64,000 nucleotides of DNA from Plantactinospora alkalitolerans (lineage in GTDB: Bacteria > Actinomycetota > Actinomycetes > Mycobacteriales > Micromonosporaceae). Of this stretch, positions 1-64,000 are shown piece by piece (within the stretch, counting starts at the first letter, position 1; each line of letters opens with the position of its first letter). The translations under genes were made by a program, and so were the position numbers. The notes below the pieces were generated by a model. The model was not told the DNA's origin. It did not search any database and worked only from the letters and a program-made list of their open reading frames with translations. Where the stretch lies: positions 1 to 64,000 of the forward strand of contig NZ_JADPUN010000144.1 in NCBI RefSeq assembly GCF_015690345.1, in the 5' to 3' direction.

Positions 1-151
1 CCCCCGGGACCGCGCCCCGGAGCCGCCCCGGCCCGGGGACCGAGCCCCGGAGCCGCCGCGTCCGCCGCGTCGGCGGGCCGCAGAGTCGGCTCGGGGATCG
101 GCGGGAGTTCCGGAGCCGACGCCCACGGAACCACTAGCCCCGCCACAGCCG

Positions 152-1225
152 GTGGCCGAGCACGTCGAGCCGCGGTCGTCGGCTCCAGCCGGCGCGGCGG
201 CGATCCCTACGGACGGACGGCGTGCCGATGTCCAGACGATCGCGGAACGTGCTCCGACCGCCGACCCGCCGGCCGGCGTACCGCAAGCCCTGACCGAGGA
301 AGCCGTGCCCGACGCGTACGTTTCACGTGAAACGCCGTCGCGTGACCAGGACGATCCCCCGTTGGCAATGGAGGCAATGCGCGCTGTGCAAATCCTGAAC
401 CCGAGCGGCGAGGTGACGATGCCGCGTCCGGACCGGCCACGGATCATGTGTGTTGCGAACCAGAAGGGAGGGGTCGGCAAGACCACCACGACGGTCAACC
501 TGGCCGTGGCCCTGGCGCTGCACGGAAATCGTGTCCTCGTCGTGGACCTCGATCCGCAGGGGAACGCCTCCACCGGCCTGAACGTGCCCCATCATGCCGG
601 TGTTCCGGACGTCTACGACTGCCTGATCGACAACGTCCCGCTGGCCGAGGTGGCGCAGGGCGTCGAGGGGATTCCTGACCTCTGGTGCGTACCCGCCACC
701 ATCGACCTGGCGGGCGCGGAGATCGAACTCGTGTCGGTGGTGGCGCGGGAGTCGCGGTTGGCCCGGGCCATCGCCGGCCATCCTGCCGAATTCGACTACG
801 TGTTCATCGACTGCCCGCCGTCCCTCGGGCTGCTCACGGTCAACGCCCTCTGCGCCGCGCAGGAGGTACTGATCCCCATCCAGTGCGAGTACTACGCGCT
901 GGAGGGTCTCAACCAGCTGATCAACAACATCAACCTGGTACGGCAGCACCTGAACCCCACGCTTGAGGTCTCGACCATCCTGCTCACTATGTACGACCGG
1001 CGCACCCGCCTGGCGGATGCGGTGGAGCAGGACGTCCGGAACCACTTCGGCGACAAGGTCCTGCAGTCCGTGATTCCGCGGAACGTGCGGGTATCGGAGG
1101 CTCCGAGCTACGGCCAGTCCGTCATGACCTACGATCCCGGATCGCGGGGCGCAACGAGTTACTTCGAGGCCGCCCAGGAGATCGCGATGCGAGGGGTCAA
1201 AGAGTCTGTTGGCCGCAATGTGTAG
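152..1225 (+). CDS. parA: ParA chromosome-partitioning ATPase (5' end uncertain)
   Basis: ParA is a deviant-Walker ATPase that binds the nucleoid non-specifically and, with ParB bound at parS, segregates newly copied origins. The Walker A motif KGGVGKTTT sits near residue 105 and is followed by DLDPQGNAS and the FIDCPPSLG motif, all typical of chromosomal ParA/Soj. The first ~95 residues are a proline/alanine-rich disordered extension. The frame stays open upstream to the window edge, so the GTG chosen here may not be the true start and the gene may be 5'-partial. ParB starts 27 bp downstream, which indicates one operon. A parS site lies inside the coding sequence. Family and role are clear; only the start is doubtful. 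Confidence 0.93.
   Translation: MAEHVEPRSSAPAGAAAIPTDGRRADVQTIAERAPTADPPAGVPQALTEEAVPDAYVSRETPSRDQDDPPLAMEAMRAVQILNPSGEVTMPRPDRPRIMCVANQKGGVGKTTTTVNLAVALALHGNRVLVVDLDPQGNASTGLNVPHHAGVPDVYDCLIDNVPLAEVAQGVEGIPDLWCVPATIDLAGAEIELVSVVARESRLARAIAGHPAEFDYVFIDCPPSLGLLTVNALCAAQEVLIPIQCEYYALEGLNQLINNINLVRQHLNPTLEVSTILLTMYDRRTRLADAVEQDVRNHFGDKVLQSVIPRNVRVSEAPSYGQSVMTYDPGSRGATSYFEAAQEIAMRGVKESVGRNV
319..334. promoter_or_regulatory. parS: parS site inside parA
   Basis: The 14-bp palindrome GTTTCACGTGAAAC occupies 320-333. It matches the core of the bacterial parS consensus (TGTTTCACGTGAAACA), with only the outer bases differing. It is the ParB loading site near the origin. Confidence 0.9.
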
Positions 1226-1252
1226 CTCGGTTGATTCGTCGGGAGGCGTGGC

Positions 1253-2284
1253 ATGAAGAACCGTCCGCGGGGCGGGCTCGGTCGAGGTCTGGGCGCGCTG
1301 ATCCCCACCACGGCGGAGCCAGTCTCTTCAGTGGTGACGGCCGAGCCGCCAACCGCCCGGCCGGAGCCTGCGGCGCCGCCGGCCGGTGAGAGCACCTGGG
1401 TGGCGCCGACGCCTGCGGCTCCGGCGCAGCCGTCGGGACCGGAACTCGCTCCCGTTCCGGGAGCTCGGTTCGCCGAGATCCCGCTGGACTCGATCGTGCC
1501 GAACCCCAAGCAGCCCCGGCAGATCTTCGACGAGGACGCCCTCGAGGAACTGAAGCTGTCGATCCAGGAGGTCGGATTCCTCCAACCGATCGTCGTACGA
1601 CAGCTTCCGGACGACCAGTTCGAGCTTGTCATGGGCGAGCGGCGCTGGCGGGCGGCGCAGGCGGTCGGCCGGGAGTCGATTCCGGCCATCGTCCGGGACA
1701 CCCGGGACGACGCGATGCTCCGGGACGCGCTGCTGGAGAACATCCACCGCGCCAACCTGAATCCACTGGAGGAGGCGGCGGCGTACCAGCAGCTCCTGGA
1801 GGAGTTCGGCGCGACGCACGACGAGCTGGCCCGACGGATCGGCCGGAGCCGCCCGCAGATCTCGAACACCATCCGGCTGCTGAATCTTCCGCCCGAGGTG
1901 CAGAAGCGGGTGGCCGCCGGGGTGCTCTCCGCCGGTCATGCCCGCGCCCTGTTGGGTTTGGAGGATTCGACGGCGCAGGAGGACCTGGCGCGCCGGATCG
2001 TGGCCGAAGGGCTCTCCGTACGGGCGACGGAGGAGGTCGTGAAGATGGCCGAGATCTCCCCCACCCGACCCAGTCCGGCGAAGCGGCGGGCCAAGGTGCA
2101 CGCTCCGGGCCTGACCGATCTGGCGGATCGGCTGTCGGATCGGTTCGACACCAGAGTCAAGGTTGACATCGGTCGGAACAAAGGCAAGATCACGATCGAG
2201 TTCGCCACGGTCGACGACCTTGAGCGGATCGTCGGTGTCATCGGTATGGCGGAAGCCGACGCCCAGAACGACGACCTGGACTGA
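1253..2284 (+). CDS. parB: ParB chromosome-partitioning DNA-binding protein
   Basis: ParB is the centromere-binding CTPase that loads at parS, spreads and stimulates ParA. The start [18 protein letters not shown] is the classic ParB N-terminus that contacts ParA. A proline-rich linker follows, then the ParB/Srx-like domain from about residue 76 with GERRWRAAQ near residue 128 (the arginine-rich CTP-binding motif), the helix-turn-helix region around residues 185-215 and a C-terminal dimerisation domain. The 343-residue length is normal for actinobacteria. The ATG is preceded by a GGGAGG ribosome site. It is co-transcribed with parA and followed by a strong hairpin, two more parS sites and DnaA boxes. 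Confidence 0.96.
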
Positions 2285-2384
2285 TCACGGCGCCGTCGGT
2301 GCGACCGGGAGGGTCCTGACGGAACCCCTTCCCCGAGAGGGGGCCGGGTTCGCCAGGTTCCCGGAGCCGCCGGGCCGATGCCTT

Positions 2385-2424
2385 GGATGGCCACGATCTC
2401 CCACACACGGGATCGTGGCCATCC
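2385..2424 (+). terminator. Hairpin terminator after parB
   Basis: A perfect 14-bp inverted repeat (GGATGGCCACGATC at 2385-2398 and its complement at 2411-2424) encloses a 12-nt loop and is followed by GTTT. It lies 100 bp after the parB stop, so it probably ends the parAB transcript. Confidence 0.75.
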
Positions 2425-2567
2425 GTTTCTCCGGCCCGGCTGAGGTACACACCGTCCCGGGCCGAAGCCGCCGGCCCTCGTCCCCGCCGGCCCTCGTCCC
2501 TGCCGGGCGGGAGGCCCTGCCGGGCGGGCTGGCCCCGCCGGGCCCACGACGGGGCTGGGCGGTGTCC

Positions 2568-2583
2568 CGTTTCACGTGAAACC
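2568..2583. promoter_or_regulatory. parS: parS site downstream of parB (first)
   Basis: An exact GTTTCACGTGAAAC palindrome sits at 2569-2582 in the non-coding interval between parB and the HIT-like gene. It is the second of three parS cores in the first 2.8 kb. Confidence 0.92.
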
Positions 2584-2720
2584 AGCGCGTCGAACCGGTG
2601 GGCCGGACGCTGCCGGTGTGCCGGACGGGTCCGGACGAGAACGTCGCCGGGAGCCGCTCGCGAGCATCGTGTCGATGGATCGTTCCGCCCTGCCGCGCGG
2701 CCCCGGTTTCCGATCCGCGG

Positions 2721-2799
2721 TAATCCACAGGCGTTGTCCACAGGCTGACCCCGTTTCACGTGAAACCGCGCGTGGAACGGGGTCCACGCCTGTGGACAA
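2721..2799. promoter_or_regulatory. DnaA-box cluster beside parS
   Basis: Three DnaA-box-like 9-mers lie within 79 bp: TAATCCACA at 2721-2729, TTGTCCACA at 2734-2742, and TGTGGACAA (the reverse strand of TTGTCCACA) at 2791-2799. TTGTCCACA is the form usual in actinobacterial origins. A parS site lies between the second and third boxes. The interval 2285-2964 holds no gene, only the terminator, two parS sites and this cluster. Confidence 0.6.
2752..2767. promoter_or_regulatory. parS: parS site downstream of parB (second)
   Basis: An exact GTTTCACGTGAAAC core sits at 2753-2766, 184 bp after the previous parS site and flanked on both sides by DnaA-box-like sequences. Confidence 0.92.
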
Positions 2800-2964
2800 C
2801 CGAGCCCAACTGACGCCGATCGTGCTGTTTCGGGACCGCGGACGCCCTCTCCGGCGCCGGTCGTGTCGCCAACTTCCGCCGTCCGACGAGGTCTCCGGAA
2901 TCCCGATCGCCGGCAGCCGAAACAGGTAGGGACAGCGGTCTGAAACTCGGTTAGGGTCAGCCTC

Positions 2965-3723
2965 GTGTCCCACACCCCTCCTGCCGTACCGGACTTCACC
3001 AGGTGGCCCTCCTTTCCCTTCGAGGGCGACTTCCGGGTCAAGCAACTCGACGAGCCGGTCGCGGTCGAACCTCCGCGCAAAGGCGAAGGCTCCGGTGAGT
3101 GTCATTCCTGCAACGCTCCCGACGATGCCTACATCTGGGTCAGTGAGCGTTGGCGGGTGCGTGCCATGGACCGGCCCACCGGCCTGCCGATGGTGCTGAT
3201 CCTCGAGTCCCGTTCTCATCTGGATCTGGGCGACCTGCCCAACCTTCTCGCCGCCGAACTCGGCGTGATGACGGTACGGCTGGAACGGGCGGTCCGCTCA
3301 CTCGACGGGGTGGCCCGGGTGCACGTCAACCGTTGGGGTGACGGTGCCGAACACCTGCACCTGTGGTTTCTCGCCCGGCCGTACGGGCGGCTCCAGTTGC
3401 GGGGCACGTTCCTGTCCCTCTGGGACGACATCCTGCCGGCGATACCCGAGTCGCAGTGGCGGGAGAATCTGGCGATGGTCGCGGCCTGGCTCGCCGAGTT
3501 CGGTGGACGTCCACTGGCCGAGCCGCCCCGCATCCAGTGGCAGGCGCCGTCGAACCTGACCCAGCAGGCCGCCTCGGGGCGGGAGGCCGCGCTGTCAGGT
3601 GACGATCCCGCCGTGGCGCTCGCCGCGCAGTCGGCCGCGCCTCCGGCGGAGCCGCCGGAGGAACCGGCCCGGCCCGCCCCTGAACGCGAATCCTCCGGCG
3701 ATCCGGCGACCCGGGCGTACTGA
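2965..3723 (+). CDS. HIT-like conserved protein of the parB-adjacent cluster
   Basis: This 252-residue soluble protein has a CHSC pair near residue 46 and a central stretch ending in AEHLHLWFLARP, which resembles the histidine-triad (H-x-H-x-x) nucleotide-binding motif of HIT-family hydrolases. A bulky pattern before it (GLPMVLILESRSHLDLGDLP) fits a HIT-like fold. The last ~60 residues are Ala/Pro-rich and disordered. It starts at GTG with no clear ribosome site. Its position just after parB and the parS sites fits a conserved origin-flank gene, but the substrate is unknown. It converges with the ATP-grasp gene, 131 bp apart, with no obvious terminator between them. Confidence 0.75.
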   Translation: MSHTPPAVPDFTRWPSFPFEGDFRVKQLDEPVAVEPPRKGEGSGECHSCNAPDDAYIWVSERWRVRAMDRPTGLPMVLILESRSHLDLGDLPNLLAAELGVMTVRLERAVRSLDGVARVHVNRWGDGAEHLHLWFLARPYGRLQLRGTFLSLWDDILPAIPESQWRENLAMVAAWLAEFGGRPLAEPPRIQWQAPSNLTQQAASGREAALSGDDPAVALAAQSAAPPAEPPEEPARPAPERESSGDPATRAY

Positions 3724-3854
3724 GAGGTACCCGGCGGGTCGTAGGAGCGTCAGCGGGTCCCTGAGCGGTAGGACGGCCCGGTGTGCCGCCAGGCCTTCGA
3801 CGACGGGCCCCACCGAAGGTGTGTGGCAGCCGAGCGGACCGGGGGCAGCCACGG

Positions 3855-4898
3855 TCAGGACTGGCCGAGGCCCCGGCGCTGGGACGCGCGCGCCACCAGC
3901 GTGCGCAGCAGCTCGCCGAAGTCGAGTCCGGCGGCCGTGACGGCGAGCGGCAGCAGCGAGGTCTCCGTCATTCCGGGCGAGACGTTCACTTCCAGCACGT
4001 GGGGCCGTTCGGCCTCGTCGACGATCAGGTCTACCCGGGACAGGTCCCGGAGCCCGAGCGCGGAGTGGGCCGCGAGCGCGGTCTGGGCGACCCTGGCCGC
4101 CGCGACGTCCGACAGTCGCGCCGGGGCGTGCCAGGTGGTCAGGCCGGCGGTGTACCGGGCCGCGTAGTCGTACACCCCGTTCCGGGGAACGATCTCGACG
4201 GCCGGTAGCGCCTGTGGTCCGGTGCCCAGGTCCACCACCGAGACCGCCACGTCCATGCCGGGAACGTAGCGCTCGACGAGCGCCGTGCTGTCGTAGGCGA
4301 AGCAGCCCACCATTGCCGCCGGTAGCGCGGCCGGGTCCCGGACGACCGCGGCACCGAGGCCGGAGCCACCCTGGGTGGGCTTGATCATGAGGGGCAGTCC
4401 GAGCCGGTCGACGATCCGATCCAGTACGGCCACCGCCCCGAGTTCGGAGAACCGGTCGTGCGGCAGAGCCACCCAGTCGGGCGTCGGTATTCCCGCCTCC
4501 CGGAGCACCGCCTTCGCGGACGGCTTGTCCCAGGCCAGTCGGGACGAGCGGGCGTCGCAACCGACGTACGGCACGTCGCAGAGGTCGAGCACACCCCGGA
4601 GCGAGCCGTCCTCGCCGGTCGAGCCGTGCAGGGCGATCACGACCGCGTCCGGCGGGTCGTCTCGCAGGAGCGGAAGCAGGGCGACATCGGCGTCCCGCAG
4701 ATCCGCCTCCACCCCCGCCGAACGGAGCGCGTCGAGTACCCGTCGACCGGACTTCAACGACACGTCCCGTTCGTACGACAGTCCTCCGGCGAGCACGAGG
4801 ACACGCAGTTCGGCGGTTGCCTCCCGAGGTAGCGGAAGCGGCCAGTCTGCGGCGCGGGACGGATCGGCGGGGGAGTTCGTACCCATGCCGGAGATCAT
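3855..4898 (-). CDS. D-alanine--D-alanine ligase-like ATP-grasp protein
   Basis: The protein has 347 residues and the layout of Ddl: an N-terminal motif GGLSYERDVSLKSGRRV (compare the GG-x-S-x-E-x-x-VS motif of Ddl), ALHGSTGEDGSLRG (compare HGxxGEDG), an ATP-grasp centre with MIKPTQGGSGLG, and a C-terminal metal-binding EVNVSPGMTETSLLP (compare EVNTxPGMT). The reaction would be ATP-dependent ligation of two amino acids, probably D-alanine, for peptidoglycan precursors. The position is conserved in the origin flank rather than next to mur genes, so this may be a paralogue with another substrate. Its ATG overlaps the stop of the upstream aminotransferase (ATGA), which implies translational coupling. 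An alternative ATG lies 12 bp further in. Confidence 0.85.
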   Translation of the reverse strand: MISGMGTNSPADPSRAADWPLPLPREATAELRVLVLAGGLSYERDVSLKSGRRVLDALRSAGVEADLRDADVALLPLLRDDPPDAVVIALHGSTGEDGSLRGVLDLCDVPYVGCDARSSRLAWDKPSAKAVLREAGIPTPDWVALPHDRFSELGAVAVLDRIVDRLGLPLMIKPTQGGSGLGAAVVRDPAALPAAMVGCFAYDSTALVERYVPGMDVAVSVVDLGTGPQALPAVEIVPRNGVYDYAARYTAGLTTWHAPARLSDVAAARVAQTALAAHSALGLRDLSRVDLIVDEAERPHVLEVNVSPGMTETSLLPLAVTAAGLDFGELLRTLVARASQRRGLGQS

Positions 4899-6211
4899 GC
4901 CAAGTCGGGACCCGGTACGTCCGCGCCGGCCTGCCCCCGACGGCTCCGGGTCGGCCCGACGACCGTGCCGAACACCTCGCGCATGGCGGTCTCCTGCTCC
5001 ATCACCGTCGCCAACCGGCGGACACCCTCGCGGATCCGCTCCGGCGGAGGGAAGGAGAAGTTCAGCCGCATGTGCCCGGTGCCGGTGCCGTCGGCGTAGA
5101 AGCCGGTCCCGGGCACGTAGGCGACCCGGGCCGCGATGGCCCGCGGCACCATGGCCTTGGCGTCGAGGCCCTCCGGCAGCGTCGCCCAGACGAAGAGTCC
5201 GCCACCCGGCTCCGTCCAGCTGGTCCCGGCCGGCATGTAGTCGGCGAGCGCGGCGAGCAGCGCGTCGCGGCGCTCCCGGTACACCTCACGGTAGATCTTG
5301 AGTTGCTGGCGCCAGGGCATCGTGGACAGGTAGGTGGTGACAGCGGCCTGGGCGAAGGCACTCGGGCAGAGGATCTGCGCCTCGCTGGCGATGACCAGCT
5401 TGTCCCGTACGGCGTGCGGGGCCAGGATCCAGCCCACCCGCAGCCCCGGGGCGAAGGTCTTGGAGAAGGTGCTGAGGTAGAACACACCGTCCCGGCGGCG
5501 CGCCCGCAGCGGAGCCGGCGCCTCGTAGTCGAACCCGAGCTGGCCGTACGGGTCGTCCTCGACCACCAGCAGGCCGGCGCGTTCGCAGATGTCGAGTACC
5601 CGCTCCCGTCGCTCCTCGGTCAGCGTCACGCCGGCCGGGTTCTGGAAGGTCGGGATGGTGTAGAGGAACTTGGCCCGTCGACCCGACCGGGCGACCTCGG
5701 CGATGGCCAGTTCCAGCGCCTCGGGGATCAGGCCGTCGGCGTCCATCGGTACGTGCACCACCTGCGCCTGTGCGCTCTGGAAGACGCCGAGCGCGCCGAC
5801 GTAGGTCGGCCCCTCGGCCAGGACGACGTCGCCGGGATCGAGGAACAGCCGGGCGATCAGGTCCAGCGCCTGCTGGCCGCCGACGGTGACCACCACGTCC
5901 TCGGGGGAGGCGCCGCAGCCGACGTCGATGCCGGAGAGCGCCATCACCTCGCAGATCCGTTCACGCAGTTCGAGCGTGCCCTGACCGATGCCGTACTGCA
6001 GGGTCGTGGTCCCCTGCTCGGCGGCGAGCTGGTTGAGCATCTCGCCGACCGCGTCGAGCGGCAGTGCGGCGATGTACGGTGCACCTCCGGCGAGCGAGAC
6101 GACCTCCGGCCGGCTGGCCACGGCGAACAGCGCGCGAATCTCCGACGCTGTCATGCCGCGTACCCGCCGGGCATAGCGATCCGTGTAGTCGTCGAGCGTC
6201 GTGCCGGTCAT
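4895..6211 (-). CDS. PLP-dependent class I/II aminotransferase (LysN/2-aminoadipate type)
   Basis: This is a fold-type I aminotransferase of 438 residues. The catalytic lysine is K251 in STFSKTFAPGLRVGW. Also visible are the cofactor motifs VGGQQALDL, EGPTYVGAL, TIPTFQNPAG and VVEDDPYGQL, and the C-terminal substrate-carboxylate arginine in HMRLNFSFP. The sequence pattern is closest to the 2-aminoadipate/multi-substrate aminotransferases related to MocR C-terminal domains, and there is no DNA-binding domain. A GGAGAGGG ribosome site precedes the ATG. It overlaps the downstream Ddl-like gene by 4 bp, so the two probably act on one metabolite, perhaps a D-amino acid or wall precursor; that link is inference. 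Confidence 0.88.
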   Translation of the reverse strand: MTGTTLDDYTDRYARRVRGMTASEIRALFAVASRPEVVSLAGGAPYIAALPLDAVGEMLNQLAAEQGTTTLQYGIGQGTLELRERICEVMALSGIDVGCGASPEDVVVTVGGQQALDLIARLFLDPGDVVLAEGPTYVGALGVFQSAQAQVVHVPMDADGLIPEALELAIAEVARSGRRAKFLYTIPTFQNPAGVTLTEERRERVLDICERAGLLVVEDDPYGQLGFDYEAPAPLRARRRDGVFYLSTFSKTFAPGLRVGWILAPHAVRDKLVIASEAQILCPSAFAQAAVTTYLSTMPWRQQLKIYREVYRERRDALLAALADYMPAGTSWTEPGGGLFVWATLPEGLDAKAMVPRAIAARVAYVPGTGFYADGTGTGHMRLNFSFPPPERIREGVRRLATVMEQETAMREVFGTVVGPTRSRRGQAGADVPGPDLA

Positions 6212-6679
6212 GCCCTCTCCTCGCTGCGCTCGTCATTCTGACCTGCGACGCGGGGCCGGTCGATGCCTCCGGTCCGGTCGCCTCCATCGTGGTCATCTTG
6301 GCCGGGTCGGCTACCGGCCGCATCCCCGGCAGGGCGCGAACGGCACCTCGATCGCCGCATCCGCCACGTGTCCGCCCTCCGGAGCCCCGGTGTGCCGGGG
6401 ACGGGTCGGGCGGCGGCCGGCAACTCCGCCGGTCGGCGCTCGTCGGTCGATCGTAATCCGATTGACCGTATCTGGCCCTCGCCCCAAGCGGTTGGTCCAT
6501 ATGTCGGACCGGTTGAGCTGCCCGTGGCGGCGTCTGACCGGGCGGTCCGGGCATCGCTGCCCCGATCCCCTCCCGAGTCGCAAGGTTCCGGCGTACGATC
6601 GCTCGTTGGGGGTAGGGACCGGAGATGGTGATGTTTGCGGCCTTTGGACCCCCGAGTAGGATTTTTTGGGGATGCGCCG
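6212..6679. other. Intergenic region between divergent aminotransferase and GNAT genes
   Basis: This 468-bp divergent spacer has no convincing gene. Next to the aminotransferase it carries the ribosome site of that gene. Elsewhere only weak inverted repeats are visible. Promoters for both directions must lie here, but none is a clear consensus match. Confidence 0.5.
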
Positions 6680-7339
6680 ATGTCGCGACGTCTGGTCAGT
6701 CTGACCCTGGACACACTTGAAGACCTGCCCCGGCCCTGCCGCCAGTGCGTGTACTGGGAGCTGGATCCGGTGGCGGCCGGGCGAGCCCGCGAGGCGGGTG
6801 ATCCCGGCCTGGAGAAGGAGGCCTGGGTATCGCAGACCCTGCTCGAGTGGGGTTCCTGCGGAAAGCTGGCATACGTCGACGGTATGCCCGCCGGATTCGT
6901 GATGTATGCCCCGCCGGCCTACGTTCCTCGGTCGATGGCGTTTCCGACCTCACCGGTCTCCGCCGACGCCGCGCTGCTGACCACGGCCCACATCGTCACC
7001 GCCTTCGCGGGGGGCGGACTGGGCCGGATGCTCGTCCAGGGCGTCGCGCGGGACCTCACCAAGCGGGGGATCAAGGCGATCGAGGCCTTTGGCGACGCGA
7101 AGTTCGGTGACGCCGGTGAGGGGGCGGGCGGTTGTGTCGCCCCGGCCGACTACTTCCTTTCCGTCGGGTTCAAGACGGTACGTCCCCATCCGCGCTATCC
7201 CCGGCTGCGGCTGGAGCTGCGGACGGCGCTGTCCTGGAAGTCCGACGTCGAGTACGCGCTGGAGAAGCTGCTCGGCTCGATGAGCCCCGAGGGACTGCTC
7301 CGCCCCGTACGGCCGGCCACCCGTACGGCCGCCGGCTGA
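6680..7339 (+). CDS. GNAT family N-acetyltransferase
   Basis: This 219-residue protein would transfer an acyl group from acyl-CoA to an unknown amine. Residues ~65-125 carry a GNAT core: the strand MPAGFVMYAPPAYVP, then the pantetheine-binding loop GGGLGRMLVQGVARDLTKRG (the Q/R-x-x-G-x-G/A region) and the following strand IKAIEAFGD. An N-terminal CRQC pair could bind metal. ATG at 6680 is preferred because a GGGGAT-like ribosome site precedes it; a TTG 45 bp upstream is in frame but unlikely. It is a single gene, divergent from the aminotransferase and convergent with cwlM (46 bp between the ends). Confidence 0.8.
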   Translation: MSRRLVSLTLDTLEDLPRPCRQCVYWELDPVAAGRAREAGDPGLEKEAWVSQTLLEWGSCGKLAYVDGMPAGFVMYAPPAYVPRSMAFPTSPVSADAALLTTAHIVTAFAGGGLGRMLVQGVARDLTKRGIKAIEAFGDAKFGDAGEGAGGCVAPADYFLSVGFKTVRPHPRYPRLRLELRTALSWKSDVEYALEKLLGSMSPEGLLRPVRPATRTAAG

Positions 7340-7385
7340 CCCCGCCGGCCGGCATCGCGCTGGACGGAGGACGCCAGGTACCCGG

Positions 7386-8552
7386 TCAGTCGAGGGAGGC
7401 GCCGGCGGCGACCACCGCACGCAACTCGCTGACGTCGATCGAGCCGGTGGGCACGTCCTCCTCGACCGGGAAGTACATCCGCTGTACCGCCGCGACGACG
7501 GCGTCCACGACCCCGTCCCGGAACCGGGGGTCGGTCAGCCGGGCCAGATCGTCGGGCGAGGTGAGGTAGCCGACGTCGACCCGGACGGCCGGCATCCGGG
7601 TCAGCCGGAGCAGTTCCCAGGTCTTCGCGTGGATGTGGCAGTCGCGCAGGCCGGTCCGGGCCACGATCTCCCGCTGGACCAGGCCCGCGAGCCGTTCCCC
7701 GACGGTCGAGGTCACTCCGTTGGACGTGCCGTAGTGGTAGGTCGCGACGCCGTCCGCCTCCGGATTGGCGTGCCCGTCGATGTGCAGCGAGATCAGCAGG
7801 TCCCCGCCGAGTTCGTTCGCCAGGTCGGCCCGGGTCAGGTCGGTCAGCGGCGCGGCGGGGGCGGGGCCCCGGGTGAGGTGGACCCGCATTCCGGCGGCGG
7901 CGAGCCGGCCCTCGAGCCGGGCGGCGAGGTCGTAGGCGAGATCCGCCTCGGTCCAGCGCAGCGGACCGTCCTGGACGACGAATCCCGGGTCGAAGGGATC
8001 GTGTCCCGGGTCGATCACGATCACCTTGCCGACCAGGTTCGGGCCGGACTGCCGGAACGCGTCGGACTCGCGTAGCCACTGGGGGCGGCCACCAACCACC
8101 TTCCGCCCCAGGCGTCGCAGCGCGTTCATGGTCTGCGGCCCGCAGGCACCATCCGGCCCCAGGCCGACCTCGCGTTGGAACTGGGCGACCGCGCGGGACG
8201 TACGGGCGCCGTAGACGCCGTCCGCCCGCCCGACGTCGTATCCCATCTCCAGCAGGCGCTCCTGAAGCGTCCGGACGTCCTCGCCGATGAGCGGATCGGG
8301 AATCGCCTGGTAGAGCGTGCGGGCGCCGAGCCGCCAGCGGGCGGCGTCCAGGGCCCGCCAGGTCTCCGGGCCGACCTGCCCGTCGACACTGAGGCCACGG
8401 TCCTGTTGGAAGGTCCGGACCGCGCGTTCGGTCTCCGCCTCGAACTCGTCGGCCCCGGGCGGGCCACCGGCGGGAAGCAGGCTCAGACCGACCAGGACGG
8501 CGCGGATCTCGGTCACCGCGGGACCGCGGTCACCACGTCGGATCGGACGCAC
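7386..8552 (-). CDS. cwlM: CwlM-type peptidoglycan-binding / amidase_3 protein
   Basis: The protein has two PG_binding_1 domains (about residues 5-68 and 88-148) followed by an N-acetylmuramoyl-L-alanine amidase type-3 domain (about 174-360). It has no signal peptide, like mycobacterial CwlM, a cytoplasmic regulator of MurA controlled by PknB phosphorylation. Zinc-site residues are visible as H184 in DPGHD, E202 in WTEADL and H257 in SLHIDGH. The late catalytic glutamate found in active amidases (VEIGF-type) is replaced by D326 in VRVDVGYLT, which fits a non-hydrolytic or weakly active protein. The trx-cwlM-parB neighbourhood matches the mycobacterial arrangement. Confidence 0.88.
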   Translation of the reverse strand: MRPIRRGDRGPAVTEIRAVLVGLSLLPAGGPPGADEFEAETERAVRTFQQDRGLSVDGQVGPETWRALDAARWRLGARTLYQAIPDPLIGEDVRTLQERLLEMGYDVGRADGVYGARTSRAVAQFQREVGLGPDGACGPQTMNALRRLGRKVVGGRPQWLRESDAFRQSGPNLVGKVIVIDPGHDPFDPGFVVQDGPLRWTEADLAYDLAARLEGRLAAAGMRVHLTRGPAPAAPLTDLTRADLANELGGDLLISLHIDGHANPEADGVATYHYGTSNGVTSTVGERLAGLVQREIVARTGLRDCHIHAKTWELLRLTRMPAVRVDVGYLTSPDDLARLTDPRFRDGVVDAVVAAVQRMYFPVEEDVPTGSIDVSELRAVVAAGASLD

Positions 8553-8833
8553 GGACGACCTCCCTCTGCGTGTCGGTGGCTGGTTGCCCGCCTAGGGGCA
8601 GGGCCGGGCCGATGCTGCCGACCGGTCCGGTAGACGGCTGGCGCTCCCCCGCCGGAATCGGCGGCCGGTCGACAAGGGGCTCGACCAATGCTGCCGATCA
8701 CCCATCCGAGAAGGAACGCTTCCGGAGCGTACCGTGGCACCTTGTTCCCCGCCCGGCGTTGACCGTACGTGAGGCCGGCTACACCGTTGCCGAGCTGCGG
8801 AAATGCCCACCAGGGGAGCCGCCGGGAACGGAA
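8553..8833. other. Intergenic region upstream of cwlM
   Basis: No gene is seen. Two similar copies of a 14-bp sequence (CGATGCTGCCGACC near 8610, CAATGCTGCCGATC near 8687) lie about 76 bp apart upstream of cwlM and could be regulator sites. cwlM needs its own promoter here because the trxA terminator lies just beyond. Confidence 0.4.
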
Positions 8834-8864
8834 GCGCCCGCATCCGAGGCTCGGATGCGGGCGC
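8834..8864 (-). terminator. Terminator of the trxBA transcript
   Basis: A perfect inverted repeat (GCGCCCGCATCCGAG, one base, then its complement) folds into a long GC-rich hairpin 25 bp after the trxA stop. It separates trxBA from cwlM, which is on the same strand. Confidence 0.8.
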
Positions 8865-8888
8865 GGAACGTAGGCCGGTTCAGCGGCC

Positions 8889-9212
8889 TTACATCGCCGT
8901 TTCGATGAGCTTGATCAGGTCACCCTTGGGGCGGGCGCCGGCGACGGACTGGACCGGCTCGCCGCCCTTGAACATGGTGAGGGTCGGCACGGAGAGCACC
9001 CGGTAGGCCCGGGCGGTCTCGGGGTTCTCGTCGATGTTGAGCTTGACGATCCGGACCTTGTCCCCCAGCTCGCTGGCGATCTCCTCCAGCATCATGTCGA
9101 CCTTGCGGCACGGTCCGCACCACTCGGCCCAGAAGTCCACCAGCACCGGCGTTTCGGACTGCAGCACGTCACTGGCGAAGTTGGCGTCGGTGACGGCGCT
9201 TGTTGCTCCCAC
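8889..9212 (-). CDS. trxA: Thioredoxin
   Basis: A 107-residue thioredoxin with the redox motif WCGPC (C32 and C35), the preceding PVLVDFWAE strand and the cis-proline loop VLSVPTLTMFKGG. It reduces disulfides in cytoplasmic proteins and is itself reduced by TrxB, encoded 35 bp upstream on the same strand. The two form an operon with a SigR-like promoter ahead of trxB and a strong terminator after trxA. Confidence 0.97.
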   Translation of the reverse strand: MGATSAVTDANFASDVLQSETPVLVDFWAEWCGPCRKVDMMLEEIASELGDKVRIVKLNIDENPETARAYRVLSVPTLTMFKGGEPVQSVAGARPKGDLIKLIETAM

Positions 9213-9247
9213 TAGACCCTCCTCGGGTATTGCTCACTGCGGTGAGT

Positions 9248-10204
9248 TCAGTCTTCTTCCAACGTCGCGAGGAACCGCTCCGCGTCGAGCGCGGCGGCGC
9301 ATCCGGTCCCCGCTGCGGTGATCGCCTGGCGGTAGGTGTGGTCGACGAGGTCACCGGCCGCGAAGACGCCCGGCACGTTCGTCCGGGTGGTCGGGGCCTC
9401 GACCTTCACATAGCCGTCCCCGTCCAGTTCCACCTGGCCCCGGAAGAGCTCGCTGCGCGGGTCGTGACCGATCGCCACGAACACCCCGGCGACGTCCAGC
9501 GTCTTGGCCTCGCCGGTGTGCGCGTTGCGCAGCCGAACCCCGGAGACCTTGCCGTCGTCGCCGAGCACCTCTTCGACAACGCTGTTCCACTCGACCTGGA
9601 TCTTGTCGTTGGCCAGGGCGCGGTCGGCCATGATCTTGCTCGCCCGGAACTCGTCGCGGCGGTGGATGATCGTCACCTTGCTGGCGAACTTGGTGAGGAA
9701 CGTCGCTTCCTCCATCGCCGAGTCGCCGCCGCCGACCACCACGATCTCCTGACCGCGGAAGAAGAACCCGTCACACGTCGCACAGGAGGACACACCGTGC
9801 CCGAGGTACTCCTGCTCGCCCGGCACGCCCAGCGGACGCCACGCGGAACCGGTGCTCAGGATGATCGCCTTCGCCCGGTACGCCGTCTCGCCGACGTACG
9901 CCGTGCTCACCGCGCCGGAGCCGGGAACGCCCGTGTCGGCCAGTTCGACCCGGGTGACGTCGTCGGTGAGGAACTCGGCCCCGAACCGCTCGGCCTGCTT
10001 GCGCATCGAGTCCATCAACTCCGGACCCATGATGCCGTCCGCGAAGCCGGGGAAGTTCTCCACCTCGGTGGTGGTCATCAGGGCACCGCCGGACTGCACG
10101 CCCTCGATGACCAGCGGTTTCAGGTTAGCGCGCGCGGCGTAGACCGCAGCCGTGTAGCCGGCCGGCCCAGAGCCGATGATGATCAGGTTGCGGACCTCGT
10201 CCAC
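9248..10204 (-). CDS. trxB: Thioredoxin-disulfide reductase
   Basis: A 318-residue NADPH:thioredoxin reductase. The FAD motif [10 protein letters not shown] begins at residue 11, the redox pair is C141/C144 in SSCATCDG, the NADPH motif is [12 protein letters not shown], and a second FAD motif is VFAAGDLVD. The GTG at 10204 is preferred over an in-frame start 90 bp upstream, because GGGAGA lies 5 nt before it and the resulting N-terminus ([13 protein letters not shown]) has the normal TrxB length. It is the first gene of trxBA, and its predicted promoter at 10300-10327 is of the thiol-stress type. Confidence 0.96.
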
Positions 10205-10299
10205 TGCCGTCTCCCGATGTATGTCTCTGCGCCACCGGCGCCTGGCGCCGACGGCGGTCCGAGCGCCGGCCATGAACCGCACCGGCACCTGCAAGCCTG

Positions 10300-10327
10300 A
10301 ACGTCATCGTACGAACCGAGGATTCCC
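10300..10327 (-). promoter_or_regulatory. SigR-type promoter of trxBA
   Basis: On the minus strand GGGAAT (10327-10322) is followed after 19 nt by GTT (10302-10300). This resembles the GGAAT-N18-GTT promoter recognised by the thiol-stress sigma factor SigR, which controls trxBA in Streptomyces. It lies about 95 bp upstream of the trxB start. The spacer is one base longer than the classic 18. Confidence 0.55.
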
Positions 10328-10387
10328 GAGCCGGTCATCCGGTGGGTCATGTCACTGCGTCGACGAAAGTGCCGATGAGGCGTTGTT

Positions 10388-11524
10388 TCAGCCTACCCGG
10401 GTCTGATATGCGACGTCGGCGCCAGAGGCCGACGTTCCGCAGTTCGGCCCGGTGGCCCAGGCCCAGCGGGCACCCGACCGGTCGGTGAAGACGACGACCA
10501 GAGCGGCCCGGCCCTGGAACGTGGCGTAGTCGACCAACTCGACCGCGATCGGTCCCTGCGCGTGTGTCGCCGCCACCGCGTCCAGACAGGCAGCCAGCAC
10601 GGTCCGGTCGGCCAGTCGCTCCAGCCCCGAGACGTTCCGCGAGGTCGTGGGGGTCGCCGTCGCCCCGCCCATGAACGTTCCGGGCGATTCGGTGACCCGG
10701 TCGGGTACGTCGGCCCGTTGGCTCGAAGTGTTCTGCCTGGTCAGGGCGGAGGCGGTGTCCGGGAGCGAGGTGGGGGTGTAGTCGGTCCCCGTGGTCAGCA
10801 CCCGCTCGGCGGACGGTTCGGTCACCGCCCGGGGCGGCCCGGAGCCGAGCGTCTGGACCTGCTCCGCGCCGCTGTCGGCCGAACTCGGCGCGGTACCCGC
10901 CGCGGAGTCCTCGGCGCTGCTGGTGACGAGACGACTGACCCCGAACCCGGCGAATCCGGCCACGACGGCGGCGATCAGGATCGGTCCCGCCATCCGTCGC
11001 ACCCATTGCCTCCGCCGGCCGGGCCCTCGGGGCCCGTGGGACGGTGCGGTACCACCGGCCCGGCCCGGCCCGCCGGAGCGCCGGGGCCGGCGGACGAGGT
11101 GCCCGGTTGCGTCCACGTCCTCGGTTGCGTCCACGTCCTCGGTTGTGGCCGGGTCGTCGGTTGTGGCCGGGTCGTCGGTTGCGTCCGGATCGTCGGTGGA
11201 ATCGGTCGAGGCGGCGGTCGCACCGGCCGGGGAATCGGGTACGGCGGCTGGTCCGGCGTCGTCGGACCGCGACGCCCGGGTGATCGCCGAGACGAGCCGT
11301 TCGGCCACCACGGGCGGCATCGAGACGGGCTCCGTGGCCCAGCCGGCCAGGTCGAGCCGTACCGCGTCGACGCCGACGGTCAGCGTCGCGTACGCGTCCG
11401 CCCACGCCTGGTCCTCGTCGATCAACCGGGCGAGTTCCGCCTCCTCCGGCGTGCCGTCCAGCGCGCCACCGACATAGTCGGCCAGCAGGTCGAGATCGAC
11501 CTCGCCGAACGGGCCCCCGGTCAC
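10388..11524 (-). CDS. Membrane anti-sigma factor partner of SigM
   Basis: A 378-residue single-pass membrane protein. The N-terminal ~85 residues (DLDLLADYVGGALDGTPEEAELARLI) resemble the cytoplasmic sigma-binding domain of actinobacterial anti-sigma factors. An Asp/Thr-rich linker built from tandem repeats follows, then one transmembrane helix at about 179-198 and an extracellular C-terminal domain with two cysteines. GTG at 11524 overlaps the sigM stop by 4 bp (GTGA), the usual coupled sigma/anti-sigma arrangement. The role, holding SigM inactive until a signal arrives, is inferred from gene order and topology; it corresponds in position to mycobacterial Rv3912. Confidence 0.8.
   Translation of the reverse strand: MTGGPFGEVDLDLLADYVGGALDGTPEEAELARLIDEDQAWADAYATLTVGVDAVRLDLAGWATEPVSMPPVVAERLVSAITRASRSDDAGPAAVPDSPAGATAASTDSTDDPDATDDPATTDDPATTEDVDATEDVDATGHLVRRPRRSGGPGRAGGTAPSHGPRGPGRRRQWVRRMAGPILIAAVVAGFAGFGVSRLVTSSAEDSAAGTAPSSADSGAEQVQTLGSGPPRAVTEPSAERVLTTGTDYTPTSLPDTASALTRQNTSSQRADVPDRVTESPGTFMGGATATPTTSRNVSGLERLADRTVLAACLDAVAATHAQGPIAVELVDYATFQGRAALVVVFTDRSGARWAWATGPNCGTSASGADVAYQTRVG
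11105..11194. repeat. Tandem 18-bp repeats in the anti-sigma linker
   Basis: Five 18-bp units beginning GGTTG lie head to tail: two identical copies (11105 and 11123), two identical variants (11141 and 11159) and one mixed copy (11177). They encode the Asp-Asp-Pro-Ala-Thr-Thr / Glu-Asp-Val-Asp-Ala-Thr linker ahead of the membrane helix. The copy number can vary by slippage. Confidence 0.85.
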
Positions 11525-12561
11525 GATTCCTCCTGGTCCTGGTCGCGCAGGCCGTGGCTCTGGTCCTGCACCCGCCGCCTGTCCGCCCCGAGCCGGCTCG
11601 ACCCTGATCGGACGCGGTTGCCGGGTCCGAGGTTCCCGCCGGTGACCGACGGCACCTCGGAGCCGGGCTGGGGACCGCCTCCCGACTCCGGGCTCCGGCC
11701 GGCTCCGTCCGAGCGCAGATGACCGAGGAGTACGGCGAGCCGGGCCCGGCCACGCGCGCAGCGACTCTTCACGGTGCCCTCGGCGACTCCGAGGATCTCC
11801 GCGACCTCGGCGACCGGATAGCCCTGCAGGTCTACCAGGACGAGGGCGGCCCGCTGTTCCATGGGCAGTTCCGCGAGCGCCTGCCGTACGACGAGAGTGG
11901 TGTCGTGATCGGTGGCCGGCGCGGCCGGTTCGACACCGCCGGTCCAGCGGCTGGTGCCGGTCGGCCGCGTGCTGTCCGGCAGTGGCACGGTGGGATGGGC
12001 CTGGCGCCGCCGGATCCGGTCCAGACAGGCGTTGACGACGATCCGGTGCAGCCAGGTGGTTACGGCGGCCTCGCCACGGAACCGCGCCGCCGCCCGGTGT
12101 GCGGAGAGCAGGGCGTCCTGGAGGGCGTCCGCGGCTTCCTCACGATCGGCGCTGGTGCGCAGTGCCACCGCCCAGAGCCGGTCCCGATGCCGGTGGAACA
12201 GGGTCGCGAACGCGTCCCGGTCACCGGCCACATGAGCCTGGAGCAGTTCGGCGTCACTGCGTTCCGCGTCGTCCGGCTGCGCGGCATCGGCGGGCTGCGC
12301 GGCATCGGACGGCTGCGCTGTGCCGGACGGCTGTGCCGCGCCGTCCGGATGTTTCGAACCGTCCGCCTGGATCGGCAGGTCGCGCGGCGGCGACGCCGGA
12401 AGGTCGTGCGGCGCGGGGATGCCGGGTCGGCCGGCCGGATCGGCGCCGTCGAGATTGTCGACGGCCTGACCTGCCGGCCGGACCGACTCGATCGACGGCC
12501 ACGGATCGGCGGACGGCGAGCTGGTCGGGCCGGCGGCGTCGGAACCCAACGCACCGGTCAT
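11521..12561 (-). CDS. sigM: ECF RNA polymerase sigma factor SigM
   Basis: An extracytoplasmic-function sigma factor. Region 2 is seen in DAFATLFHRHRDRLWAVALR and DAFATL…ADALQDALLSAHR, and region 4 in LPMEQRAALVLVDLQGYPVAEVAEILGVAEGTVKSR. The ~105-residue N-terminal extension is low-complexity (repeated AQPxD units), and the C-terminal ~55 residues are also disordered, so the 346-residue protein is much longer than a typical 190-residue ECF factor. Position between the MurJ/pseudokinase genes and trxB matches SigM of mycobacteria and streptomycetes. The stop overlaps the anti-sigma start. Confidence 0.9.
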   Translation of the reverse strand: MTGALGSDAAGPTSSPSADPWPSIESVRPAGQAVDNLDGADPAGRPGIPAPHDLPASPPRDLPIQADGSKHPDGAAQPSGTAQPSDAAQPADAAQPDDAERSDAELLQAHVAGDRDAFATLFHRHRDRLWAVALRTSADREEAADALQDALLSAHRAAARFRGEAAVTTWLHRIVVNACLDRIRRRQAHPTVPLPDSTRPTGTSRWTGGVEPAAPATDHDTTLVVRQALAELPMEQRAALVLVDLQGYPVAEVAEILGVAEGTVKSRCARGRARLAVLLGHLRSDGAGRSPESGGGPQPGSEVPSVTGGNLGPGNRVRSGSSRLGADRRRVQDQSHGLRDQDQEES

Positions 12562-12610
12562 GGCCGCACGATAGCCGAACGGCGCACGCGCGGCCGGGGT
12601 GACCGCCCGG

Positions 12611-14227
12611 TCACCGACTCTGGACCGTGATCTCCTGCACGCCGACCCTGAACTGGCCGGGGTCGACCTCCGGCAGCTCGGTGATCCAGAGCAGCAGGTA
12701 GCGGTACGTCTGGTCCGGCTCGAACGAGCTGAACGTCATGGTGGACCCGGAACCGTCCGCCTCGATCGGGTTGCCGACCAGCTTGTACGCCGCGACGAGC
12801 TGCTTGTCGCCGGCGCTGGTCTTCGCAAAGTCCTGGGTTCCCGATCGCAGCTCGGCTGCGGCGCCACGGTCGGAGAGCTGGACCTGCACGCTGGTGACCG
12901 CCCGGGGCTCGCCGAGATCGATCAGGACCCCCATGCCGGCCTTGTTGTTACCGAACTTCGAGCTGCGCTTGTAGGACTCGGTCTCCCACGCCTCGTTGGG
13001 GTCGCCGTCGACCACCTTCTCCGCGCCGTCCAGCTCGCTGGGGGTGCCGTCCGGGTCGATGATCCGCACCTGGTCGGCCTTGATGGCGACCTTCTGCGGC
13101 TTCGTGGTCGGCGGATCCGGATCGCCTGCGGCGGCGGGCTGGGTGGTGGTGCCGGGGGTCGGGCTCGAGCCTGTCTGGTCGTCCGCCGGGTCTCCGCCGA
13201 CCAGCGCGTTGATGCCGAGCAGCAGGCCGACCAGCGCGACCACCAGCAGCGCGGCCACGCCGATCAGCATCCTCCGGCCACCGGTCGCCGGCAGGTCGGG
13301 GCCGGCATCGTCGCCGGAGGTGAAGCGCAGCGGGCCGCTGTCGAGGTACTGCTCCCCGGCGGCGGCGTCCAGCCGGCTCAACTCGGCGGCCAGTACGTCG
13401 GAGGACGGCACCGGAAGCTGGGAGTCGAGCAGGTCCATGGTGAGGTCGTCGAGGTACGCGGGTACGCCGGCGCGGACCTGTCGGGGCGCCGCGATGGTGC
13501 CGCTGGCGTCGCGTACGGCGTCCGGCAGGGCGGTGCGGGCCCGTCGGCCGGATCCACTTGTCAGCGACGCCTCGGCGTGCGGCCAGTGGCCGGTGAGCGC
13601 GTAGTAGAGGACGCCGCCGACCGCGCGTACGTCGGTCTCGGGGGTGTCCGCGCCGTCGGTGCGGGCGTCGGCCAGTACCACCCGACCGTCGTCGCCGACC
13701 ATCACGGTGCCGGGGTGCAGGTTGCCGTGCACCATCCCGGTGGCGTGGATGGCCGCGATCGCACCGGCGATGGCGTGGGCGATGCTGGTGGCCCGGGTCG
13801 GGTCGAGGACGCCGTCGGCGACCAGTTCGCGTAGCGAGTGTCCGTCCACCCACTCGCGGACGACGTACGCCCGGTCCTCCTCGTCGATCGCGTCGTAGAC
13901 GCCGACGAGGTTGGGGTGGATCACCCGGCTGGCCGCCACGGCAGCCTGGAGCATCTCCTTCGCGGAGTCGCCGCCGGGATAGCGCAGTACGACGGCCACC
14001 GGCCGGCGCAGGATCACGTCCACGCCGCGCCACACCTGGCGGCCGGCGCTGTCGTCGTTGATGTGGTCCGCAAGTTCGTACCGCTCGGCCAGGATCTCAC
14101 CGACGGCGGGCGCACCGAAGGTCATCACAGACGGAGCTACCTCGTCCGCCTCCTGACCTTCGCCGACCTGGGTCACCCGTCCTCCCTCGGTGATCGTGTC
14201 GATCGATGGACCCGTGCTGCTAGGCAT
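12611..14227 (-). CDS. Membrane pseudokinase with discoidin-like extracellular domain
   Basis: A 538-residue protein with a kinase-fold cytoplasmic domain (residues ~48-290), one transmembrane helix (about 319-341) and an extracellular C-terminal domain (about 345-538) whose middle (DPNEAWETESY … GVLIDLGEPRAVTSVQVQLSD) resembles F5/8-type discoidin domains. The kinase domain lacks the catalytic residues: the beta-3 lysine position reads VAVVLR, HRD is HGN (167-169) and DFG is ADA (186-188). It is therefore a pseudokinase, as in the C-terminal part of mycobacterial MviN (Rv3910), which binds FhaA to regulate lipid II export. Here it is a separate gene downstream of murJ and 49 bp upstream of sigM. 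Confidence 0.88.
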   Translation of the reverse strand: MPSSTGPSIDTITEGGRVTQVGEGQEADEVAPSVMTFGAPAVGEILAERYELADHINDDSAGRQVWRGVDVILRRPVAVVLRYPGGDSAKEMLQAAVAASRVIHPNLVGVYDAIDEEDRAYVVREWVDGHSLRELVADGVLDPTRATSIAHAIAGAIAAIHATGMVHGNLHPGTVMVGDDGRVVLADARTDGADTPETDVRAVGGVLYYALTGHWPHAEASLTSGSGRRARTALPDAVRDASGTIAAPRQVRAGVPAYLDDLTMDLLDSQLPVPSSDVLAAELSRLDAAAGEQYLDSGPLRFTSGDDAGPDLPATGGRRMLIGVAALLVVALVGLLLGINALVGGDPADDQTGSSPTPGTTTQPAAAGDPDPPTTKPQKVAIKADQVRIIDPDGTPSELDGAEKVVDGDPNEAWETESYKRSSKFGNNKAGMGVLIDLGEPRAVTSVQVQLSDRGAAAELRSGTQDFAKTSAGDKQLVAAYKLVGNPIEADGSGSTMTFSSFEPDQTYRYLLLWITELPEVDPGQFRVGVQEITVQSR

Positions 14228-14638
14228 CTGGCTTTCCCGCTCCGCCTTCGAAGGAATCGGACGGCCACCGGCTCTCCTAGCCTAGGCGCTAGCCGCACCC
14301 GTCAGGAGCGACCTTACCTGGGTCTGACTGATCCCCGACACGTCATCTTCCGGCCGTGGGCCGACCAGTTGCCGGAAGTGTCGGGAAGCGCGCCGGATCG
14401 CCCGCTGTGGTCCACCTGATGGCTCGTGCGTTTAGCAATCTATAGGTTGATTTCAACAGTTTGCTACCGGGTCGGTGTGCCGGCCCGCCGTCAGTTCCGG
14501 CACCCTTGTCGTCCGGAGTTCCGCCGTGCACCCGGCACCTTCCCCCGCGCGCCGGAAGTATGCCGGATCGAACGGACCGAGGGTATCCGGGCCTGTCGAC
14601 AACAGGTTGACGCCGGGTGAGTCCATCCTGACCCCGCG

Positions 14639-14691
14639 TTATCCACAGGCGATTCACCTTGCTACGGCCCAGATAGGACGAGTTATCCACA
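14639..14691. promoter_or_regulatory. Pair of perfect DnaA boxes
   Basis: Two exact TTATCCACA 9-mers in the same orientation lie at 14639-14647 and 14683-14691, 44 bp apart (about four helical turns). The surrounding 505-bp gap between murJ and the pseudokinase gene (14228-14732) has no gene but contains an AT-richer patch near 14430-14465. The sites could regulate the pseudokinase-sigM transcript or titrate DnaA. Confidence 0.6.
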
Positions 14692-14732
14692 ACCGCTTCC
14701 CCAGGTACGCCCAACAGCCCGACCGACCCCTT

Positions 14733-16451
14733 TCAGCGGCCGAGTCGGCGCCGGACCATGGTGACCACGTCCGTTATCTCGCGGATCCGCAGCAGCAGCG
14801 CGAGCCCGAGGTACGTTCCCCCGATCACCACACCGCCGACCGCGATCTCCACGAACGCCAACCCCCGGTTCGACGCGGCCTCGCCCGGCAGCAACGCCAC
14901 CACGAGCAGCCCGACCAGGGCCGCGCCGAGGGCGGCGATCACGACCCGGCCGAACGTCCGCAGGATCGAGGCGATTCCGATCTGGCCGATCCGGGGGCGC
15001 AGGAACCAGGCGGAGATCGCCGCCGCCGCGATGTACGAGACGGCGTTCCCGATCATCATCCCGGCGGCCAGGAACGAGGTGGAGAGGGCGGCGAAGACGA
15101 TCACCTGGAGCAGCACCCGTACCGCCACCACCGGCACGTTGATCAGTGCCGGCATCCGGGTGTCGGGCATCGCCCAGAACGCGAAGGTGAAGAGTTGGCT
15201 GACCGCGAACGGGATCAGGGCCAGCGCGGCGACCAGCAGCACCGGCGCCGTTGAGCCGGACTCGCCCCGGGCGGCCCCGTAGTCGAACAGGGCCATCGCG
15301 ATCGGGTCGGCGAGCACCGCGTAGCAGACCGCGATCGGTGCGAGCACCGCCGTCACGGTCCGGGTGCCCCGGCTGAGATCGGCTGCCATGTCCCCGTACC
15401 GGCCGTCGGCGGCGACGGCGCTCATTCTCGGCAGCAGCGCGGTGATGATCGAGACCGCGATGATGCCGTGCGCCATCATCAGCAGCAGGAAGACGTTGTT
15501 GTAGACCAGCGGCCCGGCGGACTTGCCCTTCACCTCGTTCAGCAGGTTGAAGAGCACGATCAGGCCGAACGAGTTGACCGCGACGTAGCAGAACATCCAG
15601 CCGCCGAGCCGGCCCAGTTCGCGCAGCCCGAGCGCCCGGAAGTCGAACCGCCAACGCCAGCGGAAGCCGACCTTGCGCAGGGCCGGCAGCAGCCCGGCGG
15701 TCTGGACCGCGATCCCGAGCAGGGTGCCCCCGCCGAGCACCAGGATCCGGCCGGCACTCATCTGTCCCGGCTGCACCAGGGTGGCGCCGTAGAGGGCGAT
15801 GTAGAGGCCGCAGGTGGCGATCACCACCAGGTTGTTCAGGATCGGCGCCCACATCGGGGCGGCGAAGTGCCCCCGGGTGTTGAGGATCGCGGTGAGCAGG
15901 GCGCTGACCCCGGAGAAGAACAGGATCGGCAACAGCAGGTAGGACAGGCTGGTGACCAGGTCCTGGTAGTCGCTGTTCTGCCGGCCGGCGTAGATCACGG
16001 TCAGCCACGGTGCGGCGAGCAGCGCCAGCAGCACGGCGCCACCGAGGGTGAGCACCGCCAGGCTGAGCAGTCGTTGGGTGTACGCCTGACCACCGTCCGG
16101 ATCGGCCTTGCGGCGGCGTACCAGCATCGGCACCAGCACGCTGGTCAGGATGCCGCCGAGCAGGAACTCGTAGACCATTCCGGGGATGATCTGCGCGGTG
16201 GTGTACGCGTTGCCGACCGCGAACGTACCCAGGGTCGCGGTGATCATCAGTTGCCGGAGGAAGCCCGTACCCCGGCTCACCAGGCTGCCGGCCGCCATGA
16301 TCGCGCTGTTGCCCGCGGCGCTGCCGCCCGGCTCGGGCGGCGGGTTGGTGCCCTCGATGGCCGGGGTGGTCGAGATCAGCATCGCCCCGTCCGGGGGCGG
16401 CGGGACTCCCTCCGGCATGGCATTCGCGCTGCGGTACAGCCCGCCAGCCAT
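14733..16451 (-). CDS. murJ: Lipid II flippase MurJ (MviN family)
   Basis: A 572-residue polytopic membrane protein with about 14 hydrophobic helices. The MviN/MurJ signature is seen in AAGSLVSRGTGFLRQLMITATLG and MVYEFLLGGILTSVLVPMLVRR. It flips lipid II across the plasma membrane for peptidoglycan synthesis. The first ~45 residues are a Pro/Gly-rich cytoplasmic tail. Unlike mycobacterial MviN it has no fused kinase-like domain; that function is the separate downstream gene. A GGGAGG ribosome site precedes the ATG. It is divergent from pcnA across a 151-bp spacer. Confidence 0.95.
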   Translation of the reverse strand: MAGGLYRSANAMPEGVPPPPDGAMLISTTPAIEGTNPPPEPGGSAAGNSAIMAAGSLVSRGTGFLRQLMITATLGTFAVGNAYTTAQIIPGMVYEFLLGGILTSVLVPMLVRRRKADPDGGQAYTQRLLSLAVLTLGGAVLLALLAAPWLTVIYAGRQNSDYQDLVTSLSYLLLPILFFSGVSALLTAILNTRGHFAAPMWAPILNNLVVIATCGLYIALYGATLVQPGQMSAGRILVLGGGTLLGIAVQTAGLLPALRKVGFRWRWRFDFRALGLRELGRLGGWMFCYVAVNSFGLIVLFNLLNEVKGKSAGPLVYNNVFLLLMMAHGIIAVSIITALLPRMSAVAADGRYGDMAADLSRGTRTVTAVLAPIAVCYAVLADPIAMALFDYGAARGESGSTAPVLLVAALALIPFAVSQLFTFAFWAMPDTRMPALINVPVVAVRVLLQVIVFAALSTSFLAAGMMIGNAVSYIAAAAISAWFLRPRIGQIGIASILRTFGRVVIAALGAALVGLLVVALLPGEAASNRGLAFVEIAVGGVVIGGTYLGLALLLRIREITDVVTMVRRRLGR

Positions 16452-16587
16452 GTCAGCCTCCCAAGGGGTACGGCGGGCAGGGCACCCGCCGGCACTGTTG
16501 GAACCTTAGTCAACCCGGTCACGGCGTCGCCGGGCCGCGTCGCTTCCGCCCGGTGTGCCCCCCGCCACCGGGCGGCGGCCGGCCCGC

Positions 16588-16593
16588 TACGCT
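16588..16593 (+). promoter_or_regulatory. -10 element for leaderless pcnA transcript
   Basis: TACGCT lies 9 nt before the pcnA ATG, the spacing expected when transcription begins at the start codon. There is no ribosome site upstream of the ATG, which supports a leaderless mRNA. Confidence 0.5.
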
Positions 16594-16602
16594 GGCGATC
16601 CC

Positions 16603-18213
16603 ATGTCCGAAACATCCGCCCCGAACGCTGACCGGTCCGCGCCGTCGCGCACCAGGTCGCCGGGTCCCGGCACGTCCGCTCCGACCGGTTCCCGGCACGG
16701 CGGACCGGAGTCGACCCCGCTGCCCGGTCCGGACGGCCCGGCGTCCACCGTTCCCGGGGTGGAGTCCCCAGGATCGGCGCCCCGAATGACCCGGTTGACC
16801 ACCGCCCAGCGCAACGCCGTCGCCGAGCTGCTGCGGGTGTCCCCCGTCGCCGACGAGCTGGGCCGCAGGTTCGCCTCCGCCGGTCACGAACTGCATCTTG
16901 TCGGCGGTTCGGTCCGGGACGCGTTGCTCGGCCGGCTCGGCGAGGACCTTGACTTCGCTACCGACGCACATCCGGACGAGACGCTGCGGCTGCTGAAGGG
17001 TTGGGCCGAGGCGACCTGGGAGACCGGGCGCGAGTTCGGCACGATCGGCGCGCAGCGTGACGGACTGCGCCTGGAGGTCACGACCTACCGGGCCGAGTCG
17101 TACGACCAGGTGAGCCGGAACCCGGTCGTCGAGTACGGCACCAGCCTCGCCGACGACCTGCGGCGGCGGGACTTCACCATCAACGCGATGGCGGTCAGCC
17201 TGCCCGGTCACGAGTTCACCGACCCGCACGGCGGGCTCGACGACCTCGCCGACCGGGTGATCCGGACTCCGGGCACCCCCGAGCAGTCGTTCGGCGACGA
17301 CCCGCTGCGGATGCTCCGGGCCGCCCGGTTCGCCGCGCAGCTCCGGTTCGCCGTGCATCCGCCGGTCCGGGCCGCGATGCGGGCCATGGCGACGGACCTG
17401 GACCGGATCACCGCCGAGCGGATCCGGGACGAGTTCACCAAGCTGCTCTGCGGCGCCGACCCGATCACCGGGTTGCGGTTGCTGGTCGACACCGGCCTGG
17501 CCGACCGGTTCCTGCCCGAGTTGTCCGGCCTGAAGCTGGAGATCGACGAGCACGCCCAGCACAAGGACGTCTACGAGCACACCCTGATCGTGGTGAGCAA
17601 CGCCGTCGGGCTGGAGCAGGACGGCTGCGACTTCGTGCTGCGGATGGCGGCGCTCATGCACGACGTGGGCAAGCCGGCGACCAAGGCGGTCGGCCCGGAC
17701 GGTCGGGTCAGCTTCCACCACCACGAGGTGGTCGGGGCCCGGCTCACCAAGCAGCGGATGAAGGCGCTGCGCTATCCCAAGGACGTGATCGGCCAGGTGG
17801 TCGGGCTGGTCGGGCTGCACCTGCGGTTCTACGGGTACGGCCGGGGCGAGTGGACCGACTCCGCGGTCCGGCGGTACGTGACCGACGCCGGTGACCTGCT
17901 GCCCCGGCTGCACAAGTTGACCCGGTCCGACTGCACCACCCGGAATCGCCGCAAGGCCGCCGCGCTGGCCGCCGACTACGGCGCTCTGGAGGACCGGATC
18001 ACCCGGCTGGCGGCGGAGGAGGACCTGGCCCGGGTACGCCCCGACCTCGACGGCAACGCGATCATGGAACTGCTCGGCGTACCGCCGGGGCCGCTCGTCG
18101 GTCAGGCCTGGCGGCACCTGAAGGAGCAGCGCCTCGAACGTGGGCCGCTGACCCGGGACGAGGCCGAGGCCGAACTGTTGCGCTGGGCCCGCGACGAGGG
18201 CATCACCGGGTAA
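16603..18213 (+). CDS. pcnA: CCA-adding tRNA nucleotidyltransferase
   Basis: Adds or repairs the 3' CCA of tRNAs. After a ~60-residue disordered Ser/Pro/Gly N-terminus, the class II nucleotidyltransferase core shows HLVGGSVRDALLG (GGSVRD at 101-106) and the metal-binding DLDFATD. The RRRDFTINAMA and DPLRMLRAARFAAQL motifs of the poly(A) polymerase/CCA-adding family follow. A C-terminal HD domain carries MHDVGK (H353, D354). ATG at 16603 is chosen over an in-frame GTG 48 bp upstream because of the leaderless -10 element. Synteny with murJ-sigM-trx is the same as in other actinobacteria. Confidence 0.94.
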   Translation: MSETSAPNADRSAPSRTRSPGPGTSAPTGSRHGGPESTPLPGPDGPASTVPGVESPGSAPRMTRLTTAQRNAVAELLRVSPVADELGRRFASAGHELHLVGGSVRDALLGRLGEDLDFATDAHPDETLRLLKGWAEATWETGREFGTIGAQRDGLRLEVTTYRAESYDQVSRNPVVEYGTSLADDLRRRDFTINAMAVSLPGHEFTDPHGGLDDLADRVIRTPGTPEQSFGDDPLRMLRAARFAAQLRFAVHPPVRAAMRAMATDLDRITAERIRDEFTKLLCGADPITGLRLLVDTGLADRFLPELSGLKLEIDEHAQHKDVYEHTLIVVSNAVGLEQDGCDFVLRMAALMHDVGKPATKAVGPDGRVSFHHHEVVGARLTKQRMKALRYPKDVIGQVVGLVGLHLRFYGYGRGEWTDSAVRRYVTDAGDLLPRLHKLTRSDCTTRNRRKAAALAADYGALEDRITRLAAEEDLARVRPDLDGNAIMELLGVPPGPLVGQAWRHLKEQRLERGPLTRDEAEAELLRWARDEGITG

Positions 18214-18272
18214 CGATCACCCTGGATCTCCGCTACCGTTCCCGTTGGCGGGCAACGGCCGGGGAGGTGACC

Positions 18273-18905
18273 GTGACGGTCTCGGGTAGGCCGGGCAGCC
18301 GGTCCTTTCTGGTGCCGATGGTGGCGTTGGCGTCGACCCTGGTCGGGTTGGTCGTCGCGATCGTGGTCGTACTCGTGCTCCGCAACGGTGCGGACGGCGG
18401 CCCGGACGGCACCGGAGCGTCGCCGCCCACCGGATCGGGTCCCTCCACCGGCTCGTCCACCGCGACCGTGGCCGCCGGGCCGGGCGGTGCCGACTGTCTG
18501 GTCGGCACCTGGCGGGTGACCACCCACACCGAGCAGGTGGACGTACCCGGCGTCGGCCGGTTGAGCTTCACCGGCGGGGCCGGCTCCGGGCTCGCCCTCG
18601 GCGCCGGGGGGACCGGGATCGCCGACTACGGCACCGGCACGGTCTACCGGAGCGACTACGCGGGGCAGGACGTCGTCCTGGAACTGCGGGGTACGGTCAG
18701 CTACCGCTACGTACTCGCCGGGGACCGGATCGAGCTGCGGGACGTACGGTCCGATGCCGACGTCCGGCTCCGGGTCGGCGACGGTACCCCGGGACCGTGG
18801 CAGGATTTCACCGCCTCCACCGAACCGTCCAGCTACGCCTGTGCCGGTAACTCGTTGACGCAGAAGTCTCTGGTCTACACCACGTCGTACGTCCGGTCAG
18901 GCTGA
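18273..18905 (+). CDS. Membrane-anchored lipocalin-like protein
   Basis: The gene is not recognised by name. It encodes about 210 residues: a short basic N-terminus, one strong transmembrane helix (about residues 12-36), a Gly/Ser/Pro/Thr linker, and a beta-rich extracellular domain starting CLVGTWRVTTHT, a pattern seen in lipocalin-like domains that bind small hydrophobic ligands. Two cysteines (in the CLVG and YACAG segments) could form a disulfide. GTG at 18273 is preferred because GGGGAGG lies 5 nt before it; the GTG at 18267 overlaps that ribosome site. It may be co-transcribed with the next gene, 33 bp downstream. Confidence 0.65.
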   Translation: MTVSGRPGSRSFLVPMVALASTLVGLVVAIVVVLVLRNGADGGPDGTGASPPTGSGPSTGSSTATVAAGPGGADCLVGTWRVTTHTEQVDVPGVGRLSFTGGAGSGLALGAGGTGIADYGTGTVYRSDYAGQDVVLELRGTVSYRYVLAGDRIELRDVRSDADVRLRVGDGTPGPWQDFTASTEPSSYACAGNSLTQKSLVYTTSYVRSG

Positions 18906-18938
18906 GCAGAAGACCGCCCGTCAGGAGAACCGAACGAC

Positions 18939-20027
18939 GTGCTGACCACCCCACCACCGCCGACGGATCTGCTGGCCCGCTTTCCCGGGCTGGAGAAGCT
19001 CGGCCGGACCACCACCCGGCTGCATCCCCGACCGGCGTCGGTCGACGCGTCGCAGAGCCACGTCGGCGGGCCACTGCGCTGGCCGGCGGACGAGCCCTGG
19101 CCGACCTGCGAGGTTCCTCCCCAGGCCCGGGAGGAGGTGCCGATTCCACTCGATCTGCTGGACCGGCTCCGGGCGGCCGAGACCCGGCGCACCCGGCAGA
19201 ACGAACTGACCGAGGAGGAGGCGGAGCTGTACGACGAGATCGCGCGCCTGGTCGGGCCCGGGTACACCGGCTGGGGGTCGATGAACAACGGACCGGTGGT
19301 CGGCTACCGGTACCGCCCCCGGCCCCATCCCCGGCCCAACCCGATGGTCGCGCTGGCGCAGTTGCGGGCCGAGGACGTTCCGGACCTGCCCCGGCCCGGC
19401 GGCGCGGATCTGTTGCAGGTGCTGTGGTGTCCGTTCGACCACGCGCAGGACGGGCTGTGGGGCCCGACCGTGCGGCTGTACTGGCGCAGGGAGGCGGAGG
19501 TCAGCGAACTTCTCGCCGATCCGCCCCGGGGCGACGCCGGTCGGAAGGGCTACCTGCCGAAGCCGTGCCGGCTGCATCCGGAGCAGGTCGTCGAGTATCC
19601 GTACCCCGAGGAGTTGCCGGCCGACCTGGTCGAGCGGGTGGACGCCTGGGAGGGCGACGACGACGGCGACGACGGCGGCGGCGGCGACGGCGACGATGAC
19701 GACGAAGGTCCCGACTATGTCGGCACATTCATGGTGCCCGGCTGGAAGGTCGGCGGATACGCCAACTGGAGCGTCACCGACCTCGCGCCGACCCCCTGCC
19801 CGCAGTGCGCCGGTCCCACCACCCTCGCCCTGGTCATCGACTCGACGGAGGGCGACGCCCACAACCGGGACCGGTGGCAGCCGGTCGAGGAGCGGCAGTC
19901 CGACGAGGCGTCGTCGCGGGCGCTCCGGCAGGAGTCGACCGGGGTGAGCGTCGGACGCTGGGGGGCGCTGCGCATCTTCGTCTGTGAACGCTGCCCCGAC
20001 GTGCCGTTCCGGTTGAACCTCCAGTAA
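18939..20027 (+). CDS. DUF1963-like protein with Asp/Gly-rich insert
   Basis: This 362-residue soluble protein has the layout of the YwqG/DUF1963 family: SHVGGPLRWPADEPWPTC near the N-terminus, PMVALAQLRAEDVPDLP and then VLWCPFDHAQDG and a polar C-terminal part. Those families are often next to Rhs or other toxin genes, but their biochemical role is unknown. A 20-residue run of Asp and Gly (encoded near 19650-19710) interrupts the fold and is probably a surface loop. Two CxxC pairs (CPQC and CERC) near the C-terminus could hold zinc. GTG start with an AGGAGA site upstream. Confidence 0.6.
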   Translation: MLTTPPPPTDLLARFPGLEKLGRTTTRLHPRPASVDASQSHVGGPLRWPADEPWPTCEVPPQAREEVPIPLDLLDRLRAAETRRTRQNELTEEEAELYDEIARLVGPGYTGWGSMNNGPVVGYRYRPRPHPRPNPMVALAQLRAEDVPDLPRPGGADLLQVLWCPFDHAQDGLWGPTVRLYWRREAEVSELLADPPRGDAGRKGYLPKPCRLHPEQVVEYPYPEELPADLVERVDAWEGDDDGDDGGGGDGDDDDEGPDYVGTFMVPGWKVGGYANWSVTDLAPTPCPQCAGPTTLALVIDSTEGDAHNRDRWQPVEERQSDEASSRALRQESTGVSVGRWGALRIFVCERCPDVPFRLNLQ

Positions 20028-20054
20028 CGAGGCGCTCCGGTTCGAGCTGAACGA

Positions 20055-20100
20055 GCGGCGGCCCGGCACCCGGACTACGAATCCGGTACCAGGCCGCCGC
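20055..20100. terminator. Bidirectional terminator between convergent genes
   Basis: GCGGCGGCC at 20055-20063 pairs with GGCCGCCGC at 20092-20100 and encloses a second CCGG/CCGG stem. It lies between the stop codons of the DUF1963-like gene and the flotillin gene, so it can serve both strands. Confidence 0.65.
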
Positions 20101-20117
20101 AGAGGTCGGAAGGGCGG

Positions 20118-21659
20118 TCAGTTCTTCGGTTCGACCGACTTGCCGCCGTTGGTCAGCGTGCCGTCGACGACCTGCTCGTCGCCGATCCGCGCCGCGCCGA
20201 GCCGGGCGAGCCGGCCGGTGAGGTCGACACCGGTCAGGTCGCTGCCGAGCTGCAGGCCCTGGGCGACGTTGGACGCGACCGACTTGGTCAGCGACGAGGC
20301 GCCGTCGGTGGAGATCACCGTGATCTTGTCGATCGCGCTCACCGGTGCGCTCGCCGCCTCGACCACCTTCGGCAGTACCTTGACCAGCAGGTCGAGCACG
20401 GCCGCCTCGCCGTACGTCGCGAACGCCTCGGCCTTGCGGGACATCGCCTCGGCCTCGGCCTGACCCTTGGCCAGGATCGCCGCGGCCTCGGCCTGACCCT
20501 CCCGCTCGACGGCGTCGGCGATGGCGGTACGACGCCGCTGCTCCGCCTCACCCTCCTTGGCACCCTCGATCGCGTTGGCCTCGGCCAGCGCCGCCCGGCG
20601 GGCCCGCTCGCCCTCACCGGTCAGCCGGGACTGCTCGGCGACGGCCTGGGCGGCGGCGATGGTCGACTGCCGCTGGGCGTCGGCGTGCAGCACCGCCGCG
20701 TTGCGGGCCGCCTCGGCCTCCTGCTCCACCTTGTACCGCGCGGCGTCCGCCGGCTTGCGGACCTCCGTGTCGAGCTGCCGCTGCTTGAGTTCGGCGTTGC
20801 GCTCGGCGACCTTCTGCTGCTCGGAGAGGATCGCCTGGTCCCGCTCGGCCTGCGCGAGCGGGCCGGCGGCGGCCGACTTGGCCTTCGCCGCGTCGATCTC
20901 GGCCTGGATGCCGGCCTGCTTCAACGCCAGGTTCCGGTTCGCCTCGGCGATGGCCTCCTCGGCCAGCAGCCGCTCCGTCTCGGCCCCCTGGCGGGCCCGC
21001 GCCTCGGCGATGGCCGCGTCCTTGAGGACCCGGGCCGCCTCCGGCCGACCCAGGTCCTGGAGGTAGGAGCCCTCGGCCAGGATGTCCTGTAGCTGGAAGG
21101 TGTCGAGCACCAGACCCTGGTTGGTCATGGAGTGCTCGGCCTCCTCGGCGACCGCGCTGGCGAACGCCGCCCGGTCCCGGATGATCTCCTCGACGGTCAG
21201 CCGGCCGACGATCGAGCGCAGCGCACCGGCCAGCACCTCGCGGGTGAAACTCTCGATCTCGTTCTGCTGGTGCAGGAACCGCTGCGCGGCGGCCCGGATC
21301 GCGTCCTCGGTCCCGCCGACCTTGACGATCGCGACGCCGTGCAGTTCGGCCCGGATGCCCTGCTTGCTGACGGCGCCCTTGATGCTGACGTCGATGCGCC
21401 GGCTGGACAGGTCGAGCGACTGCAACTTCTGCACCACCGGCAGCACGAAGACCGACGCCCCGAGCACGACCTTCTGCCCCGACATGTCGGTGGACCGGGT
21501 GCCGTCGGCCGTCTGCGTGGTACGCCCCTTGCGGCCGGTGACGATGAACGCCTCGTTCGGACCGGCGACCTTGATCCGGGACAGCACGAACATGATGAGG
21601 ATGAGAACGAAGAGCACTGCTCCGCCGATGGCGACGAGAATCAGCATGACACCGTCCAT
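20118..21659 (-). CDS. floT: Flotillin-like SPFH protein
   Basis: A 513-residue flotillin: an N-terminal membrane helix (residues ~5-27), an SPFH/band 7 domain (about 30-215, with GPNEAFIVTGRKG), then a long Ala/Glu-rich coiled coil (about 215-430) with the repeated EA pattern of the flotillin domain, and a C-terminal tail. Flotillins scaffold membrane microdomains and influence fluidity and protein complexes. The NfeD-like gene lies 54 bp upstream on the same strand, the usual flotillin/NfeD pairing. No specific client can be read from the sequence. Confidence 0.9.
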   Translation of the reverse strand: MDGVMLILVAIGGAVLFVLILIMFVLSRIKVAGPNEAFIVTGRKGRTTQTADGTRSTDMSGQKVVLGASVFVLPVVQKLQSLDLSSRRIDVSIKGAVSKQGIRAELHGVAIVKVGGTEDAIRAAAQRFLHQQNEIESFTREVLAGALRSIVGRLTVEEIIRDRAAFASAVAEEAEHSMTNQGLVLDTFQLQDILAEGSYLQDLGRPEAARVLKDAAIAEARARQGAETERLLAEEAIAEANRNLALKQAGIQAEIDAAKAKSAAAGPLAQAERDQAILSEQQKVAERNAELKQRQLDTEVRKPADAARYKVEQEAEAARNAAVLHADAQRQSTIAAAQAVAEQSRLTGEGERARRAALAEANAIEGAKEGEAEQRRRTAIADAVEREGQAEAAAILAKGQAEAEAMSRKAEAFATYGEAAVLDLLVKVLPKVVEAASAPVSAIDKITVISTDGASSLTKSVASNVAQGLQLGSDLTGVDLTGRLARLGAARIGDEQVVDGTLTNGGKSVEPKN

Positions 21660-21714
21660 TTCGGATCTGGGGTGGGCGTGGTGACGGAGGTGGAACGGCG
21701 GGGACCGGTAGGGG

Positions 21715-22227
21715 TCAGTAGGTCTCGACCAGGACGCTGGTCTCGCTCAACGCCTCGACGACGAAGATCTGGGCGCCGATCGCGATCGGGCGCTCCGCCT
21801 TGGCGTTGAGCTTCACCGGCTGGCCGCCGACGCGTACCCGCACCTCGCCGTAGCCGCCGTTCGGGATGGGGCTGACCACCACCCCCAGCGACCCGACCAG
21901 GTCGTTGCGGGTGGGGGTGGCGTCGGTGTGCATGTTGCGGGCGGCCCGGGACAGCCTCGTCGCGAGCCAGCCGGCGGGCACCGCCGCCAACGCGCCGATC
22001 CCACCGGCCGCGGCGAGCTGACCGAAGCTACGGGCGTCCAGCAGTTCACAGGCGATGGCCCCGCCGAAGCCGAGAACGGCGGCGAATCCGGCGATCGCCT
22101 CCAGGCTGACGGGACCGTCGATGTCCGGGTTGCCGATGTGGGCGAGTTCCGTGCCGAGCAGGGCGAGCAGGAGCAGCGCAACGCCGGAAGCGCCGATGAT
22201 GAGGAAGATCAGAGTCCCCGTTGCCAC
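21715..22227 (-). CDS. NfeD-like membrane protein with OB-fold
   Basis: A 170-residue protein with hydrophobic helices at the N-terminus (TLIFLIIGASGVALLLLALLG, FAAVLGFGGAIAC and GGIGALAAVPAGWLA) followed by a soluble beta-rich domain (LVGSLGVVVSPIPNGGYGEVRV … SVLVE) typical of the NfeD OB-fold. NfeD proteins are partners of flotillins; the flotillin gene is immediately downstream. The start is uncertain: GTG 22227 gives the N-terminus MATGTLIFL with a possible TACCTT -10 just upstream (leaderless); longer GTG starts at 22260 and 22317 are in frame. Confidence 0.8.
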   Translation of the reverse strand: MATGTLIFLIIGASGVALLLLALLGTELAHIGNPDIDGPVSLEAIAGFAAVLGFGGAIACELLDARSFGQLAAAGGIGALAAVPAGWLATRLSRAARNMHTDATPTRNDLVGSLGVVVSPIPNGGYGEVRVRVGGQPVKLNAKAERPIAIGAQIFVVEALSETSVLVETY

Positions 22228-22419
22228 GACCTGAAAGGTAGCTGACAGTGGCAACTCCACGAGGGAAGCTCGGACGCCGGCCGGTGGGTAGCGGATCGGG
22301 GCCTGGTCACCGCACACCCACCCCGGCCGGACGTCCGTGCGACAGTAACCGCTCGCGATACCGAATGGGTAGAAAACTTAAAGGTCCGACGGTGTACGTA
22401 CCGGATCGTTACGTGCCAA

Positions 22420-23580
22420 TCACCGTGGTGCGACCAGGATGTCGGTTCCCGCGAGTTCCCCCGGCAGGACGGCCCGATCGACCTCGGTGCCCTTGGGATC
22501 GACCAGCACCGCCACGACATCGCGCGAACTTCCGGGGTTGAGAACCCGGTCCCCATAGAGCAGCCGGTCGCTGCTGATCCAGGTGACGTCGGCCGACGGC
22601 ATCTCGTCTACGACCGTCCCCTTGGCGACAACGACGAGCTGCGCCGACTTCTGCCCCTTGACCACCACCATACGACCGTCCGGGGACCAGGCCGACGGTC
22701 CGGAGACGTCGCCTCGGACGGGCACGAACCGGGTGGGCGTGCCGTCGAGGGCGGAGAAGAGTTGCAACCCTCGCCGTAGGTGCGGTGCGGACTCCGAGCG
22801 GGGAGCGGTCGGATCGGTCATCGGCAACACCACCTCCTTGCCGTTCGGCCCCCAGGTGAAGCGGCACAGGTCCGTGCACATGTACTTGTCGGACCGCACC
22901 GGATACCTGTGGAACGAGTCGTCGGCGACGGTCAGCACACCGAACGAGAAGGTCCCGGTGTCCTTCTCCATCAGGGTCATCAACAGCCTGGTGCCGTCCG
23001 TCGACCACTGTGGAGTGAGGATCTGGTCGCCGGTTCGGATCCACCGGACCCTGCCGGTGGGGATGTCGAGCAGTCCGGTCTCGTCGGGCCGGCTTTCCTG
23101 ACGTACCGCCGCCAGCCTGCCCCGTGGCGCGGCCCAGACCGAGGAGAAGTCCTTGGCGGTGTCGACGTAGCGGCCACGGGCGCGGTCGTACGCCCAGTTG
23201 CTGACCGGGCTGCCGGTGGTGGTCGCACCGACCACGATCCATCCGCCGGGCAGCTCCAGCGGAGCCGCCTCCCAGTTCCGCCACTGCGTCGACTCAGGCA
23301 CCGGGCTCGCGGTCGGGACCGGATCGGCGGTGACGGTAGCCGCCGGCTGGCCGCCGATCGGGTACGCCGGAGGTTCCGGGTCGGGCCGCAGCAGGACGTA
23401 CGGCGCCGCGATCGCCGCGACGGCGACGAACGCGGCGGCGACCGCGCCCGCCTGACGGCGTCGGCGAATTCGCCGACCCCGGCTCACCGCGACCGTAACC
23501 AGGTCCGGCGGCTGGTGCGGGTCGCCCGCCAGATCGTGTACGGCCCCACGCAGCAGCCCCTCCGCGCTGTTCCTGTTCAT
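22420..23580 (-). CDS. Membrane-anchored beta-propeller protein linked to a SigE-family sigma factor
   Basis: A 386-residue protein with a short cytoplasmic N-terminus, a basic RGRRIRRRRQ patch, one transmembrane helix (about 44-64) and a large extracellular domain with TolB/WD40-like repeats (PQWSTDGTRLLMTL, FTWGPNGKEVVLP, SAWSPDGRMVVVKG). The ATG overlaps the stop of the sigma-factor gene (ATGA), so the two are translated together. The topology suggests a sensor or anti-sigma-like partner that relays an envelope signal, but no classical zinc anti-sigma motif is visible in the short cytoplasmic part. Confidence 0.75.
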   Translation of the reverse strand: MNRNSAEGLLRGAVHDLAGDPHQPPDLVTVAVSRGRRIRRRRQAGAVAAAFVAVAAIAAPYVLLRPDPEPPAYPIGGQPAATVTADPVPTASPVPESTQWRNWEAAPLELPGGWIVVGATTTGSPVSNWAYDRARGRYVDTAKDFSSVWAAPRGRLAAVRQESRPDETGLLDIPTGRVRWIRTGDQILTPQWSTDGTRLLMTLMEKDTGTFSFGVLTVADDSFHRYPVRSDKYMCTDLCRFTWGPNGKEVVLPMTDPTAPRSESAPHLRRGLQLFSALDGTPTRFVPVRGDVSGPSAWSPDGRMVVVKGQKSAQLVVVAKGTVVDEMPSADVTWISSDRLLYGDRVLNPGSSRDVVAVLVDPKGTEVDRAVLPGELAGTDILVAPR

Positions 23581-24101
23581 CGGACCGCCTCCTCCCGGTC
23601 GGTCAGCTCGGCGAACTCCGGCACCAACTCGCGCAGCTTCGTCAACGCCCGCGACGCCTGGCTCGCCACCGTGCCCGGCCGGCAACCCAGCGCGGTTGCG
23701 GTCTGCTCCACCGTCTGGTCCTCCAGATATCGGAGCACCAGTACGGCCCGTTGCCGGGGCGGCAGCATCAGCAACGCGTCCCGGAGCATCATCCGGACCG
23801 CCGTCTCGTGGTCGTGCTGGGTGCCGGCGGCCGGTGGCTCCGGCACCTCGGCGTGTGGCACCTCCGGGCGCCGACCGCGTCGCCGCCAGGCCGAGACCTG
23901 GTCGTGGTAGAGGATCTGCCGGACGTACGGCTCGGCGTCGCCCCGGATCCGTGGCCACCGGGCGTACGCCTTGGCGAGGGCGCTCTGGAGCAGGTCTTCG
24001 GCGGCGTACCGGTCACCGGCGAGCGCCTGGGCGACGCGCAACAGCACATCGCCCCGTTCATGGACAAACGCGGTGAACTCCCGCTCGGACGTCCCACCCA
24101 C
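23577..24101 (-). CDS. SigE-family ECF sigma factor
   Basis: A 174-residue compact sigma-70 family protein of the actinobacterial SigE-family type. Region 2 is EFTAFVHERGDVLLRVAQALAGDRYAAEDLLQSALAKAYARW; region 4 is LPPRQRAVLVLRYLEDQTVEQTATALGCRPGTVASQASRA. GTG at 24101 is chosen because GGGGAGG lies 6 nt upstream; longer in-frame starts exist. The stop overlaps the downstream propeller gene. The promoter region is occupied by a GGGCCC-centred repeat that may insulate it from the phosphotransferase gene. Confidence 0.87.
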   Translation of the reverse strand: MGGTSEREFTAFVHERGDVLLRVAQALAGDRYAAEDLLQSALAKAYARWPRIRGDAEPYVRQILYHDQVSAWRRRGRRPEVPHAEVPEPPAAGTQHDHETAVRMMLRDALLMLPPRQRAVLVLRYLEDQTVEQTATALGCRPGTVASQASRALTKLRELVPEFAELTDREEAVR

Positions 24102-24150
24102 ACCACACCTCCCCACCAACAGACGCCACAGCCCGCGCAAAGTTTGCCTC

Positions 24151-24212
24151 AGGTGTAAGGAAGGGCCCCCGCTTATCGTTTGCTGTAGAGGAAGGGCCCC
24201 TTCTTAACACCT
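24151..24212. repeat. Interspersed GGGCCC-centred repeat, copy 1
   Basis: A 62-bp element with outer AGGTGT…ACACCT ends and two internal palindromes, each centred on GGGCCC and flanked by AAGG/CTTC. It is nearly the same as the element at 25241-25303. Elements of this look are frequent in Micromonospora-type genomes (from memory). It could be a small non-autonomous mobile element or a bidirectional terminator. Confidence 0.75.
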
Positions 24213-24253
24213 CGGGCTTAACACCTCGGGGTCGTGCGAGCGGAGGGAGCGGG

Positions 24254-25249
24254 ATGCGTCGGGAGTTCGCCGACCAGGAGCGGTTGGCGGCCGTCGTACG
24301 GGCCGGATTCGGCTCCAGCCGGCGGATCGACACCGTGGCACGCCTGCGGGGCGGTACGAAGAAGGGCGTCTACCGGCTGACCCTCGACGACCGGTCAACG
24401 GTGGTCGCCTACGTCTGGAGCCCCGAGGAGAACTTCTGGCCGGCGGGGCGCCGCACCGACGTCGACCCGCTCGATGACCCGTTCTCGGACGCCTCGGGCA
24501 TCGAGTTGTTCGAAGCCGCCAGGACCGCGCTCTCCGCCGCCGGGGTGCGTACCCCGGAAGTGGTGTTGCTCGACCGGAGCCGGACCTGGTACCCGGCGGA
24601 CGTCGCGTTGGTCGAGGATCTTCCGGGGCCGAACCTGGAACAGCGGCTGGCGGCCGAGCCGATGACCGCCGCACGTACGGTCGCCCGGCTGGGCGAGGTC
24701 CTCGCCGCAATGCACCAGCAGCGGGAAACCCGGCTCGGCAAGGTCGGCGCCGTCGCACGGCTTTCCGATCCGGCGCCCGAACAGCGTTCACCGGTACGGC
24801 TGGTGCTGGACCGGGCGTTGTCCGATCTCGCCGAGGCGGCCGGCCGCGACGAGCGCATCGCACGCGACCGGGACCGACTGACCGGGATCGCTCAGCAGTT
24901 GGCGGGAACGATCGCTCCGCGCCCGACGTACGGGTTGATCCACGGTGAACTCGGACCCGATCACGTACTGGTGGACGGCGACGGGGAACCGGTGCTCATC
25001 GACATCGAGGGCACGATGTTCTTCGACGTCGAGTGGGAGCACGTGTTCCTGCGGATGCGCTTCGGCGAGCACTACGGCCTGCTCCACCCCGCCGACGAAC
25101 TCGACGAGCGGCGGATGCGGTTCTACCAGCTCGCCCAGCACCTGTCGCTGATCGCCGGCCCGCTGCGCCTGCTCGACGGCGACTTTCCCGACAGCGCCTT
25201 CATGCTGGAGATCGCGGCGCACCACACCGAACGCGCGCTGAGGATGTAA
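24254..25249 (+). CDS. APH-family phosphotransferase
   Basis: A 331-residue kinase-like protein of the aminoglycoside/choline phosphotransferase superfamily. The catalytic loop reads LIHGELGPDHVLV at about 228-240, and the metal-binding loop reads LIDIEG. The usual HGDxxPxN has Asp replaced by Glu (E232) and Asn by His, a variant of the HGD/ELGPxH subfamily, so activity is not certain. The substrate is unknown. A GGAGGGA ribosome site precedes the ATG. The gene is framed by two GGGCCC repeats, and the last codons and TAA stop lie inside the downstream copy. Confidence 0.82.
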   Translation: MRREFADQERLAAVVRAGFGSSRRIDTVARLRGGTKKGVYRLTLDDRSTVVAYVWSPEENFWPAGRRTDVDPLDDPFSDASGIELFEAARTALSAAGVRTPEVVLLDRSRTWYPADVALVEDLPGPNLEQRLAAEPMTAARTVARLGEVLAAMHQQRETRLGKVGAVARLSDPAPEQRSPVRLVLDRALSDLAEAAGRDERIARDRDRLTGIAQQLAGTIAPRPTYGLIHGELGPDHVLVDGDGEPVLIDIEGTMFFDVEWEHVFLRMRFGEHYGLLHPADELDERRMRFYQLAQHLSLIAGPLRLLDGDFPDSAFMLEIAAHHTERALRM

Positions 25250-25303
25250 GGAAGGGCCCCTTCTTATCGTTTTCTGTAGAAGAAGGGCCCCCTCCTAACA
25301 CCT
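25241..25303. repeat. Interspersed GGGCCC-centred repeat, copy 2
   Basis: Same organisation as the copy at 24151-24212: GTAAGGAAGGGCCCCTTCTT, a short spacer, then AAGAAGGGCCCCCTCCTAAC and ACACCT. It overlaps the last codons of the phosphotransferase gene and supplies its stop. On the other strand it lies just after the hydrolase gene and can act as its terminator. Confidence 0.75.
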
Positions 25304-25308
25304 CACCC

Positions 25309-26124
25309 TCAGTGCGCGCCGCGGTCGAGCGCGGCGACGTCGCGTACGGCCTTGGCGATGGCCGGGAAGTCCTTCTTCAGGATCGCGTCGTGGTTGCTGC
25401 CGACCTTCGCGCTGATTCTGATGTTCGGGTTGCGGGCGGCCACCGCGTCGAGGCTGGCGCGGATGCGTTCCTGCTCGTCGCCCTTGCTTCCGAGGGACGT
25501 CCCCGACGCGACCACGTACCGCGCCGGGACGGTGATGTTGTCCAGCACGGGGCCCAACTCGCGCTCGCGGGCGAGCATGCCGAGCTCGATGTTGCTGTTC
25601 GCCATCTGTTCGGCATTCATCCGTGGGGTCAGGCCCGTCGGGCGCAGCAGCGGCATGAACCAGTTCATCCGCTTGAACGTCTTCCGGATCCGCTGCTCCA
25701 TGGCCTCGTCGAGCCAGTCGTACGGCTGCGCGCCGTCGACCAGGACCGCGCCCACGGTACGGTCCGGATTCCGGCTGGCCCAGTGGGCCGCGACGAACGC
25801 TCCGTAGGACCAGCCCACCACCAGTGCCCGGTCCACCCCCCTGGCGGCGAGAACGGCATCGACATCCCGGACGGCGGCCTCGAAGGAATAGTCCGTCGAG
25901 CGCTTGGATTTGCCGCGAGCACGCTCGTCGTAGGTGATGTGCCGCCACCCCGTCCCCAGCTCAGCGATGACCCGCCGCCAGTACCCCTGGGTGGCGAACT
26001 GGCCGTTGAGGTAGACCACGGGGGTACCGGGACCGCCGGTGTCGGTGAGAGCCAGGGCCGTGTCGTCAACCGGCACCATGCCGGTCCACGTCGAATCGGT
26101 CGGGGACATGCTTTTCCTCGTCAT
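25309..26124 (-). CDS. Alpha/beta hydrolase
   Basis: A 271-residue alpha/beta-hydrolase. The nucleophile elbow is GWSYG (S106), the oxyanion strand is VVYLNGQFATQGYW, and DERARGKS is the typical loop after strand 4. A C-terminal GSNHDAIL gives the catalytic histidine. The substrate is unknown. AGGAGG lies 5 nt before the ATG. It is downstream of the DUF4097 gene on the same strand (135 bp), so both may be controlled by the divergent regulator. Confidence 0.85.
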   Translation of the reverse strand: MTRKSMSPTDSTWTGMVPVDDTALALTDTGGPGTPVVYLNGQFATQGYWRRVIAELGTGWRHITYDERARGKSKRSTDYSFEAAVRDVDAVLAARGVDRALVVGWSYGAFVAAHWASRNPDRTVGAVLVDGAQPYDWLDEAMEQRIRKTFKRMNWFMPLLRPTGLTPRMNAEQMANSNIELGMLARERELGPVLDNITVPARYVVASGTSLGSKGDEQERIRASLDAVAARNPNIRISAKVGSNHDAILKKDFPAIAKAVRDVAALDRGAH

Positions 26125-26259
26125 GTGGTCCTCCTGGTCGGGGGGTGGCCGCCGCGAGCGGGCCGGCGACCACCAGCACGTGAGACGTTCTGTACGACTT
26201 CTCCAGGCGCCGCACGTGGAGCGCCGGCCCCTGGGCCTGACTCGCTGTCGTCCGGTTCT

Positions 26260-26931
26260 CTACAGGCTGCGGGCGGTGATGTCGCCGTAGTCGGTGGTCG
26301 CCTGGATGTTCAGGCCGGCCGCGGCGCCTTCGGTGTTCATCAGCGTGTTGTGGATCCGGCCGTGGCTGGTGCCGGCGTCCAGGGAGGCGGAGACTCCGTG
26401 GGCCGCGCCGACCGTCACGTCGCCCATCTGGGTACGCAGGACGACCGTGCCGGAGGCGGCCTCGGTGATGTTGATGTTGCCCTTCTGGGTACTGATCTCC
26501 GCGGGGCCGGTAAGGCGGCCGATCGCGACGTCACCGTAGGCGGTCATGCGTACGCTCGCGGCCTCGTCGATCTTGACCGCACCGTACGCGCCCTCGCAGG
26601 CGACGTCGCCGAGCCGTCCGACGCCCCGGAACTCGGCGGCGGCCGCCTTCACGTCGATTCCGGAACCGGTGGGCAGTTGGACGGTCACCTCGATGGATCC
26701 GGACGCGCCGAGGATCTGGCTCTTCCCGTCCGGTGTCTTGATCCGCAGGACGCCGTCGCTGAACTCGACCTTGGTCTGCTCGGCCGCCTTCACGTCGCGG
26801 CCCTTGCCAGCGTCGGCCGGCAGGACCTCGACGGTGGTGTCGGCCCGATCGGCGGCGATGACCTGGATGCGGCCGGCGGGGATCTCCAGGACGGCGGAGA
26901 TCGTGGTGGGGGTGTCGAACTTCTGCATCAT
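26260..26931 (-). CDS. DUF4097-family beta-strand repeat protein
   Basis: A 223-residue protein with no signal peptide, built of short beta strands with recurring G-D-V/I motifs (RLGDVACEGAYGAVKI, AYGDVAIGRL, QKGNINITEA, QMGDVTVGAAHG, DYGDITARSL), the right-handed beta-solenoid pattern of DUF4097 (putative adhesin). Its function is unknown. GAGGAG precedes the double ATG. It is divergent from an IS30-HTH/MarR-type regulator; the 141-bp spacer between them is full of inverted repeats. Confidence 0.85.
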   Translation of the reverse strand: MMQKFDTPTTISAVLEIPAGRIQVIAADRADTTVEVLPADAGKGRDVKAAEQTKVEFSDGVLRIKTPDGKSQILGASGSIEVTVQLPTGSGIDVKAAAAEFRGVGRLGDVACEGAYGAVKIDEAASVRMTAYGDVAIGRLTGPAEISTQKGNINITEAASGTVVLRTQMGDVTVGAAHGVSASLDAGTSHGRIHNTLMNTEGAAAGLNIQATTDYGDITARSL

Positions 26932-26951
26932 GTTCTCCTCGTGTGCTCATT

Positions 26952-27055
26952 GTTTCTGACATGAGAAACGCTACGTTGCGTTCGAGGATTCAGCAACGAC
27001 ATCGTTGCGCCCAACTGCTAGTTATGCAGGTCAAGCTAAGGTTTTCGTTGCAACG
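26952..27055. promoter_or_regulatory. Operator cluster between DUF4097 gene and HTH regulator
   Basis: Four symmetric or repeated motifs lie in the divergent spacer: GTTTCT-N6-AGAAAC (26952-26969), ACGTTGCG (26973-26980), GCAACG-N4-CGTTGC (26993-27008) and CGTTGCAACG (27046-27055). The repeated CGTTGC half-site is the likely recognition unit of the adjacent regulator. Confidence 0.65.
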
Positions 27056-27072
27056 AGCATGGAGCTAACGCA

Positions 27073-27900
27073 ATGACCAAGGGTTTGCCCGTTGCATTGG
27101 CTGTGGGTGAACGCTACGCTGGCGGCACCAGGAAAGCGCGAAGGGAGTTCTCGGTGCCGGGAGGCAGACTCATCCAGCAGGAACGTCAGCAGATCGCGCT
27201 GGGACTGGCCGACGGCCTTGCCTACGCGGAGATCGCCCGACGTCTCGACCGCCCCACCTCGACGATCACGCGTGAGGTGATGCGCAACGGGGGCCCCACC
27301 GCCTACCGCGCCGACCTGGCCCACCGCGCCACCGAACGCCGCGCCCACCGGCGCAGGCACAGCGCGCCCCGAGGGCAGGGGGCGCCGACCCACGGCCGGG
27401 GGCGCGACGACGAGGCCATGCGCGAGTACGAGGAGGCGTTCACCACCCTCCTGATGCAACAGGGCCTGCCCAAGATGATGGCTCGGGTGCTGACCTGCCT
27501 CTTCACCGCCGACGCGGGCAGCCTCACCGCGTCCGAACTCGTCCAGCACCTCCAGGTCAGCCCGGCGTCCGTCTCCAAGGCGATCGCGTTCCTCGAAGTT
27601 CAGGGCCTCATCCGCCGGGAACGCGACGAACGCCGTCGCGAGCGCTACTTCGTCGACGACGACGTCTGGTACCAGTCGACGATCGCCAGCGCCCGTGGCA
27701 TCGCCCAGGTCGCCGAGATCGCGCGGCAGGGAGTGACCGTCCTCGGCCGCGACAGTCCGGCCGCCACCCGTCTGGAGAACATCGCCCGGTTCAGCGGCTT
27801 CATCAGCGACAGCATCCTCCGGGCCGCGGAACAGGCGCGCGAGGTCCTCTACACGAAGTCCGAAGCAAGCTCGGGTGGCACCGCCGCGCCAGGTGCGTAA
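27073..27900 (+). CDS. Regulator with IS30-type HTH fused to a MarR-like domain
   Basis: A 275-residue DNA-binding protein. Residues ~30-80 match the N-terminal helix-turn-helix of IS30-type transposases (ERQQIALGLADGLAYAEIARRLDRPTSTITREV … YRADLAHRATERRAHRRR) but no DDE domain follows. A MarR/GbsR-like winged helix occupies about 115-205 (LTASELVQHLQVSPASVSKAIAFLEVQGLIRRERDERRRERYF). The protein therefore carries two DNA-binding modules. It probably represses the divergent DUF4097-hydrolase operon and itself. A GGAG site lies 8 nt before the ATG. Confidence 0.83.
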   Translation: MTKGLPVALAVGERYAGGTRKARREFSVPGGRLIQQERQQIALGLADGLAYAEIARRLDRPTSTITREVMRNGGPTAYRADLAHRATERRAHRRRHSAPRGQGAPTHGRGRDDEAMREYEEAFTTLLMQQGLPKMMARVLTCLFTADAGSLTASELVQHLQVSPASVSKAIAFLEVQGLIRRERDERRRERYFVDDDVWYQSTIASARGIAQVAEIARQGVTVLGRDSPAATRLENIARFSGFISDSILRAAEQAREVLYTKSEASSGGTAAPGA

Positions 27901-27980
27901 CCTCCGGCAACCCGCTCAGAACCGACCGTCGACGCCGGTGTCGCGTGGCGGTTTGGCCTCAGGGTCGGCAGGATCGGGGC

Positions 27981-28730
27981 ATGACCTCCGAACCGTACCT
28001 GCGGGCGATCGGCTCACTGCGGGCCGTGACGCTGGACGCCCCGGACATCGACCTCCTGGCCACGTTCTACGAGCAGCTCGCCGGTTGGCGGCGCGAGCCC
28101 CACGGCGCCGACGACGACTGGATCGCGCTCAACTCCGGTGACGGCTGGCGGATCGGCCTGCAACAGGCCACCGACCACATAGCGCCGCACTGGCCGGACC
28201 AGGACCGTCCGCAGCAGGCCCACCTCGACTTCCGGGTACCGGACATCGATGCGGCGGCGGAACACGCCCAGCAGCTCGGCGCCACCCTGCTTCGCCGCAA
28301 CGAACGGTGGCACACGCTGGCCGACCCGGCCGGCCACCCGTTCGACCTGTGCGTCAACCCGGACGATCCGCGAACCACCCTGATGGCCGTCATGCTCGAC
28401 TGCCCCGACGCGAAGGCGTTGAGCCACTTCTACGCGGAGCTGCTCGGCAAGCCCGTGACGTACGAGGCGGACGGGATCGCCATGATCGGCGAGGACGGCG
28501 CGCAGCCGGTGATGTTCCAGCAGGTGGAGCAGTACACCGCGCCACGCTGGCCGGATCCGGCGTACCCGCAGCAGATCCACCTCGACGTGATCGTCCAGGA
28601 CGTGGACGTGGACGCGGCGGAGCGGGCCGCTCTCGACATCGGTGCCACCCGACTGGACGGCGCCGGCCCGGACTGGCGCGTCTACGCCGATCCGGCCGGC
28701 AAGCCGTTCTGTCTGATCTGGACGGTCTGA
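27981..28730 (+). CDS. Two-domain VOC/glyoxalase-like protein
   Basis: A 249-residue protein with two tandem vicinal-oxygen-chelate domains, about 8-124 and 128-249, each with the ending pattern DPAGHPFDLC / DPAGKPFCLIW. The first begins with RAVTLDAPDIDLLATFYEQLAGW. Such proteins bind metal and act in resistance, detoxification or dioxygenase chemistry; which one applies is not visible. ATG 27981 is chosen because a CAGGAT -10-like element lies 6 nt upstream (leaderless); an in-frame GTG is 36 bp further upstream. Confidence 0.8.
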   Translation: MTSEPYLRAIGSLRAVTLDAPDIDLLATFYEQLAGWRREPHGADDDWIALNSGDGWRIGLQQATDHIAPHWPDQDRPQQAHLDFRVPDIDAAAEHAQQLGATLLRRNERWHTLADPAGHPFDLCVNPDDPRTTLMAVMLDCPDAKALSHFYAELLGKPVTYEADGIAMIGEDGAQPVMFQQVEQYTAPRWPDPAYPQQIHLDVIVQDVDVDAAERAALDIGATRLDGAGPDWRVYADPAGKPFCLIWTV

Positions 28731-29129
28731 TCAGGGCTGCTCTGCCAGCTCCGATGCGTAGGTGTCCGTCGCATCGATATCGACTACCGCCTGCCGGGCA
28801 GCAGACTGGTCGCCTCGCTCGCGGAGCAGGCGCACGAGCATGTACAGGGCGTACCTGTCTCCGTGCCGGGCGCGGTGCCGCAGGTCGCCGTCGCGGTCCT
28901 GCTCGTAGAGGAACCGATCCAGCCGGCGTCGCGCGTGGACGTCCGTTGTACCCCGCGCGGCCAGCTCTTCGAGCCGACCCGCCCTCGCGAGCAGGTCCAT
29001 GTGCCGCAGATGCGCGTCGTGCCGCAGATAGTCGTGGCTGTAGCACTCCGCGAACTCGCTGACCGCCGAGATTTCGGCATCCCACTCCCCGATCCCCTCC
29101 GCCGTGCGCGCGGCGTCCCCGCCAGCCAC
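28731..29129 (-). CDS. Small helical repeat protein, possibly a remnant
   Basis: The gene is not recognised. The minus strand encodes 132 residues from a GTG at 29129 with helical-repeat character (HLRHMDLLARAGRLEELAARG, YALYMLVRLLRERGDQSAARQ), like the short TPR-like repeats of larger actinobacterial proteins. No good ribosome site is seen, and the open frame runs further upstream as an overlap of the DUF397 gene. It may be the surviving C-terminus of a longer protein. It is downstream of the XRE/DUF397 pair on the same strand. Confidence 0.45.
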   Translation of the reverse strand: MAGGDAARTAEGIGEWDAEISAVSEFAECYSHDYLRHDAHLRHMDLLARAGRLEELAARGTTDVHARRRLDRFLYEQDRDGDLRHRARHGDRYALYMLVRLLRERGDQSAARQAVVDIDATDTYASELAEQP

Positions 29130-29167
29130 GCGGTCGGCGCCGCGATCGCCGGAGGGCCGGGTCGCGC

Positions 29168-29407
29168 TCAAGCGGTCGGCGTGAGGCCGTCGTGCTTGAG
29201 CGCGGTGAGGAAGCTGGTCCAGCCGGGGCCAGCATAGACGAGTACGGCGCCATCGCGGTCCTTGCTGTCCCGGACGGCGACCCGACCACTGCCGTCCAGC
29301 ACCGGCCCGGCCTCCACACAGTTTCCGTCGCCGTTGCCGCTTCTGCTGCTGACGTTCCAGGCCACCTCGGACAGCGCGACGGCCCGCGCTGCGTCGTGTT
29401 GCGCCAT
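29168..29407 (-). CDS. DUF397 protein
   Basis: A 79-residue protein with the DUF397 signature: a W/S-rich start (EVAWNVSSRSGNGDGNCVEAG), then VAVRDSKDRDGAVLVY, and WTSFLTALKHDGL at the end. DUF397 proteins are encoded beside XRE regulators in actinomycetes and are thought to act as their small partners. The start lies 6 bp after the stop of the XRE gene. Confidence 0.88.
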   Translation of the reverse strand: MAQHDAARAVALSEVAWNVSSRSGNGDGNCVEAGPVLDGSGRVAVRDSKDRDGAVLVYAGPGWTSFLTALKHDGLTPTA

Positions 29408-29413
29408 GTTTGC

Positions 29414-30268
29414 TCACTCCAGACGCGCTTCCATATCGGCTAGGAACGCGAGTGTGGCCTTCTCCTGCAGTGCCACGCCGCGCAACCGATCGTACTTCTG
29501 GAGCAGCGCCTCGGCCTTGTCACCTTCCACCACGAGAGTTCCGGCGGGGGTGGAGATGCAGCCCGCGAACGGGTAAGGCGGACGCATCCGGAACACGTCG
29601 AAGGCACCATTCGGGCTGGCATGCGCGCCCGCGTCAGCGGGCAGAACCAGGATCTCGACGTGTCGATGGCGGGCGACTTCGCGTAGGTGGGCGAGCTGCG
29701 CCAGCATCACCTCAGGGCCGCCGACCAGCCGCCGCAGGGCGCCCTCTTCGATGATGGCGCATAGCCGGACCGGATCATCCCCGTCCAGCCGCTGCTGTCG
29801 GGTCATCCGCAGCTCGACGAAGCGGGCGATCTGCTCTTCACCCACGTCGACGTGCGCTGCGCGGATGAGCGCCTCCGCGTAGTCGCGGGTCTGCAAGAGG
29901 CCGGGCAGCACGCCGACCTGGAACGAGTAGATCTCGGCCGCCCGGCTCTCCAGCCAGATCCAGTCGATCAGCGAGGCGGCGACGTCGGAACTGAAGCCGT
30001 CCCACCAGCCCTTCTGCCACGCGTCCTCGGACATCGTCTTGAGGTCGTCGCGACGCTTCCGGTCGTCGACTCCGCAGATGTCGAGGTACGCCAGCACCTC
30101 GGGCACCCGAGCCGGGAGCATGCCGGACTCGATACGGCTGACCGTCGACGGGTTGCGCTTGACGAAGTCGCCGACCTCCTTGAGCGTCAGCTTCGCCGTC
30201 TCACGCATCTCACGGAGTTGCTGGCCAAGCCACTGCGCCCGCAGCGTGAAGGCCTGCTCGTTCGGCAT
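29414..30268 (-). CDS. XRE-family regulator with DUF5753 domain
   Basis: A 284-residue regulator of the WhiJ/BldB-associated type. The N-terminal XRE helix-turn-helix (QQLREMRETAKLTLKEVGDFVKRNPSTVSRIESG) covers residues ~15-50. The remainder is a DUF5753 ligand/partner domain (FQVGVLPGLLQTRDYAEALI … FVELRMTRQQRL). GAGGGAG precedes the ATG. Together with DUF397 it forms the common two-gene unit implicated in development and antibiotic regulation in Streptomyces. The upstream 215 bp is AT-rich and palindromic. Confidence 0.9.
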   Translation of the reverse strand: MPNEQAFTLRAQWLGQQLREMRETAKLTLKEVGDFVKRNPSTVSRIESGMLPARVPEVLAYLDICGVDDRKRRDDLKTMSEDAWQKGWWDGFSSDVAASLIDWIWLESRAAEIYSFQVGVLPGLLQTRDYAEALIRAAHVDVGEEQIARFVELRMTRQQRLDGDDPVRLCAIIEEGALRRLVGGPEVMLAQLAHLREVARHRHVEILVLPADAGAHASPNGAFDVFRMRPPYPFAGCISTPAGTLVVEGDKAEALLQKYDRLRGVALQEKATLAFLADMEARLE

Positions 30269-30344
30269 GACGAACTCCCTCGATCCTGATTAGACCGACA
30301 ATCAGCATGACGCAAGAAAAGCGTCGATGCAAGATTGCACAATG

Positions 30345-30391
30345 AGCAATTGCTGTGCATGCTGTCTGTGTGACTGTCGTCACCTGAGGTG
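30345..30391. promoter_or_regulatory. Palindromes upstream of the XRE gene
   Basis: Within 47 bp are AGCAATTGCT (30345-30354), GTGAC-N4-GTCAC (30370-30383) and CACCTGAGGTG (30381-30391, overlapping the previous one). The stretch is markedly AT-richer than its surroundings. It is a plausible promoter/operator region for the XRE gene and the divergent small genes. Confidence 0.5.
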
Positions 30392-30483
30392 ATCGGCGGG
30401 AGTGGAAGATCCGGATCGGGGTGGTCGGTTTGGCAGCCAGTGCCCACCCCGATCCGGCAACGAGTCGAGAGGGAGCAATCGCG

Positions 30484-30615
30484 ATGGACCACGTCCCGGG
30501 GAACGACTCCCCGTCTGTGTACCACGCGTCCGTCGACGACGGTGTTCACGCCACCCGGTGTGGCGTACCCCGTCCGGCCTGGCTCCCGATCGGCCCGGAC
30601 CCGGTGCCGCGCTGA
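30484..30615 (+). CDS. Possible 43-residue small protein
   Basis: ATG at 30484 is preceded by GAGGGAG with 8 nt spacing and opens a 43-codon frame (MDHVPGNDSPSVYHASVDDG … PDPVPR). It has no recognisable domain. It is divergent from the XRE gene and upstream of two other small genes on the same strand. Support is the ribosome site only. Confidence 0.35.
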   Translation: MDHVPGNDSPSVYHASVDDGVHATRCGVPRPAWLPIGPDPVPR

Positions 30616-30755
30616 CCCGAACGGCGCGGCATCGGCACCAGCCGGGTGGGCACCCGGTCGCCGACGGCACGGCCCGCTGAACCCGTACTTCCTTCCCCCG
30701 AGGGAGTGGCGGGCTGCTGCGGCCGGGTGCCCACCCTCGTCGCGGAGGGCAGCCG

Positions 30756-31064
30756 ATGACCATCTACCAGTCCAGGACGACCTACCAGTCCAGGACGAGC
30801 GCCGACGCCGACGCCGAGGCGGCACACGCGACGCTCGCCGCGCACGTACCCGATCGGGACAGCGGAATCTGTCCGGCCTGCCGGACCAGCGGGCCGTGCC
30901 CGCCCGCGAACGCGGCGGCCAATCGGCTGGTCGACCTGGGTCTGCCGGTGTTGGCGCCGATCCCGGCGCGGCGGGTGCCGGCGATGCTGGTCCGGATCAC
31001 GCCACTACTTACCTATGCCTGGCAGCGCCGACTCGGACTGTTGCCGACCACCGGAGGCGGCTGA
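30756..31064 (+). CDS. Small Cys-containing hypothetical protein
   Basis: The gene is not recognised by name. It encodes 102 residues with a short repeated N-terminus (IYQSRTTYQSRT) and a CPAC…C motif (SGICPACRTSGPCPPANAAANRLVDLG) that could bind metal. It overlaps the next gene by one base (TGATG), indicating a coupled pair. A similar C-x-x-C-x-x-x-x-P-C pattern appears in the partner. The preceding interval contains a CCGGGTG/CACCCGG hairpin at 30642-30657. Confidence 0.55.
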   Translation: MTIYQSRTTYQSRTSADADAEAAHATLAAHVPDRDSGICPACRTSGPCPPANAAANRLVDLGLPVLAPIPARRVPAMLVRITPLLTYAWQRRLGLLPTTGGG

Positions 31065-31390
31065 TGAGGTTGCCGTTCGACCCGGATGATCCACCCGCCG
31101 AGCCGCCGCCGGGCTGCCCGCTGCCGACGATCTGGCGATTGGCGTACGCCCTGCACGAGCGACACCGGCCGGCGGACGACGGAATCTGCGCCTGTGGCGT
31201 CCGCTACCCGTGCGCGAGCCGGCGGGCGAGCCTTCGGGCGTTCCTCGAAGCCTGTGGCGTGCCGGTCCGGGTGCCGCCCAGCGACCTGTTCGATCTCTGG
31301 CACGGAATCCTCCTGGTCGATCCGGCCACCCGTCCAGACGGACCGTCCGCGTCCCCGCACGGCGCCGGGCCGCAGAACCTGGATGGATAG
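31064..31390 (+). CDS. Small Cys-containing hypothetical protein, coupled partner
   Basis: The gene is not recognised by name. It encodes 108 residues with ICACGVRYPCASRRASLRAFLEACGV, again a short CxC…C cluster after a helical segment (TIWRLAYALHERHRP). The ATG overlaps the stop of the preceding gene, and GGAGG lies inside that gene's end. The two proteins share the D-x-G-I-C-x-x-C layout and may be distant paralogues. Confidence 0.6.
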   Translation: MRLPFDPDDPPAEPPPGCPLPTIWRLAYALHERHRPADDGICACGVRYPCASRRASLRAFLEACGVPVRVPPSDLFDLWHGILLVDPATRPDGPSASPHGAGPQNLDG

Positions 31391-31435
31391 CCTGCGGGTC
31401 AGGTTCGCTGTGGCCGCCGAGAGCCCTCTCCCCGC

Positions 31436-32332
31436 TCAGCCCGCCCGGAGCCGTCCGGCGCGTTTCAGGGTCAGTACGGCACCCACTGTCGCGTAGCCGC
31501 GCCATTCCAGCGTCGCGGCCGGCGAGCTGCTGGCGAAGTCGACCGTCCAGCCCCCGTCGTCCTGCTGCTGTGTGGCCAGCCTGTCCAGCTCGGCGTCGAT
31601 CACGCCGTCACCCAGCAGCGCACTCGCCGGGCTACCGGGCACCGGCGCGAAACTGAGCGCCCGCATCGTCTCGCCTTCGCTGCCGCCCTGGACCGGAACG
31701 AGTCCGGTGTCCGGCACGAACTGGGCGAGTCGCGCCAGTAGCGGCGCCGCCGCCGGATACCGCTCGTACGCGGTGTCCAGGAAGCGGACCGCGAACGCCA
31801 ACGCGATCGCGTGTGGCGCCGAGTCCAGCGCCCCGATGGCATCGAAGCAGTACTGGGTGGCGCGGGCCAGCCAGGGGTGCGCCGTGACGGCGGGGTCGTG
31901 TGCGGCGACCCGTAGTGCGGCCCCTGCCGCAAAGGCGGTGCTCTGCAGCGCCGAGACGGTGTGGTCGGCCTCGGCCCAGAAAGGCGCGCAGGCGCTGGCG
32001 TCGACTACCGGCAGTGCGAACGGCAGGCCGCCGTCGGGCAGCGTCACCGAGTCCAACCAGTCGCACAACTCGATCGCGCGCGACGTGGTCGCGGGTGCGA
32101 TGTCCTCGAAGACCTCGAAGGCATGCAACGCGCCACCGGGCTGACTCTCCGGCGCGCGCAGGTCGGGTTCGAGTCCCCAGCCGTAACCGCCGTCACCATT
32201 TCGGTAGCCATCCAGCGCGGCGAGCACGGCGTCCGGCTTCGTTTCTCCCAGGAGCAACTCGAAGCGGCGTCGGTCGAGCAGCCGGCCATGGCCGGCGAGG
32301 AAGGATGCGGCACGCGACAGGTCAACGCTCAT
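31436..32332 (-). CDS. Prenyltransferase/terpene-cyclase-fold-like protein
   Basis: A 298-residue soluble protein with alternating helices and the repeat motif GDGGYGWGLEPDLR near residue 50 and QQDDGGWTVDF near the end. These QW-like motifs are found in alpha/alpha-barrel proteins related to prenyltransferases and squalene cyclases. No DDxD catalytic motif is obvious, so enzyme activity is uncertain. ATG 32332 is preferred over a TTG 18 bp upstream. It converges with the small-gene pair (45 bp) and lies downstream of the MMPL terminator. Confidence 0.65.
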   Translation of the reverse strand: MSVDLSRAASFLAGHGRLLDRRRFELLLGETKPDAVLAALDGYRNGDGGYGWGLEPDLRAPESQPGGALHAFEVFEDIAPATTSRAIELCDWLDSVTLPDGGLPFALPVVDASACAPFWAEADHTVSALQSTAFAAGAALRVAAHDPAVTAHPWLARATQYCFDAIGALDSAPHAIALAFAVRFLDTAYERYPAAAPLLARLAQFVPDTGLVPVQGGSEGETMRALSFAPVPGSPASALLGDGVIDAELDRLATQQQDDGGWTVDFASSSPAATLEWRGYATVGAVLTLKRAGRLRAG

Positions 32333-32392
32333 GGGTCTCAAGGATGGCAAGTCTCGCGGAGCGGGTCTTGAACAAATCGGACCTCCGCCGAA

Positions 32393-32435
32393 CCGGACAA
32401 CCCCCGCACCGTCCTGCGGTGCGAGGGTTGTCCGG
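32393..32435 (-). terminator. Terminator of the TetR-MMPL operon
   Basis: CCGGACAACCC at 32393-32403 pairs with GGGTTGTCCGG at 32425-32435, enclosing an inner CGCACC/GGTGCG stem. It lies 57 bp beyond the MMPL stop. Confidence 0.8.
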
Positions 32436-32492
32436 CGTTCTGCGTTGAGGGAGCTTTTGGTGGCGATCTCGGCCAGACCTGGTCAGACCTGG

Positions 32493-34751
32493 TCAGACCC
32501 CGGCGGGTACCCGCTCGGTCGCCGCGTCCGGCTCGGTCGCCAGGTGCTGGCGCAGCCGCTCGCCCTCGATGTCCACGTTGGGCAGGATCTTCGACAACCA
32601 GCCGGGCAGCCACCACGCGCTCCGGCCCAGCAGTGAGATGACCGCCGGGACGATCGTCATCCGGACCACGAACGCGTCGATCGCCACTCCGACGGCGAGG
32701 GCGAAGCCCATTGACTTGATCACCGGATCGTCGAGCAGGATGAAGCCGGCGAAGACCGAGGTCATGATGAGCGCGGCGGCGGTCACCACCCGGCCACCAT
32801 GGCCCATGCCGTTGATGGTGGCCTGGGTCGGGGTGTCGCCGTGTACGAAGTCCTCGCGCATCCGCGACACCAGGAAGACCTCGTAGTCCATCGCCAGCCC
32901 GAACAGGATGCCGATCAGCAGGATCGGCAGGAAGCTGACCAGCGGACCCGGGGTGTCCAGCCCGACCAGGCTGCTCAGATGGCCCTGCTGGAACACCAGC
33001 ACGGTGAGCCCGAACGTGGCGCCGACGGTGAGCAGGAAGCCCAGCGCCGCCTTCAGCGGCACCAGCAGGGACCGGAAGACCAGCATCAGCAGCAGTACCG
33101 ACAGGCCGACGACGAGCAGCAGGTACCACGGCATCGCGTCGGAGAGCTTCTCGGACACGTCGATGCCGACCGCCGTCTGACCGGTGAGGGCGACGTCGGC
33201 GCCGTCCGTACCGTCGACGGGTCCGACCTTCTTCCGGATCTCGTGCACCAGGGTCTCGGTCGCCGGATCGGTCGGGCCGGTCGTCGGGATGACCGCCAGC
33301 AGGGCGGTCAACCGGTCGCGGCTCAGGTTCGGCGGGCTGACCGCGAGCAGGTTCTCGGTGCCCTGCAGCGCCGCCGTGACCTCCTGGGCGGCGGACGCGG
33401 TCCGCGCCGCCGAGTCGCTCGACACCACCAGCGCGAGGCGGTTGTTGAACCCGGGCCCGAAGCCGGCGGTGATCAGGTCGGCCGCCTCACGTTCCGGGGA
33501 GCCCTTCGGGCTGCTGCCGGCGTCCGGCAGCGCCACCCGCATGTCGGCGGCCGGGATGGCGAGGGCGCCGAGGCCGAGCACGGCGACCAGGATCAGCGGT
33601 ACGCGCAACCGGATGACGATCCGGGCCCACCGGAACCCGAAGCTCTCGGTCCGGCCCGGCCCGGCCACGGCTGCGGTCGCGGCGGCGTTCCCCTCGGTGC
33701 CGGATTCGGTGGCCGTCCCGGCGCCGGTTTCGGCACTGCGGAGCCGGCGCGGCAGGATGCGCCGGCCGGCGAAGCCGAGCAGCGCGGGAAGCAGCGTCAA
33801 CGCGACGAGTACGGCGACCGCGACGGTTCCGGCGGCGGCCAGTCCCATGATGGTCAGGAACGGGATGTTGACCACGGCCAGTCCGGCCAGCGCGATGACG
33901 ACGGTGACCCCGGCGAACAGTACTGCCGAACCGGCGGTGCCGATCGCCCGCCCGGCCGCCTCCTCGGGCGCCAGCCCCTCCAGCAGGTTCTGCCGGTACC
34001 GCGAGGTGATGAAGAGCGAGTAGTCGATTCCGACCGCCAGGCCGAGCATGAGCGCGAGTACCGGTGCGGTGCTGGTCAGCTCGATGGTGTTGCTCAGTGC
34101 GTACAGCCCGGCCATTCCGGCGCCGACCCCGATCAGCGCGTTGAGCATCGTCATTCCGGCCGCGACCAGTGATCCCAGCGTCACGACCAGCACGACCAGG
34201 GCGATCACCACGCCGATGCCCTCGGTGCCGCCGATCTCGGGGGGAACGCTGGACATCACCTCGCCGCCGTGCTCCACCCGTAGGCCCGCCGCCGTCGCGG
34301 CCGAGCCGCTCTCCCCGTACGCGTGCCGCTGCGCCTCGGTGATCTCGTCGGCCTGGTCGGCGAACTGCACCTGGATCAGCGCGTACCGGCGGTCCTGCGA
34401 CACGGCCCCGGTGGTGAACGGGTCGAGCGCACCCACCGCGCCGGGCAGTGCCGACGCCTCGCGTACGAGGTCGGCCACTGCCGCCTGCCGTTCCGGCGCG
34501 GTGAGCTGCTGGCCCTCGGGCGCGGCCACAAGGATGGTGCCGGTGGCGCCGCTCGCCTCGGGGAACTCCCGCTTCAGTGCGTCGATCGCGTGCTGGGACT
34601 CGGTGCCGGGGATCGAGAAGTTGGTCGACGTCGGGCCCATGAAGGCCACGGCCGCCCCGCCGAGCGCGGCCAGCAGGACGAGCCAGAGGACCACCACGAG
34701 CCGGCGGCGCCGGAACGAGGCCCGGCCAAGTCGGTAGAGGAGGGTCGCCAT
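32493..34751 (-). CDS. MMPL-family RND transporter
   Basis: A 752-residue membrane transporter of the MMPL/RND superfamily, driven by proton flow. There are about 12 helices in two halves: an N-terminal helix, a large extracytoplasmic loop (residues ~40-165), helices with the proton-relay motif GIDYSLFITSRYRQ in the first half and FGLAMDYEVFLVSRMRED in the second, and a second periplasmic loop. Such proteins export lipids or drugs. The cognate TetR gene is 61 bp upstream on the same strand, suggesting drug- or lipid-inducible efflux. Bases 33187-34751 are part of the large palindrome; the 3' end (32493-33186) has no mirror copy inside the window. Confidence 0.93.
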   Translation of the reverse strand: MATLLYRLGRASFRRRRLVVVLWLVLLAALGGAAVAFMGPTSTNFSIPGTESQHAIDALKREFPEASGATGTILVAAPEGQQLTAPERQAAVADLVREASALPGAVGALDPFTTGAVSQDRRYALIQVQFADQADEITEAQRHAYGESGSAATAAGLRVEHGGEVMSSVPPEIGGTEGIGVVIALVVLVVTLGSLVAAGMTMLNALIGVGAGMAGLYALSNTIELTSTAPVLALMLGLAVGIDYSLFITSRYRQNLLEGLAPEEAAGRAIGTAGSAVLFAGVTVVIALAGLAVVNIPFLTIMGLAAAGTVAVAVLVALTLLPALLGFAGRRILPRRLRSAETGAGTATESGTEGNAAATAAVAGPGRTESFGFRWARIVIRLRVPLILVAVLGLGALAIPAADMRVALPDAGSSPKGSPEREAADLITAGFGPGFNNRLALVVSSDSAARTASAAQEVTAALQGTENLLAVSPPNLSRDRLTALLAVIPTTGPTDPATETLVHEIRKKVGPVDGTDGADVALTGQTAVGIDVSEKLSDAMPWYLLLVVGLSVLLLMLVFRSLLVPLKAALGFLLTVGATFGLTVLVFQQGHLSSLVGLDTPGPLVSFLPILLIGILFGLAMDYEVFLVSRMREDFVHGDTPTQATINGMGHGGRVVTAAALIMTSVFAGFILLDDPVIKSMGFALAVGVAIDAFVVRMTIVPAVISLLGRSAWWLPGWLSKILPNVDIEGERLRQHLATEPDAATERVPAGV

Positions 34752-34812
34752 TGTCGTTTCCTTCGGTCGAGGGGTGAGGCGTTCCAGGCTTTTCAGGGGT
34801 GGTGGAGCGGTG

Positions 34813-35394
34813 TCAGGAGGTCATGGATCGGAGGTCACGGGTGGAGGTGTCGGGAGCGGCGTCGGGCAGGAGTGCGCGTCGGGCCACCCGGACCAGGGCC
34901 GGGCGGAGTTCCGTGGCGTCGTCCTCGGTGTGGTCGATGGCGATCGCGGCGATCCCGCCGAGCATCACCTCGGCGGCGATCCGGGCCGCCGGATCCGTCG
35001 ACCGCCCGGCGAAGTTGTCGATCAGCCGCGCGGTGACGGGTTGCAGGCTCGCGAAGGCGGGCTGTTCGAGCAGGTGTGGAAGATCGTCGTAGATGAGCGC
35101 GATCTCCCGCCGGTAGGCGAGCACCAGCTCGACGAAGCCCTCGATGGCGGCCTCCTGGGCGGCGGCGGCGTCGAGCCCGTCGATCCTGGTGTCGAGGTCG
35201 ACCAGGTCCCCCGCGGCGGGCGCGACCAGGGCCAGCAGGATGGCTTCCTTGCTGTCGAAGTGGTACAGCAGCGTGGCCTTCGAGCAGCCCACCTCGACCG
35301 CGATGTCGTGCAGGGACGTGCCCTTGAAGCCGACCCGGGCGAACTGCCGGGCCGCGACAGCCAGGATCTCGGCACGGGTTCTGCTGCGGGCCAT
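34813..35394 (-). CDS. TetR-family repressor of the MMPL transporter
   Basis: A 193-residue TetR regulator. The N-terminal helix-turn-helix is [46 protein letters not shown] (residues ~7-52). The rest is an all-helical ligand/dimer domain. It is transcribed ahead of the MMPL gene, and two TetR-type palindromes lie just upstream of its start, so it most likely represses itself and the transporter. The ligand is unknown. Confidence 0.92.
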
Positions 35395-35422
35395 GTGCTC
35401 ACCTCCGCAACCCAGCGTGCCT

Positions 35423-35455
35423 TGACCGATCGGTCAGCAACTAACCGATCGGTCA
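35423..35455. promoter_or_regulatory. Tandem TetR operators
   Basis: TGACCGATCGGTCA (35423-35436) is a perfect 14-bp palindrome. TAACCGATCGGTCA (35442-35455) is the same with one change. Their centres are 19 bp apart. They lie 29 bp upstream of the tetR ATG, a classical autoregulatory layout. Confidence 0.85.
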
Positions 35456-35565
35456 GAATGTGAGCTGGATTACTGAGTACCTGACGGCGTCGGGCCCGAC
35501 CGCTGGTCCGAGGCGGAAGTCTCGTTTCGCGAGCTGACCAAGCAGTGATTCAGATCCAACTGTCA

Positions 35566-35579
35566 ATATCTGTAGATAT
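35566..35579. promoter_or_regulatory. AT-rich inverted repeat upstream of the rhs gene
   Basis: ATATCT-GT-AGATAT lies in an AT-rich patch (about 35550-35605) with a repeated TGATTGG (35584 and 35592) roughly 80-120 bp before the rhs start. In this GC-rich window such a patch stands out; a promoter or silencer-binding site is possible. Confidence 0.45.
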
Positions 35580-35685
35580 CTATTGATTGGCTGATTGGAT
35601 GATCTGCTCTCGGAGGATCGGCCCTACGGTGATCTTGCCTGCCTCACGGTCGAGGCGCACCGATACCACGGCACGGGGGAGTCCG

Positions 35686-38600
35686 ATGGGTAGAGGATTT
35701 GTCGGCCGCGTCAGCGTCTGCCTGGCATTGATCCTGGCCACACAACTGGTGCCGGGGCTGCCCGAACCCTTGGTGGGCGCGCGGCCCGCGGCGGCGAGCG
35801 CAGTGCCCCCGACGCCGCCACCGGCCGCCGTGGATCCGGCGCCGTACCTGTCGGTGGTGGACCGGCCCGGACCCACCGAGGTGGCCCGGTACGACATCTC
35901 GACGGACACGGTGTGGGGCCCACAGGGCTCGCCCTACATCATCCGGTCGATGGTGGAGATCGCCGAGGGGGCCAGTCTGACGCTGCTGCCCGGTACCGTG
36001 GTCAAGCTCGACAAGTCCGGTGTGCTGCAGGCGTACGGTCAGATCCTGTCCCTCGGCACTCCGCGCCAGCGAGTGATCTTCACATCGCTGCGGGACGACA
36101 CGGTGCTCGGCGACACCAACGGCGACGGTGACGCCACCCGGCCCGCCTCCGAGGACTGGAACTACATCGCCGTCGTCGGCGGCGACATCTCGGTGGCGAA
36201 CTACCGGCGACCGGTGAGCTTCTTCGACCACACCGACTTCAAATACGGTGGCCAGGAGGTCACCAGTTGTTCGGCCGCAGCGCTCGAACTCGGCTGGGCC
36301 GGCAGCCGGGCGGTGATCTCCAACTCGACCTTCGTGGCCACGACGGCCGGCGTTCGCTCGAGGGTGGGTGATCGGGGTTTCGCCGGCATCTACAACTCGT
36401 ACTTCGAGTCCGGCAGTTGCGGGATCACGATGAGCCAGAGCAGTGCCGAGATCGTGGGCAACACCTTCGGCGCCGGGCTGACGACCGCCCTCACCGCTGA
36501 TCAACCGAAGAAGTTGCGGTTCTGGTACAACACCGCCGAACAGAAAGTCGGGGTCTACAGCAGATACTCCGGCGCTCCGCCGCCGTCCCGGCCCGACGTG
36601 GACGTACGGTACAACGCCCTGCTGACCGGCTACACCACGTTCCCCTACGGATTCTTCAACCTGACCGACTGGTCCGGCAACTGGTTCGGTCGGGACGCCA
36701 ACGCCGCGCTGCCCACCTGCATGGACCCGGCGCTGGCCGCAGCCGCGAATCCACCGGTGAAGACCACGCCGTCGACGAGTTGTCCCACGGGCCAGGCCGC
36801 CGTGGTGGGTTACCTGGATGGCGTACTACCGGCGCTGTCCGGCTCGCCCCAGGTGCTCCCGACCGCGATCCGGGAGGCTTCCGCACCCCGTCTCGGGCCG
36901 GTCAACCTGCACAGCGGAGCGCTGACCTATCAGACCGAGGACCTGGCCGTGCAGGACGCGGGCAAACAGCTCACCGCGACCCGTACCTACCGGTCGGACC
37001 GGCTTTCCGGCGGTGACGCGGGTAAGGGCTGGACGAGCGCGTACTCGGAGGCGTTGTCGACCGTCGGTGCGCAGACCACGCTGAACCTCCCCGACGGCAC
37101 CGCGCTGGGCTTCGCTACCGATCCCGGGGCCGGATACACCCCCGCCCCCGGTGTGTCGGCCTCGTACGTGACCGGCGCGACGGGCAGCACGGTCACCACG
37201 CCGGAACAGACGAGCTACCGGTTCAACCCGGCCGGTGAACTCACCGGCCTGACCCTCGGTGACCCCGGCCACGAGGTGGACGTTCAGCGGTCCGGCGGTC
37301 AGGTCAGCCGGGTCACCGGGGTGTCGGGACGTCACCTGGCGTACACCCGAAGTGGCGGGCGGCTCGACGCGATCGCCGACCAGACCGGCCGTGGCGTGGC
37401 CCTGTCGTACACCGGGGAACGGCTGACCGGCGCCAGGGGGGTCGACGGGTACACCGAGACCTACGAGTACGACGGCAGCGGCCGACTGACCAAGGTGGTC
37501 ACCCCGGAGGGCCGGGTGAAGCTCGCCGCCGGATACCGCGCGGACGGCCGGGTGGACTGGGTCGAGGATCAGGGAACCGGCCGGACGGCCATCGGCTACG
37601 ACGACGCCAACGGGCGTCGCACCGTCACCCGGGCCGACGGGACCGTGCTCACCCAGACATACGACTGGGCCGGTCGCCTGGTCACAGAACGGGCCGGCAG
37701 CACCGGCGTGCACATGATCTACGACGGCGAGGGGCGCCTGGTATCCCGGATCACCGGCGTGCCGGCGGTGCCGATGAAGGGCTACGGACCGTCGGCACCG
37801 GCCACCCTCTACGACGGCAAGGGCGATCCGGTCATGTCGGTCGACGAGTACGGCGCCGATACCGCGACCACCTTCGACGCCAAGCACCGCCCGTTGCTGA
37901 CCACCCTGTACGACCGGAGCACCATCAGCCGCAGCTATGACGCCGATGGGCGGCTGGACCAGATGACCGACCAGTTCGGAAAGGTGTGGGAGTACGACTT
38001 CAACGGCCGTGGGCAGCCCACCGTGCAGACCGATCCGTTGCGTCGGACCCGGAAACTCGGCTACGAGGCCGACGGCGATCTGGCCTCGGTGACCGACGAG
38101 TCCAATGCGACCACCGTGTTCGGCAACGACACGCTCGGCCGGCGGACGTCGGTCACCGATCCGCTCCAGAAGCGTACGACCCTGGCCTACACGACCTGGG
38201 ACGAGCTGATCGAGACGGAGAAACCGCGGGGCGGCAGGACCACTGTCACCTTCGACCGGGACCGGCACCCGACGTCGGTGACCGATCCCGCCCAGGTCGC
38301 CACCTCTTTCCGATACGACACCAGCGGGCGGCTGGAGACCATCGTCGACGCGGCAGAGAACACGACGGTGCTGGGGTACGACGCGGCGGGTCGGATCAGC
38401 ACGGTGACCGACCCCCGAGAGTTCGTGACGCAGCGGGGCTACACGCCCGAGGGCTGGGTGCGTGACATCACCGACTCCCGGCAGAAGGTCACGAGCTTCA
38501 CCTACGATCCGATGGGTCGGCTGATGCGCAGCACCGACCCGCTGAACCAGGTGACGCAGCTCCAGTACGACCGGTCGAGCAGGGTCACCAAGGAGTGGAC

Positions 38601-41600
38601 CGCGGACGGCGCGATCTGGGCGAGTGGCTACAACGCCATGGGTCGGCAAACCTCGGTGACCACGCCCCGGAAACACACGTGGGCGATGGAGTACGACCTC
38701 GCCGGCAAGCCGACCAAGGTCACCGACCCGTTGGCCGCCACCTCGCTGACCTCGTACGACGACGTCGGTCGGGTGAAGACCACCACCGACCAGGAGAACA
38801 TCGCCACCACCTACACCTACGACGACGCCGCGCGCACCGTGACGGTGACCGACGTCCTCGGCACGGTGGGTGTGCACCGGTCCGACGCCGCCGGCCGGCC
38901 GAGGTCGTACACCGACGGCTCCGGGCTCACCACGAGCTGGGGGTACGACGACGACGGCAACCGCAGCTCGACGACCGACCCGGCGGGCACCAGCCGTACC
39001 GAGTACAACCTGGCGGGTCAGGTCACCGCCGAGGTCGACGCCACCCTCCGGCGCACGGGCAGCACCTACGACGCGGTCGGGCGACTGGACACCGTCACCC
39101 ACCCCGGTGGGGCGGCCGAGTCGTTCGACTACGACCCGGTCGGCAACCTGACCACCCACACGGACCGGACGGGAGCGGTCTGGAGCTGGACCTACCAGGC
39201 GGCGAACCTGATGGACACGGCCACCGACCCGCTCCAGAAGGTCACCCGGTACACCTACGACGACCTCGGGCGGCAGTCGTCGATCACCGACCCCACCGGC
39301 GTGGTCACGAACACCGCGTACGACCCGGTGGGCCGGCCGGCGGTCCGCTGGGACGCCCGTGGCGCCTCCTGGGTGACCCGTTACGACCTCAACGGCGACA
39401 TCAGCGAGGAGGTCGACCCGGCCGGCGTCGAGCGCAACTATGAGTACGACAAGCTCGGCCGGCGCGAGTGGATGGGGTTCGCGAACACGTCGTACTACTA
39501 CGACTACGACAAGACGAGCCGGATGATCAGCGGTGACGTGCCGTACCGGCAGACCTGGGACCACGACGCCCGGGGCCGGGTCACCGAGGTCGGTGACGCG
39601 TACGGCAAGAAGACGACCTACGGCTACGACGGTGCCGGCCGGCAGACCACGGAACGGCTACCCGGTGGGCGTGAAACCACCCGGACCTACGACGCGGCCG
39701 GTCGCCTCGACACCGCGCTCGACGGGCTGCGGAACGCGACCGACTACGACTACGACGCCGCCGGCCGGCTCACCACGCTCACACTGCCCCGGGGCGGGCA
39801 CTTCGACTACACCTACGACGCCGCGGGCCTGCTCGACACCGAGACCGATCCGGCCCGGCAGACCACCAGCTACGACTACGACCAGGCGGGCCGGTGGAAG
39901 GGCACCACGTACCCGTCGGGTCGCGTCGTCACCGCCGAGTACGACCCGGCAGGGCGGCAGAAGTTCGTCAAGGCGGGCGCGGAGACCCGCAGCTTCGGTT
40001 ACGACGACGCCGGTCGGATCGCCTCGGCCGCCACCGCCGGCCACCAGACCACCCTGACCTACGACGACCGGGGCCTGCTCAAGAGCACCACCGACGCGTT
40101 CGGTACCACCGGCTACGACTACGACCTGGCACACCGGCTGGCCACCCGGACGCCACCCAGCGGTGCCGCCACGACGTTCGAGTACCACTCGCTCAGTGGA
40201 CGCATGACGGCGCTGCGCGGACCGATCAGTGCCGACTACGCGTACGACAGGGGTGGCCAGATCGAGAGCATCAGCGGCCGGCTGCCCACCGCGACCACGT
40301 ACGACCGGCGGAAGTACGACGACAACGGCCGGCTCTCCACCGTCGTGACGCCCTTCGACACCTACGGCGTCACCTATACGCCCGACGGTCAGGTCAAGTC
40401 GACGACGGGGCCGACCCCCGGCAGCGGTACGCCGACGACCACCACCTACAGCTACGACGATGCCGGCCGGCTCGACACCGCGGTCGCCGGTCAGGGCAGC
40501 ACGGTGGTGTCCAGCACCGACTACGACTGGGACGCCGACGGCAACCGCACCTCCGTGGAGGTCTCCGGCCAGCCCACGGTCACCGCCTCCTACGACCTGG
40601 CGGACCGGATCACGTCGACCTCCACGGCGGGGGAACACACCTACGACCTGGACGGCCGGCTGAAATCGACCGCCGACGGACAGAGCTACTCGTACGACCC
40701 GTACGGGCAACTGACCGGCGCGACCACCTCGGACGGCACGGTCGCGTACAGCCGGGACGCGTTCGGTCGGGTCGCCGGGCGGACCGTCGGGGGCGTCGAG
40801 CAGTCGTTCTCGTACGAGGCGACCTCGGCCGCGGTCTCGGGCAGCAGGACCGGGTCCGGTCCATCGACCGAGGTGGTCCGGGATCCCTCGGGGGACCTGC
40901 TCGGTCAGCGGACGGTCGGCGGCACCAGCGTGCGGGCCCTGTTCAACCCGCACGGTGACGTGACCCGCTTCGTCGACACCACGAACGGGCGGGTCTCCTG
41001 GTCGGCGGAGTACGACCCGTTCGGAACGACCTTCGGCGTGTCCGGTACGGCACCACCGGTGCCGTTCGGGTTCCAGGCCATGTACAGCGATCCGCTCACC
41101 GGACTCGTCGACATGGCGGCGCGGCACTACGACTCCGGCACCGGACGGTTCACCCAGCCCGACACGGTCATCGGGGACCTGGGCAGTCCGATCAGCCTCA
41201 ACCGTTACCTCTACGCCAATGCTGATCCGCTCAGCATGTTCGACCCGGACGGTCACTGGCCGCGCTGGCTCAACGGACTGGCGAACGCCATCCGGGGCGC
41301 CGTCGACCAGATCGGCGACTCGATCTCCCACACCTGGAAGCGGGTGGAGGGCAGCGCCTCGGTCTCGTCGATGAAACGCTCTCTGGAGCGCTCGGGTCGG
41401 AACCTGGCCGCCGAGATCGCCAGCGGCACCGCCCGATTCTGGGATGACCACCAGGACCGGATCGGCAAGGCCCTTGTCGGGGTCACGGTCGGCGCGGCGA
41501 TCATCGGTGGGTGCACGGCACTCGGGGTGGCGACGGCCGGTATCGGCGGCGCGGTCTGCTTCGGGGCCGCCATCGGCGCCGTGGCCGGCGGTGCGTTCTG

Positions 41601-42348
41601 CGACTCCGACCGCAACGCCCTCGCCTGCGCGGGGACGGGCGCGGCGGCCGGTGGCGTGGCGGGCCTGACCGGTGGTCTGGTCGGGGGAGCCGGTGGCAGC
41701 GCGTTCGCCGTGGGGGCGGTGTCCGGCTTCACCGGTGACGCCACCGAGCAGGTGCTCAGCACCGGAACCATCGACGCGCGGCGGTTGGCCGGCGCCACCT
41801 TCGGCGGAGCGATCCTCGGCAGGATCAGCGGGCGGCTGCTGGCCGGCAGGACCGGTACGGCGACACGTCCCTGGGGTGCGGGTCCGCTGGCCCTGCCGCC
41901 TGGCCCGCTCGCCGGCCGGGGGCGGGTGGCACTACCGGGCGCGTCGAGCGTGGAACGTGCCGCCGGTGAGCGGGCGGTTCCGCTGTTGCGGGTGCGTGGC
42001 ATGGGGGTCGGGCCGAGGTATCCGATGAACATGGGTTCGGTACGGCACATCGCGGCCAAGTACGGCGTCGACATCTCGGGCATCCGTTTCGACATCAACA
42101 AGAGTCTTGCGAACAGGTTCGGAATGACGCGGCCGAACTGCACGGTGCAACTCTGTCGGGATGCCTTCCGCAGTGAGGAGGACCTGGCTCGTACCCTGGC
42201 GCACGAGAAGGTCCACGTCGACGAGTTGCGAGGTGGGCGGCCCTATCCCAAGGATGACGCGGAGGCCGAGCTCTGGGAGGACCGGGCGTACAAATTCGAG
42301 GCCGACTGGTGGGCGCAGCATCCGGTACGGCCGGACGGGGTGGGCTGA
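35686..42348 (+). CDS. Secreted Rhs/YD-repeat protein with zincin-like C-terminal toxin domain
   Basis: A 2,220-residue Rhs protein of the WapA type. In order: a Sec signal peptide (cut likely after A39, ASA-VP), a beta-helix-like region (~80-330), a DUF6531 start (~400-475), dozens of YD repeats (~530-1800) and the conserved core end DPLSMFDPDG (~1846-1856). The C-terminal region that follows is the variable part: a Gly/Ala-rich hydrophobic stretch (~1925-2020) and a final domain with TLAHEKVHVDELR. HEKVH (2173-2177) is an HExxH zinc motif and E2198 or E2205 is a candidate third ligand. It is therefore a likely metallopeptidase-type polymorphic toxin. ATG 35686 has GGGGGAG 5 nt upstream; longer in-frame starts lack a signal peptide at the N-terminus. 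Confidence 0.9.
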   Translation: MGRGFVGRVSVCLALILATQLVPGLPEPLVGARPAAASAVPPTPPPAAVDPAPYLSVVDRPGPTEVARYDISTDTVWGPQGSPYIIRSMVEIAEGASLTLLPGTVVKLDKSGVLQAYGQILSLGTPRQRVIFTSLRDDTVLGDTNGDGDATRPASEDWNYIAVVGGDISVANYRRPVSFFDHTDFKYGGQEVTSCSAAALELGWAGSRAVISNSTFVATTAGVRSRVGDRGFAGIYNSYFESGSCGITMSQSSAEIVGNTFGAGLTTALTADQPKKLRFWYNTAEQKVGVYSRYSGAPPPSRPDVDVRYNALLTGYTTFPYGFFNLTDWSGNWFGRDANAALPTCMDPALAAAANPPVKTTPSTSCPTGQAAVVGYLDGVLPALSGSPQVLPTAIREASAPRLGPVNLHSGALTYQTEDLAVQDAGKQLTATRTYRSDRLSGGDAGKGWTSAYSEALSTVGAQTTLNLPDGTALGFATDPGAGYTPAPGVSASYVTGATGSTVTTPEQTSYRFNPAGELTGLTLGDPGHEVDVQRSGGQVSRVTGVSGRHLAYTRSGGRLDAIADQTGRGVALSYTGERLTGARGVDGYTETYEYDGSGRLTKVVTPEGRVKLAAGYRADGRVDWVEDQGTGRTAIGYDDANGRRTVTRADGTVLTQTYDWAGRLVTERAGSTGVHMIYDGEGRLVSRITGVPAVPMKGYGPSAPATLYDGKGDPVMSVDEYGADTATTFDAKHRPLLTTLYDRSTISRSYDADGRLDQMTDQFGKVWEYDFNGRGQPTVQTDPLRRTRKLGYEADGDLASVTDESNATTVFGNDTLGRRTSVTDPLQKRTTLAYTTWDELIETEKPRGGRTTVTFDRDRHPTSVTDPAQVATSFRYDTSGRLETIVDAAENTTVLGYDAAGRISTVTDPREFVTQRGYTPEGWVRDITDSRQKVTSFTYDPMGRLMRSTDPLNQVTQLQYDRSSRVTKEWTADGAIWASGYNAMGRQTSVTTPRKHTWAMEYDLAGKPTKVTDPLAATSLTSYDDVGRVKTTTDQENIATTYTYDDAARTVTVTDVLGTVGVHRSDAAGRPRSYTDGSGLTTSWGYDDDGNRSSTTDPAGTSRTEYNLAGQVTAEVDATLRRTGSTYDAVGRLDTVTHPGGAAESFDYDPVGNLTTHTDRTGAVWSWTYQAANLMDTATDPLQKVTRYTYDDLGRQSSITDPTGVVTNTAYDPVGRPAVRWDARGASWVTRYDLNGDISEEVDPAGVERNYEYDKLGRREWMGFANTSYYYDYDKTSRMISGDVPYRQTWDHDARGRVTEVGDAYGKKTTYGYDGAGRQTTERLPGGRETTRTYDAAGRLDTALDGLRNATDYDYDAAGRLTTLTLPRGGHFDYTYDAAGLLDTETDPARQTTSYDYDQAGRWKGTTYPSGRVVTAEYDPAGRQKFVKAGAETRSFGYDDAGRIASAATAGHQTTLTYDDRGLLKSTTDAFGTTGYDYDLAHRLATRTPPSGAATTFEYHSLSGRMTALRGPISADYAYDRGGQIESISGRLPTATTYDRRKYDDNGRLSTVVTPFDTYGVTYTPDGQVKSTTGPTPGSGTPTTTTYSYDDAGRLDTAVAGQGSTVVSSTDYDWDADGNRTSVEVSGQPTVTASYDLADRITSTSTAGEHTYDLDGRLKSTADGQSYSYDPYGQLTGATTSDGTVAYSRDAFGRVAGRTVGGVEQSFSYEATSAAVSGSRTGSGPSTEVVRDPSGDLLGQRTVGGTSVRALFNPHGDVTRFVDTTNGRVSWSAEYDPFGTTFGVSGTAPPVPFGFQAMYSDPLTGLVDMAARHYDSGTGRFTQPDTVIGDLGSPISLNRYLYANADPLSMFDPDGHWPRWLNGLANAIRGAVDQIGDSISHTWKRVEGSASVSSMKRSLERSGRNLAAEIASGTARFWDDHQDRIGKALVGVTVGAAIIGGCTALGVATAGIGGAVCFGAAIGAVAGGAFCDSDRNALACAGTGAAAGGVAGLTGGLVGGAGGSAFAVGAVSGFTGDATEQVLSTGTIDARRLAGATFGGAILGRISGRLLAGRTGTATRPWGAGPLALPPGPLAGRGRVALPGASSVERAAGERAVPLLRVRGMGVGPRYPMNMGSVRHIAAKYGVDISGIRFDINKSLANRFGMTRPNCTVQLCRDAFRSEEDLARTLAHEKVHVDELRGGRPYPKDDAEAELWEDRAYKFEADWWAQHPVRPDGVG

Positions 42349-42363
42349 TGGAGGAACGGATCG

Positions 42364-42648
42364 ATGGCTAGCTGGGACGAGTGGAGCGATCGGTACGAGG
42401 TGGCGTTCGTCGCGGTGCCGGGCGACCCGCACCAGCCGTGCCCGGAGTGTGGCCACGACGCCCTACGGCTGGTCTTCACGGGCGATCTCGAAACGGCGGT
42501 CGGTTATGCCTCCTTCTGGTGCGACCACTGTCTCAACGGCATCTCGATTTCGCGGGTCCCCATTCCCCCGGGCGCCGTCGTGCGTTCGATCCACGACGCG
42601 CCGGAGGACCGACGGCCTGTCATACCCAACTTCCGACTGGTCATCTGA
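42364..42648 (+). CDS. Zinc-ribbon small protein, candidate immunity partner of the Rhs toxin
   Basis: A 94-residue cytoplasmic protein 15 bp after the rhs stop, with a GGAGGA ribosome site. Two CxxC pairs (C26/C29 in PCPECGH and C53/C56 in WCDHC) form a zinc-ribbon-like arrangement. No immunity family is recognised by name. The position immediately after the toxin domain is where Rhs immunity genes normally sit, so the immunity role is inferred from context only. Confidence 0.65.
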   Translation: MASWDEWSDRYEVAFVAVPGDPHQPCPECGHDALRLVFTGDLETAVGYASFWCDHCLNGISISRVPIPPGAVVRSIHDAPEDRRPVIPNFRLVI

Positions 42649-42782
42649 ACCGCCGTCGTGATCCGTTGCGCGGATCCCGGCCGCTGACACGGCCCTGCCC
42701 CGGCGTCGATCGGATCTCGACGGCCGGGTCCGGGGGACGATCGCCGTGGCGGGAAGCGGCCGGAACGGAGGAGGATGGCACC

Positions 42783-43286
42783 ATGCGCTGGACCGTGCTC
42801 GAATCCCCGATCGACGAGCTCTCCGTCGGGGTCGACGACGTCGGAGTCTGTGGCGTGCGTTTCGGACCGGTGGAGGTGGCGGTTCCGGCCACGGCCCTGG
42901 TCGAGCCGTCCGGTCCCGACACCGCCGGGCTGGCGGCGGCGGTCGCGCAGCTTCGGGCGTTCTTCGCGGGGGAGCTGACCGAATTCACCGTTCCGCTGCA
43001 CGTGCGGCGGGGCTCGGAGTTCGAGCGCGCGGTCTGGGCCGAGATGTCGAAGATCCCGTACGGCGAGACCCGCACCTACGGCGAGGTGGCGGCGGCGGTC
43101 GGCGACCCGGGGGCGGCCCGCGCGGTCGGGGTGGCCTGCAACCGGAACCCCATCCCGGTGATCGTGCCCTGCCACCGGATCGTCGGGGCCGGCGGCAAGC
43201 TGGTCGGCTTCGGCGGCGGCCTGTCGCGCAAGCGCCACCTGCTGGAGCTGGAGGCCGGCGTCGCCTTCCAGCGCGCCTGGACCTGA
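42783..43286 (+). CDS. ogt: Methylated-DNA--[protein]-cysteine S-methyltransferase
   Basis: A 167-residue O6-alkylguanine repair protein. The active cysteine is C130 in IPVIVPCHRIVG; AYGEVA-like helix residues (TYGEVAAAVG) and ARAVGVACNRNP precede it. It removes alkyl groups from O6-guanine in a single suicide transfer. GGAGGA lies just upstream of the ATG. It is convergent with the metal-ATPase gene, ends 20 bp apart. It has no evident link to the rhs pair. Confidence 0.95.
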   Translation: MRWTVLESPIDELSVGVDDVGVCGVRFGPVEVAVPATALVEPSGPDTAGLAAAVAQLRAFFAGELTEFTVPLHVRRGSEFERAVWAEMSKIPYGETRTYGEVAAAVGDPGAARAVGVACNRNPIPVIVPCHRIVGAGGKLVGFGGGLSRKRHLLELEAGVAFQRAWT

Positions 43287-43306
43287 TCCTCGACGGGGCC
43301 GGCGGG

Positions 43307-45382
43307 TCAGCCGGGCGGTGTCGGGGCCAGTCGGACCCGGCGGAGCAGTTGGGCGTTGAGCGCCACCACGATGGTGGAGCCGGACATCAGCACCGCGCCG
43401 AGGGCGGGGCTGAGCGCGACTCCGGCCCCGGCGAGCACTCCGGCGGCGAGCGGGATCGCGACGACGTTGTACCCGGCCGCCCAGGCGAGGTTCTGGATCA
43501 TCTTCCGGTACGACGCTCGGGACAGCCGGATCACTCCGGTCACGCCGCGCGGGTCGGAGGAGGCGAGTACCACCCCGGCAGACTCGATCGCCACGTCGGT
43601 GCCGGCGCCGATCGCGATCCCGACGTTCGCCCGAGCCAGCGCGGGCGCGTCGTTCACCCCGTCGCCGACCATCGCCACGATCAGCCCTCGACGCTGGAGG
43701 TCGGTCACCTTGTCGTCCTTGTCCGCCGGCAGGACCTCGGCGAACACCTCGTCCACCCCGGCCCGGAAACCCAGCTTCGCGGCGACCGCCTCGGCGACCG
43801 GGCGGGCGTCACCGGTGATCATGGCGATCGTGCGTACGCCCTGTGCCCGCAGGTCGGCGATCGCCTCCCGGGCCTCCGGCCGTACCTCGTCCTCCAGGGC
43901 GAACGCGCCGAGCACCCGCGGACCGCCGCCGTCGAGGCGTACCAGGTAGAGCACCGCGGCTCCGCGCGCCGACCACTCCTCGCCGACCCGACGAAGGTCG
44001 TCGGAGGGTCGGGCGGCCAGTTCGCGCAGTAGGGCCGGCCCGCCGACGGCGTGGTCCCGGCCCTCGACGTGGGCCCGGACGCCCCGGCCGGACAGTGCCC
44101 GGAATCCGGTCGCCGTCGCCCTCGCCGTCCCGGTCCGCTTGTCGGCAGCGGCGACGATGGCTCGGGCGAGCGGATGTTCGCTGTCGGCCTCGACCCCGGC
44201 GGCCAGCCGCAGCACCTCGTCCTCCGCACCCGCGACCTCGGCGGCGACCGCGGTGACGGTGTGCGCGCCCCGGGTCAGCGTGCCGGTCTTGTCGAACAGC
44301 ACCGCGTCGACCGTGCGCATCCGCTCCAACGCCAACCGGTCCTTGACCAGGATTCCGGCCCTGGCGGCCACGGCGGTGGAGAGCGCGATGACCAACGGGA
44401 TCGCCAGGCCGAGGGCGTGCGGGCAGGCGATCACCAGAACCGTCACGGTACGCACCACGGCCTCGTCGACGCTGCCGAGCGCCGACCAGACGACGAAGGT
44501 GAGCACGGCGGTGGCGGTGGCGATGTAGAACAGCCAGGCGGCGAAGCGGTCGGCGAGCAGTTGCGCCCGACCGCTGGACTGCTGGGCCTGGGCCACCAGG
44601 CGTTGGATGCCGGCCAGCGCGGTGTCGTCGCCGAGGGCGTCGACCTGGACCCGGATCGCGGAATCGGTCGCCACGGTGCCGGCCACGACCCGGGCCCCGA
44701 CACCACGGGAAACCGGCCGGGACTCACCGGTGATCATCGACTCGTCCAGTTCGGCGGTGCCGTCGACGATCCGGCCGTCGGCCGGTACCCGTGCGCCGGG
44801 GCGGACCAGCACCACGTCGTCGACCCGCAGGTCGGCCAGGGGAACCCGCTGTACGCCGCCGCCGGAGTCGATCCGCTCGGCGTCGTCGGGCAGCAGTGCC
44901 GCCAACGCCGCCAGGGCGCCCCGGGCCTGGCCGATCGCCTTCATCTCCTGCCAGTGCCCGAGCAGCATGATGGTGACCAGTGCGGCGAGTTCCCACCAGA
45001 AGTCCAGGTCGAACGCGCCGAAACTGGTGGCCAGCGAGGCGACGTAACCGACCGTGATCGCCATCGAGATCAGCAGCATCATGCCGGGGGTGCGGTCGCG
45101 CAGTTCTCCGAGGCCGCCGACCAGGAAGGGCCAGCCGCCGTAGAGGAAGACGATCGTGCCCAGCACCGGCCCGACCAGGGACATGCCCGGAAAATCGAAC
45201 GCGTAGCCGAACCAGTCCATCACCATGTGGCTGGTGACCACGATCGGCACCGTGAGCGCCAGGCTCAGCCAGAACTTCCGGCGGAACGCCTCCGGATCGT
45301 GCCCGGCGTGCCGGTCGTGCCCCTGACGGTGCCCGTCGTCGTGTTCCTGGTGCTCGTCGTGTCCGTGCTGCCCGTCGCGCAT
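43307..45382 (-). CDS. CPH-type heavy-metal P1B-ATPase (CopB-like)
   Basis: A 691-residue P-type ATPase. A short His-rich cytoplasmic N-terminus (HGHDEHQEHDDGHRQGHDRH) replaces the usual CxxC domains. The membrane metal motif is CPH (C320-P321-H322) in ACPHALGL, the phosphorylation site is D364 in DKTGTLT, and TGES and GDGVNDAPAL are present. CPH motifs are found in CopB-type exporters, usually for Cu(II) or Cu(I). The promoter carries a CsoR-like G-tract operator, which supports a copper role. No csoR or chaperone gene is visible nearby. Confidence 0.9.
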   Translation of the reverse strand: MRDGQHGHDEHQEHDDGHRQGHDRHAGHDPEAFRRKFWLSLALTVPIVVTSHMVMDWFGYAFDFPGMSLVGPVLGTIVFLYGGWPFLVGGLGELRDRTPGMMLLISMAITVGYVASLATSFGAFDLDFWWELAALVTIMLLGHWQEMKAIGQARGALAALAALLPDDAERIDSGGGVQRVPLADLRVDDVVLVRPGARVPADGRIVDGTAELDESMITGESRPVSRGVGARVVAGTVATDSAIRVQVDALGDDTALAGIQRLVAQAQQSSGRAQLLADRFAAWLFYIATATAVLTFVVWSALGSVDEAVVRTVTVLVIACPHALGLAIPLVIALSTAVAARAGILVKDRLALERMRTVDAVLFDKTGTLTRGAHTVTAVAAEVAGAEDEVLRLAAGVEADSEHPLARAIVAAADKRTGTARATATGFRALSGRGVRAHVEGRDHAVGGPALLRELAARPSDDLRRVGEEWSARGAAVLYLVRLDGGGPRVLGAFALEDEVRPEAREAIADLRAQGVRTIAMITGDARPVAEAVAAKLGFRAGVDEVFAEVLPADKDDKVTDLQRRGLIVAMVGDGVNDAPALARANVGIAIGAGTDVAIESAGVVLASSDPRGVTGVIRLSRASYRKMIQNLAWAAGYNVVAIPLAAGVLAGAGVALSPALGAVLMSGSTIVVALNAQLLRRVRLAPTPPG

Positions 45383-45404
45383 CGTCGATCACCCCTCGAA
45401 GGCA

Positions 45405-45472
45405 AATATACCCCTGGGGGGTACCTTGGCAAGGGGTACGTCGGTAAGGGGTACGTCGACAAGGGGTTGTCG
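45405..45472 (-). promoter_or_regulatory. Metal-ATPase promoter with CsoR-like operator and 15-bp direct repeats
   Basis: On the minus strand TTGCCA (45432-45427) and TATATT (45410-45405) form a -35/-10 pair with a 16-nt spacer. The spacer contains most of ATACCCCTGGGGGGTAC (45408-45424), a pseudo-palindromic G-tract like known CsoR copper-repressor sites. Upstream lie three direct repeats of AAGGGGTACGTCG type at 45431, 45446 and 45461, spaced 15 bp. Confidence 0.65.
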
Positions 45473-45490
45473 TAACTCCAGAGACAGGAG

Positions 45491-45520
45491 CGGGGCCGGA
45501 CCGTCTTCGGTCCGGCCCCG
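45491..45520 (-). terminator. Terminator of the padR-ino1 operon
   Basis: CGGGGCCGGACCG (45491-45503), a 4-nt TCTT loop and its perfect complement (45508-45520) form a 13-bp GC-rich stem 18 bp after the ino1 stop. Confidence 0.85.
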
Positions 45521-45537
45521 TCTGCCCTACCTCACAC

Positions 45538-46617
45538 TCAGCGCTCGATCGTGCCGGCGATGAAGTCCTCGACGGCCTGGTGGGCGTCGTGGTCCGCGTA
45601 CTGGGTGGGTGGGGACTTCATGAAGTAGCTCGACGCCGAGAGGATCGGGCCGCCGATGCCCCGGTCGAGGGCGATCTTCGCGGCCCGGACCGCGTCGATG
45701 ATGACGCCGGCCGAGTTCGGCGAGTCCCAGACCTCGAGCTTCAGCTCGGCGTTGAGCGGGACGTCGCCGAACGAGCGACCCTCCAGCCGGATGTACGCCC
45801 ACTTGCGGTCGTCCAACCACGGCACGTGGTCCGACGGCCCGATGTGCACGTCGCCCTTGGTCATCTCGTGCGGGATCTGGGAGGTGACCGACTGGGTCTT
45901 GGAGATCTTCTTGGAGACCAGTCGGGTGCGCTCCAACATGTTCATGAAGTCCATGTTGCCGCCGAAGTTGAGCTGGTACGTGCGCAGCAGCTCGACGCCC
46001 CGGTCCTCGAAGAGCTTGGCCAGCGCACGGTGCACGATGGTCGCGCCCACCTGGCTCTTGATGTCGTCGCCGACGATCGGCAGCCCGGCGTCGGTGAACT
46101 TCTGCGCCCACTCCGGGTCCGACGCGATGAAGACCGGCAGCGCGTTCACGAAGGCGCAACCGGCCTCGATCGCCGCCGTCGCGTAGAACTTCGCCGCCTG
46201 CTCGGAGCCGACCGGCAGGTAGCAGACGACCACGTCGACGTCGGCCTCGCGCAGCGCCGCCACGACATCGGCCGGCTGGCGGTCGGACTCCTCGACGATC
46301 TCCCGGTAGTACTGGCCCAACCCGTCCAGGGTCGGCCCACGCTGCACGAGTACGCCGGTCGGCGCCACGTCGCACAGCTTGATGGTGTTGTTCTCGCTGG
46401 CGACGATCGCTTCTGCGAGGTCCATGCCCACCTTTTTGGCGTCGACATCGAACGCCGCGACGAACTCCACGTCCGAGACGTGGTAATCGCCGAAGGTGAC
46501 GTGCATGAGACCCGGGACGCGGTCGTTGGGGTCGGCATTGCGGTAGTACTCGACGCCCTGGACCAGGGACGAGGCGCAGTTACCCACACCGACGATGGCG
46601 ACGCGGACGGAGCCCAT
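45538..46617 (-). CDS. ino1: Inositol-3-phosphate synthase
   Basis: A 359-residue NAD-dependent myo-inositol-1(3)-phosphate synthase that makes inositol phosphate from glucose 6-phosphate for phosphatidylinositol and mycothiol. The NAD fingerprint is [13 protein letters not shown] near residue 10; [40 protein letters not shown] and the lysine-rich [10 protein letters not shown] segment are typical of the actinobacterial enzyme. ATG 46617 is preceded by AAGGAGG at 8 nt; an in-frame ATG 24 bp upstream overlaps the padR end. It follows padR by 23 bp in one operon. Confidence 0.95.
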
Positions 46618-46640
46618 CGCGTTTGCCTCCTTTGTGTTCA

Positions 46641-47309
46641 TCACGGCCGCTCCGGTCTCAATTCCTGGACCTGCCCAGGCGGAGGCGGGATGTGTTCTTC
46701 TGACTGTCCCTGGGCGGTGCCCGGGGTGTCCGGGACGGTGCCCGGGGTGGACCCCGACGGGGTCCGGCCGGAGCGCTCGTTGGCGATGAGCTCCTCCAAC
46801 CAGCGGACTTCGCGCTCGCAGGCGTCCAGGCCATGGCGCTGCAGTTCGAGGGTGTAGGCGTCGAGGCGGACGGCTGCCCGGCTCAACACGTCGCGCAGAC
46901 CCTCGCGACGCTCCTCGACCTTGCGCCGGCGGCCCTCGAGGATCCGGAGCCGGGTCGCCCGGTCGGTACGGGAGAAGAACGCGAAGTGCACACCGAACCC
47001 GGCGTCCTCGTAGGTCTCCGGACCGGTCTGGGCGATCAGCTCGGCGAACCGTTCCTTGCCCTCGGCGGTGATTTTGTAGACGACTCGGCCGCGACGGCTG
47101 GTCAGGGCCGGGATCTCCTCGGCGGTGGCCGGGGTCTCGGCCGCCTCGGTGATCCAGCCGGCCGCCTGTAGCCGACGCAGGGTCGGATAGAGCGAGCCGT
47201 AACTGATCGCCGCCCGGATCGCCCCGAGCTTGGCGGTGAGCTCCTTGCGGAGTTCGTAGCCGTGCATCGGGGACTCCTGCAGAAGGCCGAGGATGGCGAG
47301 CTCGAACAT
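46641..47309 (-). CDS. PadR-family regulator of ino1
   Basis: A 222-residue PadR-type winged-helix regulator: [24 protein letters not shown] at the N-terminus, [15 protein letters not shown] as the recognition region, [18 protein letters not shown] as the wing, and a C-terminal coiled-coil dimer domain plus a Pro/Thr-rich tail. It precedes ino1 in one transcript, and a palindromic site lies 69-89 bp upstream of its ATG, so it probably controls ino1 and itself. The order padR-ino1 next to a DUF5318 gene and ponA is conserved in mycobacteria (Rv0047c, Rv0046c, Rv0049, Rv0050). Confidence 0.9.
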
Positions 47310-47377
47310 TGAGCACCCCTCTCCGCGTCTCCGTCAGGACCGGTGTGGCTTCCCTGTCAGGAGCCAGTCGCCGACCC

Positions 47378-47398
47378 GATGTATCGGGCCGATACATC
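47378..47398. promoter_or_regulatory. PadR operator palindrome
   Basis: GATGTATCGG and CCGATACATC flank a single central G, giving 10-bp perfect arms. ATGT…ACAT half-sites are typical for PadR regulators. The site lies between padR and the divergent DUF5318 gene. Confidence 0.75.
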
Positions 47399-47507
47399 GC
47401 ACCGTAGACCCTCGCGCCCGGCGTGGCAAACCGTCGCAGGGCACGGATTCCACTACAGTCAGTGACGGTGGTCGCCTCGTCCGGCCGGACCGCGTACTCT
47501 TCTGCGC

Positions 47508-47981
47508 ATGCGTTCGCAGCGCCAGGTCGTCGACTACTCGCTACAGAAGCGAGCGGTGCTGCGTGAGGTGCATTCGGGTCGGGTGGGCACCTACGAGGTG
47601 TGCGACGCCTCGCCCTACCTCAAGAACGCCGCCAAGTTCCACGGCGAGCCGACCGAGGCACTCTGCCCGGTCTGCCGGCGCGAAAATCTGACCCACGTCC
47701 ACTACATTTACGGCGATGAACTCAAGCAGTCGGCCGGACAGGCACGCACCCGAGCGGAGCTGTCGGTGTTGGCGATGACCCTGCGTGAGTTCCAGGTCTA
47801 CGTGGTGGAGGTGTGCCGCGGTTGCGACTGGAACCATCTCGTCGAGCAGTACCTGCTCGGCCGGGATGGCGTGTCCGGCGACGACGCCGCCAGCACCGCG
47901 TCGTCCGGCGGCGCGGCGGTGGCCGCGACGGCGACCGCGAACGGCACCGCGGTCAGACGAAGGCGCGAGGCGCGGCGGTGA
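47508..47981 (+). CDS. DUF5318 zinc-ribbon protein
   Basis: A 157-residue conserved actinobacterial protein of unknown function. Two cysteine pairs (CPVCRREN and CRGCDWN) with [10 protein letters not shown] between them form a zinc-ribbon-like unit; the C-terminal ~40 residues are Ala/Thr/Arg-rich and disordered. ATG 47508 lies 7 nt after TACTCT, suggesting a leaderless transcript. It is divergent from padR and precedes ponA, the same position as Rv0049 in mycobacteria. Confidence 0.9.
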
Positions 47982-48043
47982 TCGTGACTCGTCTTCCCGA
48001 TTCGGGGATCTTCCGACATTGGCGGGGCGAGTATCACTCAGCA

Positions 48044-48061
48044 AACCGGATAAGTCCGGTT
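48044..48061 (+). terminator. Small hairpin after the DUF5318 gene
   Basis: AACCGGA, TAAG, TCCGGTT forms a 7-bp stem followed by ATTTCCC, 63 bp after the stop. It is a modest terminator candidate between this gene and ponA. The mirror copy is at 49126-49143. Confidence 0.45.
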
Positions 48062-48181
48062 ATTTCCCATGTTGCGGCATCTGTAGCTCGGCGGGTCCGA
48101 CTCTGGATGCGGCGTGTTCCAGCTCACGGCAACCCGGTGGTGGCGCGAACGCCCATCACCGCGACCGGCAGGGTGTGACGA

Positions 48182-48593
48182 ATGAACTCGTACGGCGATC
48201 CTAGTTCCGCGCGTGGTCGGGCGCATTATCCCGGCACGAACGGCGACCACGGACCAGCGGACGATCCATACCGCCGCACGTCCCGTGACGACCGGGCCGA
48301 TGCTGATCGGCGTTCGGCGGAGGGCGACCGGGGCGGCTGGCCCGCCAACGGCCGGGCCGACGGTGCGTCGGCCCGGGCCAGTGTGAGCGGGCGTGCCCCG
48401 TCCGGCCGGGCCACACCACCGGGTCAGCCCCCCGCCGGAGGCGGCTGGGCCGCACCGGTCTCACCGGCCTCCGGTTCCGCCTCCGTCGGATCGGCCTCGC
48501 CGGGTCGGGCCCGGGTCGGCCGGGCCGGAGTCGGCAGCGCGGCGGTTCCCGACGCACCCGGCTCGGGTGGCGGATACGGCGCGGCCCGACCGG
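48182..48593 (+). pseudogene. ponA: Penicillin-binding protein (ponA), 5' fragment ending at the palindrome axis
   Basis: ATG 48182 opens a frame beginning MNSYGDPSSARGRAHYPGTN, followed by a long Arg/Gly/Ser/Ala-rich tract (GRAPSGRATPPG, SASVGSASPGRARVGRAGVG). This is the disordered cytoplasmic N-terminus of the class A penicillin-binding protein that follows the DUF5318 gene in actinobacteria (compare ponA1 next to Rv0049). About 137 codons are present; the membrane, transglycosylase and transpeptidase parts are missing because the sequence folds back at 48593/48594. The frame runs on to 48763 only by reading its own reverse complement. The identity rests on gene order and composition. Confidence 0.7.
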
Positions 48594-49005
48594 CCGGTCG
48601 GGCCGCGCCGTATCCGCCACCCGAGCCGGGTGCGTCGGGAACCGCCGCGCTGCCGACTCCGGCCCGGCCGACCCGGGCCCGACCCGGCGAGGCCGATCCG
48701 ACGGAGGCGGAACCGGAGGCCGGTGAGACCGGTGCGGCCCAGCCGCCTCCGGCGGGGGGCTGACCCGGTGGTGTGGCCCGGCCGGACGGGGCACGCCCGC
48801 TCACACTGGCCCGGGCCGACGCACCGTCGGCCCGGCCGTTGGCGGGCCAGCCGCCCCGGTCGCCCTCCGCCGAACGCCGATCAGCATCGGCCCGGTCGTC
48901 ACGGGACGTGCGGCGGTATGGATCGTCCGCTGGTCCGTGGTCGCCGTTCGTGCCGGGATAATGCGCCCGACCACGCGCGGAACTAGGATCGCCGTACGAG
49001 TTCAT
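48594..49005 (-). pseudogene. ponA: ponA 5' fragment, mirror copy
   Basis: Exact reverse complement of 48182-48593. The start codon is at 49005-49003 on the minus strand. Like its partner it has only the low-complexity N-terminal part and no enzymatic domain. Confidence 0.7.
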
Positions 49006-49205
49006 TCGTCACACCCTGCCGGTCGCGGTGATGGGCGTTCGCGCCACCACCGGGTTGCCGTGAGCTGGAACACGCCGCATCCAGAGTCGGACCCGCCGAG
49101 CTACAGATGCCGCAACATGGGAAATAACCGGACTTATCCGGTTTGCTGAGTGATACTCGCCCCGCCAATGTCGGAAGATCCCCGAATCGGGAAGACGAGT
49201 CACGA

Positions 49206-49679
49206 TCACCGCCGCGCCTCGCGCCTTCGTCTGACCGCGGTGCCGTTCGCGGTCGCCGTCGCGGCCACCGCCGCGCCGCCGGACGACGCGGTGCTGGCGG
49301 CGTCGTCGCCGGACACGCCATCCCGGCCGAGCAGGTACTGCTCGACGAGATGGTTCCAGTCGCAACCGCGGCACACCTCCACCACGTAGACCTGGAACTC
49401 ACGCAGGGTCATCGCCAACACCGACAGCTCCGCTCGGGTGCGTGCCTGTCCGGCCGACTGCTTGAGTTCATCGCCGTAAATGTAGTGGACGTGGGTCAGA
49501 TTTTCGCGCCGGCAGACCGGGCAGAGTGCCTCGGTCGGCTCGCCGTGGAACTTGGCGGCGTTCTTGAGGTAGGGCGAGGCGTCGCACACCTCGTAGGTGC
49601 CCACCCGACCCGAATGCACCTCACGCAGCACCGCTCGCTTCTGTAGCGAGTAGTCGACGACCTGGCGCTGCGAACGCAT
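49206..49679 (-). CDS. DUF5318 zinc-ribbon protein, mirror copy
   Basis: Identical in sequence to the gene at 47508-47981 but on the opposite strand. The leaderless -10-like element and the zinc-ribbon cysteines are the same. Whether a second copy really exists in the genome depends on the palindrome being real. Confidence 0.85.
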
Positions 49680-49788
49680 GCGCAGAAGAGTACGCGGTCC
49701 GGCCGGACGAGGCGACCACCGTCACTGACTGTAGTGGAATCCGTGCCCTGCGACGGTTTGCCACGCCGGGCGCGAGGGTCTACGGTGC

Positions 49789-49809
49789 GATGTATCGGCC
49801 CGATACATC
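49789..49809. promoter_or_regulatory. PadR operator palindrome, mirror copy
   Basis: Same 10-bp arms around a single base as at 47378-47398, now between the mirrored DUF5318 gene and the mirrored padR. Confidence 0.7.
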
Positions 49810-49877
49810 GGGTCGGCGACTGGCTCCTGACAGGGAAGCCACACCGGTCCTGACGGAGACGCGGAGAGGGGTGCTCA

Positions 49878-50546
49878 ATGTTCGAGCTCGCCATCCTCGG
49901 CCTTCTGCAGGAGTCCCCGATGCACGGCTACGAACTCCGCAAGGAGCTCACCGCCAAGCTCGGGGCGATCCGGGCGGCGATCAGTTACGGCTCGCTCTAT
50001 CCGACCCTGCGTCGGCTACAGGCGGCCGGCTGGATCACCGAGGCGGCCGAGACCCCGGCCACCGCCGAGGAGATCCCGGCCCTGACCAGCCGTCGCGGCC
50101 GAGTCGTCTACAAAATCACCGCCGAGGGCAAGGAACGGTTCGCCGAGCTGATCGCCCAGACCGGTCCGGAGACCTACGAGGACGCCGGGTTCGGTGTGCA
50201 CTTCGCGTTCTTCTCCCGTACCGACCGGGCGACCCGGCTCCGGATCCTCGAGGGCCGCCGGCGCAAGGTCGAGGAGCGTCGCGAGGGTCTGCGCGACGTG
50301 TTGAGCCGGGCAGCCGTCCGCCTCGACGCCTACACCCTCGAACTGCAGCGCCATGGCCTGGACGCCTGCGAGCGCGAAGTCCGCTGGTTGGAGGAGCTCA
50401 TCGCCAACGAGCGCTCCGGCCGGACCCCGTCGGGGTCCACCCCGGGCACCGTCCCGGACACCCCGGGCACCGCCCAGGGACAGTCAGAAGAACACATCCC
50501 GCCTCCGCCTGGGCAGGTCCAGGAATTGAGACCGGAGCGGCCGTGA
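49878..50546 (+). CDS. PadR-family regulator, mirror copy
   Basis: Identical 222-residue PadR protein to that at 46641-47309, in inverted orientation. It again precedes ino1 by 23 bp. Confidence 0.85.
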
Positions 50547-50569
50547 TGAACACAAAGGAGGCAAACGCG

Positions 50570-51649
50570 ATGGGCTCCGTCCGCGTCGCCATCGTCGGTG
50601 TGGGTAACTGCGCCTCGTCCCTGGTCCAGGGCGTCGAGTACTACCGCAATGCCGACCCCAACGACCGCGTCCCGGGTCTCATGCACGTCACCTTCGGCGA
50701 TTACCACGTCTCGGACGTGGAGTTCGTCGCGGCGTTCGATGTCGACGCCAAAAAGGTGGGCATGGACCTCGCAGAAGCGATCGTCGCCAGCGAGAACAAC
50801 ACCATCAAGCTGTGCGACGTGGCGCCGACCGGCGTACTCGTGCAGCGTGGGCCGACCCTGGACGGGTTGGGCCAGTACTACCGGGAGATCGTCGAGGAGT
50901 CCGACCGCCAGCCGGCCGATGTCGTGGCGGCGCTGCGCGAGGCCGACGTCGACGTGGTCGTCTGCTACCTGCCGGTCGGCTCCGAGCAGGCGGCGAAGTT
51001 CTACGCGACGGCGGCGATCGAGGCCGGTTGCGCCTTCGTGAACGCGCTGCCGGTCTTCATCGCGTCGGACCCGGAGTGGGCGCAGAAGTTCACCGACGCC
51101 GGGCTGCCGATCGTCGGCGACGACATCAAGAGCCAGGTGGGCGCGACCATCGTGCACCGTGCGCTGGCCAAGCTCTTCGAGGACCGGGGCGTCGAGCTGC
51201 TGCGCACGTACCAGCTCAACTTCGGCGGCAACATGGACTTCATGAACATGTTGGAGCGCACCCGACTGGTCTCCAAGAAGATCTCCAAGACCCAGTCGGT
51301 CACCTCCCAGATCCCGCACGAGATGACCAAGGGCGACGTGCACATCGGGCCGTCGGACCACGTGCCGTGGTTGGACGACCGCAAGTGGGCGTACATCCGG
51401 CTGGAGGGTCGCTCGTTCGGCGACGTCCCGCTCAACGCCGAGCTGAAGCTCGAGGTCTGGGACTCGCCGAACTCGGCCGGCGTCATCATCGACGCGGTCC
51501 GGGCCGCGAAGATCGCCCTCGACCGGGGCATCGGCGGCCCGATCCTCTCGGCGTCGAGCTACTTCATGAAGTCCCCACCCACCCAGTACGCGGACCACGA
51601 CGCCCACCAGGCCGTCGAGGACTTCATCGCCGGCACGATCGAGCGCTGA
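50570..51649 (+). CDS. ino1: Inositol-3-phosphate synthase, mirror copy
   Basis: Identical 359-residue enzyme to that at 45538-46617. Same AAGGAGG site before the ATG at 50570. A true second copy would double inositol phosphate synthase dosage; no divergence is visible between the copies. Confidence 0.88.
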
Positions 51650-51666
51650 GTGTGAGGTAGGGCAGA

Positions 51667-51696
51667 CGGGGCCGGACCGAAGACGGTCCGGCCCCG
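51667..51696 (+). terminator. Terminator of the mirrored padR-ino1 operon
   Basis: Mirror of 45491-45520: a 13-bp perfect GC-rich stem with a 4-nt loop, 18 bp after the ino1 stop. Confidence 0.8.
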
Positions 51697-51714
51697 CTCC
51701 TGTCTCTGGAGTTA

Positions 51715-51782
51715 CGACAACCCCTTGTCGACGTACCCCTTACCGACGTACCCCTTGCCAAGGTACCCCCCAGGGGTATATT
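51715..51782 (+). promoter_or_regulatory. Metal-ATPase promoter with CsoR-like operator, mirror copy
   Basis: Mirror of 45405-45472. The -35 TTGCCA is at 51755-51760, the G-tract operator at 51763-51779 and the -10 TATATT at 51777-51782, with three 15-bp direct repeats upstream. Confidence 0.6.
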
Positions 51783-51804
51783 TGCCTTCGAGGGGTGATC
51801 GACG

Positions 51805-53880
51805 ATGCGCGACGGGCAGCACGGACACGACGAGCACCAGGAACACGACGACGGGCACCGTCAGGGGCACGACCGGCACGCCGGGCACGATCCGGAGGCG
51901 TTCCGCCGGAAGTTCTGGCTGAGCCTGGCGCTCACGGTGCCGATCGTGGTCACCAGCCACATGGTGATGGACTGGTTCGGCTACGCGTTCGATTTTCCGG
52001 GCATGTCCCTGGTCGGGCCGGTGCTGGGCACGATCGTCTTCCTCTACGGCGGCTGGCCCTTCCTGGTCGGCGGCCTCGGAGAACTGCGCGACCGCACCCC
52101 CGGCATGATGCTGCTGATCTCGATGGCGATCACGGTCGGTTACGTCGCCTCGCTGGCCACCAGTTTCGGCGCGTTCGACCTGGACTTCTGGTGGGAACTC
52201 GCCGCACTGGTCACCATCATGCTGCTCGGGCACTGGCAGGAGATGAAGGCGATCGGCCAGGCCCGGGGCGCCCTGGCGGCGTTGGCGGCACTGCTGCCCG
52301 ACGACGCCGAGCGGATCGACTCCGGCGGCGGCGTACAGCGGGTTCCCCTGGCCGACCTGCGGGTCGACGACGTGGTGCTGGTCCGCCCCGGCGCACGGGT
52401 ACCGGCCGACGGCCGGATCGTCGACGGCACCGCCGAACTGGACGAGTCGATGATCACCGGTGAGTCCCGGCCGGTTTCCCGTGGTGTCGGGGCCCGGGTC
52501 GTGGCCGGCACCGTGGCGACCGATTCCGCGATCCGGGTCCAGGTCGACGCCCTCGGCGACGACACCGCGCTGGCCGGCATCCAACGCCTGGTGGCCCAGG
52601 CCCAGCAGTCCAGCGGTCGGGCGCAACTGCTCGCCGACCGCTTCGCCGCCTGGCTGTTCTACATCGCCACCGCCACCGCCGTGCTCACCTTCGTCGTCTG
52701 GTCGGCGCTCGGCAGCGTCGACGAGGCCGTGGTGCGTACCGTGACGGTTCTGGTGATCGCCTGCCCGCACGCCCTCGGCCTGGCGATCCCGTTGGTCATC
52801 GCGCTCTCCACCGCCGTGGCCGCCAGGGCCGGAATCCTGGTCAAGGACCGGTTGGCGTTGGAGCGGATGCGCACGGTCGACGCGGTGCTGTTCGACAAGA
52901 CCGGCACGCTGACCCGGGGCGCGCACACCGTCACCGCGGTCGCCGCCGAGGTCGCGGGTGCGGAGGACGAGGTGCTGCGGCTGGCCGCCGGGGTCGAGGC
53001 CGACAGCGAACATCCGCTCGCCCGAGCCATCGTCGCCGCTGCCGACAAGCGGACCGGGACGGCGAGGGCGACGGCGACCGGATTCCGGGCACTGTCCGGC
53101 CGGGGCGTCCGGGCCCACGTCGAGGGCCGGGACCACGCCGTCGGCGGGCCGGCCCTACTGCGCGAACTGGCCGCCCGACCCTCCGACGACCTTCGTCGGG
53201 TCGGCGAGGAGTGGTCGGCGCGCGGAGCCGCGGTGCTCTACCTGGTACGCCTCGACGGCGGCGGTCCGCGGGTGCTCGGCGCGTTCGCCCTGGAGGACGA
53301 GGTACGGCCGGAGGCCCGGGAGGCGATCGCCGACCTGCGGGCACAGGGCGTACGCACGATCGCCATGATCACCGGTGACGCCCGCCCGGTCGCCGAGGCG
53401 GTCGCCGCGAAGCTGGGTTTCCGGGCCGGGGTGGACGAGGTGTTCGCCGAGGTCCTGCCGGCGGACAAGGACGACAAGGTGACCGACCTCCAGCGTCGAG
53501 GGCTGATCGTGGCGATGGTCGGCGACGGGGTGAACGACGCGCCCGCGCTGGCTCGGGCGAACGTCGGGATCGCGATCGGCGCCGGCACCGACGTGGCGAT
53601 CGAGTCTGCCGGGGTGGTACTCGCCTCCTCCGACCCGCGCGGCGTGACCGGAGTGATCCGGCTGTCCCGAGCGTCGTACCGGAAGATGATCCAGAACCTC
53701 GCCTGGGCGGCCGGGTACAACGTCGTCGCGATCCCGCTCGCCGCCGGAGTGCTCGCCGGGGCCGGAGTCGCGCTCAGCCCCGCCCTCGGCGCGGTGCTGA
53801 TGTCCGGCTCCACCATCGTGGTGGCGCTCAACGCCCAACTGCTCCGCCGGGTCCGACTGGCCCCGACACCGCCCGGCTGA
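51805..53880 (+). CDS. CPH-type heavy-metal P1B-ATPase, mirror copy
   Basis: Identical 691-residue protein to that at 43307-45382: His-rich N-terminus, CPH at 320-322, D364 in DKTGTLT. Here it reads on the plus strand after the mirrored ino1 terminator. Confidence 0.86.
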   Translation: MRDGQHGHDEHQEHDDGHRQGHDRHAGHDPEAFRRKFWLSLALTVPIVVTSHMVMDWFGYAFDFPGMSLVGPVLGTIVFLYGGWPFLVGGLGELRDRTPGMMLLISMAITVGYVASLATSFGAFDLDFWWELAALVTIMLLGHWQEMKAIGQARGALAALAALLPDDAERIDSGGGVQRVPLADLRVDDVVLVRPGARVPADGRIVDGTAELDESMITGESRPVSRGVGARVVAGTVATDSAIRVQVDALGDDTALAGIQRLVAQAQQSSGRAQLLADRFAAWLFYIATATAVLTFVVWSALGSVDEAVVRTVTVLVIACPHALGLAIPLVIALSTAVAARAGILVKDRLALERMRTVDAVLFDKTGTLTRGAHTVTAVAAEVAGAEDEVLRLAAGVEADSEHPLARAIVAAADKRTGTARATATGFRALSGRGVRAHVEGRDHAVGGPALLRELAARPSDDLRRVGEEWSARGAAVLYLVRLDGGGPRVLGAFALEDEVRPEAREAIADLRAQGVRTIAMITGDARPVAEAVAAKLGFRAGVDEVFAEVLPADKDDKVTDLQRRGLIVAMVGDGVNDAPALARANVGIAIGAGTDVAIESAGVVLASSDPRGVTGVIRLSRASYRKMIQNLAWAAGYNVVAIPLAAGVLAGAGVALSPALGAVLMSGSTIVVALNAQLLRRVRLAPTPPG

Positions 53881-53900
53881 CCCGCCGGCCCCGTCGAGGA

Positions 53901-54404
53901 TCAGGTCCAGGCGCGCTGGAAGGCGACGCCGGCCTCCAGCTCCAGCAGGTGGCGCTTGCGCGACAGGCCGCCGCCGAAGCCGACCAGCTTGCCGCCGGCC
54001 CCGACGATCCGGTGGCAGGGCACGATCACCGGGATGGGGTTCCGGTTGCAGGCCACCCCGACCGCGCGGGCCGCCCCCGGGTCGCCGACCGCCGCCGCCA
54101 CCTCGCCGTAGGTGCGGGTCTCGCCGTACGGGATCTTCGACATCTCGGCCCAGACCGCGCGCTCGAACTCCGAGCCCCGCCGCACGTGCAGCGGAACGGT
54201 GAATTCGGTCAGCTCCCCCGCGAAGAACGCCCGAAGCTGCGCGACCGCCGCCGCCAGCCCGGCGGTGTCGGGACCGGACGGCTCGACCAGGGCCGTGGCC
54301 GGAACCGCCACCTCCACCGGTCCGAAACGCACGCCACAGACTCCGACGTCGTCGACCCCGACGGAGAGCTCGTCGATCGGGGATTCGAGCACGGTCCAGC
54401 GCAT
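53901..54404 (-). CDS. ogt: Methylated-DNA--cysteine S-methyltransferase, mirror copy
   Basis: Identical 167-residue protein to that at 42783-43286, active cysteine C130 in PCHR, convergent with the mirrored ATPase gene. Confidence 0.88.
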   Translation of the reverse strand: MRWTVLESPIDELSVGVDDVGVCGVRFGPVEVAVPATALVEPSGPDTAGLAAAVAQLRAFFAGELTEFTVPLHVRRGSEFERAVWAEMSKIPYGETRTYGEVAAAVGDPGAARAVGVACNRNPIPVIVPCHRIVGAGGKLVGFGGGLSRKRHLLELEAGVAFQRAWT

Positions 54405-54538
54405 GGTGCCATCCTCCTCCGTTCCGGCCGCTTCCCGCCACGGCGATCGTCCCCCGGACCCGGCCGTCGAGATCCGATCGACGCCGGGGCAGGGCCGTGT
54501 CAGCGGCCGGGATCCGCGCAACGGATCACGACGGCGGT

Positions 54539-54823
54539 TCAGATGACCAGTCGGAAGTTGGGTATGACAGGCCGTCGGTCCTCCGGCGCGTCGTGGATCG
54601 AACGCACGACGGCGCCCGGGGGAATGGGGACCCGCGAAATCGAGATGCCGTTGAGACAGTGGTCGCACCAGAAGGAGGCATAACCGACCGCCGTTTCGAG
54701 ATCGCCCGTGAAGACCAGCCGTAGGGCGTCGTGGCCACACTCCGGGCACGGCTGGTGCGGGTCGCCCGGCACCGCGACGAACGCCACCTCGTACCGATCG
54801 CTCCACTCGTCCCAGCTAGCCAT
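54539..54823 (-). CDS. Zinc-ribbon candidate immunity protein, mirror copy
   Basis: Identical 94-residue protein to that at 42364-42648, with C26/C29 and C53/C56. It again follows the rhs stop by 15 bp. Confidence 0.6.
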   Translation of the reverse strand: MASWDEWSDRYEVAFVAVPGDPHQPCPECGHDALRLVFTGDLETAVGYASFWCDHCLNGISISRVPIPPGAVVRSIHDAPEDRRPVIPNFRLVI

Positions 54824-54838
54824 CGATCCGTTCCTCCA

Positions 54839-57800
54839 TCAGCCCACCCCGTCCGGCCGTACCGGATGCTGCGCCCACCAGTCGGCCTCGAATTTGTACG
54901 CCCGGTCCTCCCAGAGCTCGGCCTCCGCGTCATCCTTGGGATAGGGCCGCCCACCTCGCAACTCGTCGACGTGGACCTTCTCGTGCGCCAGGGTACGAGC
55001 CAGGTCCTCCTCACTGCGGAAGGCATCCCGACAGAGTTGCACCGTGCAGTTCGGCCGCGTCATTCCGAACCTGTTCGCAAGACTCTTGTTGATGTCGAAA
55101 CGGATGCCCGAGATGTCGACGCCGTACTTGGCCGCGATGTGCCGTACCGAACCCATGTTCATCGGATACCTCGGCCCGACCCCCATGCCACGCACCCGCA
55201 ACAGCGGAACCGCCCGCTCACCGGCGGCACGTTCCACGCTCGACGCGCCCGGTAGTGCCACCCGCCCCCGGCCGGCGAGCGGGCCAGGCGGCAGGGCCAG
55301 CGGACCCGCACCCCAGGGACGTGTCGCCGTACCGGTCCTGCCGGCCAGCAGCCGCCCGCTGATCCTGCCGAGGATCGCTCCGCCGAAGGTGGCGCCGGCC
55401 AACCGCCGCGCGTCGATGGTTCCGGTGCTGAGCACCTGCTCGGTGGCGTCACCGGTGAAGCCGGACACCGCCCCCACGGCGAACGCGCTGCCACCGGCTC
55501 CCCCGACCAGACCACCGGTCAGGCCCGCCACGCCACCGGCCGCCGCGCCCGTCCCCGCGCAGGCGAGGGCGTTGCGGTCGGAGTCGCAGAACGCACCGCC
55601 GGCCACGGCGCCGATGGCGGCCCCGAAGCAGACCGCGCCGCCGATACCGGCCGTCGCCACCCCGAGTGCCGTGCACCCACCGATGATCGCCGCGCCGACC
55701 GTGACCCCGACAAGGGCCTTGCCGATCCGGTCCTGGTGGTCATCCCAGAATCGGGCGGTGCCGCTGGCGATCTCGGCGGCCAGGTTCCGACCCGAGCGCT
55801 CCAGAGAGCGTTTCATCGACGAGACCGAGGCGCTGCCCTCCACCCGCTTCCAGGTGTGGGAGATCGAGTCGCCGATCTGGTCGACGGCGCCCCGGATGGC
55901 GTTCGCCAGTCCGTTGAGCCAGCGCGGCCAGTGACCGTCCGGGTCGAACATGCTGAGCGGATCAGCATTGGCGTAGAGGTAACGGTTGAGGCTGATCGGA
56001 CTGCCCAGGTCCCCGATGACCGTGTCGGGCTGGGTGAACCGTCCGGTGCCGGAGTCGTAGTGCCGCGCCGCCATGTCGACGAGTCCGGTGAGCGGATCGC
56101 TGTACATGGCCTGGAACCCGAACGGCACCGGTGGTGCCGTACCGGACACGCCGAAGGTCGTTCCGAACGGGTCGTACTCCGCCGACCAGGAGACCCGCCC
56201 GTTCGTGGTGTCGACGAAGCGGGTCACGTCACCGTGCGGGTTGAACAGGGCCCGCACGCTGGTGCCGCCGACCGTCCGCTGACCGAGCAGGTCCCCCGAG
56301 GGATCCCGGACCACCTCGGTCGATGGACCGGACCCGGTCCTGCTGCCCGAGACCGCGGCCGAGGTCGCCTCGTACGAGAACGACTGCTCGACGCCCCCGA
56401 CGGTCCGCCCGGCGACCCGACCGAACGCGTCCCGGCTGTACGCGACCGTGCCGTCCGAGGTGGTCGCGCCGGTCAGTTGCCCGTACGGGTCGTACGAGTA
56501 GCTCTGTCCGTCGGCGGTCGATTTCAGCCGGCCGTCCAGGTCGTAGGTGTGTTCCCCCGCCGTGGAGGTCGACGTGATCCGGTCCGCCAGGTCGTAGGAG
56601 GCGGTGACCGTGGGCTGGCCGGAGACCTCCACGGAGGTGCGGTTGCCGTCGGCGTCCCAGTCGTAGTCGGTGCTGGACACCACCGTGCTGCCCTGACCGG
56701 CGACCGCGGTGTCGAGCCGGCCGGCATCGTCGTAGCTGTAGGTGGTGGTCGTCGGCGTACCGCTGCCGGGGGTCGGCCCCGTCGTCGACTTGACCTGACC
56801 GTCGGGCGTATAGGTGACGCCGTAGGTGTCGAAGGGCGTCACGACGGTGGAGAGCCGGCCGTTGTCGTCGTACTTCCGCCGGTCGTACGTGGTCGCGGTG
56901 GGCAGCCGGCCGCTGATGCTCTCGATCTGGCCACCCCTGTCGTACGCGTAGTCGGCACTGATCGGTCCGCGCAGCGCCGTCATGCGTCCACTGAGCGAGT
57001 GGTACTCGAACGTCGTGGCGGCACCGCTGGGTGGCGTCCGGGTGGCCAGCCGGTGTGCCAGGTCGTAGTCGTAGCCGGTGGTACCGAACGCGTCGGTGGT
57101 GCTCTTGAGCAGGCCCCGGTCGTCGTAGGTCAGGGTGGTCTGGTGGCCGGCGGTGGCGGCCGAGGCGATCCGACCGGCGTCGTCGTAACCGAAGCTGCGG
57201 GTCTCCGCGCCCGCCTTGACGAACTTCTGCCGCCCTGCCGGGTCGTACTCGGCGGTGACGACGCGACCCGACGGGTACGTGGTGCCCTTCCACCGGCCCG
57301 CCTGGTCGTAGTCGTAGCTGGTGGTCTGCCGGGCCGGATCGGTCTCGGTGTCGAGCAGGCCCGCGGCGTCGTAGGTGTAGTCGAAGTGCCCGCCCCGGGG
57401 CAGTGTGAGCGTGGTGAGCCGGCCGGCGGCGTCGTAGTCGTAGTCGGTCGCGTTCCGCAGCCCGTCGAGCGCGGTGTCGAGGCGACCGGCCGCGTCGTAG
57501 GTCCGGGTGGTTTCACGCCCACCGGGTAGCCGTTCCGTGGTCTGCCGGCCGGCACCGTCGTAGCCGTAGGTCGTCTTCTTGCCGTACGCGTCACCGACCT
57601 CGGTGACCCGGCCCCGGGCGTCGTGGTCCCAGGTCTGCCGGTACGGCACGTCACCGCTGATCATCCGGCTCGTCTTGTCGTAGTCGTAGTAGTACGACGT
57701 GTTCGCGAACCCCATCCACTCGCGCCGGCCGAGCTTGTCGTACTCATAGTTGCGCTCGACGCCGGCCGGGTCGACCTCCTCGCTGATGTCGCCGTTGAGG

Positions 57801-60800
57801 TCGTAACGGGTCACCCAGGAGGCGCCACGGGCGTCCCAGCGGACCGCCGGCCGGCCCACCGGGTCGTACGCGGTGTTCGTGACCACGCCGGTGGGGTCGG
57901 TGATCGACGACTGCCGCCCGAGGTCGTCGTAGGTGTACCGGGTGACCTTCTGGAGCGGGTCGGTGGCCGTGTCCATCAGGTTCGCCGCCTGGTAGGTCCA
58001 GCTCCAGACCGCTCCCGTCCGGTCCGTGTGGGTGGTCAGGTTGCCGACCGGGTCGTAGTCGAACGACTCGGCCGCCCCACCGGGGTGGGTGACGGTGTCC
58101 AGTCGCCCGACCGCGTCGTAGGTGCTGCCCGTGCGCCGGAGGGTGGCGTCGACCTCGGCGGTGACCTGACCCGCCAGGTTGTACTCGGTACGGCTGGTGC
58201 CCGCCGGGTCGGTCGTCGAGCTGCGGTTGCCGTCGTCGTCGTACCCCCAGCTCGTGGTGAGCCCGGAGCCGTCGGTGTACGACCTCGGCCGGCCGGCGGC
58301 GTCGGACCGGTGCACACCCACCGTGCCGAGGACGTCGGTCACCGTCACGGTGCGCGCGGCGTCGTCGTAGGTGTAGGTGGTGGCGATGTTCTCCTGGTCG
58401 GTGGTGGTCTTCACCCGACCGACGTCGTCGTACGAGGTCAGCGAGGTGGCGGCCAACGGGTCGGTGACCTTGGTCGGCTTGCCGGCGAGGTCGTACTCCA
58501 TCGCCCACGTGTGTTTCCGGGGCGTGGTCACCGAGGTTTGCCGACCCATGGCGTTGTAGCCACTCGCCCAGATCGCGCCGTCCGCGGTCCACTCCTTGGT
58601 GACCCTGCTCGACCGGTCGTACTGGAGCTGCGTCACCTGGTTCAGCGGGTCGGTGCTGCGCATCAGCCGACCCATCGGATCGTAGGTGAAGCTCGTGACC
58701 TTCTGCCGGGAGTCGGTGATGTCACGCACCCAGCCCTCGGGCGTGTAGCCCCGCTGCGTCACGAACTCTCGGGGGTCGGTCACCGTGCTGATCCGACCCG
58801 CCGCGTCGTACCCCAGCACCGTCGTGTTCTCTGCCGCGTCGACGATGGTCTCCAGCCGCCCGCTGGTGTCGTATCGGAAAGAGGTGGCGACCTGGGCGGG
58901 ATCGGTCACCGACGTCGGGTGCCGGTCCCGGTCGAAGGTGACAGTGGTCCTGCCGCCCCGCGGTTTCTCCGTCTCGATCAGCTCGTCCCAGGTCGTGTAG
59001 GCCAGGGTCGTACGCTTCTGGAGCGGATCGGTGACCGACGTCCGCCGGCCGAGCGTGTCGTTGCCGAACACGGTGGTCGCATTGGACTCGTCGGTCACCG
59101 AGGCCAGATCGCCGTCGGCCTCGTAGCCGAGTTTCCGGGTCCGACGCAACGGATCGGTCTGCACGGTGGGCTGCCCACGGCCGTTGAAGTCGTACTCCCA
59201 CACCTTTCCGAACTGGTCGGTCATCTGGTCCAGCCGCCCATCGGCGTCATAGCTGCGGCTGATGGTGCTCCGGTCGTACAGGGTGGTCAGCAACGGGCGG
59301 TGCTTGGCGTCGAAGGTGGTCGCGGTATCGGCGCCGTACTCGTCGACCGACATGACCGGATCGCCCTTGCCGTCGTAGAGGGTGGCCGGTGCCGACGGTC
59401 CGTAGCCCTTCATCGGCACCGCCGGCACGCCGGTGATCCGGGATACCAGGCGCCCCTCGCCGTCGTAGATCATGTGCACGCCGGTGCTGCCGGCCCGTTC
59501 TGTGACCAGGCGACCGGCCCAGTCGTATGTCTGGGTGAGCACGGTCCCGTCGGCCCGGGTGACGGTGCGACGCCCGTTGGCGTCGTCGTAGCCGATGGCC
59601 GTCCGGCCGGTTCCCTGATCCTCGACCCAGTCCACCCGGCCGTCCGCGCGGTATCCGGCGGCGAGCTTCACCCGGCCCTCCGGGGTGACCACCTTGGTCA
59701 GTCGGCCGCTGCCGTCGTACTCGTAGGTCTCGGTGTACCCGTCGACCCCCCTGGCGCCGGTCAGCCGTTCCCCGGTGTACGACAGGGCCACGCCACGGCC
59801 GGTCTGGTCGGCGATCGCGTCGAGCCGCCCGCCACTTCGGGTGTACGCCAGGTGACGTCCCGACACCCCGGTGACCCGGCTGACCTGACCGCCGGACCGC
59901 TGAACGTCCACCTCGTGGCCGGGGTCACCGAGGGTCAGGCCGGTGAGTTCACCGGCCGGGTTGAACCGGTAGCTCGTCTGTTCCGGCGTGGTGACCGTGC
60001 TGCCCGTCGCGCCGGTCACGTACGAGGCCGACACACCGGGGGCGGGGGTGTATCCGGCCCCGGGATCGGTAGCGAAGCCCAGCGCGGTGCCGTCGGGGAG
60101 GTTCAGCGTGGTCTGCGCACCGACGGTCGACAACGCCTCCGAGTACGCGCTCGTCCAGCCCTTACCCGCGTCACCGCCGGAAAGCCGGTCCGACCGGTAG
60201 GTACGGGTCGCGGTGAGCTGTTTGCCCGCGTCCTGCACGGCCAGGTCCTCGGTCTGATAGGTCAGCGCTCCGCTGTGCAGGTTGACCGGCCCGAGACGGG
60301 GTGCGGAAGCCTCCCGGATCGCGGTCGGGAGCACCTGGGGCGAGCCGGACAGCGCCGGTAGTACGCCATCCAGGTAACCCACCACGGCGGCCTGGCCCGT
60401 GGGACAACTCGTCGACGGCGTGGTCTTCACCGGTGGATTCGCGGCTGCGGCCAGCGCCGGGTCCATGCAGGTGGGCAGCGCGGCGTTGGCGTCCCGACCG
60501 AACCAGTTGCCGGACCAGTCGGTCAGGTTGAAGAATCCGTAGGGGAACGTGGTGTAGCCGGTCAGCAGGGCGTTGTACCGTACGTCCACGTCGGGCCGGG
60601 ACGGCGGCGGAGCGCCGGAGTATCTGCTGTAGACCCCGACTTTCTGTTCGGCGGTGTTGTACCAGAACCGCAACTTCTTCGGTTGATCAGCGGTGAGGGC
60701 GGTCGTCAGCCCGGCGCCGAAGGTGTTGCCCACGATCTCGGCACTGCTCTGGCTCATCGTGATCCCGCAACTGCCGGACTCGAAGTACGAGTTGTAGATG

Positions 60801-61501
60801 CCGGCGAAACCCCGATCACCCACCCTCGAGCGAACGCCGGCCGTCGTGGCCACGAAGGTCGAGTTGGAGATCACCGCCCGGCTGCCGGCCCAGCCGAGTT
60901 CGAGCGCTGCGGCCGAACAACTGGTGACCTCCTGGCCACCGTATTTGAAGTCGGTGTGGTCGAAGAAGCTCACCGGTCGCCGGTAGTTCGCCACCGAGAT
61001 GTCGCCGCCGACGACGGCGATGTAGTTCCAGTCCTCGGAGGCGGGCCGGGTGGCGTCACCGTCGCCGTTGGTGTCGCCGAGCACCGTGTCGTCCCGCAGC
61101 GATGTGAAGATCACTCGCTGGCGCGGAGTGCCGAGGGACAGGATCTGACCGTACGCCTGCAGCACACCGGACTTGTCGAGCTTGACCACGGTACCGGGCA
61201 GCAGCGTCAGACTGGCCCCCTCGGCGATCTCCACCATCGACCGGATGATGTAGGGCGAGCCCTGTGGGCCCCACACCGTGTCCGTCGAGATGTCGTACCG
61301 GGCCACCTCGGTGGGTCCGGGCCGGTCCACCACCGACAGGTACGGCGCCGGATCCACGGCGGCCGGTGGCGGCGTCGGGGGCACTGCGCTCGCCGCCGCG
61401 GGCCGCGCGCCCACCAAGGGTTCGGGCAGCCCCGGCACCAGTTGTGTGGCCAGGATCAATGCCAGGCAGACGCTGACGCGGCCGACAAATCCTCTACCCA
61501 T
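54839..61501 (-). CDS. Secreted Rhs/YD-repeat toxin-like protein, mirror copy
   Basis: Identical 2,220-residue protein to that at 35686-42348, including the HEKVH motif. Perfect identity through a highly repetitive 6.7-kb gene, with no repeat-number change, argues that the two arms come from one template or are very recent. Confidence 0.85.
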   Translation of the reverse strand: MGRGFVGRVSVCLALILATQLVPGLPEPLVGARPAAASAVPPTPPPAAVDPAPYLSVVDRPGPTEVARYDISTDTVWGPQGSPYIIRSMVEIAEGASLTLLPGTVVKLDKSGVLQAYGQILSLGTPRQRVIFTSLRDDTVLGDTNGDGDATRPASEDWNYIAVVGGDISVANYRRPVSFFDHTDFKYGGQEVTSCSAAALELGWAGSRAVISNSTFVATTAGVRSRVGDRGFAGIYNSYFESGSCGITMSQSSAEIVGNTFGAGLTTALTADQPKKLRFWYNTAEQKVGVYSRYSGAPPPSRPDVDVRYNALLTGYTTFPYGFFNLTDWSGNWFGRDANAALPTCMDPALAAAANPPVKTTPSTSCPTGQAAVVGYLDGVLPALSGSPQVLPTAIREASAPRLGPVNLHSGALTYQTEDLAVQDAGKQLTATRTYRSDRLSGGDAGKGWTSAYSEALSTVGAQTTLNLPDGTALGFATDPGAGYTPAPGVSASYVTGATGSTVTTPEQTSYRFNPAGELTGLTLGDPGHEVDVQRSGGQVSRVTGVSGRHLAYTRSGGRLDAIADQTGRGVALSYTGERLTGARGVDGYTETYEYDGSGRLTKVVTPEGRVKLAAGYRADGRVDWVEDQGTGRTAIGYDDANGRRTVTRADGTVLTQTYDWAGRLVTERAGSTGVHMIYDGEGRLVSRITGVPAVPMKGYGPSAPATLYDGKGDPVMSVDEYGADTATTFDAKHRPLLTTLYDRSTISRSYDADGRLDQMTDQFGKVWEYDFNGRGQPTVQTDPLRRTRKLGYEADGDLASVTDESNATTVFGNDTLGRRTSVTDPLQKRTTLAYTTWDELIETEKPRGGRTTVTFDRDRHPTSVTDPAQVATSFRYDTSGRLETIVDAAENTTVLGYDAAGRISTVTDPREFVTQRGYTPEGWVRDITDSRQKVTSFTYDPMGRLMRSTDPLNQVTQLQYDRSSRVTKEWTADGAIWASGYNAMGRQTSVTTPRKHTWAMEYDLAGKPTKVTDPLAATSLTSYDDVGRVKTTTDQENIATTYTYDDAARTVTVTDVLGTVGVHRSDAAGRPRSYTDGSGLTTSWGYDDDGNRSSTTDPAGTSRTEYNLAGQVTAEVDATLRRTGSTYDAVGRLDTVTHPGGAAESFDYDPVGNLTTHTDRTGAVWSWTYQAANLMDTATDPLQKVTRYTYDDLGRQSSITDPTGVVTNTAYDPVGRPAVRWDARGASWVTRYDLNGDISEEVDPAGVERNYEYDKLGRREWMGFANTSYYYDYDKTSRMISGDVPYRQTWDHDARGRVTEVGDAYGKKTTYGYDGAGRQTTERLPGGRETTRTYDAAGRLDTALDGLRNATDYDYDAAGRLTTLTLPRGGHFDYTYDAAGLLDTETDPARQTTSYDYDQAGRWKGTTYPSGRVVTAEYDPAGRQKFVKAGAETRSFGYDDAGRIASAATAGHQTTLTYDDRGLLKSTTDAFGTTGYDYDLAHRLATRTPPSGAATTFEYHSLSGRMTALRGPISADYAYDRGGQIESISGRLPTATTYDRRKYDDNGRLSTVVTPFDTYGVTYTPDGQVKSTTGPTPGSGTPTTTTYSYDDAGRLDTAVAGQGSTVVSSTDYDWDADGNRTSVEVSGQPTVTASYDLADRITSTSTAGEHTYDLDGRLKSTADGQSYSYDPYGQLTGATTSDGTVAYSRDAFGRVAGRTVGGVEQSFSYEATSAAVSGSRTGSGPSTEVVRDPSGDLLGQRTVGGTSVRALFNPHGDVTRFVDTTNGRVSWSAEYDPFGTTFGVSGTAPPVPFGFQAMYSDPLTGLVDMAARHYDSGTGRFTQPDTVIGDLGSPISLNRYLYANADPLSMFDPDGHWPRWLNGLANAIRGAVDQIGDSISHTWKRVEGSASVSSMKRSLERSGRNLAAEIASGTARFWDDHQDRIGKALVGVTVGAAIIGGCTALGVATAGIGGAVCFGAAIGAVAGGAFCDSDRNALACAGTGAAAGGVAGLTGGLVGGAGGSAFAVGAVSGFTGDATEQVLSTGTIDARRLAGATFGGAILGRISGRLLAGRTGTATRPWGAGPLALPPGPLAGRGRVALPGASSVERAAGERAVPLLRVRGMGVGPRYPMNMGSVRHIAAKYGVDISGIRFDINKSLANRFGMTRPNCTVQLCRDAFRSEEDLARTLAHEKVHVDELRGGRPYPKDDAEAELWEDRAYKFEADWWAQHPVRPDGVG

Positions 61502-61607
61502 CGGACTCCCCCGTGCCGTGGTATCGGTGCGCCTCGACCGTGAGGCAGGCAAGATCACCGTAGGGCCGATCCTCCGAGAGCAGATCATCCAATCAGCCAA
61601 TCAATAG

Positions 61608-61621
61608 ATATCTACAGATAT
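61608..61621. promoter_or_regulatory. AT-rich inverted repeat upstream of the mirrored rhs gene
   Basis: Mirror of 35566-35579 (ATATCT-N2-AGATAT) in the same AT-rich patch. Confidence 0.4.
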
Positions 61622-61731
61622 TGACAGTTGGATCTGAATCACTGCTTGGTCAGCTCGCGAAACGAGACTTCCGCCTCGGACCAGCGGTCGGGCCCGACGC
61701 CGTCAGGTACTCAGTAATCCAGCTCACATTC

Positions 61732-61764
61732 TGACCGATCGGTTAGTTGCTGACCGATCGGTCA
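61732..61764. promoter_or_regulatory. Tandem TetR operators, mirror copy
   Basis: Mirror of 35423-35455: a perfect and a one-mismatch 14-bp palindrome with centres 19 bp apart, upstream of the mirrored tetR. Confidence 0.8.
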
Positions 61765-61792
61765 AGGCACGCTGGGTTGCGGAGGTGAGCAC

Positions 61793-62374
61793 ATGGCCCG
61801 CAGCAGAACCCGTGCCGAGATCCTGGCTGTCGCGGCCCGGCAGTTCGCCCGGGTCGGCTTCAAGGGCACGTCCCTGCACGACATCGCGGTCGAGGTGGGC
61901 TGCTCGAAGGCCACGCTGCTGTACCACTTCGACAGCAAGGAAGCCATCCTGCTGGCCCTGGTCGCGCCCGCCGCGGGGGACCTGGTCGACCTCGACACCA
62001 GGATCGACGGGCTCGACGCCGCCGCCGCCCAGGAGGCCGCCATCGAGGGCTTCGTCGAGCTGGTGCTCGCCTACCGGCGGGAGATCGCGCTCATCTACGA
62101 CGATCTTCCACACCTGCTCGAACAGCCCGCCTTCGCGAGCCTGCAACCCGTCACCGCGCGGCTGATCGACAACTTCGCCGGGCGGTCGACGGATCCGGCG
62201 GCCCGGATCGCCGCCGAGGTGATGCTCGGCGGGATCGCCGCGATCGCCATCGACCACACCGAGGACGACGCCACGGAACTCCGCCCGGCCCTGGTCCGGG
62301 TGGCCCGACGCGCACTCCTGCCCGACGCCGCTCCCGACACCTCCACCCGTGACCTCCGATCCATGACCTCCTGA
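61793..62374 (+). CDS. TetR-family repressor, mirror copy
   Basis: Identical 193-residue TetR protein to that at 34813-35394, now on the plus strand and 61 bp upstream of the mirrored MMPL gene. Confidence 0.87.
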
Positions 62375-62435
62375 CACCGCTCCACCACCCCTGAAAAGCC
62401 TGGAACGCCTCACCCCTCGACCGAAGGAAACGACA

Positions 62436-64000
62436 ATGGCGACCCTCCTCTACCGACTTGGCCGGGCCTCGTTCCGGCGCCGCCGGCTCGTGGTGGTCCT
62501 CTGGCTCGTCCTGCTGGCCGCGCTCGGCGGGGCGGCCGTGGCCTTCATGGGCCCGACGTCGACCAACTTCTCGATCCCCGGCACCGAGTCCCAGCACGCG
62601 ATCGACGCACTGAAGCGGGAGTTCCCCGAGGCGAGCGGCGCCACCGGCACCATCCTTGTGGCCGCGCCCGAGGGCCAGCAGCTCACCGCGCCGGAACGGC
62701 AGGCGGCAGTGGCCGACCTCGTACGCGAGGCGTCGGCACTGCCCGGCGCGGTGGGTGCGCTCGACCCGTTCACCACCGGGGCCGTGTCGCAGGACCGCCG
62801 GTACGCGCTGATCCAGGTGCAGTTCGCCGACCAGGCCGACGAGATCACCGAGGCGCAGCGGCACGCGTACGGGGAGAGCGGCTCGGCCGCGACGGCGGCG
62901 GGCCTACGGGTGGAGCACGGCGGCGAGGTGATGTCCAGCGTTCCCCCCGAGATCGGCGGCACCGAGGGCATCGGCGTGGTGATCGCCCTGGTCGTGCTGG
63001 TCGTGACGCTGGGATCACTGGTCGCGGCCGGAATGACGATGCTCAACGCGCTGATCGGGGTCGGCGCCGGAATGGCCGGGCTGTACGCACTGAGCAACAC
63101 CATCGAGCTGACCAGCACCGCACCGGTACTCGCGCTCATGCTCGGCCTGGCGGTCGGAATCGACTACTCGCTCTTCATCACCTCGCGGTACCGGCAGAAC
63201 CTGCTGGAGGGGCTGGCGCCCGAGGAGGCGGCCGGGCGGGCGATCGGCACCGCCGGTTCGGCAGTACTGTTCGCCGGGGTCACCGTCGTCATCGCGCTGG
63301 CCGGACTGGCCGTGGTCAACATCCCGTTCCTGACCATCATGGGACTGGCCGCCGCCGGAACCGTCGCGGTCGCCGTACTCGTCGCGTTGACGCTGCTTCC
63401 CGCGCTGCTCGGCTTCGCCGGCCGGCGCATCCTGCCGCGCCGGCTCCGCAGTGCCGAAACCGGCGCCGGGACGGCCACCGAATCCGGCACCGAGGGGAAC
63501 GCCGCCGCGACCGCAGCCGTGGCCGGGCCGGGCCGGACCGAGAGCTTCGGGTTCCGGTGGGCCCGGATCGTCATCCGGTTGCGCGTACCGCTGATCCTGG
63601 TCGCCGTGCTCGGCCTCGGCGCCCTCGCCATCCCGGCCGCCGACATGCGGGTGGCGCTGCCGGACGCCGGCAGCAGCCCGAAGGGCTCCCCGGAACGTGA
63701 GGCGGCCGACCTGATCACCGCCGGCTTCGGGCCCGGGTTCAACAACCGCCTCGCGCTGGTGGTGTCGAGCGACTCGGCGGCGCGGACCGCGTCCGCCGCC
63801 CAGGAGGTCACGGCGGCGCTGCAGGGCACCGAGAACCTGCTCGCGGTCAGCCCGCCGAACCTGAGCCGCGACCGGTTGACCGCCCTGCTGGCGGTCATCC
63901 CGACGACCGGCCCGACCGATCCGGCGACCGAGACCCTGGTGCACGAGATCCGGAAGAAGGTCGGACCCGTCGACGGTACGGACGGCGCCGACGTCGCCCT
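62436..64000 (+). CDS. MMPL-family transporter, mirror copy, cut by the window end
   Basis: The first 521 codons of the MMPL gene mirror 33187-34751 exactly. It includes the first membrane half with GIDYSLFITSRYRQ and part of the second extracytoplasmic loop. The remainder lies beyond the window, so whether the gene is complete there is unknown. Confidence 0.87.
   Translation, partial: MATLLYRLGRASFRRRRLVVVLWLVLLAALGGAAVAFMGPTSTNFSIPGTESQHAIDALKREFPEASGATGTILVAAPEGQQLTAPERQAAVADLVREASALPGAVGALDPFTTGAVSQDRRYALIQVQFADQADEITEAQRHAYGESGSAATAAGLRVEHGGEVMSSVPPEIGGTEGIGVVIALVVLVVTLGSLVAAGMTMLNALIGVGAGMAGLYALSNTIELTSTAPVLALMLGLAVGIDYSLFITSRYRQNLLEGLAPEEAAGRAIGTAGSAVLFAGVTVVIALAGLAVVNIPFLTIMGLAAAGTVAVAVLVALTLLPALLGFAGRRILPRRLRSAETGAGTATESGTEGNAAATAAVAGPGRTESFGFRWARIVIRLRVPLILVAVLGLGALAIPAADMRVALPDAGSSPKGSPEREAADLITAGFGPGFNNRLALVVSSDSAARTASAAQEVTAALQGTENLLAVSPPNLSRDRLTALLAVIPTTGPTDPATETLVHEIRKKVGPVDGTDGADVA

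What the first reader, a model, noticed from the sequence alone, without database searches (positions are those of the whole stretch)
35686..42648. Rhs toxin with HExxH zincin-like C-terminus and an adjacent zinc-ribbon candidate immunity gene
The Rhs core ends at DPLSMFDPDG (about residue 1856). The variable end has a Gly-rich hydrophobic stretch and a domain with HEKVH at 2173-2177 and downstream glutamates. A 94-residue protein with two CxxC pairs follows 15 bp later. HExxH in a Rhs tail suggests a metallopeptidase effector; the neighbour is where an immunity protein is expected but matches no named family known to me.
Basis: partly seen in the sequence, partly recalled or inferred. Interest (0 to 1): 0.6.

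Follow-up and report, generated by a model that had tools for sequence, protein, structure and literature searches.

The report
Rhs zincin toxin with zinc-ribbon immunity
A giant secreted bacterial protein ends in a small metal-dependent protein-cutting domain that is followed by a matching gene that most likely protects the producer from it, a toxin and antidote pair of a known general type whose two parts belong to no named family we could find.

Summary
The Rhs protein (35686-42348, 2220 aa, a Micromonosporaceae genome) ends in a ~115-residue domain modelled with good confidence (pLDDT 89.7, pTM 0.85) as a compact zincin. H2173, E2174, H2177 and E2198 are invariant in 38 of 38 aligned tails. 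The 94-aa neighbour (42364-42648) is a small zinc-ribbon protein. In a scan of one genome per species, 37 of 37 related tails (31 of them new to the query) have its homologue directly downstream, whether the carrier is an Rhs protein, a WXG100-type (T7SS) protein or a giant protein. Toxin and partner divergence correlate (r 0.84). Conversely, a related Rhs protein keeps the same linker but ends in another toxin. This is a real, mobile toxin-immunity cassette, most likely a cytosol-acting peptidase and its inhibitor. Neither protein reaches a Pfam or NCBIfam cut-off. Sister zincin subfamilies have different partners; one partner is an EF-Tu domain II look-alike (profile E 6.8e-6), which hints at, but does not prove, a translation target. 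The second copy in the window belongs to a contig-wide palindrome, probably an assembly artefact.

The parts
35686..42348 (+). Rhs polymorphic toxin gene, 2220 aa (in-frame TTG start also at 35587)
   Evidence: Pfam RHS_repeat E 4e-111, TEN_YD-shell, DUF6531; TIGR03696 Rhs core end 1776-1857
35686..35802 (+). Probable N-terminal signal peptide (hydrophobic run within residues 1-39)
   Evidence: read directly from the sequence; no signal-peptide predictor was run
41254..41970 (+). Linker / pre-toxin region (residues 1857-2095) with Gly-rich transmembrane-like segments
   Evidence: shared at 37% identity with another Rhs protein that carries a different tail
41995..42345 (+). C-terminal zincin toxin domain (residues 2104-2220)
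   Evidence: alignments A3/A6; model pLDDT 89.7, pTM 0.85; fold matches
42202..42216 (+). HEKVH motif, residues 2173-2177 (predicted zinc ligands H2173, H2177; general base E2174)
   Evidence: invariant in 38 of 38 aligned tails
42277..42279 (+). E2198, predicted third zinc ligand, 21 residues after H2177
   Evidence: invariant in 38 of 38; on the following helix of the model
42364..42648 (+). 94-aa zinc-ribbon protein, candidate immunity protein
   Evidence: adjacent homologue in 37 of 37 scanned loci; model pLDDT 91.9; zinc-ribbon matches Z up to 3.0
54539..61501 (-). Mirror copy of the toxin and immunity genes within the inverted repeat (probably an assembly artefact)

Best explanation
The locus encodes a polymorphic toxin and its immunity protein. 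The Rhs protein is exported, its YD-repeat shell carries the C-terminal domain, and the Gly-rich hydrophobic linker probably helps the tail enter a neighbouring cell. The tail is a minimal zincin peptidase (ligands H2173, H2177, E2198; base E2174) that cuts one or more cytosolic proteins of the target cell. The 94-aa zinc-ribbon protein made from the next gene stays in the producer's cytosol, binds the tail and blocks it. Shown by computation: the zincin fold and motif, the conserved pairing, the exchange of tail and partner between carriers. Inferred: secretion, entry, proteolysis, cytosolic site of action, direct inhibition. The substrate is unknown.
For: Fold and active site. Conserved pair: the genome-contig scan gave 37 loci and all 37 have a homologue of the 94-aa protein on the same strand, its match starting -10 to +121 nt from the tail's stop; 6 of the 37 tails equal query rows, 31 are new. 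Carriers differ: RHS repeats (window, L052, L061, L066), WXG100_2 (L042, L057, the G420 giant ORF), T7SS_signal (L051), so the partner goes with the tail, not with the carrier. The window's tail sits in a 13-row group (support 95/93) whose other 12 rows are carried by WXG100-like proteins; at least 3 carrier changes on the tree. Toxin and partner distances correlate, r 0.84, 0 of 5000 permutations as high. The same linker with another tail, resembling Gln_amidase, and another downstream gene in G015. Partner genes without a detected tail in 8 of the 19 partner-bearing genomes among 397 searched. The window's partner has no strongly hydrophobic stretch (maximum 19-residue mean 0.83), which points to the cytosol.
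Against: No toxicity, protease activity, zinc content or binding has been measured. Foldseek E-values to solved zincins are modest (best 2.3e-3) and VIA Z values are below 7, a range that the tool says may mean only a common arrangement. The scan query (A3) was built only from tails that have the partner, so 37 of 37 holds for this subfamily; 6 of the 37 were query rows. Similar zincin domains lie inside giant ORFs, away from the C-terminus and with no zinc-ribbon partner in the loci held (L023, L024, L026, L027, L029-L033, L037-L040), so there the fold may do something else, such as processing. All four Cys are kept in only 25 of 38 partners, so zinc is not essential to all of them. Export machinery was not looked for. 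One partner of 38 (L058) has a hydrophobic maximum of 1.67, so a cytosolic place is not equally clear for all.
Confidence: 0.75

Rival explanations
1. The zincin is a processing peptidase: it cuts its own carrier (or other Rhs/ESX proteins) after export, and the zinc-ribbon protein is a chaperone or propeptide-like inhibitor that keeps it inactive until then.
For: Related zincin domains occur inside giant ORFs of up to 22,621 codons, up to five copies in one frame (G144), without a zinc-ribbon gene in the loci held. Zhang et al. 2012 describe releasing metallopeptidases in polymorphic toxins (passages of PMC3482391).
Against: In the 37 scanned loci the domain is at or near the C-terminus (0-11 residues left in 36, 76 in L062), and in the window it ends the protein. 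In the passages read, releasing peptidases precede the toxin, and C-terminal versions are taken for toxins. Partner genes persist without a detected tail, which suits immunity better than a chaperone.
Confidence: 0.12
2. The 94-aa protein is not an inhibitor but the toxin's substrate-like decoy or a second effector co-delivered with the tail.
For: A sister zincin subfamily is paired with a protein that resembles domain II of EF-Tu (A9 profile, best E 6.8e-6; 55 of the 60 listed chains are EF-Tu or EF-1A), which could be a target mimic. The window's partner resembles zinc ribbons of transcription factors only weakly (Z 3.0 or less).
Against: A decoy would also act as immunity, so the two are hard to separate by sequence. 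The only matches to the partner in its own genome are the gene and its mirror copy. Co-secretion was not tested. None of 19 single members of the EF-Tu-like set hit the Pfam EF-Tu domain at E 0.1.
Confidence: 0.1
3. The tail is a degenerate zincin with no catalytic role (binding domain only).
For: No activity data; low sequence similarity to known peptidases.
Against: Both His, the catalytic Glu and the third ligand are invariant in 38 of 38 and HExxH is kept in nearly all of the more distant copies aligned; the exception seen there is one of the two internal copies in L041.
Confidence: 0.03

Closest known systems
Tox-MPTase1-5 and other zincin toxins of polymorphic toxin systems (Zhang et al. 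2012, PMC3482391; passages read)
   Same: HExxH zincin domains as tails of Rhs and T7SS carriers; Tox-MPTase1 and Tox-MPTase5 are listed from Actinobacteria
   Different: The window's tail hit none of the Tox-MPTase Pfam models at E 0.1; of 38 tails 4 hit Tox-MPTase2, 1 Tox-MPTase3 and 1 Tox-MPTase5 weakly. The passages give no immunity protein for Tox-MPTase1-5; here a conserved partner is found.
VgrG2b C-terminal metallopeptidase effector and PA0261 immunity (PMC6899460; abstract and section list read)
   Same: A zinc-metallopeptidase antibacterial effector with a cognate immunity protein; its structure 6h56 aligns with the model at Z 5.2, rmsd 3.4 A, 88 residues
   Different: T6SS VgrG carrier and toxicity in the periplasm; here an Rhs or WXG100 carrier and a partner with no apparent export signal
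Minigluzincins (selecase, jannalysin, abylysin), the SprT-type DPC-repair protease 6mdx (type recalled) and IrrE/PprI
   Same: Best structural matches: Foldseek rank 1 selecase 4qhi E 2.3e-3; 6mdx Z 6.8, rmsd 3.7 A, 100 aligned; IrrE 3dte Z 6.6, rmsd 2.6 A, 81 aligned (rows within 1 Z are tied)
   Different: Stand-alone peptidases or regulators, not toxin tails; 12-22% identity in the aligned part
PVC/eCIS metallopeptidase (Pfam eCIS_core PF13699)
   Same: HExxH and a following Glu; 4 of 38 tails hit the model weakly (best E 2.3e-4)
   Different: The window's tail does not hit it and has Glu, not Gln, three residues after the second His (some relatives, e.g. L051 and L053, have Gln); the domain is C-terminal, not N-terminal
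Lit protease (E. coli), which cleaves EF-Tu (one passage of PMC9712102)
   Same: A protease that cuts EF-Tu; relevant only to the sister subfamily with the EF-Tu-like partner. That Lit is an HExxH enzyme is recalled, not checked here.
   Different: Phage-exclusion system triggered by a capsid peptide; no sequence link tested

Membership tests
[quoted passage not shown]
   Rhs models; same linker with another tail in G015; same tail on Rhs, WXG100 and T7SS_signal carriers
Polymorphic toxin system | Immunity gene directly downstream | tested here: met
   partner gene in 37 of 37 loci; that it confers immunity was not tested
Polymorphic toxin system | Toxicity of the tail, neutralised by the partner | not testable with these tools
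   needs expression experiments
Zincin (gluzincin type) metallopeptidase | HExxH plus downstream Glu ligand | tested here: met
   H2173, E2174, H2177, E2198 invariant in 38 of 38
Zincin (gluzincin type) metallopeptidase | Zincin fold: sheet, active-site helix, Glu helix | tested here: met
   model and matches to solved zincins, modest in score
Zincin (gluzincin type) metallopeptidase | Zinc binding and proteolysis | not testable with these tools
   needs biochemistry
Tox-MPTase1-5 (Pfam) | Match to the curated Pfam model | tested here: not met
   window tail: only Peptidase_M76 E 0.0037, SprT-like 0.011 and E3_binding 0.017, all under their cut-offs
eCIS/PVC metallopeptidase | HExxHxxQ...E signature (as given in PMC3482391) | tested here: not met
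   the window has Glu at the Gln position; no model hit for the window
Zinc ribbon | Two CxxC knuckles on a small beta-sheet | tested here: met
   window protein: CxxC 26-29 and 53-56, three main strands; structural matches only Z 3.0 or less; 25 of 38 relatives keep all four Cys
Known zinc-ribbon families (Pfam, NCBIfam) | Match above the curated cut-off | tested here: not met
   best hits for the window protein: Pfam Zn_ribbon_8 E 0.035, NCBIfam HVO_2142 E 2e-4, 21.2 bits against a cut-off of 90
EF-Tu domain II (partner of the sister subfamily only) | Sequence profile match over the whole domain | tested here: met
   A9 positions 9-85 of 87, E 6.8e-6 against PDB sequences
EF-Tu domain II (partner of the sister subfamily only) | Match to a Pfam model of that domain | tested here: not met
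   none of 19 members hit it at E 0.1

The most novel reading that the evidence does not exclude
This zincin clade uses target look-alikes as immunity proteins. One subfamily, present also in the window's own genome (C84), is paired with a single-domain copy of EF-Tu domain II and would attack EF-Tu or another translation GTPase; the window's subfamily, paired with a zinc ribbon, would attack a zinc-ribbon protein of the transcription or translation machinery, with the partner acting as a decoy.
Probability: 0.15. Interest if true: 0.8.

Novelty: new member of a known kind. Interest (0 to 1): 0.5.

Why it matters
It gives a well-delimited toxin-immunity pair, found in many actinomycete genera and moved between Rhs and WXG100/T7SS carriers, whose enzyme class is clear but whose substrate is unknown. 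The Tox-MPTase1-5 families were listed without immunity partners in the survey passages read here; a conserved partner makes neutralisation, specificity and substrate directly testable. The change of partner from a zinc ribbon to an EF-Tu domain II look-alike between sister toxins offers a concrete, cheap hypothesis about what such peptidases cut.

Tried and rejected
Scans that led nowhere: PADLOC gave no hit for tail or partner at E 1; PHROGs gave only unnamed families at E 0.0083 or worse for the tail and 0.022 or worse for the partner; viral contigs gave 30 candidate stretches, none confirmed; the plasmid collection gave no match; the phage collection was not searched. Profile searches of PDB sequences with tail or partner gave only chance-level hits, best E 0.27 and 0.43. 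Foldseek of the partner gave nothing below E 1. Wss1, MATCAP, BepA and M32 carboxypeptidases also appear in the VIA list, tied with others, so no single closest zincin is claimed.

Considered and rejected: that two copies of the pair exist in the genome. The inverted copy is exact within the window, and outside it 32 of 33,186 mirrored positions differ; the centre of symmetry is the middle of the 97,187-base contig. A palindromic contig in a 441-contig assembly is better explained as an assembly artefact; reads were not at hand. That zinc-ribbon and EF-Tu-like partners are one family: profile comparison gives no relation. That the partner of the third subfamily (L128-L135) is EF-Tu-like too: it looks so by eye, but neither PDB sequences nor profile comparison support it, so it is left open.

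Rows dropped before counts: duplicates L001-L004, L010, L013 and L036; L078 from the tree; L107 and L127 from alignment A9; L136 (internal domain) from the partner count. The query alignment A3 and the genome contigs set share 6 tails besides the window, so counts from the two sources are not added together. In the tree the labels of L055 and L076 (Rhs) rest on length and YD-like counts, and that of L062 (T7SS) on its contig having the same length as G420's, not on Pfam.

Literature: eight searches listed nothing whose title or abstract start describes this tail, a zinc-ribbon immunity protein for a zincin toxin, or an EF-Tu-like immunity protein; this covers only the open library held, those terms and the rows listed. 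Seen: passages of PMC3482391, PMC9712102 and PMC12419801, abstract and section list of PMC6899460, search listings for the rest.

Full report
What is there. The Rhs gene lies at 35686-42348 (+), 2220 aa, with an alternative in-frame TTG at 35587. Pfam finds 33 stretches of RHS repeat (E 4e-111), the teneurin YD-shell and DUF6531; the Rhs-associated core model ends at residue 1857. Residues 1-39 look like a signal peptide by eye. After the core comes a Gly-rich region with two transmembrane-like segments (1930-1966), then the tail. HEKVH is at 2173-2177 and is the only HExxH in the protein; shuffling gives one in 38 of 5000 cases. The 94-aa ORF begins 15 nt after the stop, behind GGAGG.

Place. 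The genome is from the same family as Actinoplanes philippinensis: genome G035, listed as same family, has a 789,403-base contig with a tail of this type, and the A. philippinensis record L065 has the same length and the same tail. That family is Micromonosporaceae (recalled for Actinoplanes; Planosporangium, which holds the tail nearest to the window's, is placed there). The contig is 97,187 bases long and mirrors itself: within the window the arms 33187-48593 and 48594-64000 are 100% complementary with nothing between, and outside it 33,154 of 33,186 mirrored positions agree. I treat the second copy as an assembly artefact.

The tail is a zincin. Thirty-seven relatives from the genome-contig scan plus the window were aligned (A6). 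H2173, E2174, H2177, E2198, E2205, R2169, T2170, A2201, W2208 and W2209 are invariant in 38 of 38; two further relatives from the genome search, L025 and L028, have Asp at E2205 but keep the other four active-site residues. AlphaFold2 on A6 gives pLDDT 89.7 and pTM 0.85: a helix, three strands, the HExxH helix (model 67-85) and a second long helix (94-114) with the two Glu. Foldseek ranks selecase, the DPC-repair protease 6mdx, jannalysin and abylysin first, with IrrE-type PprI further down, none below E 0.001. In the VIA second look the 50 listed rows are almost entirely metallopeptidases or complexes with one: 6mdx Z 6.8 (rmsd 3.7, 100 aligned), IrrE 3dte Z 6.6 (2.6, 81), VgrG2b effector 6h56 Z 5.2 (3.4, 88); Z below 8 is middling by the tool's own note. 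Among viral predicted structures the best match is unnamed (E 3.9e-4) and many of the named ones are IrrE- or SprT-like. Sequence models give only hints: of 38 members 15 hit Peptidase_M76, 11 MPTase-PolyVal, 10 SprT-like, 4 eCIS_core and 4 Tox-MPTase2 at E 0.1 or better; for the window M76 reaches 17.5 bits against a cut-off of 25.2. I conclude that it is a zincin that no Pfam model covers at its cut-off.

The neighbour is its partner. In all 37 scanned loci a homologue of the 94-aa protein lies on the same strand, its match starting -10 to +121 nt from the tail's stop. Two limits: the scan query was built from tails that have this partner, and 6 of the 37 tails equal query rows, so 31 are new. 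The carriers differ. RHS repeats were found in L052, L061 and L066, WXG100_2 in L042 and L057, a T7SS signal in L051, nothing telling in L078, and WXG100_2 starts the 6235-codon ORF of G420. By similarity to the L042 carrier, 23 of 37 loci are WXG100-like. On the tree of 37 tails (L078 left out) the window's tail belongs to a 13-row group (95/93) whose other 12 members have WXG100-like carriers, and carrier type changes at least three times; six rows had no carrier label and were not counted. Pairwise distances of tails and partners correlate at 0.84 (0 of 5000 permutations); shared descent of the hosts may add to this. Conversely, the window's linker recurs at 37% identity in an Rhs protein of G015, where it is followed by a tail resembling the glutamine-deamidase papain toxin (E 0.0011, under the cut-off) and a different small gene without a Pfam hit. 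So the tail and its partner move as a cassette.

Partner genes without a tail. In 397 genomes of the order, 19 have the partner; 11 of these have the tail, an order draw of the same size and handles, and 8 do not. In the loci of these 8 no tail was found at E 1, except a 30-codon piece in L089 at E 0.017, perhaps a remnant. In several the gene stands among other small ORFs of immunity-gene size; those neighbours were not family-tested (one search failed). In a spread of 296 genomes of the phylum 3 had a match, one of them partial, so the tail is rare across the phylum.

Structure of the partner. AlphaFold2 gives pLDDT 91.9: an N-terminal helix and three main strands. Solved structures match only the ribbon (model residues about 20-72): ELOF1, NrdR and RPA12-type zinc ribbons at Z 3.0 or less. 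All four Cys are kept in 25 of 38; the rest, mostly Actinoplanes and Paractinoplanes rows, have lost the second Cys and some also the fourth. W7, C26, W52, C53, G59, P68 and P88 are invariant, so the ribbon seems to be a scaffold that tolerates loss of zinc ligands. The window's partner has no strongly hydrophobic stretch, so I place immunity, and hence the toxin's action, in the cytosol.

Sister subfamilies. A second subfamily of tails (HESIH/HESVH/HERVH), also present in the window's genome on contig C84, has a different partner in 21 of 21 loci examined (L107-L127; four of them loci that made the model, one with the partner in two pieces). A profile of 19 of these partners matches domain II of EF-Tu over positions 9-85 of 87 with E 6.8e-6, and 55 of the 60 listed chains are EF-Tu or EF-1A; the first five-member profile already did so at 5.5e-4, with a designed protein among the hits. 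Against this, no single member hits the Pfam EF-Tu domain at E 0.1 and no structure was predicted. A third subfamily (HEHTH) has yet another partner in 8 of 8 loci (L128-L135), of unknown kin. In giant ORFs related zincins lie internally with no zinc-ribbon partner in the loci held; one of those loci, L026, has a stray weak hit to the EF-Tu-like model (E 2e-3). A partner that changes with the toxin subfamily is what an immunity role predicts. An EF-Tu-like immunity protein would be either a reused barrel or a decoy of the target; one passage records that Lit protease cleaves EF-Tu (PMC9712102).

Verdict. It is a real toxin-immunity cassette with a zincin tail and a zinc-ribbon partner; for the window's proteins no Pfam or NCBIfam model reaches its cut-off, PADLOC gives nothing and PHROGs only weak unnamed families. 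The kind of system is known; the members are new as far as these searches show. The substrate is the open question, and the partner of the sister subfamily gives one testable lead.

Noticed in passing
33187-64000: The window's right half is an exact inverted repeat with no spacer (arms 33187-48593 and 48594-64000); its centre is the middle of the 97,187-base contig, which mirrors itself throughout apart from 32 of 33,186 positions compared outside the window. Probably an assembly artefact.
   Followed up: yes
L107-L127 (second subfamily; L107 is the window's own genome, contig C84): A sister zincin tail is paired with a ~90-aa protein resembling EF-Tu domain II, in 21 of 21 loci examined.
   Followed up: partly
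L128-L135: A third zincin subfamily (HEHTH) is followed, 8 of 8, by another conserved ~86-aa protein with no database match; by eye it also resembles a translation-factor barrel.
   Followed up: partly
L032, L039 (G144), L037 (G329), L030, L038 (G171), L025, L040 (G365): Open frames of 9,599 to 22,621 codons carry two to five zincin copies each; the G365 frame (14,714 codons) ends in the window's type of tail followed by the zinc-ribbon gene.
   Followed up: partly
L087, L088, L089, L095, L097: Zinc-ribbon partner genes without a detected tail (L089 keeps a possible 30-codon remnant), among other small ORFs; L095/L099 looks frame-broken. Possible immunity arrays.
   Followed up: partly
L101 (G015): An Rhs protein with the window's linker but a tail resembling Gln_amidase and a different small gene downstream.
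   Followed up: partly
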